Both the position numbers and the translations under genes were made by a program. The notes below the pieces were generated by a model. The model searched no databases and was not told the DNA's origin. It worked only from the letters and a program-made list of their open reading frames with translations. A DNA stretch of 44,032 nt from a virus: positions 1 through 44,032 of the IMG/VR virus record IMGVR_UViG_3300049203_000098; one strand, written 5' to 3'. Shown here piece by piece: positions 1-44,032 of the stretch. Within the stretch, counting starts at the first letter, position 1, and each line of letters opens with the position of its first letter.

Positions 1-21
1 CGCCGCCATCGCGGCACCGGA

Positions 22-47
22 TGTTAGATGACAGGACCTCTCGGAGT
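22..47 (+). repeat. Left-end transposase-binding site candidate L1
   Basis: The element GACAGGAC-N4-CGGAGT occurs at 30-47 and again at 180-197. A related inverted copy lies at the far right of the window. A TG dinucleotide (22-23, TGTTAGAT) stands 8 bases before the element, which is how Mu-family ends begin, so the left terminus may be at 22. In Mu the A protein binds several such sites at each end. The terminus is an inference; the repeat itself is seen directly. Confidence 0.5.
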
Positions 48-141
48 GGCCGGGATTGAGCGGGACCGAGTGGGCCTACGTGGGACAAATCGGGCTTTTC
101 TGCGGGTTTCGGGCTGGGTGGGCCGAAAATCGGGCGGCGCG

Positions 142-176
142 GCTGTGTCTAAAGTGGCGGGCGTTTTAGACACAGC
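142..176. repeat. 12-bp perfect inverted repeat in left end
   Basis: GCTGTGTCTAAA at 142-153 is exactly inverted at 165-176 (TTTAGACACAGC), with an 11-base loop. It sits just before the second left-end element. There is no T-run, so a simple terminator for the leftward immunity operon is possible but not clear. It could instead be a protein-binding dyad in the left end. Confidence 0.5.
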
Positions 177-179
177 TCC

Positions 180-197
180 GACAGGACAATCCGGAGT
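180..197 (+). repeat. Left-end transposase-binding site candidate (second copy)
   Basis: The 17-mer GACAGGACAATCCGGAG at 180-196 matches, at 16 of 17 positions, the reverse complement of 43967-43983 at the opposite end of the window. It also repeats the GACAGGAC-N4-CGGAGT pattern of 30-47. Inverted end repeats of this sort are expected for MuA binding sites. A weaker relative, GTGGGACAAATCGGGC, lies at 80-95. Confidence 0.6.
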
Positions 198-454
198 CGG
201 GCCGATAGACGCCGGCCGCCCGTAAGAGCCCCATAAAAGGCCTCTTAGAGACGGTTTTCCGCCCATCTTGTTGGATCTGATAAGGGCGTGGCGGGCCAAT
301 GACGGCGCCGGCGGCGCAGCGGAAAGTGGGACCAGGGTGGTCCCAGTTCGGGCGCGACGGCCCAGTTAGCGGAAATCGCGGAAATCTGCGGCCGAAGGGG
401 CGAAAGCGGGTGCCATGCCCCTTTTCGGTGCCGCGCTAAGTGGGACCGTTTTCG
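198..454. other. Non-coding left-end region with GTGGGACC boxes
   Basis: No convincing gene is present. The box AAGTGGGACC occurs at 324-333 and 438-447, and TGGTCCCA at 338-345 is the inverse of the first, giving TGGGACCA-ggg-TGGTCCCA. GCGGAAAT is directly repeated at 369-376 and 378-385. These may be further transposase, repressor or host-factor sites. The GGCCTCTTA 9-mer at 239-247 recurs in the middle and near the right end of the window. Confidence 0.4.
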
Positions 455-871
455 TCAAAAGGTGCAGTCATCCAGCACGGGCTTGCCCATGAACTCGGTT
501 AGCTCATTGCAGGTGAGCGTCACCCCCTGACCCTCGCTAAGACTGCCGGCCGCCATGGCCGCTGACGGCGCGATACCCGCGTGAACCGGCAGGAGCCCGA
601 TGCTCTCCAAGCTGATCACAGCATCGTCATCAGAATCGAGGGAGATGGAGGAAACCTTGCCGGTCACCGCCAGCGGCGCCGACCCGTACCTCTGCATTGC
701 CCCAACCTCGTTGGCGTCGAAGGCCCTTTCCAGTGCCTCCAAGCTCACCCGCACCGGCGGCTGGGGAGGATTGAACATGGCAGAGAGAATGAGCACCACG
801 ACGGCCACGCCAATTGCCGCGATAAACAGCTTTGAAGTTCCCGTCATCGGCGTCGCGGGCGGCTTATCCAT
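455..871 (-). CDS. Membrane-anchored OB-fold (tRNA_anti-like) protein
   Basis: A 138-residue protein with a short cytoplasmic N-terminus, one hydrophobic segment at about residues 15-32, then a soluble domain. The soluble part (a helical ALERAFDAN stretch, then GKVSSISLD, and a VTLTC...DDC end) resembles the tRNA_anti-like OB-fold family found in small bacterial and phage membrane proteins. The start at 871 is preferred because GGAAAGGGGAAAG precedes it and its first bases overlap the repressor stop, so translation should be coupled. Being in the leftward operon with the repressor, it is probably made in the lysogen. A role in superinfection exclusion or lysogenic conversion is inference only. 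A longer start at 913 is possible but less likely. Confidence 0.75.
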   Translation of the reverse strand: MDKPPATPMTGTSKLFIAAIGVAVVVLILSAMFNPPQPPVRVSLEALERAFDANEVGAMQRYGSAPLAVTGKVSSISLDSDDDAVISLESIGLLPVHAGIAPSAAMAAGSLSEGQGVTLTCNELTEFMGKPVLDDCTF

Positions 872-1286
872 CGCTTTCCCCTTTCCTTCCTCGGAACTCC
901 TGAGTGCGATCATGCAAAAGGCGCCGTGAGCCGACCAGTTCGGTGGGGTCGATCGGCGCCGAGGCGAACGCCAGCAGGAAATCCATCAAGGCCTCGCGTC
1001 GGCGCCGGTCGAGTGACCGGAACAGGTCGAGGAACCGTTGATCGATGTCGCCGGGATCGACCGCTTCGCGGCGGCCGGTGAGCACATAGCCGATATCGAC
1101 GCCGTGGGCCTCGATATCGAGCAGATAGTCCGCCTTCGGCGGCGTCTTCCCGCTTTCATACTGCCCCTGGGTGTTCCTGCTGACGCCGACCCGCTGGGCC
1201 AGCTCCGCCTGGTCTAGTCCGATCCGCAACCGCTCCAGGCGAAGCCGGGCGCCGACCTCCTCGATCGTGCCCGACATTCTACGCAT
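864..1286 (-). CDS. XRE-family HTH repressor (immunity repressor candidate)
   Basis: The N-terminal half is a typical XRE/Cro-cI helix-turn-helix: LDQAELAQRVGVSRNTQGQYESG, reading across 20-odd residues, followed by the YLLDIEAHGVDIGYVLTG tail seen in phage repressors. The C-terminal half is helical and charged with no visible peptidase motif, so SOS self-cleavage is not indicated. The gene is divergent from the Ner-like gene, the arrangement of Mu c and ner, which supports the role of lysogeny repressor. The start may instead be the ATG at 1277, since AAGGGG lies only 2 bases before the ATG at 1286 but 11 before the one at 1277. The protein is 140 or 137 residues. CCGAACATTCGG palindromes nearby are candidate operators. 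Confidence 0.85.
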   Translation of the reverse strand: MRRMSGTIEEVGARLRLERLRIGLDQAELAQRVGVSRNTQGQYESGKTPPKADYLLDIEAHGVDIGYVLTGRREAVDPGDIDQRFLDLFRSLDRRRREALMDFLLAFASAPIDPTELVGSRRLLHDRTQEFRGRKGESDG

Positions 1287-1292
1287 ATCCCC

Positions 1293-1322
1293 TTGTCATG
1301 CACCGTTTTCCGTGCTTATGCT
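1293..1322 (+). promoter_or_regulatory. Candidate early rightward promoter
   Basis: TTGTCA (1293-1298) is followed after 18 bases by TATGCT (1317-1322), a reasonable -35/-10 pair for the housekeeping sigma factor. It lies in the divergent region between repressor and Ner-like gene and just upstream of the palindrome at 1336-1347, where a repressor could block it. Predicted from hexamers only. Confidence 0.4.
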
Positions 1323-1356
1323 CCGAAAAGTTGGCCCGAACATTCGGAAAGCACGG
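1310..1356. promoter_or_regulatory. Nested inverted repeats, operator candidate
   Basis: The divergent control region contains CCGTGCTT (1310-1317) inverted at 1349-1356 (AAGCACGG). Inside it CCGAA (1323-1327) is inverted at 1343-1347, and there is a compact palindrome CCGAACATTCGG at 1336-1347. The same 12-mer occurs again at 1551-1562. The layout suits binding by the XRE repressor, the Ner-like protein, or both. Confidence 0.5.
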
Positions 1357-1360
1357 TTTT

Positions 1361-1615
1361 ATGGTCACGGATCTCCACAAAGAGGACATCATGGCCGGTC
1401 TGCGAAAGCGGTTCGGCACGGTGAAGGCATTCGAGAGGGAGCACGGTCTCCCGGCGAAATCGGTCCACGATTTGCTGCGCGGTCGGCAATCGAAGCGCGT
1501 CGCAAAAGCTATTGAAGACGCACTGAGCAAGCCTCTACCCCCGCAAGATTCCGAACATTCGGACGATAGCCCCTCCGATCCAGCGGCGCATCGTCTAAAT
1601 TCGGAGGCCCGCTAG
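1361..1615 (+). CDS. ner: Ner-like winged-helix regulator
   Basis: The protein starts DLHKEDIMAGLRKRFGTV, closely recalling the Mu Ner/Nlp pattern (DWHRADI-AGLKKR), and continues with a second helix-turn-helix stretch, LPAKSVHDLLRG. Ner binds DNA and turns down early and repressor transcription at the start of lytic growth. The start at 1361 (84 residues) keeps the conserved TDLHKEDI region; the ATG at 1298 lacks a ribosome site, and the ATG at 1391 has one but would cut the domain. The last 40 residues are polar and variable. It heads the rightward early operon, next to the ParB-like gene. Confidence 0.8.
   Translation: MVTDLHKEDIMAGLRKRFGTVKAFEREHGLPAKSVHDLLRGRQSKRVAKAIEDALSKPLPPQDSEHSDDSPSDPAAHRLNSEAR
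1551..1562. promoter_or_regulatory. Second copy of CCGAACATTCGG palindrome
   Basis: An exact repeat of the 12-mer at 1336-1347, here extended to TCCGAACATTCGGA, inside the 3' end of the Ner-like gene. Two copies about 215 bp apart flank the start of the early operon, as expected of cooperative operators. A half site TTCGG follows at 1600. Confidence 0.45.
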
Positions 1616-1617
1616 AC

Positions 1618-2685
1618 ATGGCGGCGAATCCGATTGAGGTCGGGGCACCCGACATTGTGGACCAAGTGGTGCTGCTGCCGGTCGATCAGATCGACATGGG
1701 CGAGCGGCTACGGCCGGTGGACCGGGTGTTCGCCGAGGGCATCGGCCGGAGCATGCTCGTCGACGGCCAGATCACGCCGATAGACGTCTGCCGCCTTCCC
1801 GGCCGCGAAAACTGGACGCTGGTGGCAGGCGGGCACCGCCTCGAAGGCGCGCGCATCGTCGGCATGCAATATCTGCGGGCGATCGTCGTCTCGGCCGATC
1901 GTGCCGATCGGCGGATGCGCGAGATTTCCGAGAACCTGCTCCGCCGCGGCCTCGATCCCATCGAACGCGCCACCTTCATCGCCGACATGTACGATCTGCT
2001 GCGGGCTCGCTCCGGCGTCGCAGCCAATGCAAGCCCGCAACAGGTTGCGGCGAATGCGCGCTGGCAGAAAGTCGTTAAAAATGAGGCGGATGATACGTCC
2101 GCAATCGTTGCGGACGTATATGGCTGGACCGATGAGATCGCCGAAACGGCGGGCTTCAGCCGCCGGACGATCGAATATGATCTGATGCTCCATCGGCGGC
2201 TCGCGCCGCGCACCGTGGAACTGCTCCGAAAGCACAATCATCCGCTGCTGACGAATGCGAGCCAGCTTCGCCAGCTCGCCCGGCTCGACGAGGCCGAGCA
2301 GACCGGCGTCGCCGAATATCTCTGCTGGCCGGGCAAGGCGCTCGGCGGGGCTCAACCGAAATCGGTCGCCGACGCTCTGGCGCTCCAGCGGAACGCGCCC
2401 AAGCAGACGCGCTCGCCCGAAGAAAAGCGGCTGTCGGCCTTCATCGGTTCCTTCGCCCGCATGTCACTCGCCGAGAAGAAGGGCGCGCTCGACCAGCTCG
2501 GAGGAATGACGCCGAAGGGCAGCGGGATCGGCGGTCTGCCCGAACAGGCCGAGGCTGCGCTGCGCGAAGCCTACCTCGTCCTCGGCCTGCTGCTCGATGG
2601 AGCGGCCCAGGTCACCGATGCGACCCTGCAATCCGCCTATGACGCCTGCGAGGTCGCGATTTCCATCAACGGAGGCCGCGCATGA
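1618..2685 (+). CDS. ParB/Spo0J-like nuclease-domain protein
   Basis: A 355-residue protein whose N-terminal 90 residues form a ParB-type domain: LPVDQI near 20, then SMLVDGQITPIDV, LVAGGHRLEGA at 68-78 (the GERR-like box), and ENLLRRGLDPIERA at 105-118. A helix-turn-helix lies near residues 190-215 (ETAGFSRRTIEYDL). GGAGG precedes the ATG by 10 bases. ParB proteins bind specific DNA sites and use CTP; whether this one partitions, regulates or assists transposition is unknown. Its place between ner and the transposase suggests a role in early control or replication. The gene overlaps the next by ATGA. Confidence 0.85.
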   Translation: MAANPIEVGAPDIVDQVVLLPVDQIDMGERLRPVDRVFAEGIGRSMLVDGQITPIDVCRLPGRENWTLVAGGHRLEGARIVGMQYLRAIVVSADRADRRMREISENLLRRGLDPIERATFIADMYDLLRARSGVAANASPQQVAANARWQKVVKNEADDTSAIVADVYGWTDEIAETAGFSRRTIEYDLMLHRRLAPRTVELLRKHNHPLLTNASQLRQLARLDEAEQTGVAEYLCWPGKALGGAQPKSVADALALQRNAPKQTRSPEEKRLSAFIGSFARMSLAEKKGALDQLGGMTPKGSGIGGLPEQAEAALREAYLVLGLLLDGAAQVTDATLQSAYDACEVAISINGGRA

Positions 2686-2837
2686 GCACTGTCTTAGATC
2701 CCCGCCGGTATGACTCGGCCGAATTCGAGCCGCGGCGCCTTACAGCTCGCCAGAGTTCCGTCGTCTTATCGCTGTTCGCGCTGTCCCTGTTGCCCTGGAT
2801 AGGCCTGGGCGGCTGGCTCGTTTGGCGGGCGCTCTGA
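2682..2837 (+). CDS. Small membrane protein, unknown function
   Basis: A 51-residue reading frame starting at the ATG that overlaps the ParB-like stop (ATGA) and ending in TGATG with the next gene. The first half is polar and Arg-rich; the second half (about residues 26-47) is one hydrophobic segment ending WLVWRAL. Tight overlaps on both sides argue that it is translated. No family recognised. Confidence 0.55.
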   Translation: MSTVLDPRRYDSAEFEPRRLTARQSSVVLSLFALSLLPWIGLGGWLVWRAL

Positions 2838-3061
2838 TGACGGCGCCGGCGTCGATCGAGCGGATGCGGCGGCATCGCGAGGAGCTGCAATATGCGCTCG
2901 CTCACAACCTGCCGCTGAAAGTTGCGCGCGATCGCATGGCCGAGGAGCGCTGGCGGGCAAGAGCACACGCCGTCGAGGCGCTCCGCGACGCCGGTCGCGG
3001 CATGCCGGCGCCGGTGCCGGAGGCCGAGCCGCGCCGCTGCTTCTGGTGGGATCGCGACTGA
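2837..3061 (+). CDS. Small Arg-rich early protein, unknown function
   Basis: 74 residues, starting at the ATG within TGATG. Helical and highly charged (RMRRHREELQYALAHN, then DRMAEERWRARAHAVEALRD) with an aromatic end, FWWDRD. No conserved domain recognised. It overlaps the next gene by one base and belongs to the coupled early operon. Confidence 0.6.
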   Translation: MTAPASIERMRRHREELQYALAHNLPLKVARDRMAEERWRARAHAVEALRDAGRGMPAPVPEAEPRRCFWWDRD

Positions 3062-3360
3062 TGCTCGTGATCAACGAAATCGAGCAGAACTGGCTCACCC
3101 GCGGCTTCTTCCAGGCGCTGGCGGAGGTGATGCGCAACCACTCCGACCGCAACCCGGTCGTCGCCGAGATCGTGCGCGACGTGCTTACCGATCACGGGCT
3201 CGGCATCGCGCAGATGCGCGACGTCTGCCTGGAGCCGTTCGACGAGCGCGAGCTCCTCAAGGTGTTTCCGGGCGAGACCGGCGCGATCGTTGCCCAGGTC
3301 AATCCCGTCCACGTGTCGCTGCGGGAATTGATCTGCCGGCTGGAGGCGCGCCCGGAATGA
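3061..3360 (+). CDS. Hypothetical early phage protein
   Basis: 99 residues, beginning LVINEIEQNW at the ATG overlapping the upstream stop. It appears soluble and mostly helical (NPVVAEIVRDVLTDHGLGI) with an acidic face. I do not recognise a family. It lies in the run of small genes between ParB-like and transposase genes, a position where Mu-like phages carry poorly conserved, semi-essential genes. Confidence 0.65.
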   Translation: MLVINEIEQNWLTRGFFQALAEVMRNHSDRNPVVAEIVRDVLTDHGLGIAQMRDVCLEPFDERELLKVFPGETGAIVAQVNPVHVSLRELICRLEARPE

Positions 3361-3782
3361 GCGAAACGCGCCCCAAATTCCGCTCCTGGGTGGAAGACTA
3401 CCAGCCCCCCGTCGAGGAGCAGCCGATCGACCGCGAAGCCTTCCGCTCGCGCGCCGTCCAACGCGCCGCGATGCGACGCAATCTCGAAGGCGATTTGCGG
3501 CCGTTCAAGGGTACGATAACGCCGGGCAAGCTCTGCAAGATCGCCTATGACCGGACGAAAGCGGCCAATATGGCGGCGGAGCACCGGGATCGCGAGCAGC
3601 GTCGCAGCTGCCCGATTGAGCAGGCGAAACTCCACCTCCAGCGGCGCGGCGCCATCGTCTTCAGGTCCAGCGTGACCGGCGGCCGGCGCGACCTCTGGAC
3701 GGTTCCCGGTCGCGGCGAACTCAGCGACGAGCAGCTGCTCGAGCTTGCGGAGCGCAAGGGCTTCCGGGGGTCGGACGCCTGA
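3357..3782 (+). CDS. Hypothetical early phage protein
   Basis: 141 residues, starting at the ATG in an ATGA overlap. The first half is basic and extended (RPKFRSWVEDYQPP); the C-terminal 50 residues (LHLQRRGAIVFRSS, RRDLWTVPGRGELSDEQLLE) look like a compact winged-helix or similar small domain. A DNA-binding role is possible but unproven. It is followed by a TGATG overlap. Confidence 0.65.
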   Translation: MSETRPKFRSWVEDYQPPVEEQPIDREAFRSRAVQRAAMRRNLEGDLRPFKGTITPGKLCKIAYDRTKAANMAAEHRDREQRRSCPIEQAKLHLQRRGAIVFRSSVTGGRRDLWTVPGRGELSDEQLLELAERKGFRGSDA

Positions 3783-4252
3783 TGTCGGGCAAGCGCCGCT
3801 CCTCGATCGACAATACCCAGCTCGGCTTCACCTTCGAGCCGCCGGCGCCTGCGCGTCGTGAGGCCGATCTGGCGGGGCTTGATCGATACATCGCGGCGAT
3901 CGTGGCGCGCGCGCTGAAGGAGGATAAGCGCGACCGGGCCGTAATAGCCGGCGCCATGTCCTCGCTGCTCGCGGAGCCTGTCACCAGGCTCATGCTTGAC
4001 GCCTACGCCTCAGAAGCCCGCGAAAATCACCGGATTTCAGCCGATCGGCTGCTCGCGCTGATCGCGGTGACGAAGCGCTTCGATCTGCTTGACGCCGCGA
4101 TCCGCCGGATCGGTGCGGCGGTGCTGGTCGGCAAGGAGCTGCACACGGCGCGTCTCGGTCATCTGAAGGCGCAAATGAAAGACTTGCAGGCGGAAATCAG
4201 GGCGGCGGAGCAAACCGTCGCGCCCATCGCGCGGGGGGGCGCATTAGGGTGA
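3782..4252 (+). CDS. Hypothetical helical protein upstream of transposase
   Basis: 156 residues, nearly all helical: VIAGAMSSLLAEPVTRLMLD, then a charged coiled-coil-like end, LKAQMKDLQAEIRAAEQ. The sequence style resembles conserved hypothetical proteins that precede MuA in other Mu-like prophages, but I cannot name a function. Its stop overlaps the GTG start of the transposase (GTGA), so the two are probably translated together. Confidence 0.7.
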   Translation: MSGKRRSSIDNTQLGFTFEPPAPARREADLAGLDRYIAAIVARALKEDKRDRAVIAGAMSSLLAEPVTRLMLDAYASEARENHRISADRLLALIAVTKRFDLLDAAIRRIGAAVLVGKELHTARLGHLKAQMKDLQAEIRAAEQTVAPIARGGALG

Positions 4253-6201
4253 CACCATCAGGGGGCAAAGTCTGGTTTTCCGCAGCCGAGCTGGCCGATC
4301 TGGCGCTGCCCGGTCTGCCCAAGCACAAGCGCAAGCTAAACGAGCTCGCGGAATCGCAGCGTTGGGCGCTGAAGATCGACGCGACCGGCGCGCCGCTTGC
4401 GCGCCGCCGGATCGGCCGGGGCGGCGGGCTCGAATATCATCTGTCGCTGCTGCCGCCATCGGCGCGCATGGAGCTTGCCCGCGCCGGCCTCGAAGAGCAG
4501 GCCACCGTCTCGGCGACGCCGCCCGCGGCGAGCCTCTGGCCATGGTACGAGGCGCAGAGCAGCTCGGTGAAGGCCGAAGCGAGCCGGCGCGTCGCGATCG
4601 TCACCGCTGTCGACAGCTACGAGATGAGCGGGCTCACCCGATCGGCGGCGGTTGCGATGGCGGCGGGCGAGAATCGCGTGTCGACCTCGACGCTGTGGAG
4701 CTGGCTCAACCTCGTCGCCGGCGTGAAGCCCAGCGACCGTCTCCCGCATCTCGCACCCAAGCGGCGCGGCGGTGGCGCGGAAGTCGAGGTCGACGATGGC
4801 GCATGGCAGTTCCTGATTTCGGACTATCTGCGCCCGGAAAAGCCGACCTGGTCGAGCTGCTACTATCGGATGGTGCGCGGTTATGCCGAGCCGCGCGGAA
4901 TCGCGGTGCCGCACGAGCGGACGCTCCGCCGCAAGATGGAGCGCGAGCTCGATCCGCGCCTGGTAGTCGCCCGCCGGGAGGGGGCCGACGCGCTCCGCCG
5001 GACGCTGCCGCCGCAGCAGCGCAGCGTCGCGCAGCTCCACGCGCTCGAATTGGTCAACATCGACGGGCATCGCTGGGACGTCTTTGTGCGCTTCCCCGAT
5101 GGCAAGATCCGCCGCCCGATCAGCGTCGCCATCCAGGACGTCGCCTCGCGCAAGATGCTCGCGATCCGGCACGGCGAAACCGAGGATGCGGTGCTCACCC
5201 GGCTCGCCTTCGCGGACCTGTTCCGCGAATATGGCATCCCGAAAGCCTGCCTGCTCGATAACGGCCGGGCCTTCGCATCGAAGTGGATCACGGGCGGCGC
5301 CAAGAGCCGCTTCCGCTTCCGCATCCGCGACGAGGAACCGCTCGGCGTCCTCACCCAGCTTGGCATCGGGATCCATTGGGCGCTGCCGTTCCGTGGCTCG
5401 TCCAAGCCGATCGAGCGCGGATTCCAGGACTTCTGCAACGCGATCGCGAAGCATCCTGCCTTCGCGGGGGCGTACACCGGCAACAAGCCCGACGCGAAGC
5501 CCGAGAATTACGGCGATCGCGCGGTCGAATGGGAGGTATTCGCGCGGATCGTCGCCGAGGGCGTCGCCGCGCACAACGCCAAGCCGAAACGGCGCACCGA
5601 GCTCGGCCGCGGCATCCACAGCTTCGACGAGGTCTTCAACGCCTCCTACGCCGCCGCGCCGATCGGCAAGGCCACCGAGGAGCAGCTCCGCCTGGCGCTG
5701 CTGACCGCCGACGATCGCGGCACGGATCGCAATTCGGGCGCAATCGAGCTGTTCGGCAACCGCTACTGGACGCCCGAGCTGTCGCAGATCGCCGGCCAGC
5801 GCGTCACGGTGCGCTTCGATCCGGACGATCTCACCCGCTCGATCCACGTCTACACCCGCGACGGTCGCTTCCTGGTCACCGCGCCGCTGCTCGAAGCGAC
5901 CGGCTTCCTCGACGCCGCCGCTGCCAAGAGCCGCGCCCGCCAGGAGGCGGAGCTTCGCAAGACGGCCAAGCGCCTGGCCGAGCTCGAAGGGCTCATCTCG
6001 GCCGACAAGCTCGCCGCGATGCTGCCCGATTATGCCGACGAGCCCGCGCTTCCGGAGCCACGGATCGTCCGTCCGGTGCGCTCGCGCGGCAACACGGCTG
6101 CGGCGCTGAAGGAGGCTCCAAGAGCCGTCCAAGAGCCCTCTGAAAACGCCCTCATCGACCGCTTGGCGGCGGCTGCAAGCCGGCTCCGGCTGGTCGAATA
6201 A
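4249..6201 (+). CDS. A: Mu-type DDE transposase A
   Basis: 650 residues, close to Mu A (663). An N-terminal winged-helix DNA-binding region (WFSAAELADLALPGLPKHK, near 9-27) is followed by further helix-turn-helix regions. The RNase H-like catalytic core has D272 (NIDGHRWDVFVRF), D337 (CLLDNGRAFASKW) and E389 (SSKPIERGF), a full DDE triad. A Mu-type C-terminal barrel covers about 497-551 (IELFGNRYW...VTVRFDP) and a basic tail follows, the part that in Mu contacts B and ClpX. It pairs and nicks the phage ends and joins them to target DNA. GTG start chosen from the overlap with the upstream gene. No defect seen. Confidence 0.96.
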   Translation: MTPSGGKVWFSAAELADLALPGLPKHKRKLNELAESQRWALKIDATGAPLARRRIGRGGGLEYHLSLLPPSARMELARAGLEEQATVSATPPAASLWPWYEAQSSSVKAEASRRVAIVTAVDSYEMSGLTRSAAVAMAAGENRVSTSTLWSWLNLVAGVKPSDRLPHLAPKRRGGGAEVEVDDGAWQFLISDYLRPEKPTWSSCYYRMVRGYAEPRGIAVPHERTLRRKMERELDPRLVVARREGADALRRTLPPQQRSVAQLHALELVNIDGHRWDVFVRFPDGKIRRPISVAIQDVASRKMLAIRHGETEDAVLTRLAFADLFREYGIPKACLLDNGRAFASKWITGGAKSRFRFRIRDEEPLGVLTQLGIGIHWALPFRGSSKPIERGFQDFCNAIAKHPAFAGAYTGNKPDAKPENYGDRAVEWEVFARIVAEGVAAHNAKPKRRTELGRGIHSFDEVFNASYAAAPIGKATEEQLRLALLTADDRGTDRNSGAIELFGNRYWTPELSQIAGQRVTVRFDPDDLTRSIHVYTRDGRFLVTAPLLEATGFLDAAAAKSRARQEAELRKTAKRLAELEGLISADKLAAMLPDYADEPALPEPRIVRPVRSRGNTAAALKEAPRAVQEPSENALIDRLAAAASRLRLVE

Positions 6202-6221
6202 CCAAGGAAGGAACAGGGAAA

Positions 6222-7184
6222 ATGAACCATCCGGACAATGTCACCATCGACATCGAGGAGATGCGCTCCTGGGTGATCGCGGAGAAGGAGCGCCGCTGTT
6301 TCAGTTGGCCCCAACTGGCCGCGCTCATCGGCGTCGCGACCGGCACGCTTTCGGTGTGGGCAGGGGGAAACTACCAGGGCAACAACGAGAAGATCGCGCG
6401 CGAAGTCTTCAAATATCGCCAGATGCTCGACAGCCAGGAGGAGCGGTCGACCGGCATCATGGCCGATCCCGGCTTCTTCGAGACGCCAACCTCTCGCAGG
6501 ATCAAGGCGCTGATGGTGATCGCCCACATGGGGCGCATCACGGTCGCAGCCACCGGGCCGGGAACCGGCAAGACGATGGCCGTGCACGACTATGCGGCCA
6601 GCGCGTCGAACGTCTGGTTCTCGACGATGATGAAGTCGACCAAGTCGCTCAATTCGATGACCGTGCAGGTGCTCCGCTCGATCAACGTCGACGCCAAGCG
6701 GGGATGGGGGATGAACCTTTCGCACCAGGTCATGGACCGGGTGAAAGGCCGCCAAGGCCTTCTGGTGATCGACGAAGCCAACCACCTCGACTTCGAATCG
6801 CTCGAAGAGATCCGCACCTGGCACGATCTCACCGGCGTCGGCGTCTGCCTGCTCGGAAACGAGGAGCTGCTCGCCCGCATAGAGGGCGGGCGCCATCGCG
6901 ACGCGTTCGCCCGGCTCAACAGCCGAATCGCCCAGCGCCACGTCCAGAACCTGCCGCTGCAAGGCGATGTCGAGGCCTTCTGCGATGGCTGGGGGATCAA
7001 GGACTCGGGCATGCGCAACATGCTCTGGCAGATTGCGAAGACGCCCGGAGCCGGCGGTCTCCGCGAGTGCCGCCAACTCGTCGAGCAGGGCAGCATGCTT
7101 GCCCAGGACGAGCATCGCCCGCTCTCCCTCGCCGACCTGCGCGACGCCCAGGCGACGCGCGCGACCCGCTACATCCGGACGTGA
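6222..7184 (+). CDS. B: Mu-type transposition ATPase B
   Basis: 320 residues, the usual size for MuB. An N-terminal HTH-like domain (SWPQLAALIGVATGTLSVWAG, near 29-48) precedes an AAA+ ATPase core with Walker A GPGTGKT at 112-118 and Walker B LLVIDEAN at 180-187. MuB binds target DNA as an ATP-dependent filament, gives target immunity and activates A. The start is backed by AAGGAAGGAACAGGG upstream. It directly follows the transposase. Confidence 0.94.
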   Translation: MNHPDNVTIDIEEMRSWVIAEKERRCFSWPQLAALIGVATGTLSVWAGGNYQGNNEKIAREVFKYRQMLDSQEERSTGIMADPGFFETPTSRRIKALMVIAHMGRITVAATGPGTGKTMAVHDYAASASNVWFSTMMKSTKSLNSMTVQVLRSINVDAKRGWGMNLSHQVMDRVKGRQGLLVIDEANHLDFESLEEIRTWHDLTGVGVCLLGNEELLARIEGGRHRDAFARLNSRIAQRHVQNLPLQGDVEAFCDGWGIKDSGMRNMLWQIAKTPGAGGLRECRQLVEQGSMLAQDEHRPLSLADLRDAQATRATRYIRT

Positions 7185-7192
7185 GGCGGACC

Positions 7193-7363
7193 ATGGGCAG
7201 GATCCGCAAGGCCTGGCAGGCCGCAATCCACTTCTTCGACGAGCCGGAGGGTTTCGAGCCGGTCGGTGTGCCGCGCGGAGACGAGATCACCAGCGATTAC
7301 GGCTGGGTGCCGCTGCTCGGCGGCGGGGCGATCATGATCGCGCTCGCGGTGTTTGTACGGTGA
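7193..7363 (+). CDS. Small membrane protein, unknown function
   Basis: 56 residues with a soluble, aromatic N-terminal half (KAWQAAIHFFDEPEGFEP) and a single C-terminal hydrophobic segment (GGGAIMIALAVFV). GTGAGGCGG stands just before the ATG. Its stop overlaps the GTG of the DnaA-like gene. It could be an inner-membrane toxin- or Kil-like peptide, but nothing specific is recognised. Confidence 0.6.
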   Translation: MGRIRKAWQAAIHFFDEPEGFEPVGVPRGDEITSDYGWVPLLGGGAIMIALAVFVR

Positions 7364-7752
7364 GCGGCGCCGACATCGCCCGGCTGGAGGCGCGCATCGA
7401 ATGCCTCGAACTGGCGATGGCGCAGGTCGCGCCGTCGCCGGCATTCGACCGCTCGATCTCCGCAATCATCCGCGCCGCCGCTTATGAAATTGGCGTCCGT
7501 CCCTCTGACGTCCGCGGCGATTCGAAGCGAATGCCGCTGCCTCGCGCCCGTTTCGCGATCGCCTGGGTCGCGCGCGCCGTCCATGGCTACAGCGCCGCCA
7601 GGATTGGCCGGGCGTTGGGCGGCCGGGATCATACCACCATCTGTCATGCACTGGCGCGCGCCGCGGAGCTGCGCGACTGTGATCCGGCGTTCCGCCGCCT
7701 CACGAACCGCATGGAAGAGCATTTCCGGAAGTTCAACGCGGAGGATCTGTGA
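7360..7752 (+). CDS. Stand-alone DnaA domain IV-like DNA-binding protein
   Basis: 130 residues. After a short coiled-coil-like N-terminus, residues 32-105 read like the C-terminal DNA-binding domain of the replication initiator DnaA: IIRAAAYEIGVRPSDVRGDS, YSAARIGRALGGRDHTTICHA. The GRDHTT signature at 88-93 contains the residues that contact DnaA boxes in true DnaA. There is no AAA+ domain, so it cannot act as an initiator. It might compete with host DnaA for its boxes or act as a regulator of phage transcription (inference). GTG start from the GTGA overlap. Confidence 0.85.
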   Translation: MSGADIARLEARIECLELAMAQVAPSPAFDRSISAIIRAAAYEIGVRPSDVRGDSKRMPLPRARFAIAWVARAVHGYSAARIGRALGGRDHTTICHALARAAELRDCDPAFRRLTNRMEEHFRKFNAEDL

Positions 7753-8451
7753 ATGTCCGCCACGGCAAACCGCGCGCGTTTCGCGCCCAATCCGCACCGC
7801 CGCGCGATGCTCGCCAAGGTGCACCTCGGCGTCAAAGAGCTTGGGATGATCGATGACGATTATCGCGCGATCCTGATCCGGATCGCCGGCGTCACCAGCG
7901 CCGGCGATTGCACGGACGCCCAGCTCGCCGACGTGATCGAGGAGCTGAAGGCGAAGGGGTTTCGGCCGAAGGTGACCGCCGGCAAGCCGCGGCAGCCCAA
8001 GCCGGCGGATCATGCGATGGCCGGCAAGGCGCGCGCGATGTGGATCTCGCTCCATCAGCTCGGCGCGATCGACAATCCGTCCGAGCGCGCACTGGAGGGC
8101 TTCGCCCAGCGGCAGCTCGGCGTCGAGCGGCTCCAGTGGGCCGACCAGCGCATGGGCTACAAGTTGATCGAGGCGCTGAAGGCGATGGCCGAGCGGCATG
8201 GCTGGTCGCAGGACACCGCCAATGTGGAGCGCCACGGCGTCGTCCTGGTGCTCAAGCTCAGGCTCGCCCAGGCCATCTTCGAGAAGCTGCAGAAGGCCGG
8301 CCTGGCCCCGGCGGATTGGAACCTCACCCGCGCCTGCTGGTCGCTGCTCGGCATGAAACGCGAGCCCTTCTACCGGCAATGGGATCTCGGCGAGCTGGAC
8401 GTGATCACCCGCGGGCTGGGCGAGAAGCTGCGCGAGGGCGTCCGTCAATGA
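7753..8451 (+). CDS. gemA: GemA-like regulatory protein (Mu gp16 family)
   Basis: 232 residues. The N-terminal region (AMLAKVHLGVKELGMIDDDY followed by RIAGVTSAGDCTDAQL) is the characteristic start of the phage GemA/DUF1018 family; the C-terminal half carries a MWISLHQLGAIDN block also typical of it. In Mu, GemA affects host gene expression and DNA supercoiling, but the mechanism is poorly known. The ATG follows the upstream stop directly, and ATGA links it to the next gene. Confidence 0.85.
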   Translation: MSATANRARFAPNPHRRAMLAKVHLGVKELGMIDDDYRAILIRIAGVTSAGDCTDAQLADVIEELKAKGFRPKVTAGKPRQPKPADHAMAGKARAMWISLHQLGAIDNPSERALEGFAQRQLGVERLQWADQRMGYKLIEALKAMAERHGWSQDTANVERHGVVLVLKLRLAQAIFEKLQKAGLAPADWNLTRACWSLLGMKREPFYRQWDLGELDVITRGLGEKLREGVRQ

Positions 8452-8723
8452 TCCCGATGATCTACCTCGGCGAGCGTGCACGGTATGCGGCAGAATTTCT
8501 CAACGGGCTTTGGGGTTCTGACAACGATCCGTGGGTGCCCGCTGCAGAAGGGCAATGGTCAGCCCTGCCTGCACCTACGCAGTGGGACCAAGCGATGGGC
8601 GGCAGGAAGCGGCTCGTCTGGTCCGATCAGACCATTATCGAGCAGGCTGAATATCAGGCGGGCAGCCCGTCCGAATTCGATCGTTGGATAGACGAGAAGC
8701 GCTGCGGGAGGATTTCCGCATGA
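8448..8723 (+). CDS. Hypothetical early protein
   Basis: 91 residues starting at the ATG overlapping the GemA-like stop. Rich in Trp (GLWGSDNDPWVPA, QWDQAMGG, LVWSDQ) and probably a small globular protein. No family recognised. It overlaps the following zinc-ribbon gene by ATGA. Confidence 0.6.
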   Translation: MIPMIYLGERARYAAEFLNGLWGSDNDPWVPAAEGQWSALPAPTQWDQAMGGRKRLVWSDQTIIEQAEYQAGSPSEFDRWIDEKRCGRISA

Positions 8724-8926
8724 GCCGGCTCGTCGCAACTGATCGCCACAAGCCATTGACCACGCGCGCTTATATCCCTCTTTACAGCGCGGGGTATATT
8801 TGTCCGGGCTGTGGGGGGCGGCATTGGATCATTGGCCGCCTGCTGGCGGAATGCGGACGCTGCGCTTTTGCGCTGCCGCTAGCGGAGCCTGTGCGCGCTT
8901 GCTGCGACGGGACGCGCGACGGCTGA
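8720..8926 (+). CDS. Small zinc-ribbon protein
   Basis: 68 residues. Two cysteine pairs, CPGCG and CGRC, separated by 17 residues (GGRHWIIGRLLAE), form a probable zinc ribbon in the middle. Two more cysteines follow near the end. Such small ribbons commonly bind nucleic acid or partner proteins. It lies just upstream of the Mor-type activator in the same operon. Function unknown. Confidence 0.65.
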   Translation: MSRLVATDRHKPLTTRAYIPLYSAGYICPGCGGRHWIIGRLLAECGRCAFALPLAEPVRACCDGTRDG

Positions 8927-8927
8927 C

Positions 8928-9332
8928 ATGAGCGCGCTTGCGGCAACAGGATCGACGGTGCTGGACGAGATCGCGGAAGCGATCGGCGTCTCCGCCACGA
9001 TCGCGCTTGCCCGCAATTTCGGCGGTCGCCGCATCTACGTGCCCCGCGAACTTGGCGGTGCGCACCCCATCGTCTCTGCGATCGGCGCCGACGCGGCGCG
9101 CCTCCTCGCCGATCATTTCCACGGCACCGAACTCCAGCTCCCGATCCGGCTGCGCCGCGAGGCCATCATCCGCGCGCTCGATGCGCGCGATCCTCGCCCG
9201 TCGAATGCCGAGATCGCGAATTTGGCTGGCGTGACGGAGCGCACCGTCTACAACGTGCTCGCGAGGCCGGTGGAATCACCCCCCGGTTCCCGGCCTCGCG
9301 ACACTCGCCAGATCGACATGTTCGAGGTCTAG
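8928..9332 (+). CDS. mor: Mor-type transcription activator
   Basis: 134 residues, the usual length for Mor/C. It has the family's beta-strand region FGGRRIYVPR at 31-40 and a C-terminal helix-turn-helix, NAEIANLAGVTERTVYNVLAR, near 93-113. Mor dimers bind just upstream of a weak -10 and recruit RNA polymerase; in Mu, Mor drives middle and C drives late transcription. Only one such gene is seen here, so it may control all late genes directly. The ATG follows the zinc-ribbon stop by one base. Confidence 0.9.
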   Translation: MSALAATGSTVLDEIAEAIGVSATIALARNFGGRRIYVPRELGGAHPIVSAIGADAARLLADHFHGTELQLPIRLRREAIIRALDARDPRPSNAEIANLAGVTERTVYNVLARPVESPPGSRPRDTRQIDMFEV

Positions 9333-9334
9333 GA

Positions 9335-9589
9335 ATGCCAAGTATCGAAGATTTCAAGCGCTGGGCTGAAAGCGGACCAGTGCCGGCCCCAGACGGAGAG
9401 CTTACCGACGCTTTCGGCGTCGAAGACGCTGTCCTCCTGATCGTCATGTCAAACGGATCAGTTTATCAGGTTCACGAGCGCGACGGATGCGAGATGCAAC
9501 TTAGTGACGCAGATATGCGACGTCTTGGCAAACCACGCAGCTCGGTAATTGAGGTTCTCGACCGCTTCAAAGTGACCGACGAAGCCTGA
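9335..9589 (+). CDS. Hypothetical protein
   Basis: 84 residues beginning SIEDFKRWAESG, with an acidic beta-rich middle (AVLLIVMSNGSVYQVHER). No family recognised. It starts two bases after the Mor-type stop and is the last gene of the early/middle operon. Its codon use looks less GC-rich at third positions than its neighbours', hinting at separate origin, though I did not quantify this. Confidence 0.6.
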   Translation: MPSIEDFKRWAESGPVPAPDGELTDAFGVEDAVLLIVMSNGSVYQVHERDGCEMQLSDADMRRLGKPRSSVIEVLDRFKVTDEA

Positions 9590-9700
9590 GTATTTAAGCT
9601 TCTCCCGACGATGAAACATTACATCTGAGCCGATCCTCCGCCGGGGTCTAGCACCGTGGCTTGAACGGGGGCACGGACGGCGATCGGCGACAGGCGCGCC
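9590..9700 (+). promoter_or_regulatory. Intergenic region, likely activator-dependent late promoter
   Basis: This gap separates the Mor-type operon from the lysis and structural genes. It holds a weak dyad (CCGTG near 9655, CACGG near 9672) of the spacing an activator dimer could use, but no clear -35/-10 pair. A Mor-dependent promoter is expected here from the layout; I cannot identify its exact elements. Confidence 0.35.
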
Positions 9701-9717
9701 GCCCTCCCCAGGAGGGC
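9701..9717 (+). promoter_or_regulatory. Hairpin enclosing the endolysin Shine-Dalgarno
   Basis: GCCCTCC (9701-9707) and GGAGGGC (9711-9717) are a perfect 7-bp inverted repeat with loop CCA. The right arm is the strong ribosome site AGGAGGG, 7 bases before the endolysin ATG at 9724. In mRNA the hairpin would hide the site and hold back translation. Confidence 0.55.
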
Positions 9718-9723
9718 CGTTAG

Positions 9724-10212
9724 ATGCGCAAGATCAAGTTCATCGTCTTCCATTGCTCGGCGACGCGCGAGGGGCAATCGGTCACGGCCGCCGAGATCGA
9801 CCGCTGGCACCGCCAGCGCGGCTTCGCCAAGATCGGCTACCAGCGCTTCGTCCGTCTCAACGGCATGATCGAGACGGGCCGCTCCGACGAGGAGATCGGT
9901 GCGGGCGTCGCCGGCTGGAACCCCAATTCGATCCACATCTGCTACGCCGGCGGCCTCGCGATCGATGGCGTCACGCCGAAGGACACGCGCACGCCGCAGC
10001 AGAAGACGGCGCTCCGCCAGCTCGCGCTCGATTATCACCGCCTCTACCCGGACGCGAAGATCTGCGGCCACCGCGACATGAGCCCGGACGCCGACCATGA
10101 CGGCGTCGTCGAGCCGCAGGAGTGGCTGAAGGCCTGCCCGTCTTTCGAAGTCGACGACTGGCTTGCGGAGATCGGCATTCCCGATGCCGCGCTGAAGGGG
10201 CCGGCGAAATGA
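9724..10212 (+). CDS. Endolysin, N-acetylmuramoyl-L-alanine amidase (T7 lysozyme-like)
   Basis: 162 residues of Amidase_2/PGRP type. Zinc ligands can be placed at H10 (IVFHCSAT), H116 (ICGHRDMS) and C138 (LKACPSF); Y39 (IGYQRF) and K136 match the catalytic Tyr and Lys of T7 lysozyme. It cleaves the amide bond between MurNAc and the peptide stem of peptidoglycan. There is no signal peptide or transmembrane segment, so it needs a holin to reach the wall. It opens the late region, far from the spanins (16472-17036). Confidence 0.93.
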   Translation: MRKIKFIVFHCSATREGQSVTAAEIDRWHRQRGFAKIGYQRFVRLNGMIETGRSDEEIGAGVAGWNPNSIHICYAGGLAIDGVTPKDTRTPQQKTALRQLALDYHRLYPDAKICGHRDMSPDADHDGVVEPQEWLKACPSFEVDDWLAEIGIPDAALKGPAK

Positions 10213-10520
10213 CCCAGCGCGTCGAACAGAAAGGTGGCGTTGCCACCGGCGCGATCGACGCGGTGGAGGCCGGCGATTGGGTCATCATCGACAAGCTGTT
10301 CAACTTCGCGCTGAGCGGCACCTTTGTCGGCACGCTCATCCTGGAGCGCAGCTTCGATGCCGGCGCGACGGCGCTGCCGATCACGCTCGTCGATGGCACG
10401 GTCAAGGAATTCACCGCGCCCGATTCCGCCGTGCTCGAAGAGCCCGAAAGCGGCGTCCTCTACCGCGTCCGGGCCACCGCCTGGACGAGCGGCACGGCCA
10501 ACTGGCGGTTCAGCAAATGA
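10209..10520 (+). CDS. Hypothetical virion-associated beta protein
   Basis: 103 residues starting in ATGA overlap with the endolysin. Beta-rich (GDWVIIDKLFNFALSGTFVG, LYRVRATAWTSGTANWRF), likely a small beta-sandwich domain resembling those in tail or head decoration proteins. The set 10209-11304 precedes the phosphatase gene and may form one structural unit with it. No family name can be given. Confidence 0.6.
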   Translation: MTQRVEQKGGVATGAIDAVEAGDWVIIDKLFNFALSGTFVGTLILERSFDAGATALPITLVDGTVKEFTAPDSAVLEEPESGVLYRVRATAWTSGTANWRFSK

Positions 10521-10672
10521 GCGTCCAAGCGCCCCAAGCCCCGAAGGTGCGCAGCCCGCTGCGCAGCCCCATCGTCAGCGGCGGTGAGCGCTCGGACGGC
10601 TCGCTGCCGTCGCTCGACTTCGCCTTGGCCAGCAACAGCCAATACGTCGCCCTCGTTTTTAGGAGCTTCTGA
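10517..10672 (+). CDS. Small hypothetical protein
   Basis: 51 residues, ATGA overlap upstream and TGATG downstream. Pro/Ser-rich N-terminus (SVQAPQAPKVRSPLRSPIV) then a short region ending QYVALVFRSF. No family recognised. The tight overlaps support translation. Confidence 0.5.
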   Translation: MSVQAPQAPKVRSPLRSPIVSGGERSDGSLPSLDFALASNSQYVALVFRSF

Positions 10673-11304
10673 TGGCCACCATGCAGGTCAGGAATGCCGC
10701 TGGCGGCGTCGAGACGATCCAGAAGCCGAACGCCAATGGCCGGGCGGCGGAGGCGAACTCTTCGCCCGTCGCGCTTTCGAGCGAGGACAAGGCGGCTCTC
10801 GACCAGCTCGCGACCGGCATCGACGGAGTAGGATCGAACACGGCCGACACCGCGGCCGCGCTCGGGGAAATCTCCGACAAGATCGACGTCCTGCAGACCG
10901 CCATCGACAATCTGCTCGCCAAGGCGACGTCGAGCGACGCCAGCCTCGACGTGCTCGCCGATGACGTGAACTCGGGCGCGCCTGTCGACGTGACGAGCGA
11001 CCTGCTCGGCGCGACCGGGCATGAGGAGGTGGCGGCGTCGGCGGCCGACCAGGTGCTCGGCGGGGCCGGTGGCGCCGGCGACATCCTCGCCGGGCTGGTG
11101 ATCGTGCCGGCGACCACATCGCCGGGCGCGGTGTCGATCAAGGACGGCGCGTTATCAGCGATCATTGTGTTCGCCGGCGGCGCGTCGAGCGTCAGCAACC
11201 TTGTGCCATTCTTCGTGCCGCTGGGGATCAAGTCGGCCAACGGCGCGTGGAAGGTGACGACGGGGACGAACGTCTCGGTGATCGCCATCGGCAAGTTCAC
11301 CTGA
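10672..11304 (+). CDS. Hypothetical structural protein with helical N-terminus
   Basis: 210 residues. AGGAG lies 8 bases before the ATG. Residues 35-90 are a helical, heptad-like region (EDKAALDQLATGIDGV, then ISDKIDVLQTAIDNLL), and the C-terminal third is beta-rich (GAVSIKDGALSAIIVFAGG, then TTGTNVSVIAIGKF). This trimeric-stalk-plus-beta-domain look fits a small tail or fibre component. No specific family recognised. It overlaps the phosphatase start by one base. Confidence 0.65.
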   Translation: MATMQVRNAAGGVETIQKPNANGRAAEANSSPVALSSEDKAALDQLATGIDGVGSNTADTAAALGEISDKIDVLQTAIDNLLAKATSSDASLDVLADDVNSGAPVDVTSDLLGATGHEEVAASAADQVLGGAGGAGDILAGLVIVPATTSPGAVSIKDGALSAIIVFAGGASSVSNLVPFFVPLGIKSANGAWKVTTGTNVSVIAIGKFT

Positions 11305-13097
11305 TGCGCTGGCGGCCGGGCTTCCACCTGACGCAAGTTGCGGCGCTGACGGCTGGGGCAGTCACCGGCCTCGTCACCTCGACATGGATCGGGGTGCCGA
11401 CGCCTGACGGCGTCTATGTGTCGTCGCGGCTGGCGAATGACAGCTCGGACGTGAAGCTCGTCATTTCGACCAATGCGGACCTGTCGTCGCCGGTGCAAAC
11501 GACATCGGCCGTCTCGTCCACGAACAGGATCGCGCGCCACACGGTCACCGGGCTCAACCCCAATACGACCTATTATTGCGGGCAGAAGGTCGATGGCCTC
11601 CTGGACATCGGCAAGATCGGCAAGTTCAAGACCGCACCCACCGCGGGCTCGCAGGCGAGCTTTCGCTTTGCCGCGGCCTCGTGCGCCGCAGTGGGCAGCA
11701 ACCATGCTGTCTATGACGCGATCCGGGCGGTTAACCCGGCCTTCTTCGTCCACATGGGCGACATGCACTATGCCGACAGCACGTCGACGGACGAAGCGGT
11801 GCGCCAGGCGCTCTATGACGATGTGCTGGCGCTGTCGAAGCCGGGGCAGCTCTTCCGCGAGGTTCCCTGCCCGTACATCTACGACGATCACGATTTCTGC
11901 GGAAACAACAGCGACAGCACGAGCACCGGGGCGACGGCCGCAAAGGCGGCTTTCCGCGCTCGCGTTCCCGTTCCTGTCGCGTCAGGCGCAGGCGGCGCGA
12001 ATTACTACAGCTTCGTCTATGGCCGGGTCCGCTTCATCGTCACGGACCTGAGATCGGCGCGATCGCCGGTCGGGGATACCGACAATTCGTCCAAGACGAT
12101 GATGGGGGCGACGCAAAAGACCTGGTTCAAAGCCGAGCTGGATGCGGCGGTGGCGGCGCATCAGGTGATCGTCTGGGTCAGCAGCGTGCCCTGGCTTGAG
12201 ACGACCGCCAACAATGACGACGGCTGGGCTGACTACAACACCGAGCGCGTCGAGCTCGCCGATTACATGAAGGCGAACGGGGTTGCCTCGCGCATCCTGA
12301 TCTCGTCCGGCGACATGCACGCGATCGCCTGGGGGGCGGTCGATTATGCGACCGGCGGCGGCATGCGGATCCCGGTCTTCCATTCCGCGCCGCTGGATCG
12401 CACGCCATCGAGCAAGGGCGGGCCGTATGACGCCGGCCCGTTCCAGAACAATAATCAGTTCGGCTATTTCGACGTAACCGACAATGGCGCGGCCGGCGTC
12501 GTCTTCGCCTACACCGGCACCAATTCGGCGGGTGGCACCGTCACCAGCACGAGCGTCACGCTAGGCATCCGCGACGCACAGATCAGCATGGGCACGGCCT
12601 CCGCGCTCACCGGCTGGAACCGCACTGCGAATACCACCGTCTCGACGCCCTTCGCCAACCTCAACGACGACAAGGGCATCCCGACCGGCTGGGGTTTCCA
12701 AATCACCAATGCGGGATCCAGTGCGTCCGGCACCAACGGCATGACGGGGGTGGCGGGCGGCTTTCCCTTCCCCGATGCGGTCATGCAAGCGCATCTGGCC
12801 GAGACGGGCGGGGACGGGATCGCGGTCAAGTGGACCGGCCTCAATCCGAACAAGCGCTACCGCATCCGCGCCACGGCGGCGCGCAACTCGACGGGGTCTC
12901 GCAACTGCGACTTCGCGGTGAATGGCGGCGCGGTCCAGACGATCGAAGCGATCGGCAACGTGTCAAACTATGCCGAGTTTGCCGCCGTTGCACCGAACGG
13001 CTCGGGCGAGATCAGCCTCACCGTGGCGCGCGGCTCGGGCAACGCATCGACCGTCTACCTGACGGGTGCAATAATTCAGGAGCGCGACAATGTCTGA
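11304..13097 (+). CDS. PhoD-like metallophosphatase (phage surface enzyme)
   Basis: 597 residues. An N-terminal Fn3-like domain (near 20-110, ending FKTAPTAG) is followed by a calcineurin-like core of the PhoD type: HMGDMHYAD at 150-158, YIYDDHDF at 191-198 and ISSGDMHA at 333-340, the metal-binding motifs. PhoD enzymes are phosphodiesterases/alkaline phosphatases acting on teichoic acids, phospholipids or other phosphoesters. From about 445 a separate beta domain resembles an adhesion or carbohydrate-binding module. There is no signal peptide, and the gene sits amid tail-fibre genes, so I infer a virion-bound enzyme acting on host surface phosphoesters. The start at 11304 overlaps the upstream stop. 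Confidence 0.85.
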   Translation: MRWRPGFHLTQVAALTAGAVTGLVTSTWIGVPTPDGVYVSSRLANDSSDVKLVISTNADLSSPVQTTSAVSSTNRIARHTVTGLNPNTTYYCGQKVDGLLDIGKIGKFKTAPTAGSQASFRFAAASCAAVGSNHAVYDAIRAVNPAFFVHMGDMHYADSTSTDEAVRQALYDDVLALSKPGQLFREVPCPYIYDDHDFCGNNSDSTSTGATAAKAAFRARVPVPVASGAGGANYYSFVYGRVRFIVTDLRSARSPVGDTDNSSKTMMGATQKTWFKAELDAAVAAHQVIVWVSSVPWLETTANNDDGWADYNTERVELADYMKANGVASRILISSGDMHAIAWGAVDYATGGGMRIPVFHSAPLDRTPSSKGGPYDAGPFQNNNQFGYFDVTDNGAAGVVFAYTGTNSAGGTVTSTSVTLGIRDAQISMGTASALTGWNRTANTTVSTPFANLNDDKGIPTGWGFQITNAGSSASGTNGMTGVAGGFPFPDAVMQAHLAETGGDGIAVKWTGLNPNKRYRIRATAARNSTGSRNCDFAVNGGAVQTIEAIGNVSNYAEFAAVAPNGSGEISLTVARGSGNASTVYLTGAIIQERDNV

Positions 13098-13112
13098 TCG
13101 GGGAGCGCGCGC

Positions 13113-13349
13113 TTATCCTGCCGGCTTGATCCGGCACTCTATGCAGAGATCGCTGTGCATGATGGCTTGCTTGCCGCAACGCAGGCAGCCTTCGCGATAT
13201 TTGACCGGCCAAAAGCGAAACAGCGCAACCATTCCGAGCACCAACAGGATCGACGGGAGAATCCCGATCGCTCTAGCGAACGGCGCGACCAACATTGCCA
13301 CCACGATCGCGAAGAGGACGGTTCCGGTCAATGAAGGGGTCTTGCTCAC
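13113..13349 (-). CDS. Antisense two-helix membrane protein with zinc ribbon
   Basis: 78 residues on the minus strand inside the plus-strand late operon. A GTG start at 13349 has GGAG 6 bases upstream. Two hydrophobic segments (about 9-25 and 29-47: VLFAIVVAMLV, ILPSILLVLGMVALF) are followed by CLRC and CIEC, a likely zinc ribbon, and a short basic end. Third codon positions are GC-rich on this strand, supporting coding. Being antisense it must have its own promoter and could be expressed in the lysogen; exclusion of other phages is a guess. A longer reading frame continues upstream but looks unlike protein. Confidence 0.65.
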   Translation of the reverse strand: MSKTPSLTGTVLFAIVVAMLVAPFARAIGILPSILLVLGMVALFRFWPVKYREGCLRCGKQAIMHSDLCIECRIKPAG

Positions 13350-13469
13350 TAGCTGCTCCGATTTCCAAATAAACCCAGTCCCATCAGGACCTTCGGCATC
13401 AACAGCCGTTACTAGGTTGGAACGAAGCCGCGCAATCCTGGACGTGCCCAATATGGCGAGTGTCCCGCT

Positions 13470-13715
13470 ATGAGCCGGATGCGCATCGCCGCGCGGCGGC
13501 GCGCGCCCTACGGGGTCCATCGCCTGGGCAACAATAGCGGCCACCTGCTGCTCGAAGACGGGTCGATCTGGATCACGGCCGACGATTCGACGCGTGCGAT
13601 CGCGGCGTTCCCGCTGGTCGACGCGCCTGATGATGCGGACGTGATGATGATCGTGCGCGGCGGCGCGAATTACCAACTGAGCAGCGAAGATTTCTTCGCA
13701 TACCTGGCGGGATAG
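13470..13715 (+). CDS. Hypothetical protein preceding tail fibre
   Basis: 81 residues, Arg-rich start (MRIAARRRAPYGVHR) then a compact domain (NNSGHLLLEDGSIWITADD). No family recognised. It lies 6 bases upstream of the large fibre gene and may help assemble or attach it. ATG at 13470 lacks a strong ribosome site; 13479 is an alternative. Confidence 0.6.
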   Translation: MSRMRIAARRRAPYGVHRLGNNSGHLLLEDGSIWITADDSTRAIAAFPLVDAPDDADVMMIVRGGANYQLSSEDFFAYLAG

Positions 13716-13721
13716 CGGGCA

Positions 13722-16292
13722 ATGCCGAACAGTAAAATCTCTCAACTTCCTCCTTTGCCGAGCGCGCCGCAGGACACCGACGTCGTCGTGATCGAGCGGT
13801 CAGGCAGCGAGTTTCGCGAGCGGATCGACGCGATCAAGGTGGCGATCGGCGCGACCAGCGATATCAGCTTCGCCTTCTCGCCGGCGAATACCAATGAGGA
13901 CGCAAACAACGTGGCGTCGCCCGGGACGCAGATCGCCACGATCACCACGCCGGCTTCGGGCTCCTGGACCTACGCGCTGGAGACGGTGAACGGCGCCTAT
14001 GACGGCTATGGCCGCGTGGCGATCGGCAGCGGTGCCAACAACAACAAGATCTATCGCACGGGCATTCCGCTCGATCGGGAATATTCCGCGTCGCTCACCA
14101 TCGGCATCGTCGCGACGCGCGCTGATCCCTATCTGCAGGTAACGGTTCGACTGCCGCTCGCAATCAACGACGTCGACGAGGACGGCGCGAGCCCGACGCA
14201 GGATTACGACTTCATCGCCGGCGTCTACACGGGCGGCGCGAGCCTCGCCCAGCTGGGCGCGGTTTCCGGCGACGTGACCTCGCTTGGGCTGCTGGTCGAG
14301 GGCGTGCCGGTTGAGCATCTGCTCCGGAACGCGATGATGCCGGGGCAGACGGGATGGTCTTCGGGATCCGGCATCAGCTTTTCGACGCAAGCGGCTTCGG
14401 GCGGGTTCACCCCGATCGACATCACCGACGCCGGCTTTGGCGGATTTCGCCAGCAGACGACCGCGCGCAGCTTCACCGCCGGCGAGAAGGTGTTGCTGAA
14501 GGTTCGCTTTGGCTCGGTGGCGGGCGACACGACAAACAAGTGTCGCATCCGGATGACGGGCGCGTTCAGCGACACGATCGACTTTGACGGCACGCACAGC
14601 GCGCCGGCAACGCAGACGGGCGGCACGGGCGCGAGCATGACGGTCGTCAGCAAGGTCGCGATCGACAGCACGACGACCGAAGTCGTCCTGCTGTTCACCG
14701 CGACGGCGACCGGCACCCTGACGATTGCCGTGAACGCGCGCAACGCCGGTAAGGTGCGGCTCTGGGGCGCGCAGGCGATCGTCGGCACGGTCGACAAGGC
14801 CTGGCGGCAATCGAGCACCGCCGACACGGTGCCCGGATTCACGCCGACGCTTTCCGGTGCGTTGCTCAGCCTCTTGCAGGCGAGCGCGTGGACGCTGGCG
14901 CTGGAACTGAACGGCAATGGCTACAACCATGTGGTGCCGGGCAATATCCTGTCGTCTGGCGCGACGACCGGCCTTGAAAACGTCGCGCTCAAGATGGCGG
15001 GCTACACCCACGTTTCGAACGCTGATGGCAGCGAGATCGCCACCTTCTGCCGTTCGGGCTTCCTGGGCATCACGCGCATCGTGATGGCGCGCGACGGCAC
15101 CGACATGATCGTTGCTGTCAACAAGGACGAGCCGGTTACTATGAGCGCGCCGGCGGCGATCGGGGCAGTCTGCAAGATCCTCGGCAGCAACAACGGCTAC
15201 GTCCGCCGCCTCTCCGCCTGGAACAGCAAGCTCACCAATCTGGCGCAGCTCCGCGAGATTTCCAGCATCACCAATCGCAGCTTCGCGAATATCGGGCAGG
15301 CTTTCCTGCCCAGGCCGGCGTTCGAAGTCGACAAGTGGACGATGACCGAGGACGTCATCCGCATCAACAATTCGAACGGGCTCAACTTCACCCAGTCGAG
15401 CTTCACGGACGGCGCGAACCGCTATTATCAGGCGGGCCAGCTCGCTGCGAACACGATGAGCAACGGCAAGCCCAAGCCGCTCATCCCGCGATATGCCTTC
15501 CACAATGATCCGATGGGCGGCAAGCTGCAGTCGATCAACGGCGAGAAGCAGCTGTTCCTTGATCCGCAATGGATGGCGGCGCAGGCGGCGCTGGGCGTCG
15601 ATTGGGGCGGTTATGCGCCCTTCACCTATCCGGCGAGCGTGCCCGGCGCGAAGGCGAATTCGGTGCTGCGCATCAACTGCCAGCTCACCGCCAACCTGCC
15701 CGCGAGCGCCCAGGCTGTCATTCCCAATGAGCAGCAGAACAGCAGTTCGACCGCGCTCTCGACCAAATGGAAATGGGTCTCCGGCTGCTTCACCACGGGC
15801 TACGGCAAGATCGAATATGGCAAGGGCCATTGCGTCTCATTCCGCATGCGCTTCGGATCGCAGGCGGTCGACAATCTCGCCAAGGGCGGCTGGGGAGCCG
15901 GGTGGCTATATACGCACTCCGGCAATCACGAAATCGACACTTGCGAGACCAATGGTGGCCGGCCTTTCCGGAACAATCAGGCCGTCCACGCCAATAATTT
16001 CGGGTACAACAATTCGACCAATAAGGATCTTGCCGCGCGGCTCGTCGGCGAGTTCCACAACTACCAGTCCGATTGGCGCGAGGATGGCGTCTATTTCGGG
16101 GTGAGCGGTCTCGCCACCGCCTTCATGCCGATGTCTGCTTATGCGAGCTTTCAGAACACACCGCAGTTCCTGCTCGGCGATTACGCCATCGATCCAGGCA
16201 ACATCTGGGGCCAGGCGCCAGACGCGACGACCGACGCCGCCGCGCCGCTCTTCGTCGACTACGACGACATCTGTGTCGATCGCACGATCTAA
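13722..16292 (+). CDS. Tail fibre with GH16-like lectin/glycanase domain
   Basis: 856 residues. The N-terminus (KISQLPPLPSAPQDTDVVV) is of the kind that anchors fibres to phage tails. Two or three beta-sandwich regions follow (about 45-540). The C-terminal 300 residues resemble glycoside hydrolase family 16: HEIDTCETNGG with E737-I-D-T-C-E742 fits the EIDxxE catalytic signature, and GEFHNYQSDWREDGVYFGVSG is the following conserved strand set. GH16 enzymes cut beta-1,3/1,4-glucans or galactans; in a phage fibre this suggests a depolymerase for capsule or exopolysaccharide. The substrate cannot be told. No signal peptide. Confidence 0.8.
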   Translation: MPNSKISQLPPLPSAPQDTDVVVIERSGSEFRERIDAIKVAIGATSDISFAFSPANTNEDANNVASPGTQIATITTPASGSWTYALETVNGAYDGYGRVAIGSGANNNKIYRTGIPLDREYSASLTIGIVATRADPYLQVTVRLPLAINDVDEDGASPTQDYDFIAGVYTGGASLAQLGAVSGDVTSLGLLVEGVPVEHLLRNAMMPGQTGWSSGSGISFSTQAASGGFTPIDITDAGFGGFRQQTTARSFTAGEKVLLKVRFGSVAGDTTNKCRIRMTGAFSDTIDFDGTHSAPATQTGGTGASMTVVSKVAIDSTTTEVVLLFTATATGTLTIAVNARNAGKVRLWGAQAIVGTVDKAWRQSSTADTVPGFTPTLSGALLSLLQASAWTLALELNGNGYNHVVPGNILSSGATTGLENVALKMAGYTHVSNADGSEIATFCRSGFLGITRIVMARDGTDMIVAVNKDEPVTMSAPAAIGAVCKILGSNNGYVRRLSAWNSKLTNLAQLREISSITNRSFANIGQAFLPRPAFEVDKWTMTEDVIRINNSNGLNFTQSSFTDGANRYYQAGQLAANTMSNGKPKPLIPRYAFHNDPMGGKLQSINGEKQLFLDPQWMAAQAALGVDWGGYAPFTYPASVPGAKANSVLRINCQLTANLPASAQAVIPNEQQNSSSTALSTKWKWVSGCFTTGYGKIEYGKGHCVSFRMRFGSQAVDNLAKGGWGAGWLYTHSGNHEIDTCETNGGRPFRNNQAVHANNFGYNNSTNKDLAARLVGEFHNYQSDWREDGVYFGVSGLATAFMPMSAYASFQNTPQFLLGDYAIDPGNIWGQAPDATTDAAAPLFVDYDDICVDRTI

Positions 16293-16304
16293 GGGAGAAA
16301 GAAC

Positions 16305-16475
16305 ATGCCGAAGGGCGATTTCGTGCCTCAGGAATATGGCCGCTGGCACATCGAATACAGCTTCGACGACAATCTCTGGCACGGCGTCCTGGACGGCGTC
16401 TCGCAGCCGGAGATCGCGGGCGACACAGTCGAGGACGTCAAGGCGCTGATCAACGCGGCCGGAGGCCCAGAGTGA
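16305..16475 (+). CDS. Small hypothetical protein
   Basis: 56 residues with a good ribosome site (AAGGGAG, 8 bases before the ATG). It contains GRWHIEYSFDDNLWHGVLDG and an acidic helix, TVEDVKALINAAGG. It lies between the GH16-like fibre and the spanins, overlapping the spanin GTG. Possibly a fibre chaperone; no family recognised. Confidence 0.6.
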   Translation: MPKGDFVPQEYGRWHIEYSFDDNLWHGVLDGVSQPEIAGDTVEDVKALINAAGGPE

Positions 16476-16855
16476 TCTTAGGCGGGCTCGCCTCGCTCCT
16501 CGCCGGCGCCGGCGTCGCGCAGCGTTTCGCGCGCCCGCTCGCGATCGGATCGCTGGCGATCGCGGCAATCGCGCTGCTCGCCACCGGCAAATGCGCCTAC
16601 GACCGCTCGATCGTCTCCGCCCTTGACGATCGTCGCGACGCCGAGCTCGCCGGCCAGGCGCGCCGGGCCGACGACCAGGCCGCCACCGAACGCCGCGCCG
16701 AAGACAGCCGCACCGTCCAGGAAGTCCAGCAGATCGAAAAGGTCATCAAAGATGCGCCTCACGCCCCTCTTAGCGATGCTCGCCGTGATTATTATCGCTG
16801 TGTCCGGCTGCAGCAGCAGGCGCGCGCCGCTGGCGATCCTCCACCCGCCTGCTGA
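16472..16855 (+). CDS. i-spanin (Rz-like)
   Basis: 127 residues from a GTG overlapping the upstream stop. N-terminal hydrophobic segments (about 2-16 and 24-38: PLAIGSLAIAAIALLATG) anchor it in the inner membrane; the rest is a periplasmic charged helix (RRDAELAGQARRADDQAATE), as in Rz i-spanins. Together with the lipoprotein encoded in the overlapping frame it would fuse inner and outer membranes in the last step of lysis. The nested partner gene is the strongest evidence. Confidence 0.75.
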   Translation: MILGGLASLLAGAGVAQRFARPLAIGSLAIAAIALLATGKCAYDRSIVSALDDRRDAELAGQARRADDQAATERRAEDSRTVQEVQQIEKVIKDAPHAPLSDARRDYYRCVRLQQQARAAGDPPPAC

Positions 16856-17036
16856 GGATCTGCGCTGCCCGGATGAGCCGACCGCGCCCGCCGAGGATGC
16901 GGACGAGCAGACCGGGCTGGCCTTCGACGCCGCCGTCCGTTCGGCCGGCCAGAGCTGCCGTGACGCGCTCGGCCGCGTGTGCCGCTGGCATCGCGGGAAC
17001 GGCATGGACGTGACTTGCGCGGAAGCGGCTCCCTGA
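16752..17036 (+). CDS. o-spanin lipoprotein (Rz1-like), nested
   Basis: 94 residues starting inside the i-spanin gene in another frame. The N-terminus (MRLTPLLAMLAVIIIAVSGC) is a lipoprotein signal with lipobox VSGC, cleaved before the cysteine at residue 20. The mature part has CPDEPTAPAEDADEQ, a Pro-rich stretch as is common in Rz1, and cysteines that may pair. Overlapping Rz/Rz1 genes are typical of two-component spanins. Its stop overlaps the spike gene start. Confidence 0.75.
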   Translation: MRLTPLLAMLAVIIIAVSGCSSRRAPLAILHPPAEDLRCPDEPTAPAEDADEQTGLAFDAAVRSAGQSCRDALGRVCRWHRGNGMDVTCAEAAP

Positions 17037-19825
17037 TGTCCGTCTTTCCGAGCGCCACGCCAGGCGCCCCTGATCTCAGCACCACGCCCAGCTCGCGCGA
17101 ATCCCTGGACGTGCGAGTCACCGCGCTTGAGCAGCAGGCCTCAAGCGAGGCCGCGGCTCGCGCGGCGGCCGAGGAGACCATAACCGGCGCGATCGCGACC
17201 GAGGCGCAGACGCGCGTGGATGGCGATCAGGCGAACGCCGAAGCGATCGCGGCCGAGCAGGCGGCGCGCGTCGTCGCGGTGCAGGCCGTAGACGATCGGA
17301 TCGGCGACGAGATCATGGTGCGCGCCGATGCCGACGAGGCGCTGAGCGACCGGATAGGCGGCGTCGAGAGCGCAATCAGCGGATTCGACGGTCGCGCCGA
17401 CACCCTCGAAGCCGCCGTGCAGGCGGTAGACGGCCGGATTGACGGCGAGATCACGGCGCGCGCCGATGCGGATACGGCGCTAAGCGACCGGATAGGGGCC
17501 GCCGAGAGCGCGATCAGCGGCCTTGATGGTCGCGCGGACACTCTGGAGGCGGCCGATACAGCTGAGGCTGCTGCCAGGGCCGCCGGCGACGCCACGAACG
17601 CCGGCGCGATTGCCTCCGAAACCGCTGCGCGGGTGGCTGGCGACGCCGCAAATGCCGGTGCGATCGGCGTCGAGCAGGCGGCGCGCATATCCGGCGACAC
17701 CGTGCTTCACGGCCGCATCGACGGCGAGATCGCGGCCCGCACCGCAGCGATCACCGGACTTGGCGAAGACATCGCGGCTCTCGGCCAGGAGGTGGACGCC
17801 GCCGTCGCTACGGTCGACCAGGAACAGGCCCGCGCCCAGGCCGCCGAGCTACAGCTTTCCAGCCAGATCGATGCGAACGCGGCGTCCACCACGACGCAGA
17901 TGAACATTGATCGCGCGGCGCGAATCCAGGGCGACCAGGTCAATGCCGACGCGATCAGCGCCGAAGCCGCCGCCCGCGTGGCCGGCGACAGCGCGAACAC
18001 GGCCGGGATCCTTGCTGAGCAGGCCTCACGCATCACCGGCGATAACCAGCTTCACGCGCGAATCGACGGCGAGATCGCCGCGCGCGAGGATGCGATCGAC
18101 GGGATCGAGCAGGAGATCGCGGCCGTCCAGGTGACCGACACCACGCACGATGCCCGAATCTCGCAGCTCGAAGCGCACCAGGCGGACTGGCTCGATACGG
18201 TGGACTTCGGAGCGTATGTCGCGGATCTGCCGGTTGCCTCGCCGAACGATGTGGCTAGCGCGGGCGACGCGATGATCGTGATCGGCGGTGTACCCAAGCG
18301 CTTCACCGTCAATCTATTCGCGAGCCGGAAGACGGCGGACCTCAATCCCCTCGTGCAGCTGCTCGGAAATGAATGGATACCATCGTTCCAGGAAAGCACC
18401 GGGCTAGAGGGAAAGATCGCCCTTAACGCTATCATGCGGATGACTACCGGCGTCATCAATCCGAAGCTGCCGCCGTACAATTGCAAGGGCGATCTGCGCG
18501 AAACCAAGCTCGCATCGTGCAGCTCGGGGTCAAATATCATCACCTGCTCGGAGGGCATGTTCGTCCCCGGCGATGTCGGCAAACTCTGTTATCTTTCCAA
18601 CGCCGGGCCGAGCTTCAGCATCCTCGAAACAACGATCATCGGCTACATCAGCTCGACGCAGGTAACGATCGCCACCAACGCCAGCGTCTCGAAACCCGAT
18701 AACCAGATGTTTTGGGGCACCGATGACACGGCGGGCATGCAGCTGGCGCTCAACGATATCGCTGCGCCTGGCAAATGGACCTATGGAGGCTGCGTCGCGA
18801 TCCCGCCGGGCATGTATCTGGTGGGACCGCTCACCTACAAGGCGAAGACGTGCATCTTCGGTTACGGCCGCCGGCAGTCTGTTCTTTGCCGGAAGCCAAC
18901 CAGCTCCACCAATCCGATCCTGAGAAACTTCGATAATCAGGTCGATTTCCCTGTCATCCAGGGACTCGGCATCTACGGGATGCAATATGTCCAGCGCGTC
19001 GGCTTCGGCTCGCGTGGGATTGAGTTCATCTCAGTGTTGCCCGGCTCGGCACAGGACACGCTGCCGCAGGTCGACCCCTATCCTTTCTTCAAGGATCTCG
19101 CGATCTTCGGCTGCGCGTGGGACGGGCTCTACACCTATTACCGAAACTCCGGCGATCTAGTCTCAATCGACCTCTACGAGAACTGGGGCAATGGCTGGCT
19201 GAGCAACAGCTACGACATCAACGTCATGAACATGCTGGCGATCGCGAACCGATCCGCCGGCGTGAACCTCGACAGCAACGGCTCCGCCAACTGCAACATC
19301 AACAACCTGAAGGCGAGCTACAACGGTGCTGGCCCCGGTTCGGATACCCAGGAAGAGGCGTGCAACCTGCTGGTAGCGGGCTTCGGCCATAACATCACCA
19401 ATGCGCGATGCCAGGAAAGCTTCGGTTGCAACGTCGTCATAAAGGGCGGCTATAACAAGTTCGGCGACTTGAGCTGCGACGACACGGCCTGCATCAAGCC
19501 AGCGCATGGCTCGGGGCCGAGCTATTCGACGACGCTGGCGAACATCCGCGCGGACATACTCTTTCTCGGCCCTGTCTGCGTCGGCAATTTCATCAACGAC
19601 GCTGCGTGCGGTCGATCGGTCCACGGCGTGAGCTATCAGTGTCAAACCGCCTTCATGTCCGGCAATGCGAGCAGCAATCGCGGCCGCATCGTCACGCGAC
19701 CTGGTACGACCTACGGGGGTTATCTCCCCGGCTCCGGCCCCTACGCGCCCGGCCCGACCGGTACCGATAGCTCGGGCGGCTGGGGTGCGACGAACCACAT
19801 CTATCTCAACGACACGCTCATCTGA
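17036..19825 (+). CDS. Tail spike with long coiled coil and beta-helix domain
   Basis: 929 residues. Residues about 20-380 are an Ala-rich, repetitive trimeric coiled coil (units like AARAAGDATNAGAIASE, RIDGEIAARADA). After a linker, the sequence from about 555 (FWGTDDTAGMQLAL, then GGCVAIPPGMYLVGP) is the standard opening of phage pectate-lyase-like right-handed beta-helices, which bind or cleave surface polysaccharides. The start at 17036 overlaps the o-spanin stop. A 138-bp tandem duplication lies in the stalk. Catalytic residues cannot be assigned. It is probably a second receptor-binding protein beside the GH16-like fibre. Confidence 0.8.
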   Translation: MSVFPSATPGAPDLSTTPSSRESLDVRVTALEQQASSEAAARAAAEETITGAIATEAQTRVDGDQANAEAIAAEQAARVVAVQAVDDRIGDEIMVRADADEALSDRIGGVESAISGFDGRADTLEAAVQAVDGRIDGEITARADADTALSDRIGAAESAISGLDGRADTLEAADTAEAAARAAGDATNAGAIASETAARVAGDAANAGAIGVEQAARISGDTVLHGRIDGEIAARTAAITGLGEDIAALGQEVDAAVATVDQEQARAQAAELQLSSQIDANAASTTTQMNIDRAARIQGDQVNADAISAEAAARVAGDSANTAGILAEQASRITGDNQLHARIDGEIAAREDAIDGIEQEIAAVQVTDTTHDARISQLEAHQADWLDTVDFGAYVADLPVASPNDVASAGDAMIVIGGVPKRFTVNLFASRKTADLNPLVQLLGNEWIPSFQESTGLEGKIALNAIMRMTTGVINPKLPPYNCKGDLRETKLASCSSGSNIITCSEGMFVPGDVGKLCYLSNAGPSFSILETTIIGYISSTQVTIATNASVSKPDNQMFWGTDDTAGMQLALNDIAAPGKWTYGGCVAIPPGMYLVGPLTYKAKTCIFGYGRRQSVLCRKPTSSTNPILRNFDNQVDFPVIQGLGIYGMQYVQRVGFGSRGIEFISVLPGSAQDTLPQVDPYPFFKDLAIFGCAWDGLYTYYRNSGDLVSIDLYENWGNGWLSNSYDINVMNMLAIANRSAGVNLDSNGSANCNINNLKASYNGAGPGSDTQEEACNLLVAGFGHNITNARCQESFGCNVVIKGGYNKFGDLSCDDTACIKPAHGSGPSYSTTLANIRADILFLGPVCVGNFINDAACGRSVHGVSYQCQTAFMSGNASSNRGRIVTRPGTTYGGYLPGSGPYAPGPTGTDSSGGWGATNHIYLNDTLI
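17276..17551 (+). repeat. 138-bp tandem repeat in spike stalk
   Basis: Two consecutive 46-residue units (81-126 and 127-172), each beginning AVQAVD and ending GRADTLEA, with most positions identical. The duplication lengthens the coiled-coil stalk by a whole unit and keeps the frame. Confidence 0.75.
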
Positions 19826-19834
19826 GGAGCTGCA

Positions 19835-20134
19835 ATGCCGCACGCCCACCATCATCTGCCGCACCTAAACGAAGTCGGACCCAACCTCGTCGCCGCGATG
19901 CAGTCCGTTTCGGCCGGCCTGAGCGCGATCGCCGGCAACGACGCCGAAAAGTATCGGCTCATCAAGGAGCAGGTGGAGGCCGCCGCCGGTTTCACCGGCG
20001 AATATGAACTCACCGCCGATCAGCTGGAGGGCGTGAGGGCATCGTTCCGCGAAAACCGTGCGGCGATGCTGAAACGGCTGCGCGCCTTCGTCCGCACCGT
20101 CGAGCGCGACATCAAGGCCGAAAATGCAGGCTGA
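19835..20134 (+). CDS. Hypothetical protein, His-rich start
   Basis: 99 residues; GAGGAG lies 5 bases before the ATG. It begins PHAHHHLPHLNEVGPN and continues as helices (DAEKYRLIKEQVEAAAGF, RASFRENRAAMLKRLRAFV). Possibly a spike-associated or lysis-related protein; no family recognised. It overlaps the next gene by 11 bases. Confidence 0.6.
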   Translation: MPHAHHHLPHLNEVGPNLVAAMQSVSAGLSAIAGNDAEKYRLIKEQVEAAAGFTGEYELTADQLEGVRASFRENRAAMLKRLRAFVRTVERDIKAENAG

Positions 20135-20633
20135 CCGATCGAACCAAATCCAGCGACAGGTGGCTTTTGCCTTGAAGATCGCGCGGCCACTTGCTGGGGC
20201 AATGTTCGGCGCGGGCATGGCGAGCATCGCGAAGGCCGCTGCGCCGGGATCGCCGGCCTTCGGCCCGCATGCCGTGATCGCGTTTGGCGTCGAGGTGCCG
20301 GTGCTGTCGGCGCTGTTCGGGTTGATCGGCGTGGTGCTGGCGCGGCGCGTAGCCCCGGCGACGGACGCGGGCGCGAAGCTCGGACCCGGCGGCAATGCGG
20401 CGCTCACCGCGCTGCTCGCGCTCGGCGTGCTCGCGCTCATCGTGACGGGCGAGAAGCGGCCGATCGTCGCGCTCGGGTGGAGCGTCGGGCTCGGCTATTC
20501 CGGCCTCGCCTTCATCGAGATGGTGGCGCGCGGGGTGATGACCGGATCGCGCGTGGCGATCGAGACATTTTCCAAGGTGATCGTGGCGCTGGCGGAAGCG
20601 CGGCAAGGCAAGGGCGGTGGCGATGGGCGTTGA
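20124..20633 (+). CDS. Multi-pass membrane protein, holin candidate
   Basis: 169 residues. Hydrophobic segments are visible near 21-37, 50-72 (FGVEVPVLSALFGLIGVVLA), 92-108 (ALTALLALGVLALIV) and 114-135, with a charged, Gly/Lys-rich C-terminus. Size, topology and position between spike and head genes suit a holin, and the endolysin without signal peptide needs one, but no holin family signature is certain. It could instead be a structural membrane protein of unknown role. Confidence 0.6.
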   Translation: MQADRSNQIQRQVAFALKIARPLAGAMFGAGMASIAKAAAPGSPAFGPHAVIAFGVEVPVLSALFGLIGVVLARRVAPATDAGAKLGPGGNAALTALLALGVLALIVTGEKRPIVALGWSVGLGYSGLAFIEMVARGVMTGSRVAIETFSKVIVALAEARQGKGGGDGR

Positions 20634-21000
20634 TTGGGAAGTAATAGTTTCGATCGGGATCATGATCCTGGTCGCGATCGCGATCTGGCGCGGCGGCGGC
20701 AAAAACCCGGTCGGAACCGGGCAGCTGCAGCGCCAGCTCAACACAATCGGCGCGAAGGTCGGCCAGATCGAGGCCGCGCTGAAAGAGACATGCTCGAAGA
20801 ACGACCTTGCCGAGATCCGCGGCGAGCTGAGCGAGATCGAGGCGCGCACCGCATCGAGCAGGGAGGTGCTGGCGATCGAGGCGCAGATCTCAGGACTTCG
20901 CGCAGAGATCACCGCCGCGGTGAAGGCGGCCGACCGCACCGAAGCATCCGTGCAGCGGATCGAGGGATATTTTCTTCAGAGGGGGATCGACGGACGATGA
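20623..21000 (+). CDS. DUF2730-like membrane coiled-coil protein (Mu gp25 type)
   Basis: 125 residues from the ATG at 20623 (AGGG 8 bases upstream; a GTG at 20617 is the alternative). One N-terminal transmembrane segment (VIVSIGIMILVAIAIW) is followed by a long helical region (LQRQLNTIGAKVGQIEAAL). This matches the small DUF2730 proteins that start the head operon in Mu-like phages. In Mu this neighbourhood includes lysis genes, so a spanin-like or lysis-accessory role cannot be excluded. ATGA overlap with the next gene. Confidence 0.7.
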   Translation: MGVDWEVIVSIGIMILVAIAIWRGGGKNPVGTGQLQRQLNTIGAKVGQIEAALKETCSKNDLAEIRGELSEIEARTASSREVLAIEAQISGLRAEITAAVKAADRTEASVQRIEGYFLQRGIDGR

Positions 21001-21299
21001 GCTACGCGGACCATCTTGCCGAAAATAGGCGGCTCGCGGTGCTGAAGCTGCTCGTCGAGGAGTGCGGCCATTTGAACGACAGCGTGCTCGAGCTCGCGCT
21101 GCGCGAGATCGGGCACCGCAAGAACCTCGATCGCGCGGCCGTGCGCCAGCTCGTCAAGGATCTGGAAGAGCGCGGCTGCGTGACTGTCGAAATGGTGCGC
21201 GACGTCGTCATGGTCGCGCACATCACCCAGCGCGGCCGGCTCGCCGCCGCGGGCGACGTGTCGATCGGCGGCATCGCTAGCCCGCACGGCGGGATCTGA
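20997..21299 (+). CDS. Mu gp26-like protein
   Basis: 100 residues. The pattern ENRRLAVLKLLVEECGHLND, LDRAAVRQLVKDLEERGCV, VAHITQRGRLAAAG is that of the Mu gp26 (VpaChn25_0724-type) family, a predicted winged-helix protein. It always lies just ahead of the terminase genes. Its exact role is unknown; DNA binding during packaging is plausible. Confidence 0.8.
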   Translation: MSYADHLAENRRLAVLKLLVEECGHLNDSVLELALREIGHRKNLDRAAVRQLVKDLEERGCVTVEMVRDVVMVAHITQRGRLAAAGDVSIGGIASPHGGI

Positions 21300-21300
21300 G

Positions 21301-21864
21301 ATGGCGCCGCCACGCCGCCACCGGCGTTCCTCGGTCGACCGGCTCGATCCCGAGGTGCGCGAACTCATCGGCAAGCTCCGCATCGACTTCGGCTGGACGA
21401 TCGACGAGATCCTCGCGAAGCTGCGCGAACTCGGCCAGGGCGAGGTTTCGCGTTCGGCGCTCGGCCGGCACGTCAAGTCGCTCGAGGAGATCGGCGCGCA
21501 GCTCCGCCACAGCCGCGAAGTGGCGAAGGCGCTGATCGACCAGGTCGGCGACGCGCCCGAGGATCGCACCGCCGATCTCAACATCGAGCTGATGCACTCC
21601 ATGATCCTCCGCCTTGTTACCGCCACCAACGACGAGGGCGACGGCGGGCCGATCACGTTCGGCCCGGAAGACGTGATGTTCCTGACGCGCTCGCTCCAGG
21701 CGCTCGCCGGTGCCCGCAAGACGAACGCGGACATGGTACTCAAGACCCGCGAAGCAGCCACCAAAGAGGCCGCTAAGAAGGCCGGCGCGGCGGCGAAATC
21801 GGCGGGCCTTTCGAAGGAGACCGTCCAATTCATCACCAATGCCGTGCTGGGCGCGGAAGCGTGA
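21301..21864 (+). CDS. Small terminase subunit (DUF3486, Mu gp27 type)
   Basis: 187 residues. The start (PPRRHRRSSVDRLDPEVREL) and the helix-turn-helix region (WTIDEILAKLRELGQGEVSRS, SALGRHVKSLEEIG) are typical of DUF3486, the small terminase of Mu-like phages. It would recognise phage DNA at the left end for headful packaging. The C-terminal half is helical and Lys-rich. It overlaps the large terminase by GTGA. Confidence 0.87.
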   Translation: MAPPRRHRRSSVDRLDPEVRELIGKLRIDFGWTIDEILAKLRELGQGEVSRSALGRHVKSLEEIGAQLRHSREVAKALIDQVGDAPEDRTADLNIELMHSMILRLVTATNDEGDGGPITFGPEDVMFLTRSLQALAGARKTNADMVLKTREAATKEAAKKAGAAAKSAGLSKETVQFITNAVLGAEA

Positions 21865-23375
21865 GCGGGCTCGACGTCACCACAGCGATGCGCGCGGCCG
21901 AGCGCGAGGCGGCCGAGGAGACCTTCGCCACGCTGCCCAGGGGCGAGCTGCTGCTCGGCTATCAGCAGCGCGTGCTCACCAAGCTCATGTCGGGCGTCTC
22001 GCTGCTCGTGATCGAGAAGAGCCGCCGTATCGGGCTCACCTGGGCGATGGCGGCCTATTTCGTCCTCGTCGCGGCGGCGCAGCGCTCGGCCGGCGGCGAT
22101 AATTGCTGGTACATGGGCTATGACATGGAGATGGCGCGCGAGTTCATCGACGCCTGCGCCATGTGGGCGCGCGCCTTCGGCATCGCCGCCGAGGATGCCG
22201 ACGAGGAAGTCCTCCACGATGACGACAAGCCGGTCGGCGCTTTCCGCATCCGCTTCTCGTCGGGCTTCAAGATCGTCGCGCTTCCGTCCGTCCCGCGGGC
22301 GCTGCGCGGCAAGCAGGGCAAGGTCGGCATCGACGAAGCCGCATTCCACAAGAATATCGGCGAGACGCTGAAGGCGGCGCTGGCGCTGCTCATGTGGGGC
22401 GGCCAGGTCATCGTCTGGTCGACGCATGACGGCGTCTCCAATCCGTTCAACATCCTGCTCGACGAGATCAAGGCCGGCGAGCGCAAGGGCGCGTGGATCC
22501 GCATCGATTTCGACGACGCGATCGCGGACGGTCTCTACGAGCGCGTCGCCCTGGCGGCGCGGATCAAGGGCCGCTCGATCCTCCCGAAGGAGGAATGGAT
22601 CTCGGACATCTTCGACACCTATGGCGAGGATGCCGAGGAAGAACTTCGCTGCATTCCGAAGGCGGGATCGGGCACGCTGATCAAGCCAGAGGATCTGGCG
22701 GCGTGCGAGCATCCCGAGGCGGGCCGCGCCGAGCTATACAGCGGCGGGCTTGCCTATCTCGGCCGCGACGTGGCGCGCCGCCGCGACGGCGCGATCCAGT
22801 GGACCTTCGAGCTCATTGGCGACGTGCTCTGGCTGCGCGATCGCTACGAGGAAGTCGGCACCAGCTTCGCGCACCAGGACGCGCATTTCGACCAGCAGTT
22901 CGCGACCAGGCGCATCGCCGCCGCCTGGATCGACCAGACCGGCATGGGCGAAAAGGTTGTCGAGGATGCCCAGCGCCGGCATGGCGAGACGCGCGTCGTC
23001 GGCCAGCTGCTCACCGGGCCGACCCGGTTGGACCTTGCCATCTCGCTCGCGGATCGCTTCCAGCGCGGGCTTATCCGAATTCCGCCCGATCCGATCATCC
23101 GCGCCGATTTCCGCGCCATCAAGCGGGCGGCCAGCGAAGGCGGCGGCGTCCGCATCGTCAATGACGGCGAGGTCCATGCCGACCGCTTCTGGGCCGCCGC
23201 GCTGGCGAGCCGCGCCGCCGATCTGCCCCAGGCGATGTATGCCTATCGCTCGGTGCCGAAGGCGCTCTGGGGCGAGCAGCGTCTCGACGGCGGCGATCCA
23301 GATTTCGAGAAGCGCCACCCGCAACGCAAATCGTCCCGCTCAAGCCACGGCCGCTTCGGCTCGGGCGCATTCTAG
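21861..23375 (+). CDS. Large terminase subunit (Mu gp28 type)
   Basis: 504 residues. The packaging ATPase has a Walker A-like SRRIGLTW at 54-61 and Walker B KVGIDEAAF at 154-162. The C-terminal nuclease region shows LGRDVARRRDG (D303) and WIDQTGMGEKV (D358), acidic residues expected for the RNase H-fold nuclease. It cuts the integrated or concatemeric DNA and drives it into the procapsid. GTG start from the overlap with the small terminase. Confidence 0.92.
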   Translation: MSGLDVTTAMRAAEREAAEETFATLPRGELLLGYQQRVLTKLMSGVSLLVIEKSRRIGLTWAMAAYFVLVAAAQRSAGGDNCWYMGYDMEMAREFIDACAMWARAFGIAAEDADEEVLHDDDKPVGAFRIRFSSGFKIVALPSVPRALRGKQGKVGIDEAAFHKNIGETLKAALALLMWGGQVIVWSTHDGVSNPFNILLDEIKAGERKGAWIRIDFDDAIADGLYERVALAARIKGRSILPKEEWISDIFDTYGEDAEEELRCIPKAGSGTLIKPEDLAACEHPEAGRAELYSGGLAYLGRDVARRRDGAIQWTFELIGDVLWLRDRYEEVGTSFAHQDAHFDQQFATRRIAAAWIDQTGMGEKVVEDAQRRHGETRVVGQLLTGPTRLDLAISLADRFQRGLIRIPPDPIIRADFRAIKRAASEGGGVRIVNDGEVHADRFWAAALASRAADLPQAMYAYRSVPKALWGEQRLDGGDPDFEKRHPQRKSSRSSHGRFGSGAF

Positions 23376-23385
23376 GATCTGATCA

Positions 23386-25053
23386 ATGGCCAACGAGCTC
23401 GCCCCGTTCATCGCCCCGAAACCGGCCGCCCTGGTCGATGCGCGCGGACGTCCGCTGCGCAATTCCGACCTAACCCGCGAGATCGCCGGGCCAAGCCTTA
23501 CCGGCGTGCGTTCGATCCATTCCGGCCATCCCGCCCAGGGCCTCACGCCCGAGCGCCTGGCGCAGATCCTCCGCGCGGCCGAGAATGGCAATGCCACCGC
23601 CTATCTCGAACTCGCCGAGGAGATGGAGGAGAAGGATCTCCATTACCTGTCCGTCCTGGGCACCCGGAAACGCGCCGTCTCGCAGCTGCCGATCGAAGTC
23701 GATGCCGCGAGCGATTCGGCCGAGGATGAGGCGGACGCGCAGATTGTCCGCGACTGGCTTGAGCGCGACACGCTCCAGTCCGAGCTGTTCGATATCCTCG
23801 ACGGCGTCGGCAAGGGCTACAGCGCCACCGAGATCATATGGGACATCGGCGAGCTCTGGCTCCCGGCGAAGCTGAAGCGGCAGGATCCGCGCTTCTTCGA
23901 GTTCGATCGCGTCGATGGCGAAACGCTGCTGTTGAAGGGCGACAGCGGCCTGCCGACGCCGCTCCAGGACTATAAGTTCATCGTCCATCATCACCCGGCG
24001 AAGTCGGGCATCCCCATTCGCGGCGGCATCGCCCGTGCCGTGGCCTGGGGCTATCTGTTCAAGAATTACACGCTCAAGGACTGGATGACGTTCCTGGAGG
24101 TCTACGGCCTGCCGCTCCGCATCGGCAAATATGACAATGGCGAAACCGAGCAGAATATCCGGCTGCTCGAGCAGGCCGTCGCCCAGATTGGCGCCGACGC
24201 CGGCGCGGTTATCCCGAAGTCGATGATGATCGAATTCATCACCTCGTCGGGAAGCGGCACGGGCTCGACGGACATGTACGAGCGCAAGGCCAATTTCATC
24301 GACCAGCAGGTCTCGAAAGCGGTGCTCGGCCAGACTTCCACGACTGACGCGCTCGCCGGCGGGCTGGGCTCTGGCCAGGCAACGACCCACAATGACGTCC
24401 GCGCCGATATCGAGACGGCGGATTGCGTCCAGCTCTCCGCCACGCTCAACCGCGACCTCGTCCGCCCGATGGTGATCTTCAACCGCGGCCCACGGAAGAA
24501 ATATCCCCGGCTGCGCATCGGCCGGCCCGATCCCGTCGACGTCGATAAGGCGCTCGCGTCGATCCAAGCCGGGGTGCAGCTCGGCGTGCCTGTTGCGGTC
24601 TCCACCTTCCGTAAATTGACCGGCCTGCCCGAGCCGGAGGCCGGCGAGGAGCTGCTCCAGGCGCCGCAGCCCGAAATCGCCCCGGAGAACGATCCTGAAG
24701 CGCCTGACGGCCCTGACCCTCGTGAAAAGGGGAAAGGAGGCCTCTTAGAGCCTCTTAAGGGGCAAAAACGGCCTGATAAGAGGCCGGTCGCCGCGGCCCT
24801 TTCCGATCGGCCAAGCGGCCCGGATGGCATCGACCGCGCCATCGACGAGCATCTCGACGATTGGGAGCGGCTCATCGAACCGATGCTGTCGCCGGTCCAG
24901 ACGCTGATCGAGGGCGCCTCCAGCCTGGAGCAGGTGCGTGACGGCCTCGCCGCAGCGATCGCCGCGATGGACACGTCCGCCGTCGCCGAGCTCATCGAGC
25001 GGGCCGGCTTCGGCGCGCGCATGGCGGGCAATCTCGAAAACCCGGAAGGCTGA
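23386..25053 (+). CDS. Portal protein (DUF935, Mu gp29 type)
   Basis: 555 residues. The signature sequence of the family is clear: LHYLSVLGTRKRAVSQLP, GYSATEIIWD, RGGIARAVAWGYLFKNYTLK, MTFLEVYGLPLRIGKYD. The portal forms the dodecameric vertex for packaging and head-tail joining. Between about 440 and 470 there is a Lys/Gly-rich linker (REKGKGGLLEPLKGQKRPDK) whose DNA holds three GGCCTCTTA-like motifs, perhaps inserted. The terminase lies upstream and MuF downstream, as in Mu. Confidence 0.93.
   Translation: MANELAPFIAPKPAALVDARGRPLRNSDLTREIAGPSLTGVRSIHSGHPAQGLTPERLAQILRAAENGNATAYLELAEEMEEKDLHYLSVLGTRKRAVSQLPIEVDAASDSAEDEADAQIVRDWLERDTLQSELFDILDGVGKGYSATEIIWDIGELWLPAKLKRQDPRFFEFDRVDGETLLLKGDSGLPTPLQDYKFIVHHHPAKSGIPIRGGIARAVAWGYLFKNYTLKDWMTFLEVYGLPLRIGKYDNGETEQNIRLLEQAVAQIGADAGAVIPKSMMIEFITSSGSGTGSTDMYERKANFIDQQVSKAVLGQTSTTDALAGGLGSGQATTHNDVRADIETADCVQLSATLNRDLVRPMVIFNRGPRKKYPRLRIGRPDPVDVDKALASIQAGVQLGVPVAVSTFRKLTGLPEPEAGEELLQAPQPEIAPENDPEAPDGPDPREKGKGGLLEPLKGQKRPDKRPVAAALSDRPSGPDGIDRAIDEHLDDWERLIEPMLSPVQTLIEGASSLEQVRDGLAAAIAAMDTSAVAELIERAGFGARMAGNLENPEG
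24739..24785. repeat. Cluster of GGCCTCTTA motifs in portal linker
   Basis: GGCCTCTTA at 24739-24747, GCCTCTTA at 24750-24757 and TAAGAGGCC (the reverse complement) at 24777-24785. The same 9-mer lies at 239-247 and 43552-43560, near the two phage ends. The cluster codes for a low-complexity linker, so it may have been inserted for its DNA rather than protein function. Confidence 0.5.
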
Positions 25054-25055
25054 TC

Positions 25056-26681
25056 ATGGTCGACGCGGTGCCGGTGCTGCCGCCGGAGGAGGCTCTGCGC
25101 TTCTTCCGACAGAAGGGCTTCGCGATCGGCTTCGCCTGGCAGGATGTCTGGCAGGAGGAGCACGCCCGCGCGTTCACGGTCGCCAAGGCGATGAGCCGCG
25201 ACCTGCTCGAAGAGATCCGCGCCGCCGTCGATCGCGCGATCGCGGACGGCGAGACGCTGGCGGAATTCTCGAAGCAGCTCCGTCCCGAGCTGGAGAAGCG
25301 CGGATGGTGGGGGCGGCGCTCGATGCTCGATCCGGCCACCGGCGAGCAGAAGATCGTCCAGCTCGGCAGTCCGCGCCGGCTGCGCACCATCTTCCAGACG
25401 AACATGCGCACGGCCTATGCCGCGGGCCGGTGGGAGCGGATCGAGCGGAACAAGTCCGCCTTTCCGTTCATCCGCTACACATCGGTGATGGACGGCCGAG
25501 AGCGGCAGCAGCATCACGACTGGCACGGCACGGTGCTGCCCGTCGATCATCCCTGGTGGGACACCCATTATCCCCCGTGCGGGTGGAATTGCCGCTGCAC
25601 GCCGCGCCCCATCAACCAGCGCATGCTCGATCGGCGCGGCTGGAGCGTCACGGAGAAGCCGATCGAATTCGATCCGGTCCCGTACACCAATCCGCGCACC
25701 GGCGAGGTGACCAAGGTCGAGAACGGGATCGATCCCGGCTGGTCCTACAATGTCGGCAAGGCCTATCTCGACGGCATCGCGCCTCCGCCTTTGCCGCGCT
25801 CGTTCGACGAAGGCGAGACGCCGGCCGCCGCCGGCGACGATCCGATTGACGCGTTCCTCTCCGTGTTCGGCGCGACGCGGCGCGGGCGTCTCTTCACCGA
25901 TGCAGGCGGCTGGCCGCTCGCCATCTCGGCCGGATGGTTTCGCGGGCCGGACGGCAAGGTGCGCCGGCCTGGTCCGGACGTGCCGGCCCTCGCCGCTGCG
26001 CAGGCGATCGCGCGTCCGGACGAGATACGCTGGCTGTGGATCCGCGACCGCAAGGGCGGCGCAACCCTGATGCGCCGCTATTTCGCCCGGCGCGACGGCC
26101 ACGGCACGATCGTCGACGTCGGCCGGATCGGTTGGCGCGCGGTGTCCGGCAAGGCGATCGTCTCGCCCAAGCGCGGCCTGGTGGTGTGGAGCCGGCCGGA
26201 GCCGATCGCTTCATCCTACAGCGCGCGCCAGCCGCGCGATCGCGCCGGCCGCTTCGCGTCGGTCGGCGGCAATCATTTCCTCGATCGAGTGGCGGGCGGA
26301 CGGACGGACGGTATCGGCCGCCATACGATGGGGCATGCCACGGACCATGTCGTCGGCAAGCTCGCGGCGATCGACGTTCCGGTCGCCAAGCGCCAGGTGA
26401 TGCTCGATGCCGGCTACAGCCGGAAGATCATCAAGCGGCACGGCGGCACGAGCGAGCTGGAGCGCGGGCAGGTGCCGGTCTCGCGCGGCGATCTGCTCAG
26501 CGCGACGCGCATTCTCAACAGCGCGGACGTCATTCGCCCCGGCAAGACGAAGGGGCCGCAGGGTCAAGCGCGGTTCGAGGCCGAGGCGTCGCATGGTGGG
26601 CATCGCTTCACCATCGTGGGCGAAGTCAGCCGCCAGGGAATCGGCATTGTGAGCATGTGGAAGCGAGTGCCGCGTGCCTGA
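25056..26681 (+). CDS. MuF-type head protein (gp30) with nuclease-like C-terminal domains
   Basis: 541 residues. Residues 1-190 are the MuF/SPP1 gp7 head morphogenesis domain, with the characteristic FIRYTSVMDGRERQQHH, WHGTVLP and PPCGWNCRCTPRPINQ (173-188). Residues about 262-385 (DAFLSVFGATRRGRLFTDAG, ARPDEIRWLWIRDR, LMRRYFARRDGHG) resemble the phage BECR-fold nuclease-like domains known to be fused to MuF proteins. Residues about 405-541 form a further domain ending FTIVGEVSRQGIGIVSMWKR, again a BECR-like strand pattern. Such tails may enter the host with the DNA as effectors. The second and third domain calls are family-level inference. Confidence 0.85.
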   Translation: MVDAVPVLPPEEALRFFRQKGFAIGFAWQDVWQEEHARAFTVAKAMSRDLLEEIRAAVDRAIADGETLAEFSKQLRPELEKRGWWGRRSMLDPATGEQKIVQLGSPRRLRTIFQTNMRTAYAAGRWERIERNKSAFPFIRYTSVMDGRERQQHHDWHGTVLPVDHPWWDTHYPPCGWNCRCTPRPINQRMLDRRGWSVTEKPIEFDPVPYTNPRTGEVTKVENGIDPGWSYNVGKAYLDGIAPPPLPRSFDEGETPAAAGDDPIDAFLSVFGATRRGRLFTDAGGWPLAISAGWFRGPDGKVRRPGPDVPALAAAQAIARPDEIRWLWIRDRKGGATLMRRYFARRDGHGTIVDVGRIGWRAVSGKAIVSPKRGLVVWSRPEPIASSYSARQPRDRAGRFASVGGNHFLDRVAGGRTDGIGRHTMGHATDHVVGKLAAIDVPVAKRQVMLDAGYSRKIIKRHGGTSELERGQVPVSRGDLLSATRILNSADVIRPGKTKGPQGQARFEAEASHGGHRFTIVGEVSRQGIGIVSMWKRVPRA

Positions 26682-26954
26682 TGTGCGAACCCCAGGCTGT
26701 TACGTCCGTGACGACCGCGGCGAGGCCGATATAACCCTTTGCGCTTAAATTTCCAAATCCTCTGCCTACAGCCCGGCGTTGTCTCCGTCGCGGTGGTCGA
26801 ATAAGCAGGTGCCGATGGCTCGCGGCCGATGCATCTTCCACCCGCCCACGGCTAGATTTTGCGCTCTCGACCGGCCAGCAAGAACCCGCTGAAATTCTTC
26901 ATCTGAGGCGCGCGCGTCGAGCGGCCCATAACCCCTTTCGAACGAACGGGGGAA
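26682..26954. other. Central intergenic region, possible gyrase-site analogue
   Basis: This 273-bp gap between gp30 and the protease gene is the longest non-coding stretch in the head operon and is visibly less GC-rich in parts (CTTTGCGCTTAAATTTCC near 26738). No gene is convincing. In Mu the strong gyrase site lies at the genome centre just before gene I, the same relative place. At 26932-26951 CCCCTTTCGAACGAACGGGG is an imperfect inverted repeat just before the protease ATG. Function is inferred from position only. Confidence 0.4.
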
Positions 26955-27992
26955 ATGGTGAAGCTCAAGGCCCAATCAGAGCTGGTTGTCGCTGCCGCCA
27001 CTGAGGTGGCGCTGGTCGATGGCGAACCGGCTCGCCGGGTGAAGCTGCTCCCCATCGGCACGATCGAGATGCGCGACGGCCGCGGGCCTTTCCAGATCCG
27101 CGATCGCGCGCACGCCCAGGCGGTGGTTGCCGCCACCCGCGAGTGGCTCGGCTCGGCGGACCTCATGTTCGATTACGACCACCAGGCGCTCTACGGCCCT
27201 CGCCCCGGTGTCGGTGGCACGGCGGTCGCAGCCGGCTGGATCAAGCCGTCGACCCTCGAAGTCGCCGATGACGGCATCTACGGCCAGGTCGAATGGACCG
27301 AAGCTGCCGCCGCCAAGATCAAGGCGCGCGAATATCGCTACGTCAGCCCGACTTTCATGGTCGACCAGGAGCGCGACGTCGTCCGCTTCAAGAATGCCGC
27401 GCTCGTGAACATCGGCGCGATAGACCTGCCGGCAATTGCCGCCGGCTTCATCCCAGGAGCAACCATGTCCCTGAAAGCGATTGCCGCGGCATTGGGCCTC
27501 GGCGAGGACGCGACCGAGGAGCAGATCCTCGCCGCGATCCAGAAGAAGAATGCGCCTTCCACCTCGCCGATCGCGATCGCGGCCGGCCTCGCGGAGAATG
27601 CCACGGTCGAAGAGATCGCGGCGGCCGTCACGGCGGCCAAGACGCCCGATCCCAAGAAGTTCGTGCCGATCGAGGTGGTCACGACAACCACCGAGCGGCT
27701 GAACGTCCTCGAAGGCGATCGGCGCGAGGCTATCGTCGCCGCGGCGATCAAGGAGGGCAAGCTCTCCCCGGCGCTGAAGCAATGGGGTCTCGACCTCATC
27801 GCCTCCAACGAGGCGAGCTGGAACGCCTGGTATGCGAGCGCGACGCCGATCGTGAACGGTCGCAGCGACATGCCGGGGAAGGACGCCGCCGGCAAGTTCA
27901 CCAGCCTCACGGCGGACGAGATCGCGGCCTGCGAAATGACCGGCCGCGACCCCGCCGATTACCTCCGGATCAAGAATGAGGAGATCGCGTAA
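26955..27992 (+). CDS. I: Phage prohead protease/scaffold (Mu I type)
   Basis: 345 residues. The N-terminal 160 residues match the Mu-like protease family: RVKLLPIGTIEMRDGRGPF, LMFDYDHQALYG, AAGWIKPSTLEV, YRYVSPTFM. It is expected to trim scaffold and capsid proteins during head maturation. The remainder is a helical, Ala-rich scaffold region that can be made separately from an internal start at 27465. GGGGGAA precedes the ATG. The stop overlaps the decoration-like gene. Confidence 0.9.
   Translation: MVKLKAQSELVVAAATEVALVDGEPARRVKLLPIGTIEMRDGRGPFQIRDRAHAQAVVAATREWLGSADLMFDYDHQALYGPRPGVGGTAVAAGWIKPSTLEVADDGIYGQVEWTEAAAAKIKAREYRYVSPTFMVDQERDVVRFKNAALVNIGAIDLPAIAAGFIPGATMSLKAIAAALGLGEDATEEQILAAIQKKNAPSTSPIAIAAGLAENATVEEIAAAVTAAKTPDPKKFVPIEVVTTTTERLNVLEGDRREAIVAAAIKEGKLSPALKQWGLDLIASNEASWNAWYASATPIVNGRSDMPGKDAAGKFTSLTADEIAACEMTGRDPADYLRIKNEEIA
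27465..27992 (+). CDS. Z: Internal in-frame scaffold protein (Mu Z type)
   Basis: An ATG in frame within the protease gene has a strong ribosome site, CCAGGAGCAACC, with AGGAG 5 bases upstream, unusual for chance in a coding region. It gives a 175-residue product (MSLKAIAAALGLGEDATEEQ...) made of helices, lacking the protease domain. Mu and lambda make their scaffolds this way. The product is inferred from sequence, not shown. Confidence 0.75.
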   Translation: MSLKAIAAALGLGEDATEEQILAAIQKKNAPSTSPIAIAAGLAENATVEEIAAAVTAAKTPDPKKFVPIEVVTTTTERLNVLEGDRREAIVAAAIKEGKLSPALKQWGLDLIASNEASWNAWYASATPIVNGRSDMPGKDAAGKFTSLTADEIAACEMTGRDPADYLRIKNEEIA

Positions 27993-28798
27993 TGGCGCTC
28001 AGCCAAGGTAAGAAGTCGCAGCGCTTCGCCGGCACCGGCCAGCTGAATGTCGGCCTCGTCGCGCTCGTCGCCTGCTATCAGGGCGGCATGGCGATGCTCT
28101 CGTCGGGCTATGTCCGCCCGGCCCGCACCGGCCAGGGCGGCAACGACCTCGCCAAGCTCGCCGACGTCGCCAATTCGCGCGTCATCGGTGTCTTCATGAA
28201 TTCGGAGACCGGCGGCGCGGCCGATGGCGACAAGACGGTCGACGTCGAGGAAGGCACCTGGCTGTTCAAGAACAGCGCCGGCGTCGACGCGATCACCGCT
28301 GCGCACGTCAACCGCTATTGCTTCGTCGTCGATGACGAGACGGTCGCCGGCCTGTCGGCGGGGGGCACCCGGCCGCGCGCCGGCATCGTCCGCGAGGTGG
28401 GCGCCGAGGGCGTCTGGGTCGAGATCGGCGCCGCCGCCGTCGCCGGCGCGCCGCGAACGATCCAGATCCCGTTCGCCATTAACGAAACCGACACGCTCGC
28501 CGGCACCTCGGCCGAGATCGTCTCGCCCGTCGCCGGCCGCATCAGCCGCCTCACCACGATCGTCCAGAAAGCGGTGACCACGGGCGGCGATGTGACCGCC
28601 GCGGTGGGCGCCACGGCCGTCGCCGGCCTCGCCTGCACGGTTGCGGACGGTGCGGCGAAGGGCAGCGTCGTCACTGACACGCCGACCGCGGGCGACGCCA
28701 GCACAGTCGTTGCCGCCGGTGACCGCATCCAGATCATTCCTGCGGCGGCCTTCGCCGGCGCTGGCGCGATCTCGGGCGTCCTCGAAATCACCTATTAA
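27992..28798 (+). CDS. Head decoration-like protein
   Basis: 268 residues between protease/scaffold and capsid genes, where Mu-like phages code for a small head protein. The sequence is beta-rich and Gly/Ala/Thr-rich, with an N-terminal region (GTGQLNVGLVALVACYQGG, then DLAKLADVANSRVIGVFMN) and a repetitive C-terminal beta domain (AVGATAVAGLACTVADGAAK). A capsid-stabilising role is inferred from position and composition. ATG overlaps the upstream TAA. Confidence 0.65.
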   Translation: MALSQGKKSQRFAGTGQLNVGLVALVACYQGGMAMLSSGYVRPARTGQGGNDLAKLADVANSRVIGVFMNSETGGAADGDKTVDVEEGTWLFKNSAGVDAITAAHVNRYCFVVDDETVAGLSAGGTRPRAGIVREVGAEGVWVEIGAAAVAGAPRTIQIPFAINETDTLAGTSAEIVSPVAGRISRLTTIVQKAVTTGGDVTAAVGATAVAGLACTVADGAAKGSVVTDTPTAGDASTVVAAGDRIQIIPAAAFAGAGAISGVLEITY

Positions 28799-28809
28799 GG
28801 AGCCGTCCC

Positions 28810-29709
28810 TTGCCCCAGAGAGTAGTCACCCAGGCCCTGCTCGACGCGCTCCGCGTCGATTTCGACGCCCGCTTCAAGGACGGCCGGACCAAGTCCAAGC
28901 CAGTCGGCGCGCTGATGTCAACCACCGTCTCGTCTTCGACAAAGATCACAACTTACGGCTTCCTCGGCGAGCTGCCGACCTTCCGGAAGTGGGTGGGCGA
29001 AAAGCGGATCAAGTCTGTCGAGGAGAAGGCCTACCAGCTCGTCAACGATCCCTACGAAGCGACCGTCGCGATCCACAAGCACCAGATCGAGGACGACAAT
29101 CTCGGCCTGTACCCAGCCATGTTCGAAGGCTGGGGCATGGAGGCGGAGCTCTGGCCGGATCGGTTGCGCTTCGACGCGCTCGCCCAGGGTCATTTGCGTC
29201 CGTGCTTCGACAACCAGTATTTCTTCGACAGCGATCATCCGAACTACGACGACGCCGGCACCACTTACTCGAACATCAACACTGCCGGCACGGTGCAGCC
29301 CTGGTATCTGCTCGACTGTTCGAAGCCGATCAAACCGCTCATCTTCCAGGAGCGCGAAAAGCCCCACTTCTGGTGGGTGAACGACCTGAAGGACAGCCAT
29401 GTTGCGCGCACCGGCGAGTTCACCGCCTTCGCCGAGGCGCGCGGCGCGTGCGGCTACACCATGCCGTTCCTCGCCTATCGCTCGACCGCCACGCTCAACG
29501 CCGCCAACTATGTCGCCGCGCGCGACATCATGGCCGCGTACAAGGATGACGTCGGCGATCCGCGCGGCATCCGGCCGACGCACATCGTCTACGGCGTGTC
29601 GAACCGCGCCGCGGCCGAGGCGCTGTTCCTGAAGCAGCTCAGCGGCGGCGGCGACAGCAACGAGCACTATAAGGCTGTCGAGCTCGTCTACGCCGACCGG
29701 CTGCCGTGA
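28810..29709 (+). CDS. T: Major capsid protein (Mu T type), TTG start
   Basis: 299 residues, similar in length to Mu T (305). Family blocks are clear: LRVDFDARFKDG, ITTYGFLGELPTFRKWVG, KHQIEDDNLGLYPAMFE, CFDNQYFFDSDHPNYDD. It forms the icosahedral HK97-fold shell. The only suitable start is TTG at 28810, with AAGGAG 7 bases upstream; this is odd for the most abundant virion protein. The stop overlaps the next ATG. Confidence 0.93.
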   Translation: MPQRVVTQALLDALRVDFDARFKDGRTKSKPVGALMSTTVSSSTKITTYGFLGELPTFRKWVGEKRIKSVEEKAYQLVNDPYEATVAIHKHQIEDDNLGLYPAMFEGWGMEAELWPDRLRFDALAQGHLRPCFDNQYFFDSDHPNYDDAGTTYSNINTAGTVQPWYLLDCSKPIKPLIFQEREKPHFWWVNDLKDSHVARTGEFTAFAEARGACGYTMPFLAYRSTATLNAANYVAARDIMAAYKDDVGDPRGIRPTHIVYGVSNRAAAEALFLKQLSGGGDSNEHYKAVELVYADRLP

Positions 29710-30233
29710 TGGGCGCGCTTCCGGGCACGCTCCGGCTCAAGTCGGAGCGGACGCCCTTCCGGCGGGCGGGGCTCGCCTGGGGGGCGGAGGATACGATCGA
29801 GGTCGATATCCGCGATCTCGACGGCGAGCGCTTGCTCGCGGTGCTGCGCGAGCCGGTGCTGACGATCGACCTGATGGAGCCTTCGGGCGAGTGGAAGCGC
29901 CTCGGCAAGGCCGAGCGGGCGCACTCGGCCGAGCAGCTCCAGTCGATCATCGACCAGGCGAAGGCGAACATGCCGGAGCCGCCACCGCCATTGCCCTCGG
30001 CCGAGCAGCTCGCCGCCGATCTCGCCGCCGCCCGCACCCGCGAGCTGCAGCTCTCGGACGTGAACGACGAACTCCGCGCGGATCTGCAGTCGTGGGTCGA
30101 GCGCGGCAGCAAAGCCGAGGCCGAAGTTCACGAGCTCAAGGACGAGATCGCCCAGCTGCGCCAGGCGATCAAAGCCAAGCCCAAGACACCCGAGAAGCCG
30201 AAGCCCGCGCTCGCACCGCAGGCCGACGCCTAA
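29709..30233 (+). CDS. gp35-like helical head-tail region protein
   Basis: 174 residues. N-terminal beta-like region (GTLRLKSERTPFRRAGLAWG, then VLREPVLTIDLMEP) is followed by a long charged coiled coil (about 95-160) and a Pro/Lys-rich tail. Position after the capsid gene and the N-terminal pattern fit the FluMu gp35 (HI1506-like) group. The coiled-coil extension is not usual for the family. Function unknown. Confidence 0.65.
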   Translation: MGALPGTLRLKSERTPFRRAGLAWGAEDTIEVDIRDLDGERLLAVLREPVLTIDLMEPSGEWKRLGKAERAHSAEQLQSIIDQAKANMPEPPPPLPSAEQLAADLAAARTRELQLSDVNDELRADLQSWVERGSKAEAEVHELKDEIAQLRQAIKAKPKTPEKPKPALAPQADA

Positions 30234-30235
30234 GC

Positions 30236-30279
30236 CGATCCGGAGCGGGGTTTCTACCCTGTTCCCCCGCTCCGGATCG
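30236..30279 (+). terminator. Strong hairpin between head and tail modules
   Basis: GATCCGGAGCGGGG (30237-30250) pairs perfectly with CCCCGCTCCGGATC (30265-30278) around a 14-base loop, with one more C-G pair outside. No T-run follows, so it is either a Rho-type or partial terminator, or an RNA stability/processing element that adjusts tail versus capsid expression. Confidence 0.6.
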
Positions 30280-30309
30280 CACCACTGACCCAAGGACGCT
30301 GCAACCGCG

Positions 30310-30729
30310 ATGGCCTACGCATCTCCCGACGATATGCGCGCCCGGTTCCGGGAAGAACGCCTCGTCCAGCTCGCCGACCAGGCTGAGTGGAACGACGCCG
30401 CGCAGGCCCGCATCGCCTGGGCGCTGGAGCAGGGATCGAACACGGCCGACAGCTTCGTCGCGAAAATCTACTCCGCATCCGGCGCGACCGAGGTGCCGCC
30501 GCTCTTGCGGGACATCGTCTGCGATATCGCCCTCTACCGCCTCTACGAGGAAGCGCCCGACCAGGTCCGCGCCAATTACAAGGATGCGATGGGCCTGCTG
30601 GAGAAGATCTCGCGCGGCCTGATCAAGCTCGACGGCGGCGAGATCGACGCGATCGCGGCGCGGCCCGGCGCGGTGCTGGTGAATGATCCCGGCCGCGTCT
30701 TTTCGCGCGACCGGCTCAAGGGCTTCTGA
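30310..30729 (+). CDS. gp36-like head-tail joining protein (DUF1320)
   Basis: 139 residues. YASPDDMRARFREERLVQLAD, LEQGSNTADSFVAKIYS, CDIALYRLYEEAPDQV and LLEKISRGLIKL are the DUF1320 blocks of Mu gp36. It is an adaptor-like helical protein at the neck. It opens the tail module after the hairpin and overlaps the next gene. Confidence 0.87.
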   Translation: MAYASPDDMRARFREERLVQLADQAEWNDAAQARIAWALEQGSNTADSFVAKIYSASGATEVPPLLRDIVCDIALYRLYEEAPDQVRANYKDAMGLLEKISRGLIKLDGGEIDAIAARPGAVLVNDPGRVFSRDRLKGF

Positions 30730-31235
30730 TGTCCGCCGCGATCTCCATCACGGTTCGTGGCGACAGTCTGGTCGAGCAGCGGCTCGCCGCGCTGGCGGCC
30801 CGCGCCGGCAATCTCTTTCCGCTGTTCGACCGCATCGGCCTGATGCTCGAGTCGACGACGATCGAGCGGTTCGATGACGAGCGCGATCCGGATGGCGCGC
30901 CGTGGAAACCCAGCATCCGCGCGCGGGAGACCGGCGGCAAGACGCTCACCGATAGCGCGCGGCTGAAACAGTCGATCACCTATCGCGCGGGCTCCGACCA
31001 GGTCGAGGTGGGCACCAACGTCCGCTACGCCGGCATCCACCAGACGGGCGGGACGATCCGCGGCAAGTCCGGCCCGCTCAAGTTCAAGCTGCCGGGCGGT
31101 CTCGGCTTCCGCTCCGTCGAGCAGGTGACCATCCCGCAGCGCGCCTTCCTCGGCCTGTCTTCGGAAGATCGCGAGGAAGTGATCGCGCTCACCGAGGATT
31201 ACATCGCCGAGGATTTCCCGGAGATCGACCGATGA
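30729..31235 (+). CDS. G: Virion morphogenesis protein (Mu G / tail completion type)
   Basis: 168 residues of the phage virion morphogenesis family: RFDDERDPDGAPWKPSI, LTDSARLKQSITYRAG, VGTNVRYAGIHQTGG and IPQRAFLGLSSEDRE. It is thought to finish the head-tail connection. In Mu itself G precedes I; here it follows gp36, as in several other Mu-like phages. Confidence 0.88.
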   Translation: MSAAISITVRGDSLVEQRLAALAARAGNLFPLFDRIGLMLESTTIERFDDERDPDGAPWKPSIRARETGGKTLTDSARLKQSITYRAGSDQVEVGTNVRYAGIHQTGGTIRGKSGPLKFKLPGGLGFRSVEQVTIPQRAFLGLSSEDREEVIALTEDYIAEDFPEIDR

Positions 31236-31318
31236 ACCTCGACGAGTGGATCGTCGCAGCCCAGTTGGCGCTCGCCGTCATCTTCATAGTTGGCTGCGCC
31301 GTCGCGGTGCGCCGATGA
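31232..31318 (+). CDS. Very small membrane peptide
   Basis: 28 residues, ATGA-overlapped at both ends. After DEWIVA it is one hydrophobic segment, LALAVIFIVGCAVAV, ending RR. The linked overlaps are the main support; it could also be a chance frame. Confidence 0.4.
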   Translation: MNLDEWIVAAQLALAVIFIVGCAVAVRR

Positions 31319-31587
31319 TGATTAAGACGCGCTTCCTCTGGTTCCGTGCTGGACCCGATTATTCTCGGGGTCCGGGTGCCTGGGCAATTGACCTGCTGGT
31401 TTTGCCACGCCCGCGCGATGCCCGCGAAGGTGAGCTGATCCCGGCCTCTTTGCGGCTCGAGTTCGGGGCTGTCTGGTGGCCACAGGGATACCCGCGCCGT
31501 CCATTTCCCGGTCATTACAACTCCATCTGCTGGACCGGCCGCGAGCCTGGCCAGTGGAGCCTTCGCTTTCGGATCACGCGCTCATGA
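31315..31587 (+). CDS. Hypothetical protein
   Basis: 90 residues from ATG 31315 (or 31318). Aromatic and beta-rich (RFLWFRAGPDYSRGPGAW, VWWPQGYPRRPFPGHYNS). No family recognised. Not part of the conserved Mu set, so likely an accessory gene slotted between G and gp37; its codon use looks a little less biased than its neighbours'. Confidence 0.6.
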   Translation: MMIKTRFLWFRAGPDYSRGPGAWAIDLLVLPRPRDAREGELIPASLRLEFGAVWWPQGYPRRPFPGHYNSICWTGREPGQWSLRFRITRS

Positions 31588-32225
31588 TCGCCGCGATCGA
31601 GAACGGTATTCTCGCCAGGCTGCGCGCGGCTGAGCCGCTGCTCGGCTACCAGTGGCGCACCTGCGAGAGCTTCCCGGAGGATTGGGAGAGCGCGATCGGC
31701 GCGAAGACCGAGATCCGCGCGCCTGCCGCCTGGGTGACCTTCGCCGGCGCGGATGACGTCGTCGAGGAGACTTCCGGCGTCATCACGATGACGGGCACCT
31801 TCTACCTGCTCGTCGGCGCGCAGAGTGCCCGCAACGAAACGGCGCAGCGCCACGGCGGCAGTCCGGCCGAGCCCGGCTCCTACCAGCTCGCGGAGGACAG
31901 CCTCCGTCTCCTCGCCGGTTCAAACCTCGGGCTCGATATCTCCCGCCTGAAGCCGGGCGATCTCCGCCAGGTCCGCATTCCCGACGCGATGCGCAAGCGC
32001 GGCATTTCGGTGCTTGCCCAGGTCTACACCACGCGTTTCTCGATCGAGCCCGCTGGCGACGACAGCATCGAGCCTTTCGAAGTCTTCCACGCGAATTGGG
32101 ACATCCCGTCGTTCGGCAGCGGCTCGACCGGGCCGATCGACGCAGACCCCGTCGCCGCCGGCGTCCAGATCCCGGACGACGAGCACGCCGACGCCACCGA
32201 TCATGTTGAGCTGGAGCAGCCCTGA
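31584..32225 (+). CDS. gp37-like tail terminator (DUF1834)
   Basis: 213 residues. IAAIENGILARLRAAEPLLGY, TAPAAWVTF-like and TGTFYLLVGAQSARNETAQR regions match DUF1834 of Mu gp37, considered the tail terminator or completion protein. It precedes gp38 and the sheath, as in Mu. Start at the ATG within ATGA. Confidence 0.85.
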   Translation: MIAAIENGILARLRAAEPLLGYQWRTCESFPEDWESAIGAKTEIRAPAAWVTFAGADDVVEETSGVITMTGTFYLLVGAQSARNETAQRHGGSPAEPGSYQLAEDSLRLLAGSNLGLDISRLKPGDLRQVRIPDAMRKRGISVLAQVYTTRFSIEPAGDDSIEPFEVFHANWDIPSFGSGSTGPIDADPVAAGVQIPDDEHADATDHVELEQP

Positions 32226-32410
32226 TGAACGATCTTTACCTGAAGCCCGGCGAAGGCCGCCGCGTCCGCAAACCGGACGGGCTGCTGCTCGACGCCGAGG
32301 GCGAGTTTGTTTCCCGCGAAACATACTGGCTGCGCCGCCTGGATGACGGCGACGTCGTCGAGGCCGATCCGCCCAAGCCCGCCCGCGCCGCCAAGGGAGC
32401 CGACGCATGA
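32225..32410 (+). CDS. gp38-like protein (DUF2635)
   Basis: 61 residues. The stretch VRKPDGLLLDAEGEFVSRE then YWLRRLDDGDVVEADPPK is diagnostic for DUF2635, the small protein just before the sheath gene of Mu-like phages. Function unknown. It overlaps the stop before it and the ATG after it. Confidence 0.87.
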   Translation: MNDLYLKPGEGRRVRKPDGLLLDAEGEFVSRETYWLRRLDDGDVVEADPPKPARAAKGADA

Positions 32411-33873
32411 AGATCTCGTTCAATCAGATCCCGGTCGATATCCGGACGCCCGGCCAGCACGTCGAGTTCGACGCCTCCAAGGCGGTCTCCGGCCTGCCCG
32501 CGGCGGCGCAGAAGATCCTGATCATCGGGCAGAAGCTCGCCGCCGGGATCGCGACCGTCGCGACGCCCTATCGGATCGTGAACCTCTCCCAGGCGCAGCA
32601 GCTCTTCGGCCGCGGCTCGATGCTTGCCACGATGGTGGCGGCGCTGATCGCCAATAACGGCGTGACTGAGACGTGGGCGGTGGCGCTCGACGATCTGCTC
32701 GCGGGCAACCAGGCGAGCGGCACCATCACGTTCACCGGCCCGGCCACCGCTGCCGGCACGCTGGCGCTGATGATCGGAGGCATTCGCGTTCCGGTGGGCG
32801 TCGCCTCCGGCAACACCGCCACCCAGATCGCGACGGCGACGGCGGCGGCGATCAATGCCAATGCCGACCTTCCGGTCACCGCCGCGCCGGCCGCCGGCGT
32901 CGTCACGCTCACCTCGCGCCACAAGGGAACGACCGGCAACGACATCGATGTCCGCGTGAACCACTATGAGGGCGAGTTCACGCCCGCCGGCGTGACGGTC
33001 GCGATCGTCAGCCTCTCGGGCGGCACCGGCAATCCGGACCTCGCGGCCGTGTGGGCGGCGCTTGGCGACGAGCAGTACCGGACGATCGTCCTCAATGTCG
33101 CCGACGCGACGACGCTCACTTCGGTCGAAACCGAGCTCGCCAGCCGGTGGGGGCCGATGCGCCAGATCGAGGGCATGGCCTATGCCGGCGTTCGCGGCAG
33201 CTTCGGCACGCTCGCGGCCTTCGGCGCGACGCGCAACAGCCCCTATGTCTCGCTGATCGGCGCGAACCTGTCGCCGACATCGCCCTGGGCGTGGGCCGCC
33301 GCCTATGCCGGCCTCATCGCTTATTATGGCTCGATCGACCCCGCGCGGCCGTTCCAGACGCTGGCGATGGCCGAGGTGATGGCGCCGAAGAAGCAGAGCC
33401 GCTTCACACGGTCGGAGCGTGACCTTCTGCTCCGTGACGGCATCTCCACCTTCATCGTCGACAGTGGCGGCAACGTCCTCATCGAGCGGCCGATTACGAC
33501 ATACCAGACGAACGCCTTTGGCTTCGACGACGTCGCCTGGCTGGACGTGAACACGCCGCTCACCGTCGCCTATCTTCGCTATGTGGTGCGCGCGCGGATC
33601 GCGCAGAAATTCCCGCGCTATAAGCTCGCCGGCGACGATGCGAATTTCGGTTCGGGGCAGGCGATCGTCACGCCGAAGATCATCCGCGCCGAGCTTATCG
33701 CGCTCTTCCGCGAGCTGGAGGACGCCGGCCTGGTCGAGGATCTCGACCAGTTCGTGAACGACCTGATCGTCGAGCGCGACGCGACCGACAAGAGTCGGGT
33801 GAACGCGCTCATCCCGCCCAACATCGTCAACCAGTTCCGCGTCTTCGCGGGCCGGATCGAATTCCGGCTCTGA
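32407..33873 (+). CDS. L: Tail sheath protein (Mu L type)
   Basis: 488 residues, the usual length. It starts ISFNQIPVDIRTPGQHVEFD, includes QKILIIGQ and ATPYRIVNLSQAQQLFG, and ends with the conserved sheath C-terminus (RAELIALFRELEDAGLVEDL, then NALIPPNIVNQFRVFAG). It makes a contractile tail, so this is a myovirus. ATG overlaps the gp38-like stop. Confidence 0.95.
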   Translation: MKISFNQIPVDIRTPGQHVEFDASKAVSGLPAAAQKILIIGQKLAAGIATVATPYRIVNLSQAQQLFGRGSMLATMVAALIANNGVTETWAVALDDLLAGNQASGTITFTGPATAAGTLALMIGGIRVPVGVASGNTATQIATATAAAINANADLPVTAAPAAGVVTLTSRHKGTTGNDIDVRVNHYEGEFTPAGVTVAIVSLSGGTGNPDLAAVWAALGDEQYRTIVLNVADATTLTSVETELASRWGPMRQIEGMAYAGVRGSFGTLAAFGATRNSPYVSLIGANLSPTSPWAWAAAYAGLIAYYGSIDPARPFQTLAMAEVMAPKKQSRFTRSERDLLLRDGISTFIVDSGGNVLIERPITTYQTNAFGFDDVAWLDVNTPLTVAYLRYVVRARIAQKFPRYKLAGDDANFGSGQAIVTPKIIRAELIALFRELEDAGLVEDLDQFVNDLIVERDATDKSRVNALIPPNIVNQFRVFAGRIEFRL

Positions 33874-33909
33874 AACGCCTCTTTTGACACTCTAAGAAGG
33901 GACTAAGCG

Positions 33910-34272
33910 ATGGGTGAAAGGGTTGTCGGCCAGGCCAAGGTGAAGATCGATGGCGATCTTCTCGACACCGATGGCGCCACCACGCTCGAAGTCGGCGGGC
34001 CGATGCGCGAGCCGGTCACCGGCGATTACCAGGCCGGTGGATTTCGGGAGAAGACCGAGCCGAGCAAGCTGGAAATGTCGCTCCTGGTAAAGGATCGCCT
34101 CCGGCTCTCCGATATCCGCGCGATGACCGACGTGACGATCACGGTCGAGTACGACACCGGCCAGACGTGGATCATCCGCAACGGCTACTCGGCCGAGGTG
34201 CCGTCGATCAACACCAGCGAGGGCAAGGCCAAGGTGGTCTTTCAGGGACCGCCGGCTGAGGAGATTCGGTGA
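33910..34272 (+). CDS. M: Tail tube protein (Mu M type)
   Basis: 120 residues: VVGQAKVKIDGDLLDTDG, LEVGGPMREPVTGDYQAGGF and DVTITVEYDTGQTWIIRNG are the tail tube family blocks. It lines the contractile tail under the sheath. AAGGG lies about 8 bases before the ATG. It is usually expressed at the same level as the sheath. Confidence 0.92.
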   Translation: MGERVVGQAKVKIDGDLLDTDGATTLEVGGPMREPVTGDYQAGGFREKTEPSKLEMSLLVKDRLRLSDIRAMTDVTITVEYDTGQTWIIRNGYSAEVPSINTSEGKAKVVFQGPPAEEIR

Positions 34273-34568
34273 TGGCCGGCGAGCGCACCTACATCCTCGT
34301 CTATCCGGTCACTGTGCAAGTCGGTGATCGTGAGCAGCAAATCAGCGAAGTAACGCTGCGCCGTCCCAACGCCGGAGATCTGCTCGCTTGTGAGGCGGCC
34401 GGCACCGGCGGCACCGCGCGCACCGTCGCGATGGTCGAGCGGCTTTCCGGTCTTACCGGCATCGCAGTGAAGAAGCTCGACGCCCTCGACTTCATGGCGA
34501 TCGACGAGATCGTCGAGTCTTTTATGACGCCTGGCCAGTCGACTGGCGGGAAGTCCTCGGGGACCTAG
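34272..34568 (+). CDS. Tail assembly chaperone (Mu gp41 type)
   Basis: 98 residues. VTLRRPNAGDLLACEAAGTG, ARTVAMVERLSGLTGIAVKK and LDFMAIDEIVESFM match the FluMu gp41/tail chaperone family. It guides tape measure protein during tail assembly. The frame end is out of phase with a second chaperone frame that lacks its own start, suggesting programmed frameshifting near 34520. Confidence 0.87.
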   Translation: MAGERTYILVYPVTVQVGDREQQISEVTLRRPNAGDLLACEAAGTGGTARTVAMVERLSGLTGIAVKKLDALDFMAIDEIVESFMTPGQSTGGKSSGT

Positions 34569-34675
34569 CGATCAGCTTCGGCATCGCGCCGAGCGAGCTC
34601 CGCGCGATGCATCTCGACGAACTTCTATTCTGGCTGAGCCAGGCGCGACGGATCACTGAGGAGACGGGGCGGTGA
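34520..34675 (+). CDS. Second tail chaperone frame (gp42 type), probable -1 frameshift extension
   Basis: An open -1 frame runs past the gp41 stop and codes for YDAWPVDWREVLGDLAISFG then IAPSELRAMHLDELLFWLSQ and RRITEETGR, a typical chaperone extension, with no ribosome site or start of its own. The best slip point is TTTT at 34520-34523 (TCT TTT ATG in frame 0), where Phe-tRNA can re-pair fully. Fused product would be about 134 residues. Tail chaperone pairs made by frameshift are well known across long-tailed phages. Confidence 0.65.
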   Translation, partial: FYDAWPVDWREVLGDLAISFGIAPSELRAMHLDELLFWLSQARRITEETGR

Positions 34676-36057
34676 CGATGCGTGTCAGCCTGCTCTTGCA
34701 GGCTATCGATCGGATGAGTGCGCCGACCAGGCGCGCGGCGACGGGAACGACCCGAGCCCTGGACGGCGTCGGCCGATCGGCCGAACGCCTCGCCACTCGC
34801 GGCGCGAACGCCATCGACCGCTTCGCCAGCCGCACCGAATCTCGGCTTCGCGCCCTTAACCGCCGTTTCGACCTCACCGGCAAGGCCGCCTACAAGGTAG
34901 GCGAGATCATCGGCAGCTCGCTGCGGTTCGGTGCCTTCGCGGTGGGCGCCGGCGCGACAGCAGGGCTCGCCGGCGTCATCCGCTCCGGCGTCGAATTCGA
35001 AAAGTTCCGGACGCAAATGGAGCTGCTCGAAGGATCTAGCGCGAAGGCCAAGCGCTCGATGGGGTGGATCACGCAATTCGCAGCCCAGACGCCTTACCAG
35101 CTCGCCGACGTCGTCGCGGCGTTCCTCCAAGCGCGCAACTACGGCATCGATCCGATGAACGGATCACTGCGCACCCTCGGCGACACCGCGTCTTCGATGA
35201 ACAGGGACGTGATGTCCGCCGTCGAAATGCTCGCCGACGCCATGACCGGCGAGTTCGAGCGCATGAAGGAGTTCGGGATCAAGGGCTCGCTGAAGGGCAA
35301 TGACGCGACCTTCAGCTACATGACCAAGGCCGGGAAGAGCGCCAAGGTCACCGTCAAAAAGGATGCGATGGCGATCCAGAAGGCGATCCTCGGCATCCTC
35401 GATTCGAAGTTCGCAGGCGGCATGGAGCGCCAGTCGCGCACCGTTTCCGGCAAATGGTCGAACCTCATGGACAAGCTGTCGATGACGGCGGTGAAGGTGT
35501 GGGACAAGGGCGTTGGCGCCGCAGTCGGCCGGGCGATCGACAAGATGCTCGCCTTTTTCGAGCGCGCCGAGAAGGATGGCTCGATAGACCGCTGGGCGAC
35601 GAAGATGGGGGCGCTCGTCGATAGCGTCGTGCGCATGTTCGAGGAGGCGGACTGGCAGCAGATCGGCCGGGACATCGGCACGATCGCTTCGGCAATGGGC
35701 AAGGTCGCCGGCGCGATCGCGGCGGTGGCGCGCGCGGCGAACAGCGTGCCGACCTGGCTTCGGACGGGGTTCAATATCGCCACCAATCCGGTCGGCCAGG
35801 GGGCACAGGCGATTGGCGCTGCCAACTCGTGGCTATCGGGCCGCGGCTCCGCGCCTGCTCGGCGAGGCCCGCGCGCACCGGCGGCAGCGCTGCCGCAGGG
35901 GTGGCGGGGGCCGATGGCGATCCCGCCGCAGCACGGCAAGCTTGATGTCAACATCACCGCTCCACCCGGCTTCGGCGTCCGCACCCAAAGCGCGGGGCCT
36001 ATGCCGATGCGCGTCAACAAGGGCTTCCGCGCCCCAATCATGAGCACGGTCGGATGA
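34672..36057 (+). CDS. Tail tape measure protein (short)
   Basis: 461 residues beginning at GTG 34672 (GAGGAG 8 bases upstream). SLLLQAIDRMSAPTRRA at the start, then helices and a hydrophobic block (SLRFGAFAVGAGATAGLAGV), then FEKFRTQMELLEGSSAKAKR and FAAQTPYQLADVVAAF, the conserved tape measure core. It sets tail length. It is shorter than many Mu-like tape measures, implying a short contractile tail. The gene overlaps the chaperone frame by GTGA. Confidence 0.9.
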   Translation: MTMRVSLLLQAIDRMSAPTRRAATGTTRALDGVGRSAERLATRGANAIDRFASRTESRLRALNRRFDLTGKAAYKVGEIIGSSLRFGAFAVGAGATAGLAGVIRSGVEFEKFRTQMELLEGSSAKAKRSMGWITQFAAQTPYQLADVVAAFLQARNYGIDPMNGSLRTLGDTASSMNRDVMSAVEMLADAMTGEFERMKEFGIKGSLKGNDATFSYMTKAGKSAKVTVKKDAMAIQKAILGILDSKFAGGMERQSRTVSGKWSNLMDKLSMTAVKVWDKGVGAAVGRAIDKMLAFFERAEKDGSIDRWATKMGALVDSVVRMFEEADWQQIGRDIGTIASAMGKVAGAIAAVARAANSVPTWLRTGFNIATNPVGQGAQAIGAANSWLSGRGSAPARRGPRAPAAALPQGWRGPMAIPPQHGKLDVNITAPPGFGVRTQSAGPMPMRVNKGFRAPIMSTVG

Positions 36058-37295
36058 GCTGGCGCGAAGAATATCGCACGGGCAGCTTCCGCGGCGCCGC
36101 GTTCCGGACCTCGCGCGTCGAAGGCGAGGGCGGGCGGCGCGGCGTCGTCCACGAGTTCCCGCAGCGCGACAAGCCCGGCTACGAGGATCTCGGCCGGGCG
36201 GTGCGCCGCTTCACCATCGACTGCTGGGTTGGCGGCGAGGATTATTATGCCGAGCGCGACGCGCTCCAGGATGCGCTCGAGCAGCTCGGCCCCGGCACGC
36301 TCGTCCATCCATTCAAGGGCACGCTCACCGTCGCGGTCGAAAATTATCGTGTGAGCGAGGAGGCTGCTGAAGGCGGCGGCGGCATCGCCACCTTCGCGAT
36401 CAGCTTCGTCGAGGCGGGCGAGCTTCCGGCCGCGCCCGCCAAGGCCGACACGGCCGCGCGATCGCGCGCCGTCGCCGAGGCCGAGGCCATGTTCGCTGCC
36501 CAGGAATTTGGCGGCTGCTTCTCCGTCTCCGGCGCCACCGGCTTCGTCCAGTCGGCCGCCGGCGACCTGGTGAGCGGCGCGGCTTTGTCGACGTCGATCG
36601 CGGGCGGACTGCTCGGCGGCGCCGGGCCGGCGCTCCGCGCGTTCGACACCGGGCTGCGGCTGCTTCCGGAGAATATCTCCGGCCTGCTCCGTTCGCCGAT
36701 CGAGCTCGGCCGCTCGGTTGTCGGCCTGGTGCAGACGGTGGGCGCGCTCGGCAACAGCGTCGGCCGCATCGCCGCCTTCTCCTGGCTGATGCGATTCGGC
36801 GAGGATCTCGATCCGGTGCTTGGCAACACGCCCGCGCGCATCCTTCAGCGCGACAATCAGCGCGCGATCGTCAGCCTGGTCACCGTCGCGGCTTCCACCG
36901 AGCTCGTCCGCGCCGTCGCGTCTACCACCTTCGCCTCTTACGAGGACGCAATCGAGACGCGCGACCAGGCCGCCGACCAGCTGGACATTCTCGCGATTCG
37001 CGCGGCCGACGCCGGCGACGATGGCTGGGCCGGCAGCTTCGATCGACTTCGCCGCGCGCTCGTCCGCGATGTCACCTCGCGCGGCGGCACGCTCGCCCGT
37101 TTGCAGGGCTACACCCCGGCGCACACCGAGCCCGCGCTTGTCATCGCGCAGCGGATCTATGGCGTCCCGCGCGAGATCGCGTCGCGCGCCGCCGAGATCG
37201 TGGCCCGCAACGCCGTCCGCCATCCGAGCCTGGTGCCGGGCGGCCAGCCGCTCCAGCTGCTCACGCCAAACTCGACGGAGGCGACCCGTGGCTGA
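36054..37295 (+). CDS. N: DNA circularisation/baseplate protein N (Mu gp43 type)
   Basis: 413 residues. The N-terminus (WREEYRTGSFRGAAFRTSRV, HEFPQRDKPGYEDLGR, RRFTIDCWVGGEDYYAERDA) is the DNA_circ_N family. In Mu, N is a tail/baseplate component, and injected N protein binds the phage ends. The C-terminal half is helical and variable. It overlaps the P gene start. Confidence 0.92.
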   Translation: MSWREEYRTGSFRGAAFRTSRVEGEGGRRGVVHEFPQRDKPGYEDLGRAVRRFTIDCWVGGEDYYAERDALQDALEQLGPGTLVHPFKGTLTVAVENYRVSEEAAEGGGGIATFAISFVEAGELPAAPAKADTAARSRAVAEAEAMFAAQEFGGCFSVSGATGFVQSAAGDLVSGAALSTSIAGGLLGGAGPALRAFDTGLRLLPENISGLLRSPIELGRSVVGLVQTVGALGNSVGRIAAFSWLMRFGEDLDPVLGNTPARILQRDNQRAIVSLVTVAASTELVRAVASTTFASYEDAIETRDQAADQLDILAIRAADAGDDGWAGSFDRLRRALVRDVTSRGGTLARLQGYTPAHTEPALVIAQRIYGVPREIASRAAEIVARNAVRHPSLVPGGQPLQLLTPNSTEATRG

Positions 37296-38352
37296 GGAGC
37301 GCGACAAGGTGACGCTCTCGATCGGCGGCGAGATCTACGACGGGTGGACCGGCGTCGAGATCCGGCGCGGGCTGGATACCCCGGTCGGCAGCTTCACGCT
37401 CAGCCTCGCCGAGCGCGCGCCCGGCGCCGACCGGCCCTTCGCCTTCAAGGCCGGCGCGGCCTGCGAAGTGCGGATCGGCGGCGAGACTGTGATCACCGGC
37501 TGGATCGACGCGCTCAATCCCAGCTTCAGCAGCGACGGTCACGCGATCAGCGTCTCCGGCCGCGACAAGGCCGCCGACCTGGTCGATTGCTCGGCGGTCC
37601 ACAAGCCGGGGAGCTGGCGCAACACGAAGCTGGAGACGATCGCCGCCGAGCTCGCCAAGCCGTTCGGGATCAAGATCACGGCAAAGGCTTCGACCGCGCC
37701 GCCGATCAAGCGGTTCGCGCTCCAGCAGGGGGAGACCGTGCTCGAAGCGATCGAGCGCCTGTGCCGCTATCGCGGGCTGCTCGCCGTCTCCACCGTCGCC
37801 GGCGATATCGAGCTCGTCTCGCCCAAGGCCGGCGAGGCGACCGAGCGGCTCGCCCAGGGCGAGACTATCCTCACGGCCGAGGGCACGCATGACGTCTCCG
37901 AGCGGTTCAGCGATTACATCATCAAGGGCCAGTCATCCGGCGACGACGAGGCGTCCGGCAAAACGGTTTCCCAGCCCAAGGCCGAGTCGCGCGATCCGGC
38001 GGTGAAGCGCCACCGGCCGATCATCATCATCGGCGAAGAGCAGTCGGACGCCGGGAGCCTCAAGAAGCGGGCGAGCTGGGAAGCCACCGTTCGCGCCGGC
38101 CGCTCGCAATCCGCCACCATCACCGTGCCGGGCTGGCGCACGCCGGCGGGCACGCTCCGCGATCGCGGCGTGACGGTCGAGGTCGCCGCGCCCTGGCTGT
38201 TCATGGAAGGCGCGATGCTGGTGACGGAGGTCGGCCTGATGCTCGACCAGGACGGCACGCGCACGGAGTTCACGGTCGCGCCGCCGGAGGCCTTTTCGCA
38301 GCTCGCCATCTCCGAGGATGCCGACGCATCGGCGATCGGGGGCAAGGCATGA
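37288..38352 (+). CDS. P: Baseplate hub protein P (Mu gp44 type)
   Basis: 354 residues from GTG 37288, with GGAGG 6 bases before it. Blocks VTLSIGGEIYDGWTGVEIRR, LSLAERAP, CEVRIGGETVITGWIDAL and FALQQGETVLEAIERLCRYR are typical of the gp44/gpD-like hub. It forms the central baseplate ring around the spike. It overlaps both neighbouring genes. Confidence 0.92.
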   Translation: MAEERDKVTLSIGGEIYDGWTGVEIRRGLDTPVGSFTLSLAERAPGADRPFAFKAGAACEVRIGGETVITGWIDALNPSFSSDGHAISVSGRDKAADLVDCSAVHKPGSWRNTKLETIAAELAKPFGIKITAKASTAPPIKRFALQQGETVLEAIERLCRYRGLLAVSTVAGDIELVSPKAGEATERLAQGETILTAEGTHDVSERFSDYIIKGQSSGDDEASGKTVSQPKAESRDPAVKRHRPIIIIGEEQSDAGSLKKRASWEATVRAGRSQSATITVPGWRTPAGTLRDRGVTVEVAAPWLFMEGAMLVTEVGLMLDQDGTRTEFTVAPPEAFSQLAISEDADASAIGGKA

Positions 38353-38882
38353 GCGCGATGAAGCGGATGGTCGCGCCGCTCGCGCGCCGGGTGCAGATGA
38401 TGGTCGGCCGCGCGGTGATAGCGGCGGTGAACGACGGCGCGAAGCTCCAGGCGCTCCAGATCGAGCTGCTCGCCGACGAGGTGCAGGACGAGGCCGAGCG
38501 CTTCCAGAATTACGGCTTCTCCGGCGTGCCGCGCCCCGGCGCCGAGTGCATCGTTGTCTTCCCCGGCGGGCTGCGCAGCCACGGCGTCGTCATCGCCGCC
38601 GACGATCGCGCCTCCCGGCCGACCTCGCTCCAGCCGGGCGACACGATCCATTATGACGATCGCGGGCAGAAGATCGTGCTCACCGAGGACGGCATCCTGG
38701 TCGAAAGCCCGGTCGAGGTGCGCGTCGTCGCCCCGAGCGCGAAGGTCGAGGCGGACAGCGTCGTCATCCTGTCCGATGACATCCACCTGGGCGGCACCGG
38801 CGGCGCGCGGGTGGCGCGGATCGGCGACACGGTCGCCGGCGGCGTGATCACCGGCGGCTCGACCAAGGTGAGGGCGGCTTGA
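38349..38882 (+). CDS. Membrane-piercing spike / baseplate assembly protein (Mu gp45)
   Basis: 177 residues. The N-terminal OB-like region (QIELLADEVQDEAERFQNYG, then FSGVPRPGAECIVVFPGG) is followed by a beta-helical needle (IHYDDRGQKIVLTEDGILVE, then VEADSVVILSDDIHLGG). Mu gp45 forms the trimeric spike tip that pierces the outer membrane. The usual His-rich metal-binding tip motif is not obvious here. Confidence 0.9.
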   Translation: MSAMKRMVAPLARRVQMMVGRAVIAAVNDGAKLQALQIELLADEVQDEAERFQNYGFSGVPRPGAECIVVFPGGLRSHGVVIAADDRASRPTSLQPGDTIHYDDRGQKIVLTEDGILVESPVEVRVVAPSAKVEADSVVILSDDIHLGGTGGARVARIGDTVAGGVITGGSTKVRAA

Positions 38883-39124
38883 TGGCCTCGGTCGCTGCCC
38901 TTCCGCCCGCGCCGGGATCGCTGCTCTGCAAGATCGAGCTGTGGCGCCTGCCGAGCGGCGAGATCGACGCGCGCCTGGTCGCGATGCGGCCGGAGCTGGT
39001 CGAGGGCGTCTCCGGTGAGCCGCATCAGAAGCTGCGCGTCATTGCCGACTGGACCCAGCAGGCCGCGATCGCGCTCGTCCGCCAGGCCGATCGGCTCGTG
39101 CCGCCAGAGGGAGACGAGGCGTGA
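38882..39124 (+). CDS. Cargo gene 1: hypothetical protein
   Basis: 80 residues, TGATG overlap upstream and GTGA downstream. LCKIELWRLPSGEIDARLVA and a helical end (TQQAAIALVRQADRLV). No family recognised. First of five small genes that separate gp45 from gp46, which are adjacent in Mu. Confidence 0.6.
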   Translation: MASVAALPPAPGSLLCKIELWRLPSGEIDARLVAMRPELVEGVSGEPHQKLRVIADWTQQAAIALVRQADRLVPPEGDEA

Positions 39125-39306
39125 AGGTTGGCGTGAGCGAGTGGCACAGGCACATTCGGAAGGACCACCGCTCCGCCATGTGCGGCGCGAACCTTGGCCC
39201 GGTGGAATGGTGCTTCGTCGACATGGATCACGCCCGCGGCGCTGTCGCTAAAGGCACCTTGCTCCAGCCGTGTCCGGAATGTCTCAACACGGAGAGTCAG
39301 TCGTGA
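39121..39306 (+). CDS. Cargo gene 2: small zinc-binding-type protein
   Basis: 61 residues from a GTG overlapping the upstream stop. HRHIRKDHRSAMCGANL, then DMDHARGAVAKG and CPEC near the end. The spacing of one Cys-Gly pair, histidines and a CxxC is consistent with one zinc site. The gene at 39760 has a similar CG...CxxC plan. Function unknown. Confidence 0.6.
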   Translation: MKVGVSEWHRHIRKDHRSAMCGANLGPVEWCFVDMDHARGAVAKGTLLQPCPECLNTESQS

Positions 39307-39578
39307 GCGGCCCATCAACCTATTCGATCGGCAACCAGCTATTTGTCGATCTTCGCGCGTTTCTCTGCGCCGCCGGGGTCGATCCGACGGAATGCAAGCT
39401 CACCATCACTTTTCCGAACTCGGAAGCGCGATCCGCTCTTGTTGATCGGCTTATGGCGGACAGCCCGCCCATCAGCGAATGCGGCCGAGTTTCCGCAGCG
39501 CAGGCGGGGAACTACGGCGGAACATGGCAAGGCGTCTCGTATCAGTTTGATGCGGAGAGCAGCGGGGAGCATCCATGA
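39303..39578 (+). CDS. Cargo gene 3: hypothetical protein
   Basis: 91 residues from GTG 39303 in GTGA overlap. STYSIGNQLFVDLRAFLCAA, then LTITFPNSEARSALVDRLMA. Not recognised. Its codons look somewhat less GC-biased than those of the baseplate genes, suggesting later acquisition. Confidence 0.6.
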   Translation: MSGPSTYSIGNQLFVDLRAFLCAAGVDPTECKLTITFPNSEARSALVDRLMADSPPISECGRVSAAQAGNYGGTWQGVSYQFDAESSGEHP

Positions 39579-39763
39579 TATCGCGATCCGGCCTCTCTCG
39601 CTTCGGCCGCGGCGTGATGTTCGTCGCCGATCGCGAGGTGCTCCCGTTCCTCGCCACCTTCGCCTGGGTGGTTGCCTATGGCGTTGCGGTGATCGGCGCC
39701 GCTCCGCTCTGGCTCCCCTACGCGATCGCGCGGCACGTCTGGCGGATGGGGAGGCCGATATGA
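39575..39763 (+). CDS. Cargo gene 4: small membrane protein
   Basis: 62 residues, ATGA overlaps at both ends. One or two hydrophobic segments (VLPFLATFAWVVAYGVAVIG, then PLWLPYAIA) flanked by basic residues. Not recognised. A membrane peptide within baseplate genes suggests a host-directed accessory role rather than a virion part. Confidence 0.6.
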   Translation: MISRSGLSRFGRGVMFVADREVLPFLATFAWVVAYGVAVIGAAPLWLPYAIARHVWRMGRPI

Positions 39764-40173
39764 ATGCTCCAATCCCTAGCGCGGTCGGGACTGTCCATCT
39801 CCGCAATGGCCGGGCCGAGCGGCATCCGCGGACGCGGGGCGTCGGCAAGACGTGGTGCGGTAAAAGCCTACTCGGCCAGCCAGAGGACGCCGGCACGGGC
39901 ATTGAGACGTTCACCAGTTACGGCGATCAGATCCACGTGACTTACGATCCGCAACAGGGAACGTGCGCGCGCTGCTCCGAAGCCTTTGAAGCCGCTTTTG
40001 CCGCAGCGTTCCCGGAACGATCACAGCCGATTGCTACGTTCAGGTACGACAACCCTGACGATATGCGCCGCGCCAAGGCCGTGCTTGGCCCTGACGCCTT
40101 GGACCGTTTCTTCGGCCCAGGTGGAGGAGGCATGGCTGCATTCGAGGCGGCCCTCGCGGGGCACTCGCAATGA
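39760..40173 (+). CDS. Cargo gene 5: zinc-binding-type hypothetical protein
   Basis: 137 residues from the ATG in ATGA overlap. The N-terminal half has VGKTWCGKSLLG and CARCSEAFEAAF, a CG...CxxC plan similar to the gene at 39121. The second half (DMRRAKAVLGPDALDRFF, GGGGMAAFEAAL) is helical. Function unknown; the end overlaps gp46. Confidence 0.6.
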   Translation: MNAPIPSAVGTVHLRNGRAERHPRTRGVGKTWCGKSLLGQPEDAGTGIETFTSYGDQIHVTYDPQQGTCARCSEAFEAAFAAAFPERSQPIATFRYDNPDDMRRAKAVLGPDALDRFFGPGGGGMAAFEAALAGHSQ

Positions 40174-40622
40174 CCGATATCGCCCTCGCCTGGGACAGCG
40201 ACGCCTTCGCGGCCGACCTGCTCCTCTCCGCCGGTGCGCTGGCCACCGATGACGGGCTGCGCACCGCCGTGATCATCTCGCTCTTCAGCGACGCCCGCGC
40301 GCGCGACGACGATCCGCTGCCGCAGCCGGGCGCCGACAAGCGCGGCTGGTGGGGCGATGCGCTGGCCGAGGTCGAGGGCGATCGCATCGGCTCGCGGCTG
40401 TGGCTGCTCCACCGGGAGAAGATCACGCCGTCCGTGCTCACCAGGGCGCGCGATTATGCCCGCGACGCGCTCGCCTGGTTGATCGAGGACGGAATCGCCA
40501 AGTCGATCGAGGTGACGGCCGAGGCGATCCGGCCCGCCACGCTCGGGCTCGGCATCGTCATCACCCGGCCGGAAGGCCCGGCGCGGCAGCGCTTCGATTT
40601 CGTCTGGGAAGCCACAGCATGA
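40170..40622 (+). CDS. Baseplate wedge protein (Mu gp46, GPW/gp25 family)
   Basis: 150 residues. DGLRTAVIISLFSDARARDD, RGWWGDALAEVEGDRIGSRL and LLHREKITPSVLTRARDYA are the gp46 blocks. It joins sheath and baseplate wedges. ATGA overlaps on both sides tie it to cargo gene 5 and gp47. Confidence 0.92.
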   Translation: MTDIALAWDSDAFAADLLLSAGALATDDGLRTAVIISLFSDARARDDDPLPQPGADKRGWWGDALAEVEGDRIGSRLWLLHREKITPSVLTRARDYARDALAWLIEDGIAKSIEVTAEAIRPATLGLGIVITRPEGPARQRFDFVWEATA

Positions 40623-41671
40623 GTTTCGCCCGTCCGACCCTTTCCGATCTGATCGCGCGAGATCGCGCCGATCTCGACGCCCGTCTGCCCGGTGCGGACA
40701 GCCGGCTGCGCCGATCGACGCTCGACGTCCTCGCCCGCACCCATGCCGGGGCGCTCCACGGCGCCTATGGCTATCTCGACTATATCGCCGAGCAGATCCT
40801 CCCCGACACGGCCGACGCCGAGCACCTGGCGCGCTGGGCAACGATCTTCGGCCTCACCCGCAAGGCGGCCGTGCTCGCCGCCGGCACCGCGACCCTCACC
40901 GGCACCAACGGGATCGTCGCGCCCGCCGGCACCGTGCTGATGCGGGCCGATGGCGCGCGCTATCTCATCACCGCCGACGCGACGATCGCCGGGGGCACCG
41001 CCGCGGCGTCGATCGAGGCGGAGGATGCCGGCGCGGATGCGGGGATGGACACCGGCCAGCAACTCACCTTCGCCTCGCCGATCGCCGGCATCCAGGCGAT
41101 CGCCACGATCGCCGCGCCGGGCATTGCCGGCGGCCTCGACGAGGAGGATGACGCATCGCTGCGCGCCCGCCTGCTCGCCCGCATCGCCCAGCAGCCTGCC
41201 GGCGGTGCCGAGGGCGATTATATCCGCTGGGCGCGCGAGGTGCCGGAGGTGACCCGCGCATGGGTCTATCCGAACATGAACGGGCTCGGCACGGTCGGGC
41301 TCACCTTCACGATGGACGGCCGCGACAACATCATCCCGCTCACAGCCGACGTGAACGCGGTCGCGGCCCATATCGACCCGCTCCGACCAGTGACCGCCGA
41401 CGTCGACGTCTTCGCGCCGGTCGCCGACCCCCTGAACTTCACGATCGACCTCACGCCGGACACGACGGCGGTGCGCAACGCCGTTGCGGCCGAGCTCCGC
41501 GATCTGATCGCCAGAGAGGCGGAACCGGGCGGCACGCTGCTGATCAGCCATATCCGCGAAGCGATCTCCATTGCCGCCGGCGAGACGGACCATGTGCTGA
41601 CCGCGCCCTCGGCCAACGTGACCGCCGCCCCCGGCGAGATCACCGTGTTCGGCGCGATCACGTGGGCGTGA
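40619..41671 (+). CDS. Baseplate J-like protein (Mu gp47)
   Basis: 350 residues. FARPTLSDLIARDRADLDAR, HAGALHGAYGYLDYIAEQIL, LARWATIFGL and GGAEGDYIRWAREVPEVTRA are the baseplate J signature. It builds the outer baseplate that links to gp48 and fibres. Start at the ATG overlapping the gp46 stop. Confidence 0.94.
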   Translation: MSFARPTLSDLIARDRADLDARLPGADSRLRRSTLDVLARTHAGALHGAYGYLDYIAEQILPDTADAEHLARWATIFGLTRKAAVLAAGTATLTGTNGIVAPAGTVLMRADGARYLITADATIAGGTAAASIEAEDAGADAGMDTGQQLTFASPIAGIQAIATIAAPGIAGGLDEEDDASLRARLLARIAQQPAGGAEGDYIRWAREVPEVTRAWVYPNMNGLGTVGLTFTMDGRDNIIPLTADVNAVAAHIDPLRPVTADVDVFAPVADPLNFTIDLTPDTTAVRNAVAAELRDLIAREAEPGGTLLISHIREAISIAAGETDHVLTAPSANVTAAPGEITVFGAITWA

Positions 41672-41681
41672 CGGGGGCCTG

Positions 41682-42278
41682 ATGCCGAGCGCTTCCGAAC
41701 ATCGCTCCGCACTCCAGGCGCTGCTGCCGACCGGCGCGGCCTGGCCGCGCGAGGACAGCGCTAACCTCACCAAGCTGCTCGACGGCTGGGCGGAGGAATT
41801 CGCCCGCCTGGACGCGCGGATCGACGCGCTGCTCCTCGAAAGCGATCCGCGCACCACGGCCGAGCTGCTCGGCCAGTGGGAGGGCGTGCTCGGCCTTCCC
41901 GATCCCTGCACCGCCGCCGCCACGACGATTGCCGGCCGCCAGCTCGCCGCCTGGCGCAAGCTCGCCTTCCAGGCCGGGCAGACGCGGGCCTTCTACATCC
42001 AGCTCGCGGCGTCGCTCGGTTACGAGATCCAGATCTTCGAGTTCGATCCCGACGTGGATGAATATGACGCGTCGCTCACGCCACTGATCACCGGCGGCAA
42101 ATGGCGCTTCGTCTGGCGCGTCCACGTCCTCACCGCGACCGATTACCGCCTCTTCCGGGTCGGCCGAGCCCGTGTCGGCGACCTGCTCGCCGATGGTGGC
42201 TCAATCAGCCTTGAATGCATCATCGCCCACGCCAAACCGGCCCACACCCATGTTGTTTTCTCCTACGAGGAAAGCTGA
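41682..42278 (+). CDS. Tail protein (Mu gp48, DUF2313 / YmfQ type)
   Basis: 198 residues. SEHRSALQALLPTGAAWPRE, LLESDPRTTAELLGQWEGVL and YEIQIFEFDP match the DUF2313 family. It connects the baseplate to tail fibres. A 10-base gap separates it from gp47, and the short fibre gene follows 3 bases later. Confidence 0.9.
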   Translation: MPSASEHRSALQALLPTGAAWPREDSANLTKLLDGWAEEFARLDARIDALLLESDPRTTAELLGQWEGVLGLPDPCTAAATTIAGRQLAAWRKLAFQAGQTRAFYIQLAASLGYEIQIFEFDPDVDEYDASLTPLITGGKWRFVWRVHVLTATDYRLFRVGRARVGDLLADGGSISLECIIAHAKPAHTHVVFSYEES

Positions 42279-42281
42279 GCC

Positions 42282-42764
42282 ATGCACCGTATCGACGCAC
42301 CCAACAACGTAGGCGGAATGTTTGTGGACACGGTTCCGGGGACGGCCGTGGACGCCGACTGGGCCAACGCGGTCCAGGAGGAGATCGTCAACGTCATCAC
42401 CAATCCCGCCGGCGGCGACGAGGCGCTGGTGAAGGGCAACAACACCCAGCTGCTCGCAGCGATCCTGAACATCGTCGCCGGCAACCTGCCGCGGAGCCTT
42501 ACGAATGACGGCTATTACACCTTCCCCGGCGGCTTCGTCTTGCAGTGGGTCCATCTCACCGCGAACGGCAACGCATCGACCAACTTCCTTTGGCCGACCG
42601 AGTTTGACACCGCCTGCTTCGGCGCCTGGTGCAACGGCGGCTGGAATGATCTCGATGCCCAGGACAACAATCCATTTGTGAGCGTCAAGAGCGTCACCGG
42701 GGGCACCGTCTTCTCGGCGACGGGCGTAAACACCGCCACGGTCGTCTTCGGCATCGGCCACTGA
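42282..42764 (+). CDS. Short tail fibre protein (gp53-like C-terminus)
   Basis: 160 residues. HRIDAPNNVGGMFVDTVPGT then VDADWANAVQEEIVNVI is the usual start of fibre proteins of Mu-like phages, and the end (TFPGGFVLQWVHLTANG, FDTACFGAW) resembles the gp53-like fibre tip. It is much smaller than Mu S; the main receptor-binding proteins may be those at 13722 and 17036. No invertible segment or invertase follows. Confidence 0.82.
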   Translation: MHRIDAPNNVGGMFVDTVPGTAVDADWANAVQEEIVNVITNPAGGDEALVKGNNTQLLAAILNIVAGNLPRSLTNDGYYTFPGGFVLQWVHLTANGNASTNFLWPTEFDTACFGAWCNGGWNDLDAQDNNPFVSVKSVTGGTVFSATGVNTATVVFGIGH

Positions 42765-42796
42765 TCTCGCCGCTCCCGGATGATCGGGGGTGGCAC

Positions 42797-42890
42797 AAGG
42801 GCGCGCCAACGCCCTTCACCGCGGGCGGACACCCGCACCTCGCGCTGCCCGGGCAGCGTTCAGTTCCCCCGGCCGGGCACCCCGGCGGGG
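42797..42890. repeat. Cluster of four GC-rich hairpins
   Basis: AAGGGCG/CGCCCTT (42797-42816), GCGGG/CCCGC (42821-42836), the palindrome GCTGCCCGGGCAGC (42844-42857) and CCCCGGCGGGG (42880-42890) follow each other in the gap between the fibre and methyltransferase genes. No T-runs. They probably end or process the long morphogenesis transcript. No gene seen in this gap. Confidence 0.5.
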
Positions 42891-42912
42891 CTCATGTGAA
42901 TGGCCGAGGTTA

Positions 42913-43716
42913 ATGGAGTCTCTACATCTGGAATCGATCGAGCCGGTGCGGCCGGTCGCACCTTACATCGGCGGCAAGAAGCTGCTGGCCAAATGCCTCG
43001 TCGAGCGGATTGAGGCCATCCCGCACGATCTCTACGCCGAGCCGTTCATCGGCATGGGCGGCGTATTCTTCCGCCGCGATCGGCGGCCGAAAGTCGAGGT
43101 GATCAACGATATCTCGGCCGACGTGACGACGCTGTTCCGCATCCTGCAGCGCCACTATCAGCAGTTCCTCGACACGCTGAAATGGCAGCTCTCCAGCCGC
43201 GCCGAGTTCGAGCGGCTGATGCGGGTCGATCCCGCGACGCTTACCGATCTCGAACGGGCGGCGCGCTTCCTCTACCTCCAGCGCACGGCCTTCGGCGGCA
43301 AGGTCGAAGGACGAAATTTCGGCGTCACCCGCACCGGCCCGGCCCGATTCGATCTGACGAAGCTCGTGCCGATGCTGGAGGCGGTCCATGAGCGCCTGGC
43401 CGGCGTCCACATCGAGCGCCTGCCCTATCCCGATCTCATCCGCCGCTACGATCGGCCGGGCGCGCTCTTCTACCTCGATCCGCCCTATTGGGGATGCGTG
43501 GACGATTATGGGGTGGGAGTGTTCTCAGAGGCCGATTTCGAGGCCCTTAGCGGCCTCTTACGAGCCATCCAGGGCCGCTTCATTCTGTCGATCAATGACC
43601 GGCCGGAGGTGCGGGCGATCTTCGCGGGCTTCATGATCGAGGAGGTGACCCTAAGCTATCGCATCAGCGGCGCATCGACGCCGGCGCGCGAGCTGATTAT
43701 AACCGGCACGCGATAG
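42913..43716 (+). CDS. D12-class DNA adenine N6-methyltransferase
   Basis: 267 residues of Dam/D12 type: PYIGGKK at 17-23 (motif X), EPFIGMGGV at 43-51 (AdoMet-binding motif I), NDIS at 65-68 and DPPYW at 189-193 (catalytic motif IV), all intact. It transfers methyl from AdoMet to adenine; the target sequence cannot be read. No restriction partner is nearby, so it likely shields phage DNA from host nucleases, the job done in Mu by Mom at the same right-end place. Start 42913 chosen with GAGG upstream. Confidence 0.92.
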   Translation: MESLHLESIEPVRPVAPYIGGKKLLAKCLVERIEAIPHDLYAEPFIGMGGVFFRRDRRPKVEVINDISADVTTLFRILQRHYQQFLDTLKWQLSSRAEFERLMRVDPATLTDLERAARFLYLQRTAFGGKVEGRNFGVTRTGPARFDLTKLVPMLEAVHERLAGVHIERLPYPDLIRRYDRPGALFYLDPPYWGCVDDYGVGVFSEADFEALSGLLRAIQGRFILSINDRPEVRAIFAGFMIEEVTLSYRISGASTPARELIITGTR

Positions 43717-43725
43717 GAGACCCCC

Positions 43726-43953
43726 ATGTCCAAGTTCGATATCTGCCGAGCAGCACCCATCAGGATGTTCGAGATCGATGACGCCGAACTTGCGGCGCTC
43801 GGTTCGCCCTCGGAGGAGATCAAGGCGCATATCACCCGAGCGCGAGCCGAAGAGTTCCTGTCCCTGCCCATCCATCAAGGGATGAATGCGTTCCTGGAAA
43901 GCTACCAGCGCTTCGATCTCGCCAACCTACAGGGCCGCGCTTCCCCGGCTTAG
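43726..43953 (+). CDS. Hypothetical right-end protein
   Basis: 75 residues; GGAG precedes the ATG by 6 bases. SKFDICRAAPIRMFEIDDAE, then ELAALGSPSEEIKAHITRAR. Mostly helical and acidic; not recognised. It follows the methyltransferase and is the last gene before the end site. Confidence 0.65.
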   Translation: MSKFDICRAAPIRMFEIDDAELAALGSPSEEIKAHITRARAEEFLSLPIHQGMNAFLESYQRFDLANLQGRASPA

Positions 43954-43966
43954 CCCCATCCGAGTG

Positions 43967-43983
43967 CTCCGGATTGTCTTGTC
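43967..43983 (-). repeat. Right-end transposase-binding site candidate
   Basis: The reverse complement of this stretch, GACAAGACAATCCGGAG, differs at one position from the left-end copy at 180-196. A second, looser copy (GGGAC...CCGGAGT on the minus strand) covers 43988-44008, so two adjacent sites may exist as in Mu R1/R2. The right terminus would then lie within the last 30 bases, for example at CA 44012-44013 or 44015-44016. Confidence 0.6.
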
Positions 43984-44002
43984 AAAGACTCCGGAAGCTT
44001 TT
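43968..44002 (+). terminator. Terminator-like hairpin at the right end
   Basis: TCCGGA-TT-GTCTT / GTCA loop / AAGAC-TCCGGA forms an 11-bp stem with a TT bulge, followed by AGC and TTTT (43999-44002). It would stop the late transcript at the phage edge. It coincides with the right-end repeat, so part of the symmetry may serve transposase binding instead. Confidence 0.55.
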
Positions 44003-44032
44003 GTCCCGCTACAGCAGGTGAAGCATGTCCGT

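Follow-up and report, generated by a model that had tools for sequence, protein, structure and literature searches.

The stretch of DNA analysed here (the window, 44 kb) is a virus record from IMG/VR. It encodes the proteins by which a Mu-like phage is recognised, namely a MuA-type transposase (4249-6201, plus strand), MuB, the Mor activator, a Mu-type head and a contractile tail with a Mu-type sheath (32407-33873, plus strand). Also encoded are an Amidase_2 endolysin, a terminase with its large subunit TerL (21861-23375, plus strand), portal, MuF-like protein, protease, a Mu-like major head protein and the tail tube, tape measure, hub and wedge. As judged from this gene content, the window is a Mu-like myophage. 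Relatives of its MuA occur in phages of Sinorhizobium, Thiobacimonas, Ochrobactrum and Rhodovulum and on plasmids of Pannonibacter and Azospirillum, and the host is therefore probably a member of the Alphaproteobacteria, despite the top single phage match of MuA being a Microcystis record. A ParB-like gene lies in the early region of this transposing phage (1618-2685, plus strand), and a D12-class adenine methyltransferase is encoded at the far right end of the genome (42790-43716, plus strand).

Between the endolysin and the terminase, outside the main tail operon (32.4-42.8 kb), lies a gene for a PhoD-family metallophosphatase (11304-13097, plus strand, 597 aa). The region opens with the Amidase_2 endolysin at its left edge (9724-10212, plus strand), whose end is overlapped by the gene of a small beta protein (10209-10520, plus strand), followed by a gene for a 210-aa, possibly fibre-like protein with a coiled coil and a beta domain (10672-11304, plus strand), for which neither the databases nor the phage records yielded a relative. 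The TGA of this gene and the ATG of phoD overlap as TGATG, suggesting that the two are translationally coupled. Downstream of phoD, a minus-strand ORF (13116-13430, 105 aa read) runs opposite to the direction of the locus; its product is hydrophobic in the middle, ends in a CxxC...CxxC segment and has no Pfam match. Next come an 856-aa protein with a fibre-type N-terminus (KISQLP) and a C-terminal GH16 glycan hydrolase domain akin to endo-beta-1,3-1,4-glycanases (13722-16292, plus strand), and a tail spike or fibre with an N-terminal coiled coil and a pectin-lyase-like segment (17036-19825, plus strand). The GH16 protein, which was not detected in seven related records in a search run without a positive control, retains an intact EIDTCE motif at residue 737 and is likely, from its sequence, to be an exopolysaccharide depolymerase. 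Genes syntenic with those of sister phages (20124-21864, plus strand) form the right edge before TerL.

Two sister Mu-like phages (G002 and G003), whose major head proteins are about 70% identical to that of the window, have the same locus edges, formed on the left by transposase, MuB, Mor and endolysin and on the right by the small genes that precede TerL, and hold a single fibre-like gene of approximately 1150 aa between them. The N-terminal coiled coil of the G002 fibre is homologous to that of the window spike (38% over 117 aa, E 1e-12), and since the sister phages hold their fibre in this interval we regard it as the fibre locus. The preliminary description had placed the phosphatase among tail genes in a fibre module and called it unusual for Mu-like phages. 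The fibre locus with its spike and GH16 neighbours agrees with the former and the single fibre of both sister phages with the latter, but the gene is not part of the main tail operon, and a short gp53-like fibre is still found at the usual Mu position (42282-42764). By eye, the sister fibres of approximately 1150 aa contain GDS and DxxH-like motifs, which are suggestive of an SGNH esterase, while Pfam found no family in them.

The phoD reading frame runs from an ATG at 11304 to a stop at 13097 with no internal stops. Its product matches Pfam PhoD (PF09423) at residues 122-353 with 74.1 bits (E=1.5e-20; cut-off 27) as well as PHROG 13624 ('hydrolase', 2e-84) and PHROG 24476 ('phosphodiesterase', 1e-64), and scores 44.9 bits against the equivalog model for secreted alkaline phosphatase PhoD (NCBIfam NF058638), for which the cut-off is 1000. 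Structure prediction, which had been proposed as a check, returned a PhoD fold: an AlphaFold2 model built on a 35-sequence alignment has a pLDDT >90 over most of residues 20-420, covering the N-terminal beta domain and the phosphatase core, with the first 15 residues disordered and a low-confidence beta-sandwich at about 490-597. The best match among solved structures is Bacillus subtilis PhoD (2YEQ; VIA-align Z 36.2, rmsd 2.6, 383 residues), followed by purple acid phosphatases near Z 32, with other metallophosphatases also below 2YEQ. The metal ligands of the B. subtilis enzyme (C180, D207, D265, D266, N271, N272 and D436), replacement of which abolishes or strongly reduces activity (PMC4223295), have counterparts in C127, D153, D194, D195, N201/N202 (with a one-residue indel) and D337 of the window protein, in which Y156 and H339 are likewise present. 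By profile, modelled fold and metal-ligand residues, the gene product is a PhoD-family enzyme.

Within this protein a variable lead (residues 1-20) is followed by an Fn3/PhoD_N-like beta domain (20-115), the metallophosphatase core (115-425) and a CBM-like beta-sandwich (about 430-597). Weak PhoD_N and Fn3-like Pfam matches at residues 30-93 and the modelled beta-sandwich agree with the Fn3-like and beta-domain flanks described beforehand. Folded alone, the C-terminal domain reached a pLDDT of 55 and matched generic beta-sandwiches including CBM35 but also toxin domains; CBM35 was also matched by the whole model, and the phage records searched contained no match to this domain, which we assign on these models no further than 'CBM-like'. 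Purifying selection acts on the core (dN/dS 0.08-0.10 between the window PhoD and three relatives), and the C-terminal domain changes faster (0.21-0.25, window PhoD and two relatives), as one would see in a conserved catalytic unit joined to a surface domain that evolves more quickly. The absence of internal stops, the family match, the fold, the metal-ligand residues and the dN/dS values together uphold the initial view of an intact metallophosphatase; family match, fold and dN/dS also rule out a chance ORF in a GC-rich frame. The protein shares with B. subtilis PhoD, a secreted phosphodiesterase whose proposed substrate is wall teichoic acid, the fold, metal-ligand residues and N-terminal beta domain, but differs from it in being phage-encoded within a fibre locus, in having no Tat signal, in its low identity (20%), and at the C-terminus, where the B. 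subtilis enzyme has a capping helix in place of the CBM-like domain.

A scan of viral contigs for close relatives yielded three records (L002, L003 and L004) encoding PhoD proteins with 82% identity to that of the window (79-81% at the DNA level). Outside PhoD, the only similarities to the window within the stretches compared are a diverged endolysin in L003 (39%) and the C-half of the spike in L004 (78%). The DNA homology of phoD starts past residue ~20, and in L004 it ends at the start of the C-terminal domain, which is replaced there. The gene order in L004 is lambda-J-like central tail protein, tail lysozyme-like protein, PhoD, PHROG-17064 protein and spike C-half. L002 and L003 have in common one continuous 3.8-kb block around PhoD, and in these two records spanin or amidase genes lie directly upstream of PhoD. 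From these sequence comparisons, PhoD appears to pass as a module between phages with otherwise unrelated backbones, as adsorption modules do.

Profile scans identified PhoD at 18 viral and 21 cellular loci and in 64 phage records, a sample rather than a census because the relatives were picked by similarity to the window sequence. Several of the viral domains are embedded in proteins of 1000-1850 aa, and the number of residues outside the core is higher in viral (median 292) than in cellular PhoDs (84). Tape-measure, J-type and other structural proteins are among the gene neighbours of the more distant viral PhoDs, whereas in Streptomyces phage Warpy and Microbacterium phage Pumpernickel phoD lies outside structural clusters, with tRNA, hypothetical or metabolic neighbours. 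In a maximum-likelihood tree the viral/cellular label needs 3 changes, compared with 15 in shuffles, and the window PhoD groups with the proteins of Nostoc phage YongM, Anabaena phage Elbi and other phages (99/93). The only cellular row within the viral clade comes from an Ignavibacteriales MAG contig (L047), which does not contradict a phage lineage since the gene reads as frameshifted and sits among other ORFs that look IS-like (1249-2621, inspected by eye). The phage lineage on the tree and the locus edges shared with the sister phages also rule out cellular contamination or a recently acquired host gene.

The N-terminus of the window PhoD (MRWRPGFHLTQVAALTAGAVTG) contains no twin-arginine motif, and its peak hydropathy (1.75) is ambiguous by itself. 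The values for two of the 82%-identical relatives are 0.63 and 1.0, and these near relatives, in which the N-terminus is variable and by simple hydropathy not strongly hydrophobic, are the main reason why the earlier statement that the protein lacks a signal peptide can stand. Peak N-terminal hydropathy across the wider set, compared by simple hydropathy and not by a trained predictor, had a median of 1.14 in viral relatives and 2.55 in cellular relatives (p=1.8e-6), and by eye most of the cellular proteins carry signal peptides or lipoboxes. This difference bears on the main alternative, that phoD is an auxiliary metabolic gene (AMG) whose product, synthesised by the infected cell and then set free, lets the host or its community gain phosphate from organic phosphorus. 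Phage phoD is usually read in this way in soil viromes, where it is the commonest phosphorus AMG, and one phage enzyme, PhoD22, has alkaline phosphatase activity in vitro (PMC10987575). The soil-virome genes belong to the same domain family and have conserved DDH(E/D) and DxH motifs; they were interpreted as serving host phosphorus acquisition, and tails and signal peptides are not mentioned in the main text of that study (PMC10987575). An AMG product would have to gain access to organic phosphate outside the cell before the host dies, but no export signal was seen in the lineage of the window, whose relatives do without the signal carried by cellular ones, so that lysis would be the enzyme's only way out and would come too late to benefit that host. 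The gene also sits in a fibre locus and not beside phosphate genes, its L004 counterpart is accompanied by the same spike C-half, and the YongM homologue occurs in particle preparations (PMC8875764). We therefore consider it improbable that phoD serves here as an AMG.

YongM is the closest isolated relative. In its reported LC-MS/MS results the PhoD protein (5775-7658) ranks 7th of 32 with a score of 1132 and 35% coverage, and its operon neighbours were also detected, while DNA polymerase and thymidylate kinase each scored 19 (PMC8875764). The authors placed PhoD under DNA anabolism, and the account of the sample describes no gradient, so lysate proteins could have been carried along (PMC8875764). 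The gene lies in a minus-strand cassette of capsid-fibre-like genes (MT426122.1, 4156-9086), which looks like one structural unit because PhoD and four neighbours were detected in the phage preparation. The YongM and Elbi proteins resemble that of the window in tree lineage, in core identity (39-41%), in having no signal peptide and in belonging to a structural cassette; they differ in coming from an unrelated phage type and host, in their capsid-fibre-type flanks and in their C-terminal domain. The annotated capsid-fibre protein after phoD in YongM and the similar one before it, an arrangement also found in Elbi, would fit a head decoration that acts on the capsid next to capsid fibres and not on the tail. 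Next to the window phoD, however, the searches revealed no homologue of a capsid fibre, and both there and in L004 the gene has spikes or J-like tail proteins as neighbours, making a capsid location highly improbable.

The enzyme could instead be a soluble factor of the lysis stage, freed together with the endolysin and clearing receptor-bearing debris so that progeny escape, and never bound to the particle. The position of phoD close behind the endolysin and ahead of the fibres, the spanin or amidase genes that precede it in L002 and L003, and the fact that Pfam and PHROGs recognised no tail-attachment domain in the protein, whose first ~20 residues differ between phages, are all compatible with this. 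Against it stand the YongM particle proteomics, as far as reported (PMC8875764), and the many viral PhoDs that form part of giant multi-domain proteins, and we regard a purely lytic role as unlikely.

We consider it likely, then, that PhoD is a phosphodiesterase or phosphomonoesterase assembled on the particle, forming an exchangeable adsorption module with the GH16 protein and the pectin-lyase-like spike. This reading draws on the enzyme fold, the metal ligands, the fibre locus, the exchange between phages, the phage lineage, the relatives free of export signals and the YongM data. Of the suggestion made at the outset, that PhoD is a virion enzyme acting on envelope phosphates, the virion half gains indirect support from the locus, the exchange, the lineage without export signal and the reported YongM mass spectrometry (PMC8875764), and an envelope phosphate substrate is plausible by analogy with PhoD biochemistry and from the neighbouring glycan hydrolases. 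PhoD would be made late, remain unexported and join the particle; at adsorption its CBM-like domain may bind a surface glycan, and the Fe/Ca centre would hydrolyse phosphoesters in a phosphate-bearing polymer such as a phosphorylated capsule, exopolysaccharide or LPS. Its action would expose or loosen the surface layer while the co-encoded GH16 and spike enzymes attack the glycan itself. Several points count against a particle-borne PhoD: the purity of the YongM preparation, the unrecognised mode of attachment, and the presumed Gram-negative host, which would offer PhoD no teichoic-acid substrate. A one-base deletion towards the end of phoD leaves a YongM mutant infectious (PMC11356776), which means that the protein is dispensable at least in its C-terminal part. 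In the virion data of Thermobifida phage P1312 no coverage value is given for the PhoD protein, ORF22, but neither is one given for the neighbouring tail protein, ORF21 (PMC4569894). A paper on the tail structure of Anabaena phage A-1(L) does not mention a phosphatase.

P1312 ORF22 is nevertheless a close parallel, being a PhoD-type phosphodiesterase with a C-terminal CBM-related domain whose gene directly follows those of tail proteins, but it is longer (1096 aa) and its phage infects a Gram-positive bacterium that carries lipoteichoic acid. The authors of that study suggested that the protein is secreted, excludes superinfection or hydrolyses the wall (PMC4569894). The principle of a particle-borne phosphodiesterase directed against a surface phosphate polymer is also seen, in the examples described, in the baseplate glycerophosphodiesterase of Lactobacillus phage Ld17 and in GDPD-type tail-associated lysins of enterococcal phages, which differ from the window PhoD in belonging to the GDPD family and in acting on Gram-positive teichoic acids (PMC10194240). 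Phage PhoD genes, one of them active (PMC10987575), and GDPD-type particle phosphodiesterases in phages of Gram-positive hosts (PMC10194240) are already known. What is new is the combination of a PhoD-type enzyme, a Mu-like phage, a presumed Gram-negative host, a fibre locus, exchange among unrelated phages and overlooked virion data.

More broadly, and only tentatively, phage PhoDs without signal peptides might largely be phage-specific, particle-borne surface phosphoesterases that move as adsorption modules between unrelated phages, even those of Gram-negative hosts, in which case many of the phoD 'AMGs' of viromes would be adsorption enzymes and the target here would be a phosphorylated alphaproteobacterial surface polymer. 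Particle-borne phage phosphodiesterases have so far been mainly of the GDPD type and directed against Gram-positive teichoic acids; if our interpretation is true, a phosphorylated surface polymer would be a barrier or a receptor in a presumed Gram-negative host. Attention to export signal, locus and virion proteomics would then offer a simple correction to the common reading of viral phoD as an AMG in studies of phosphorus cycling.
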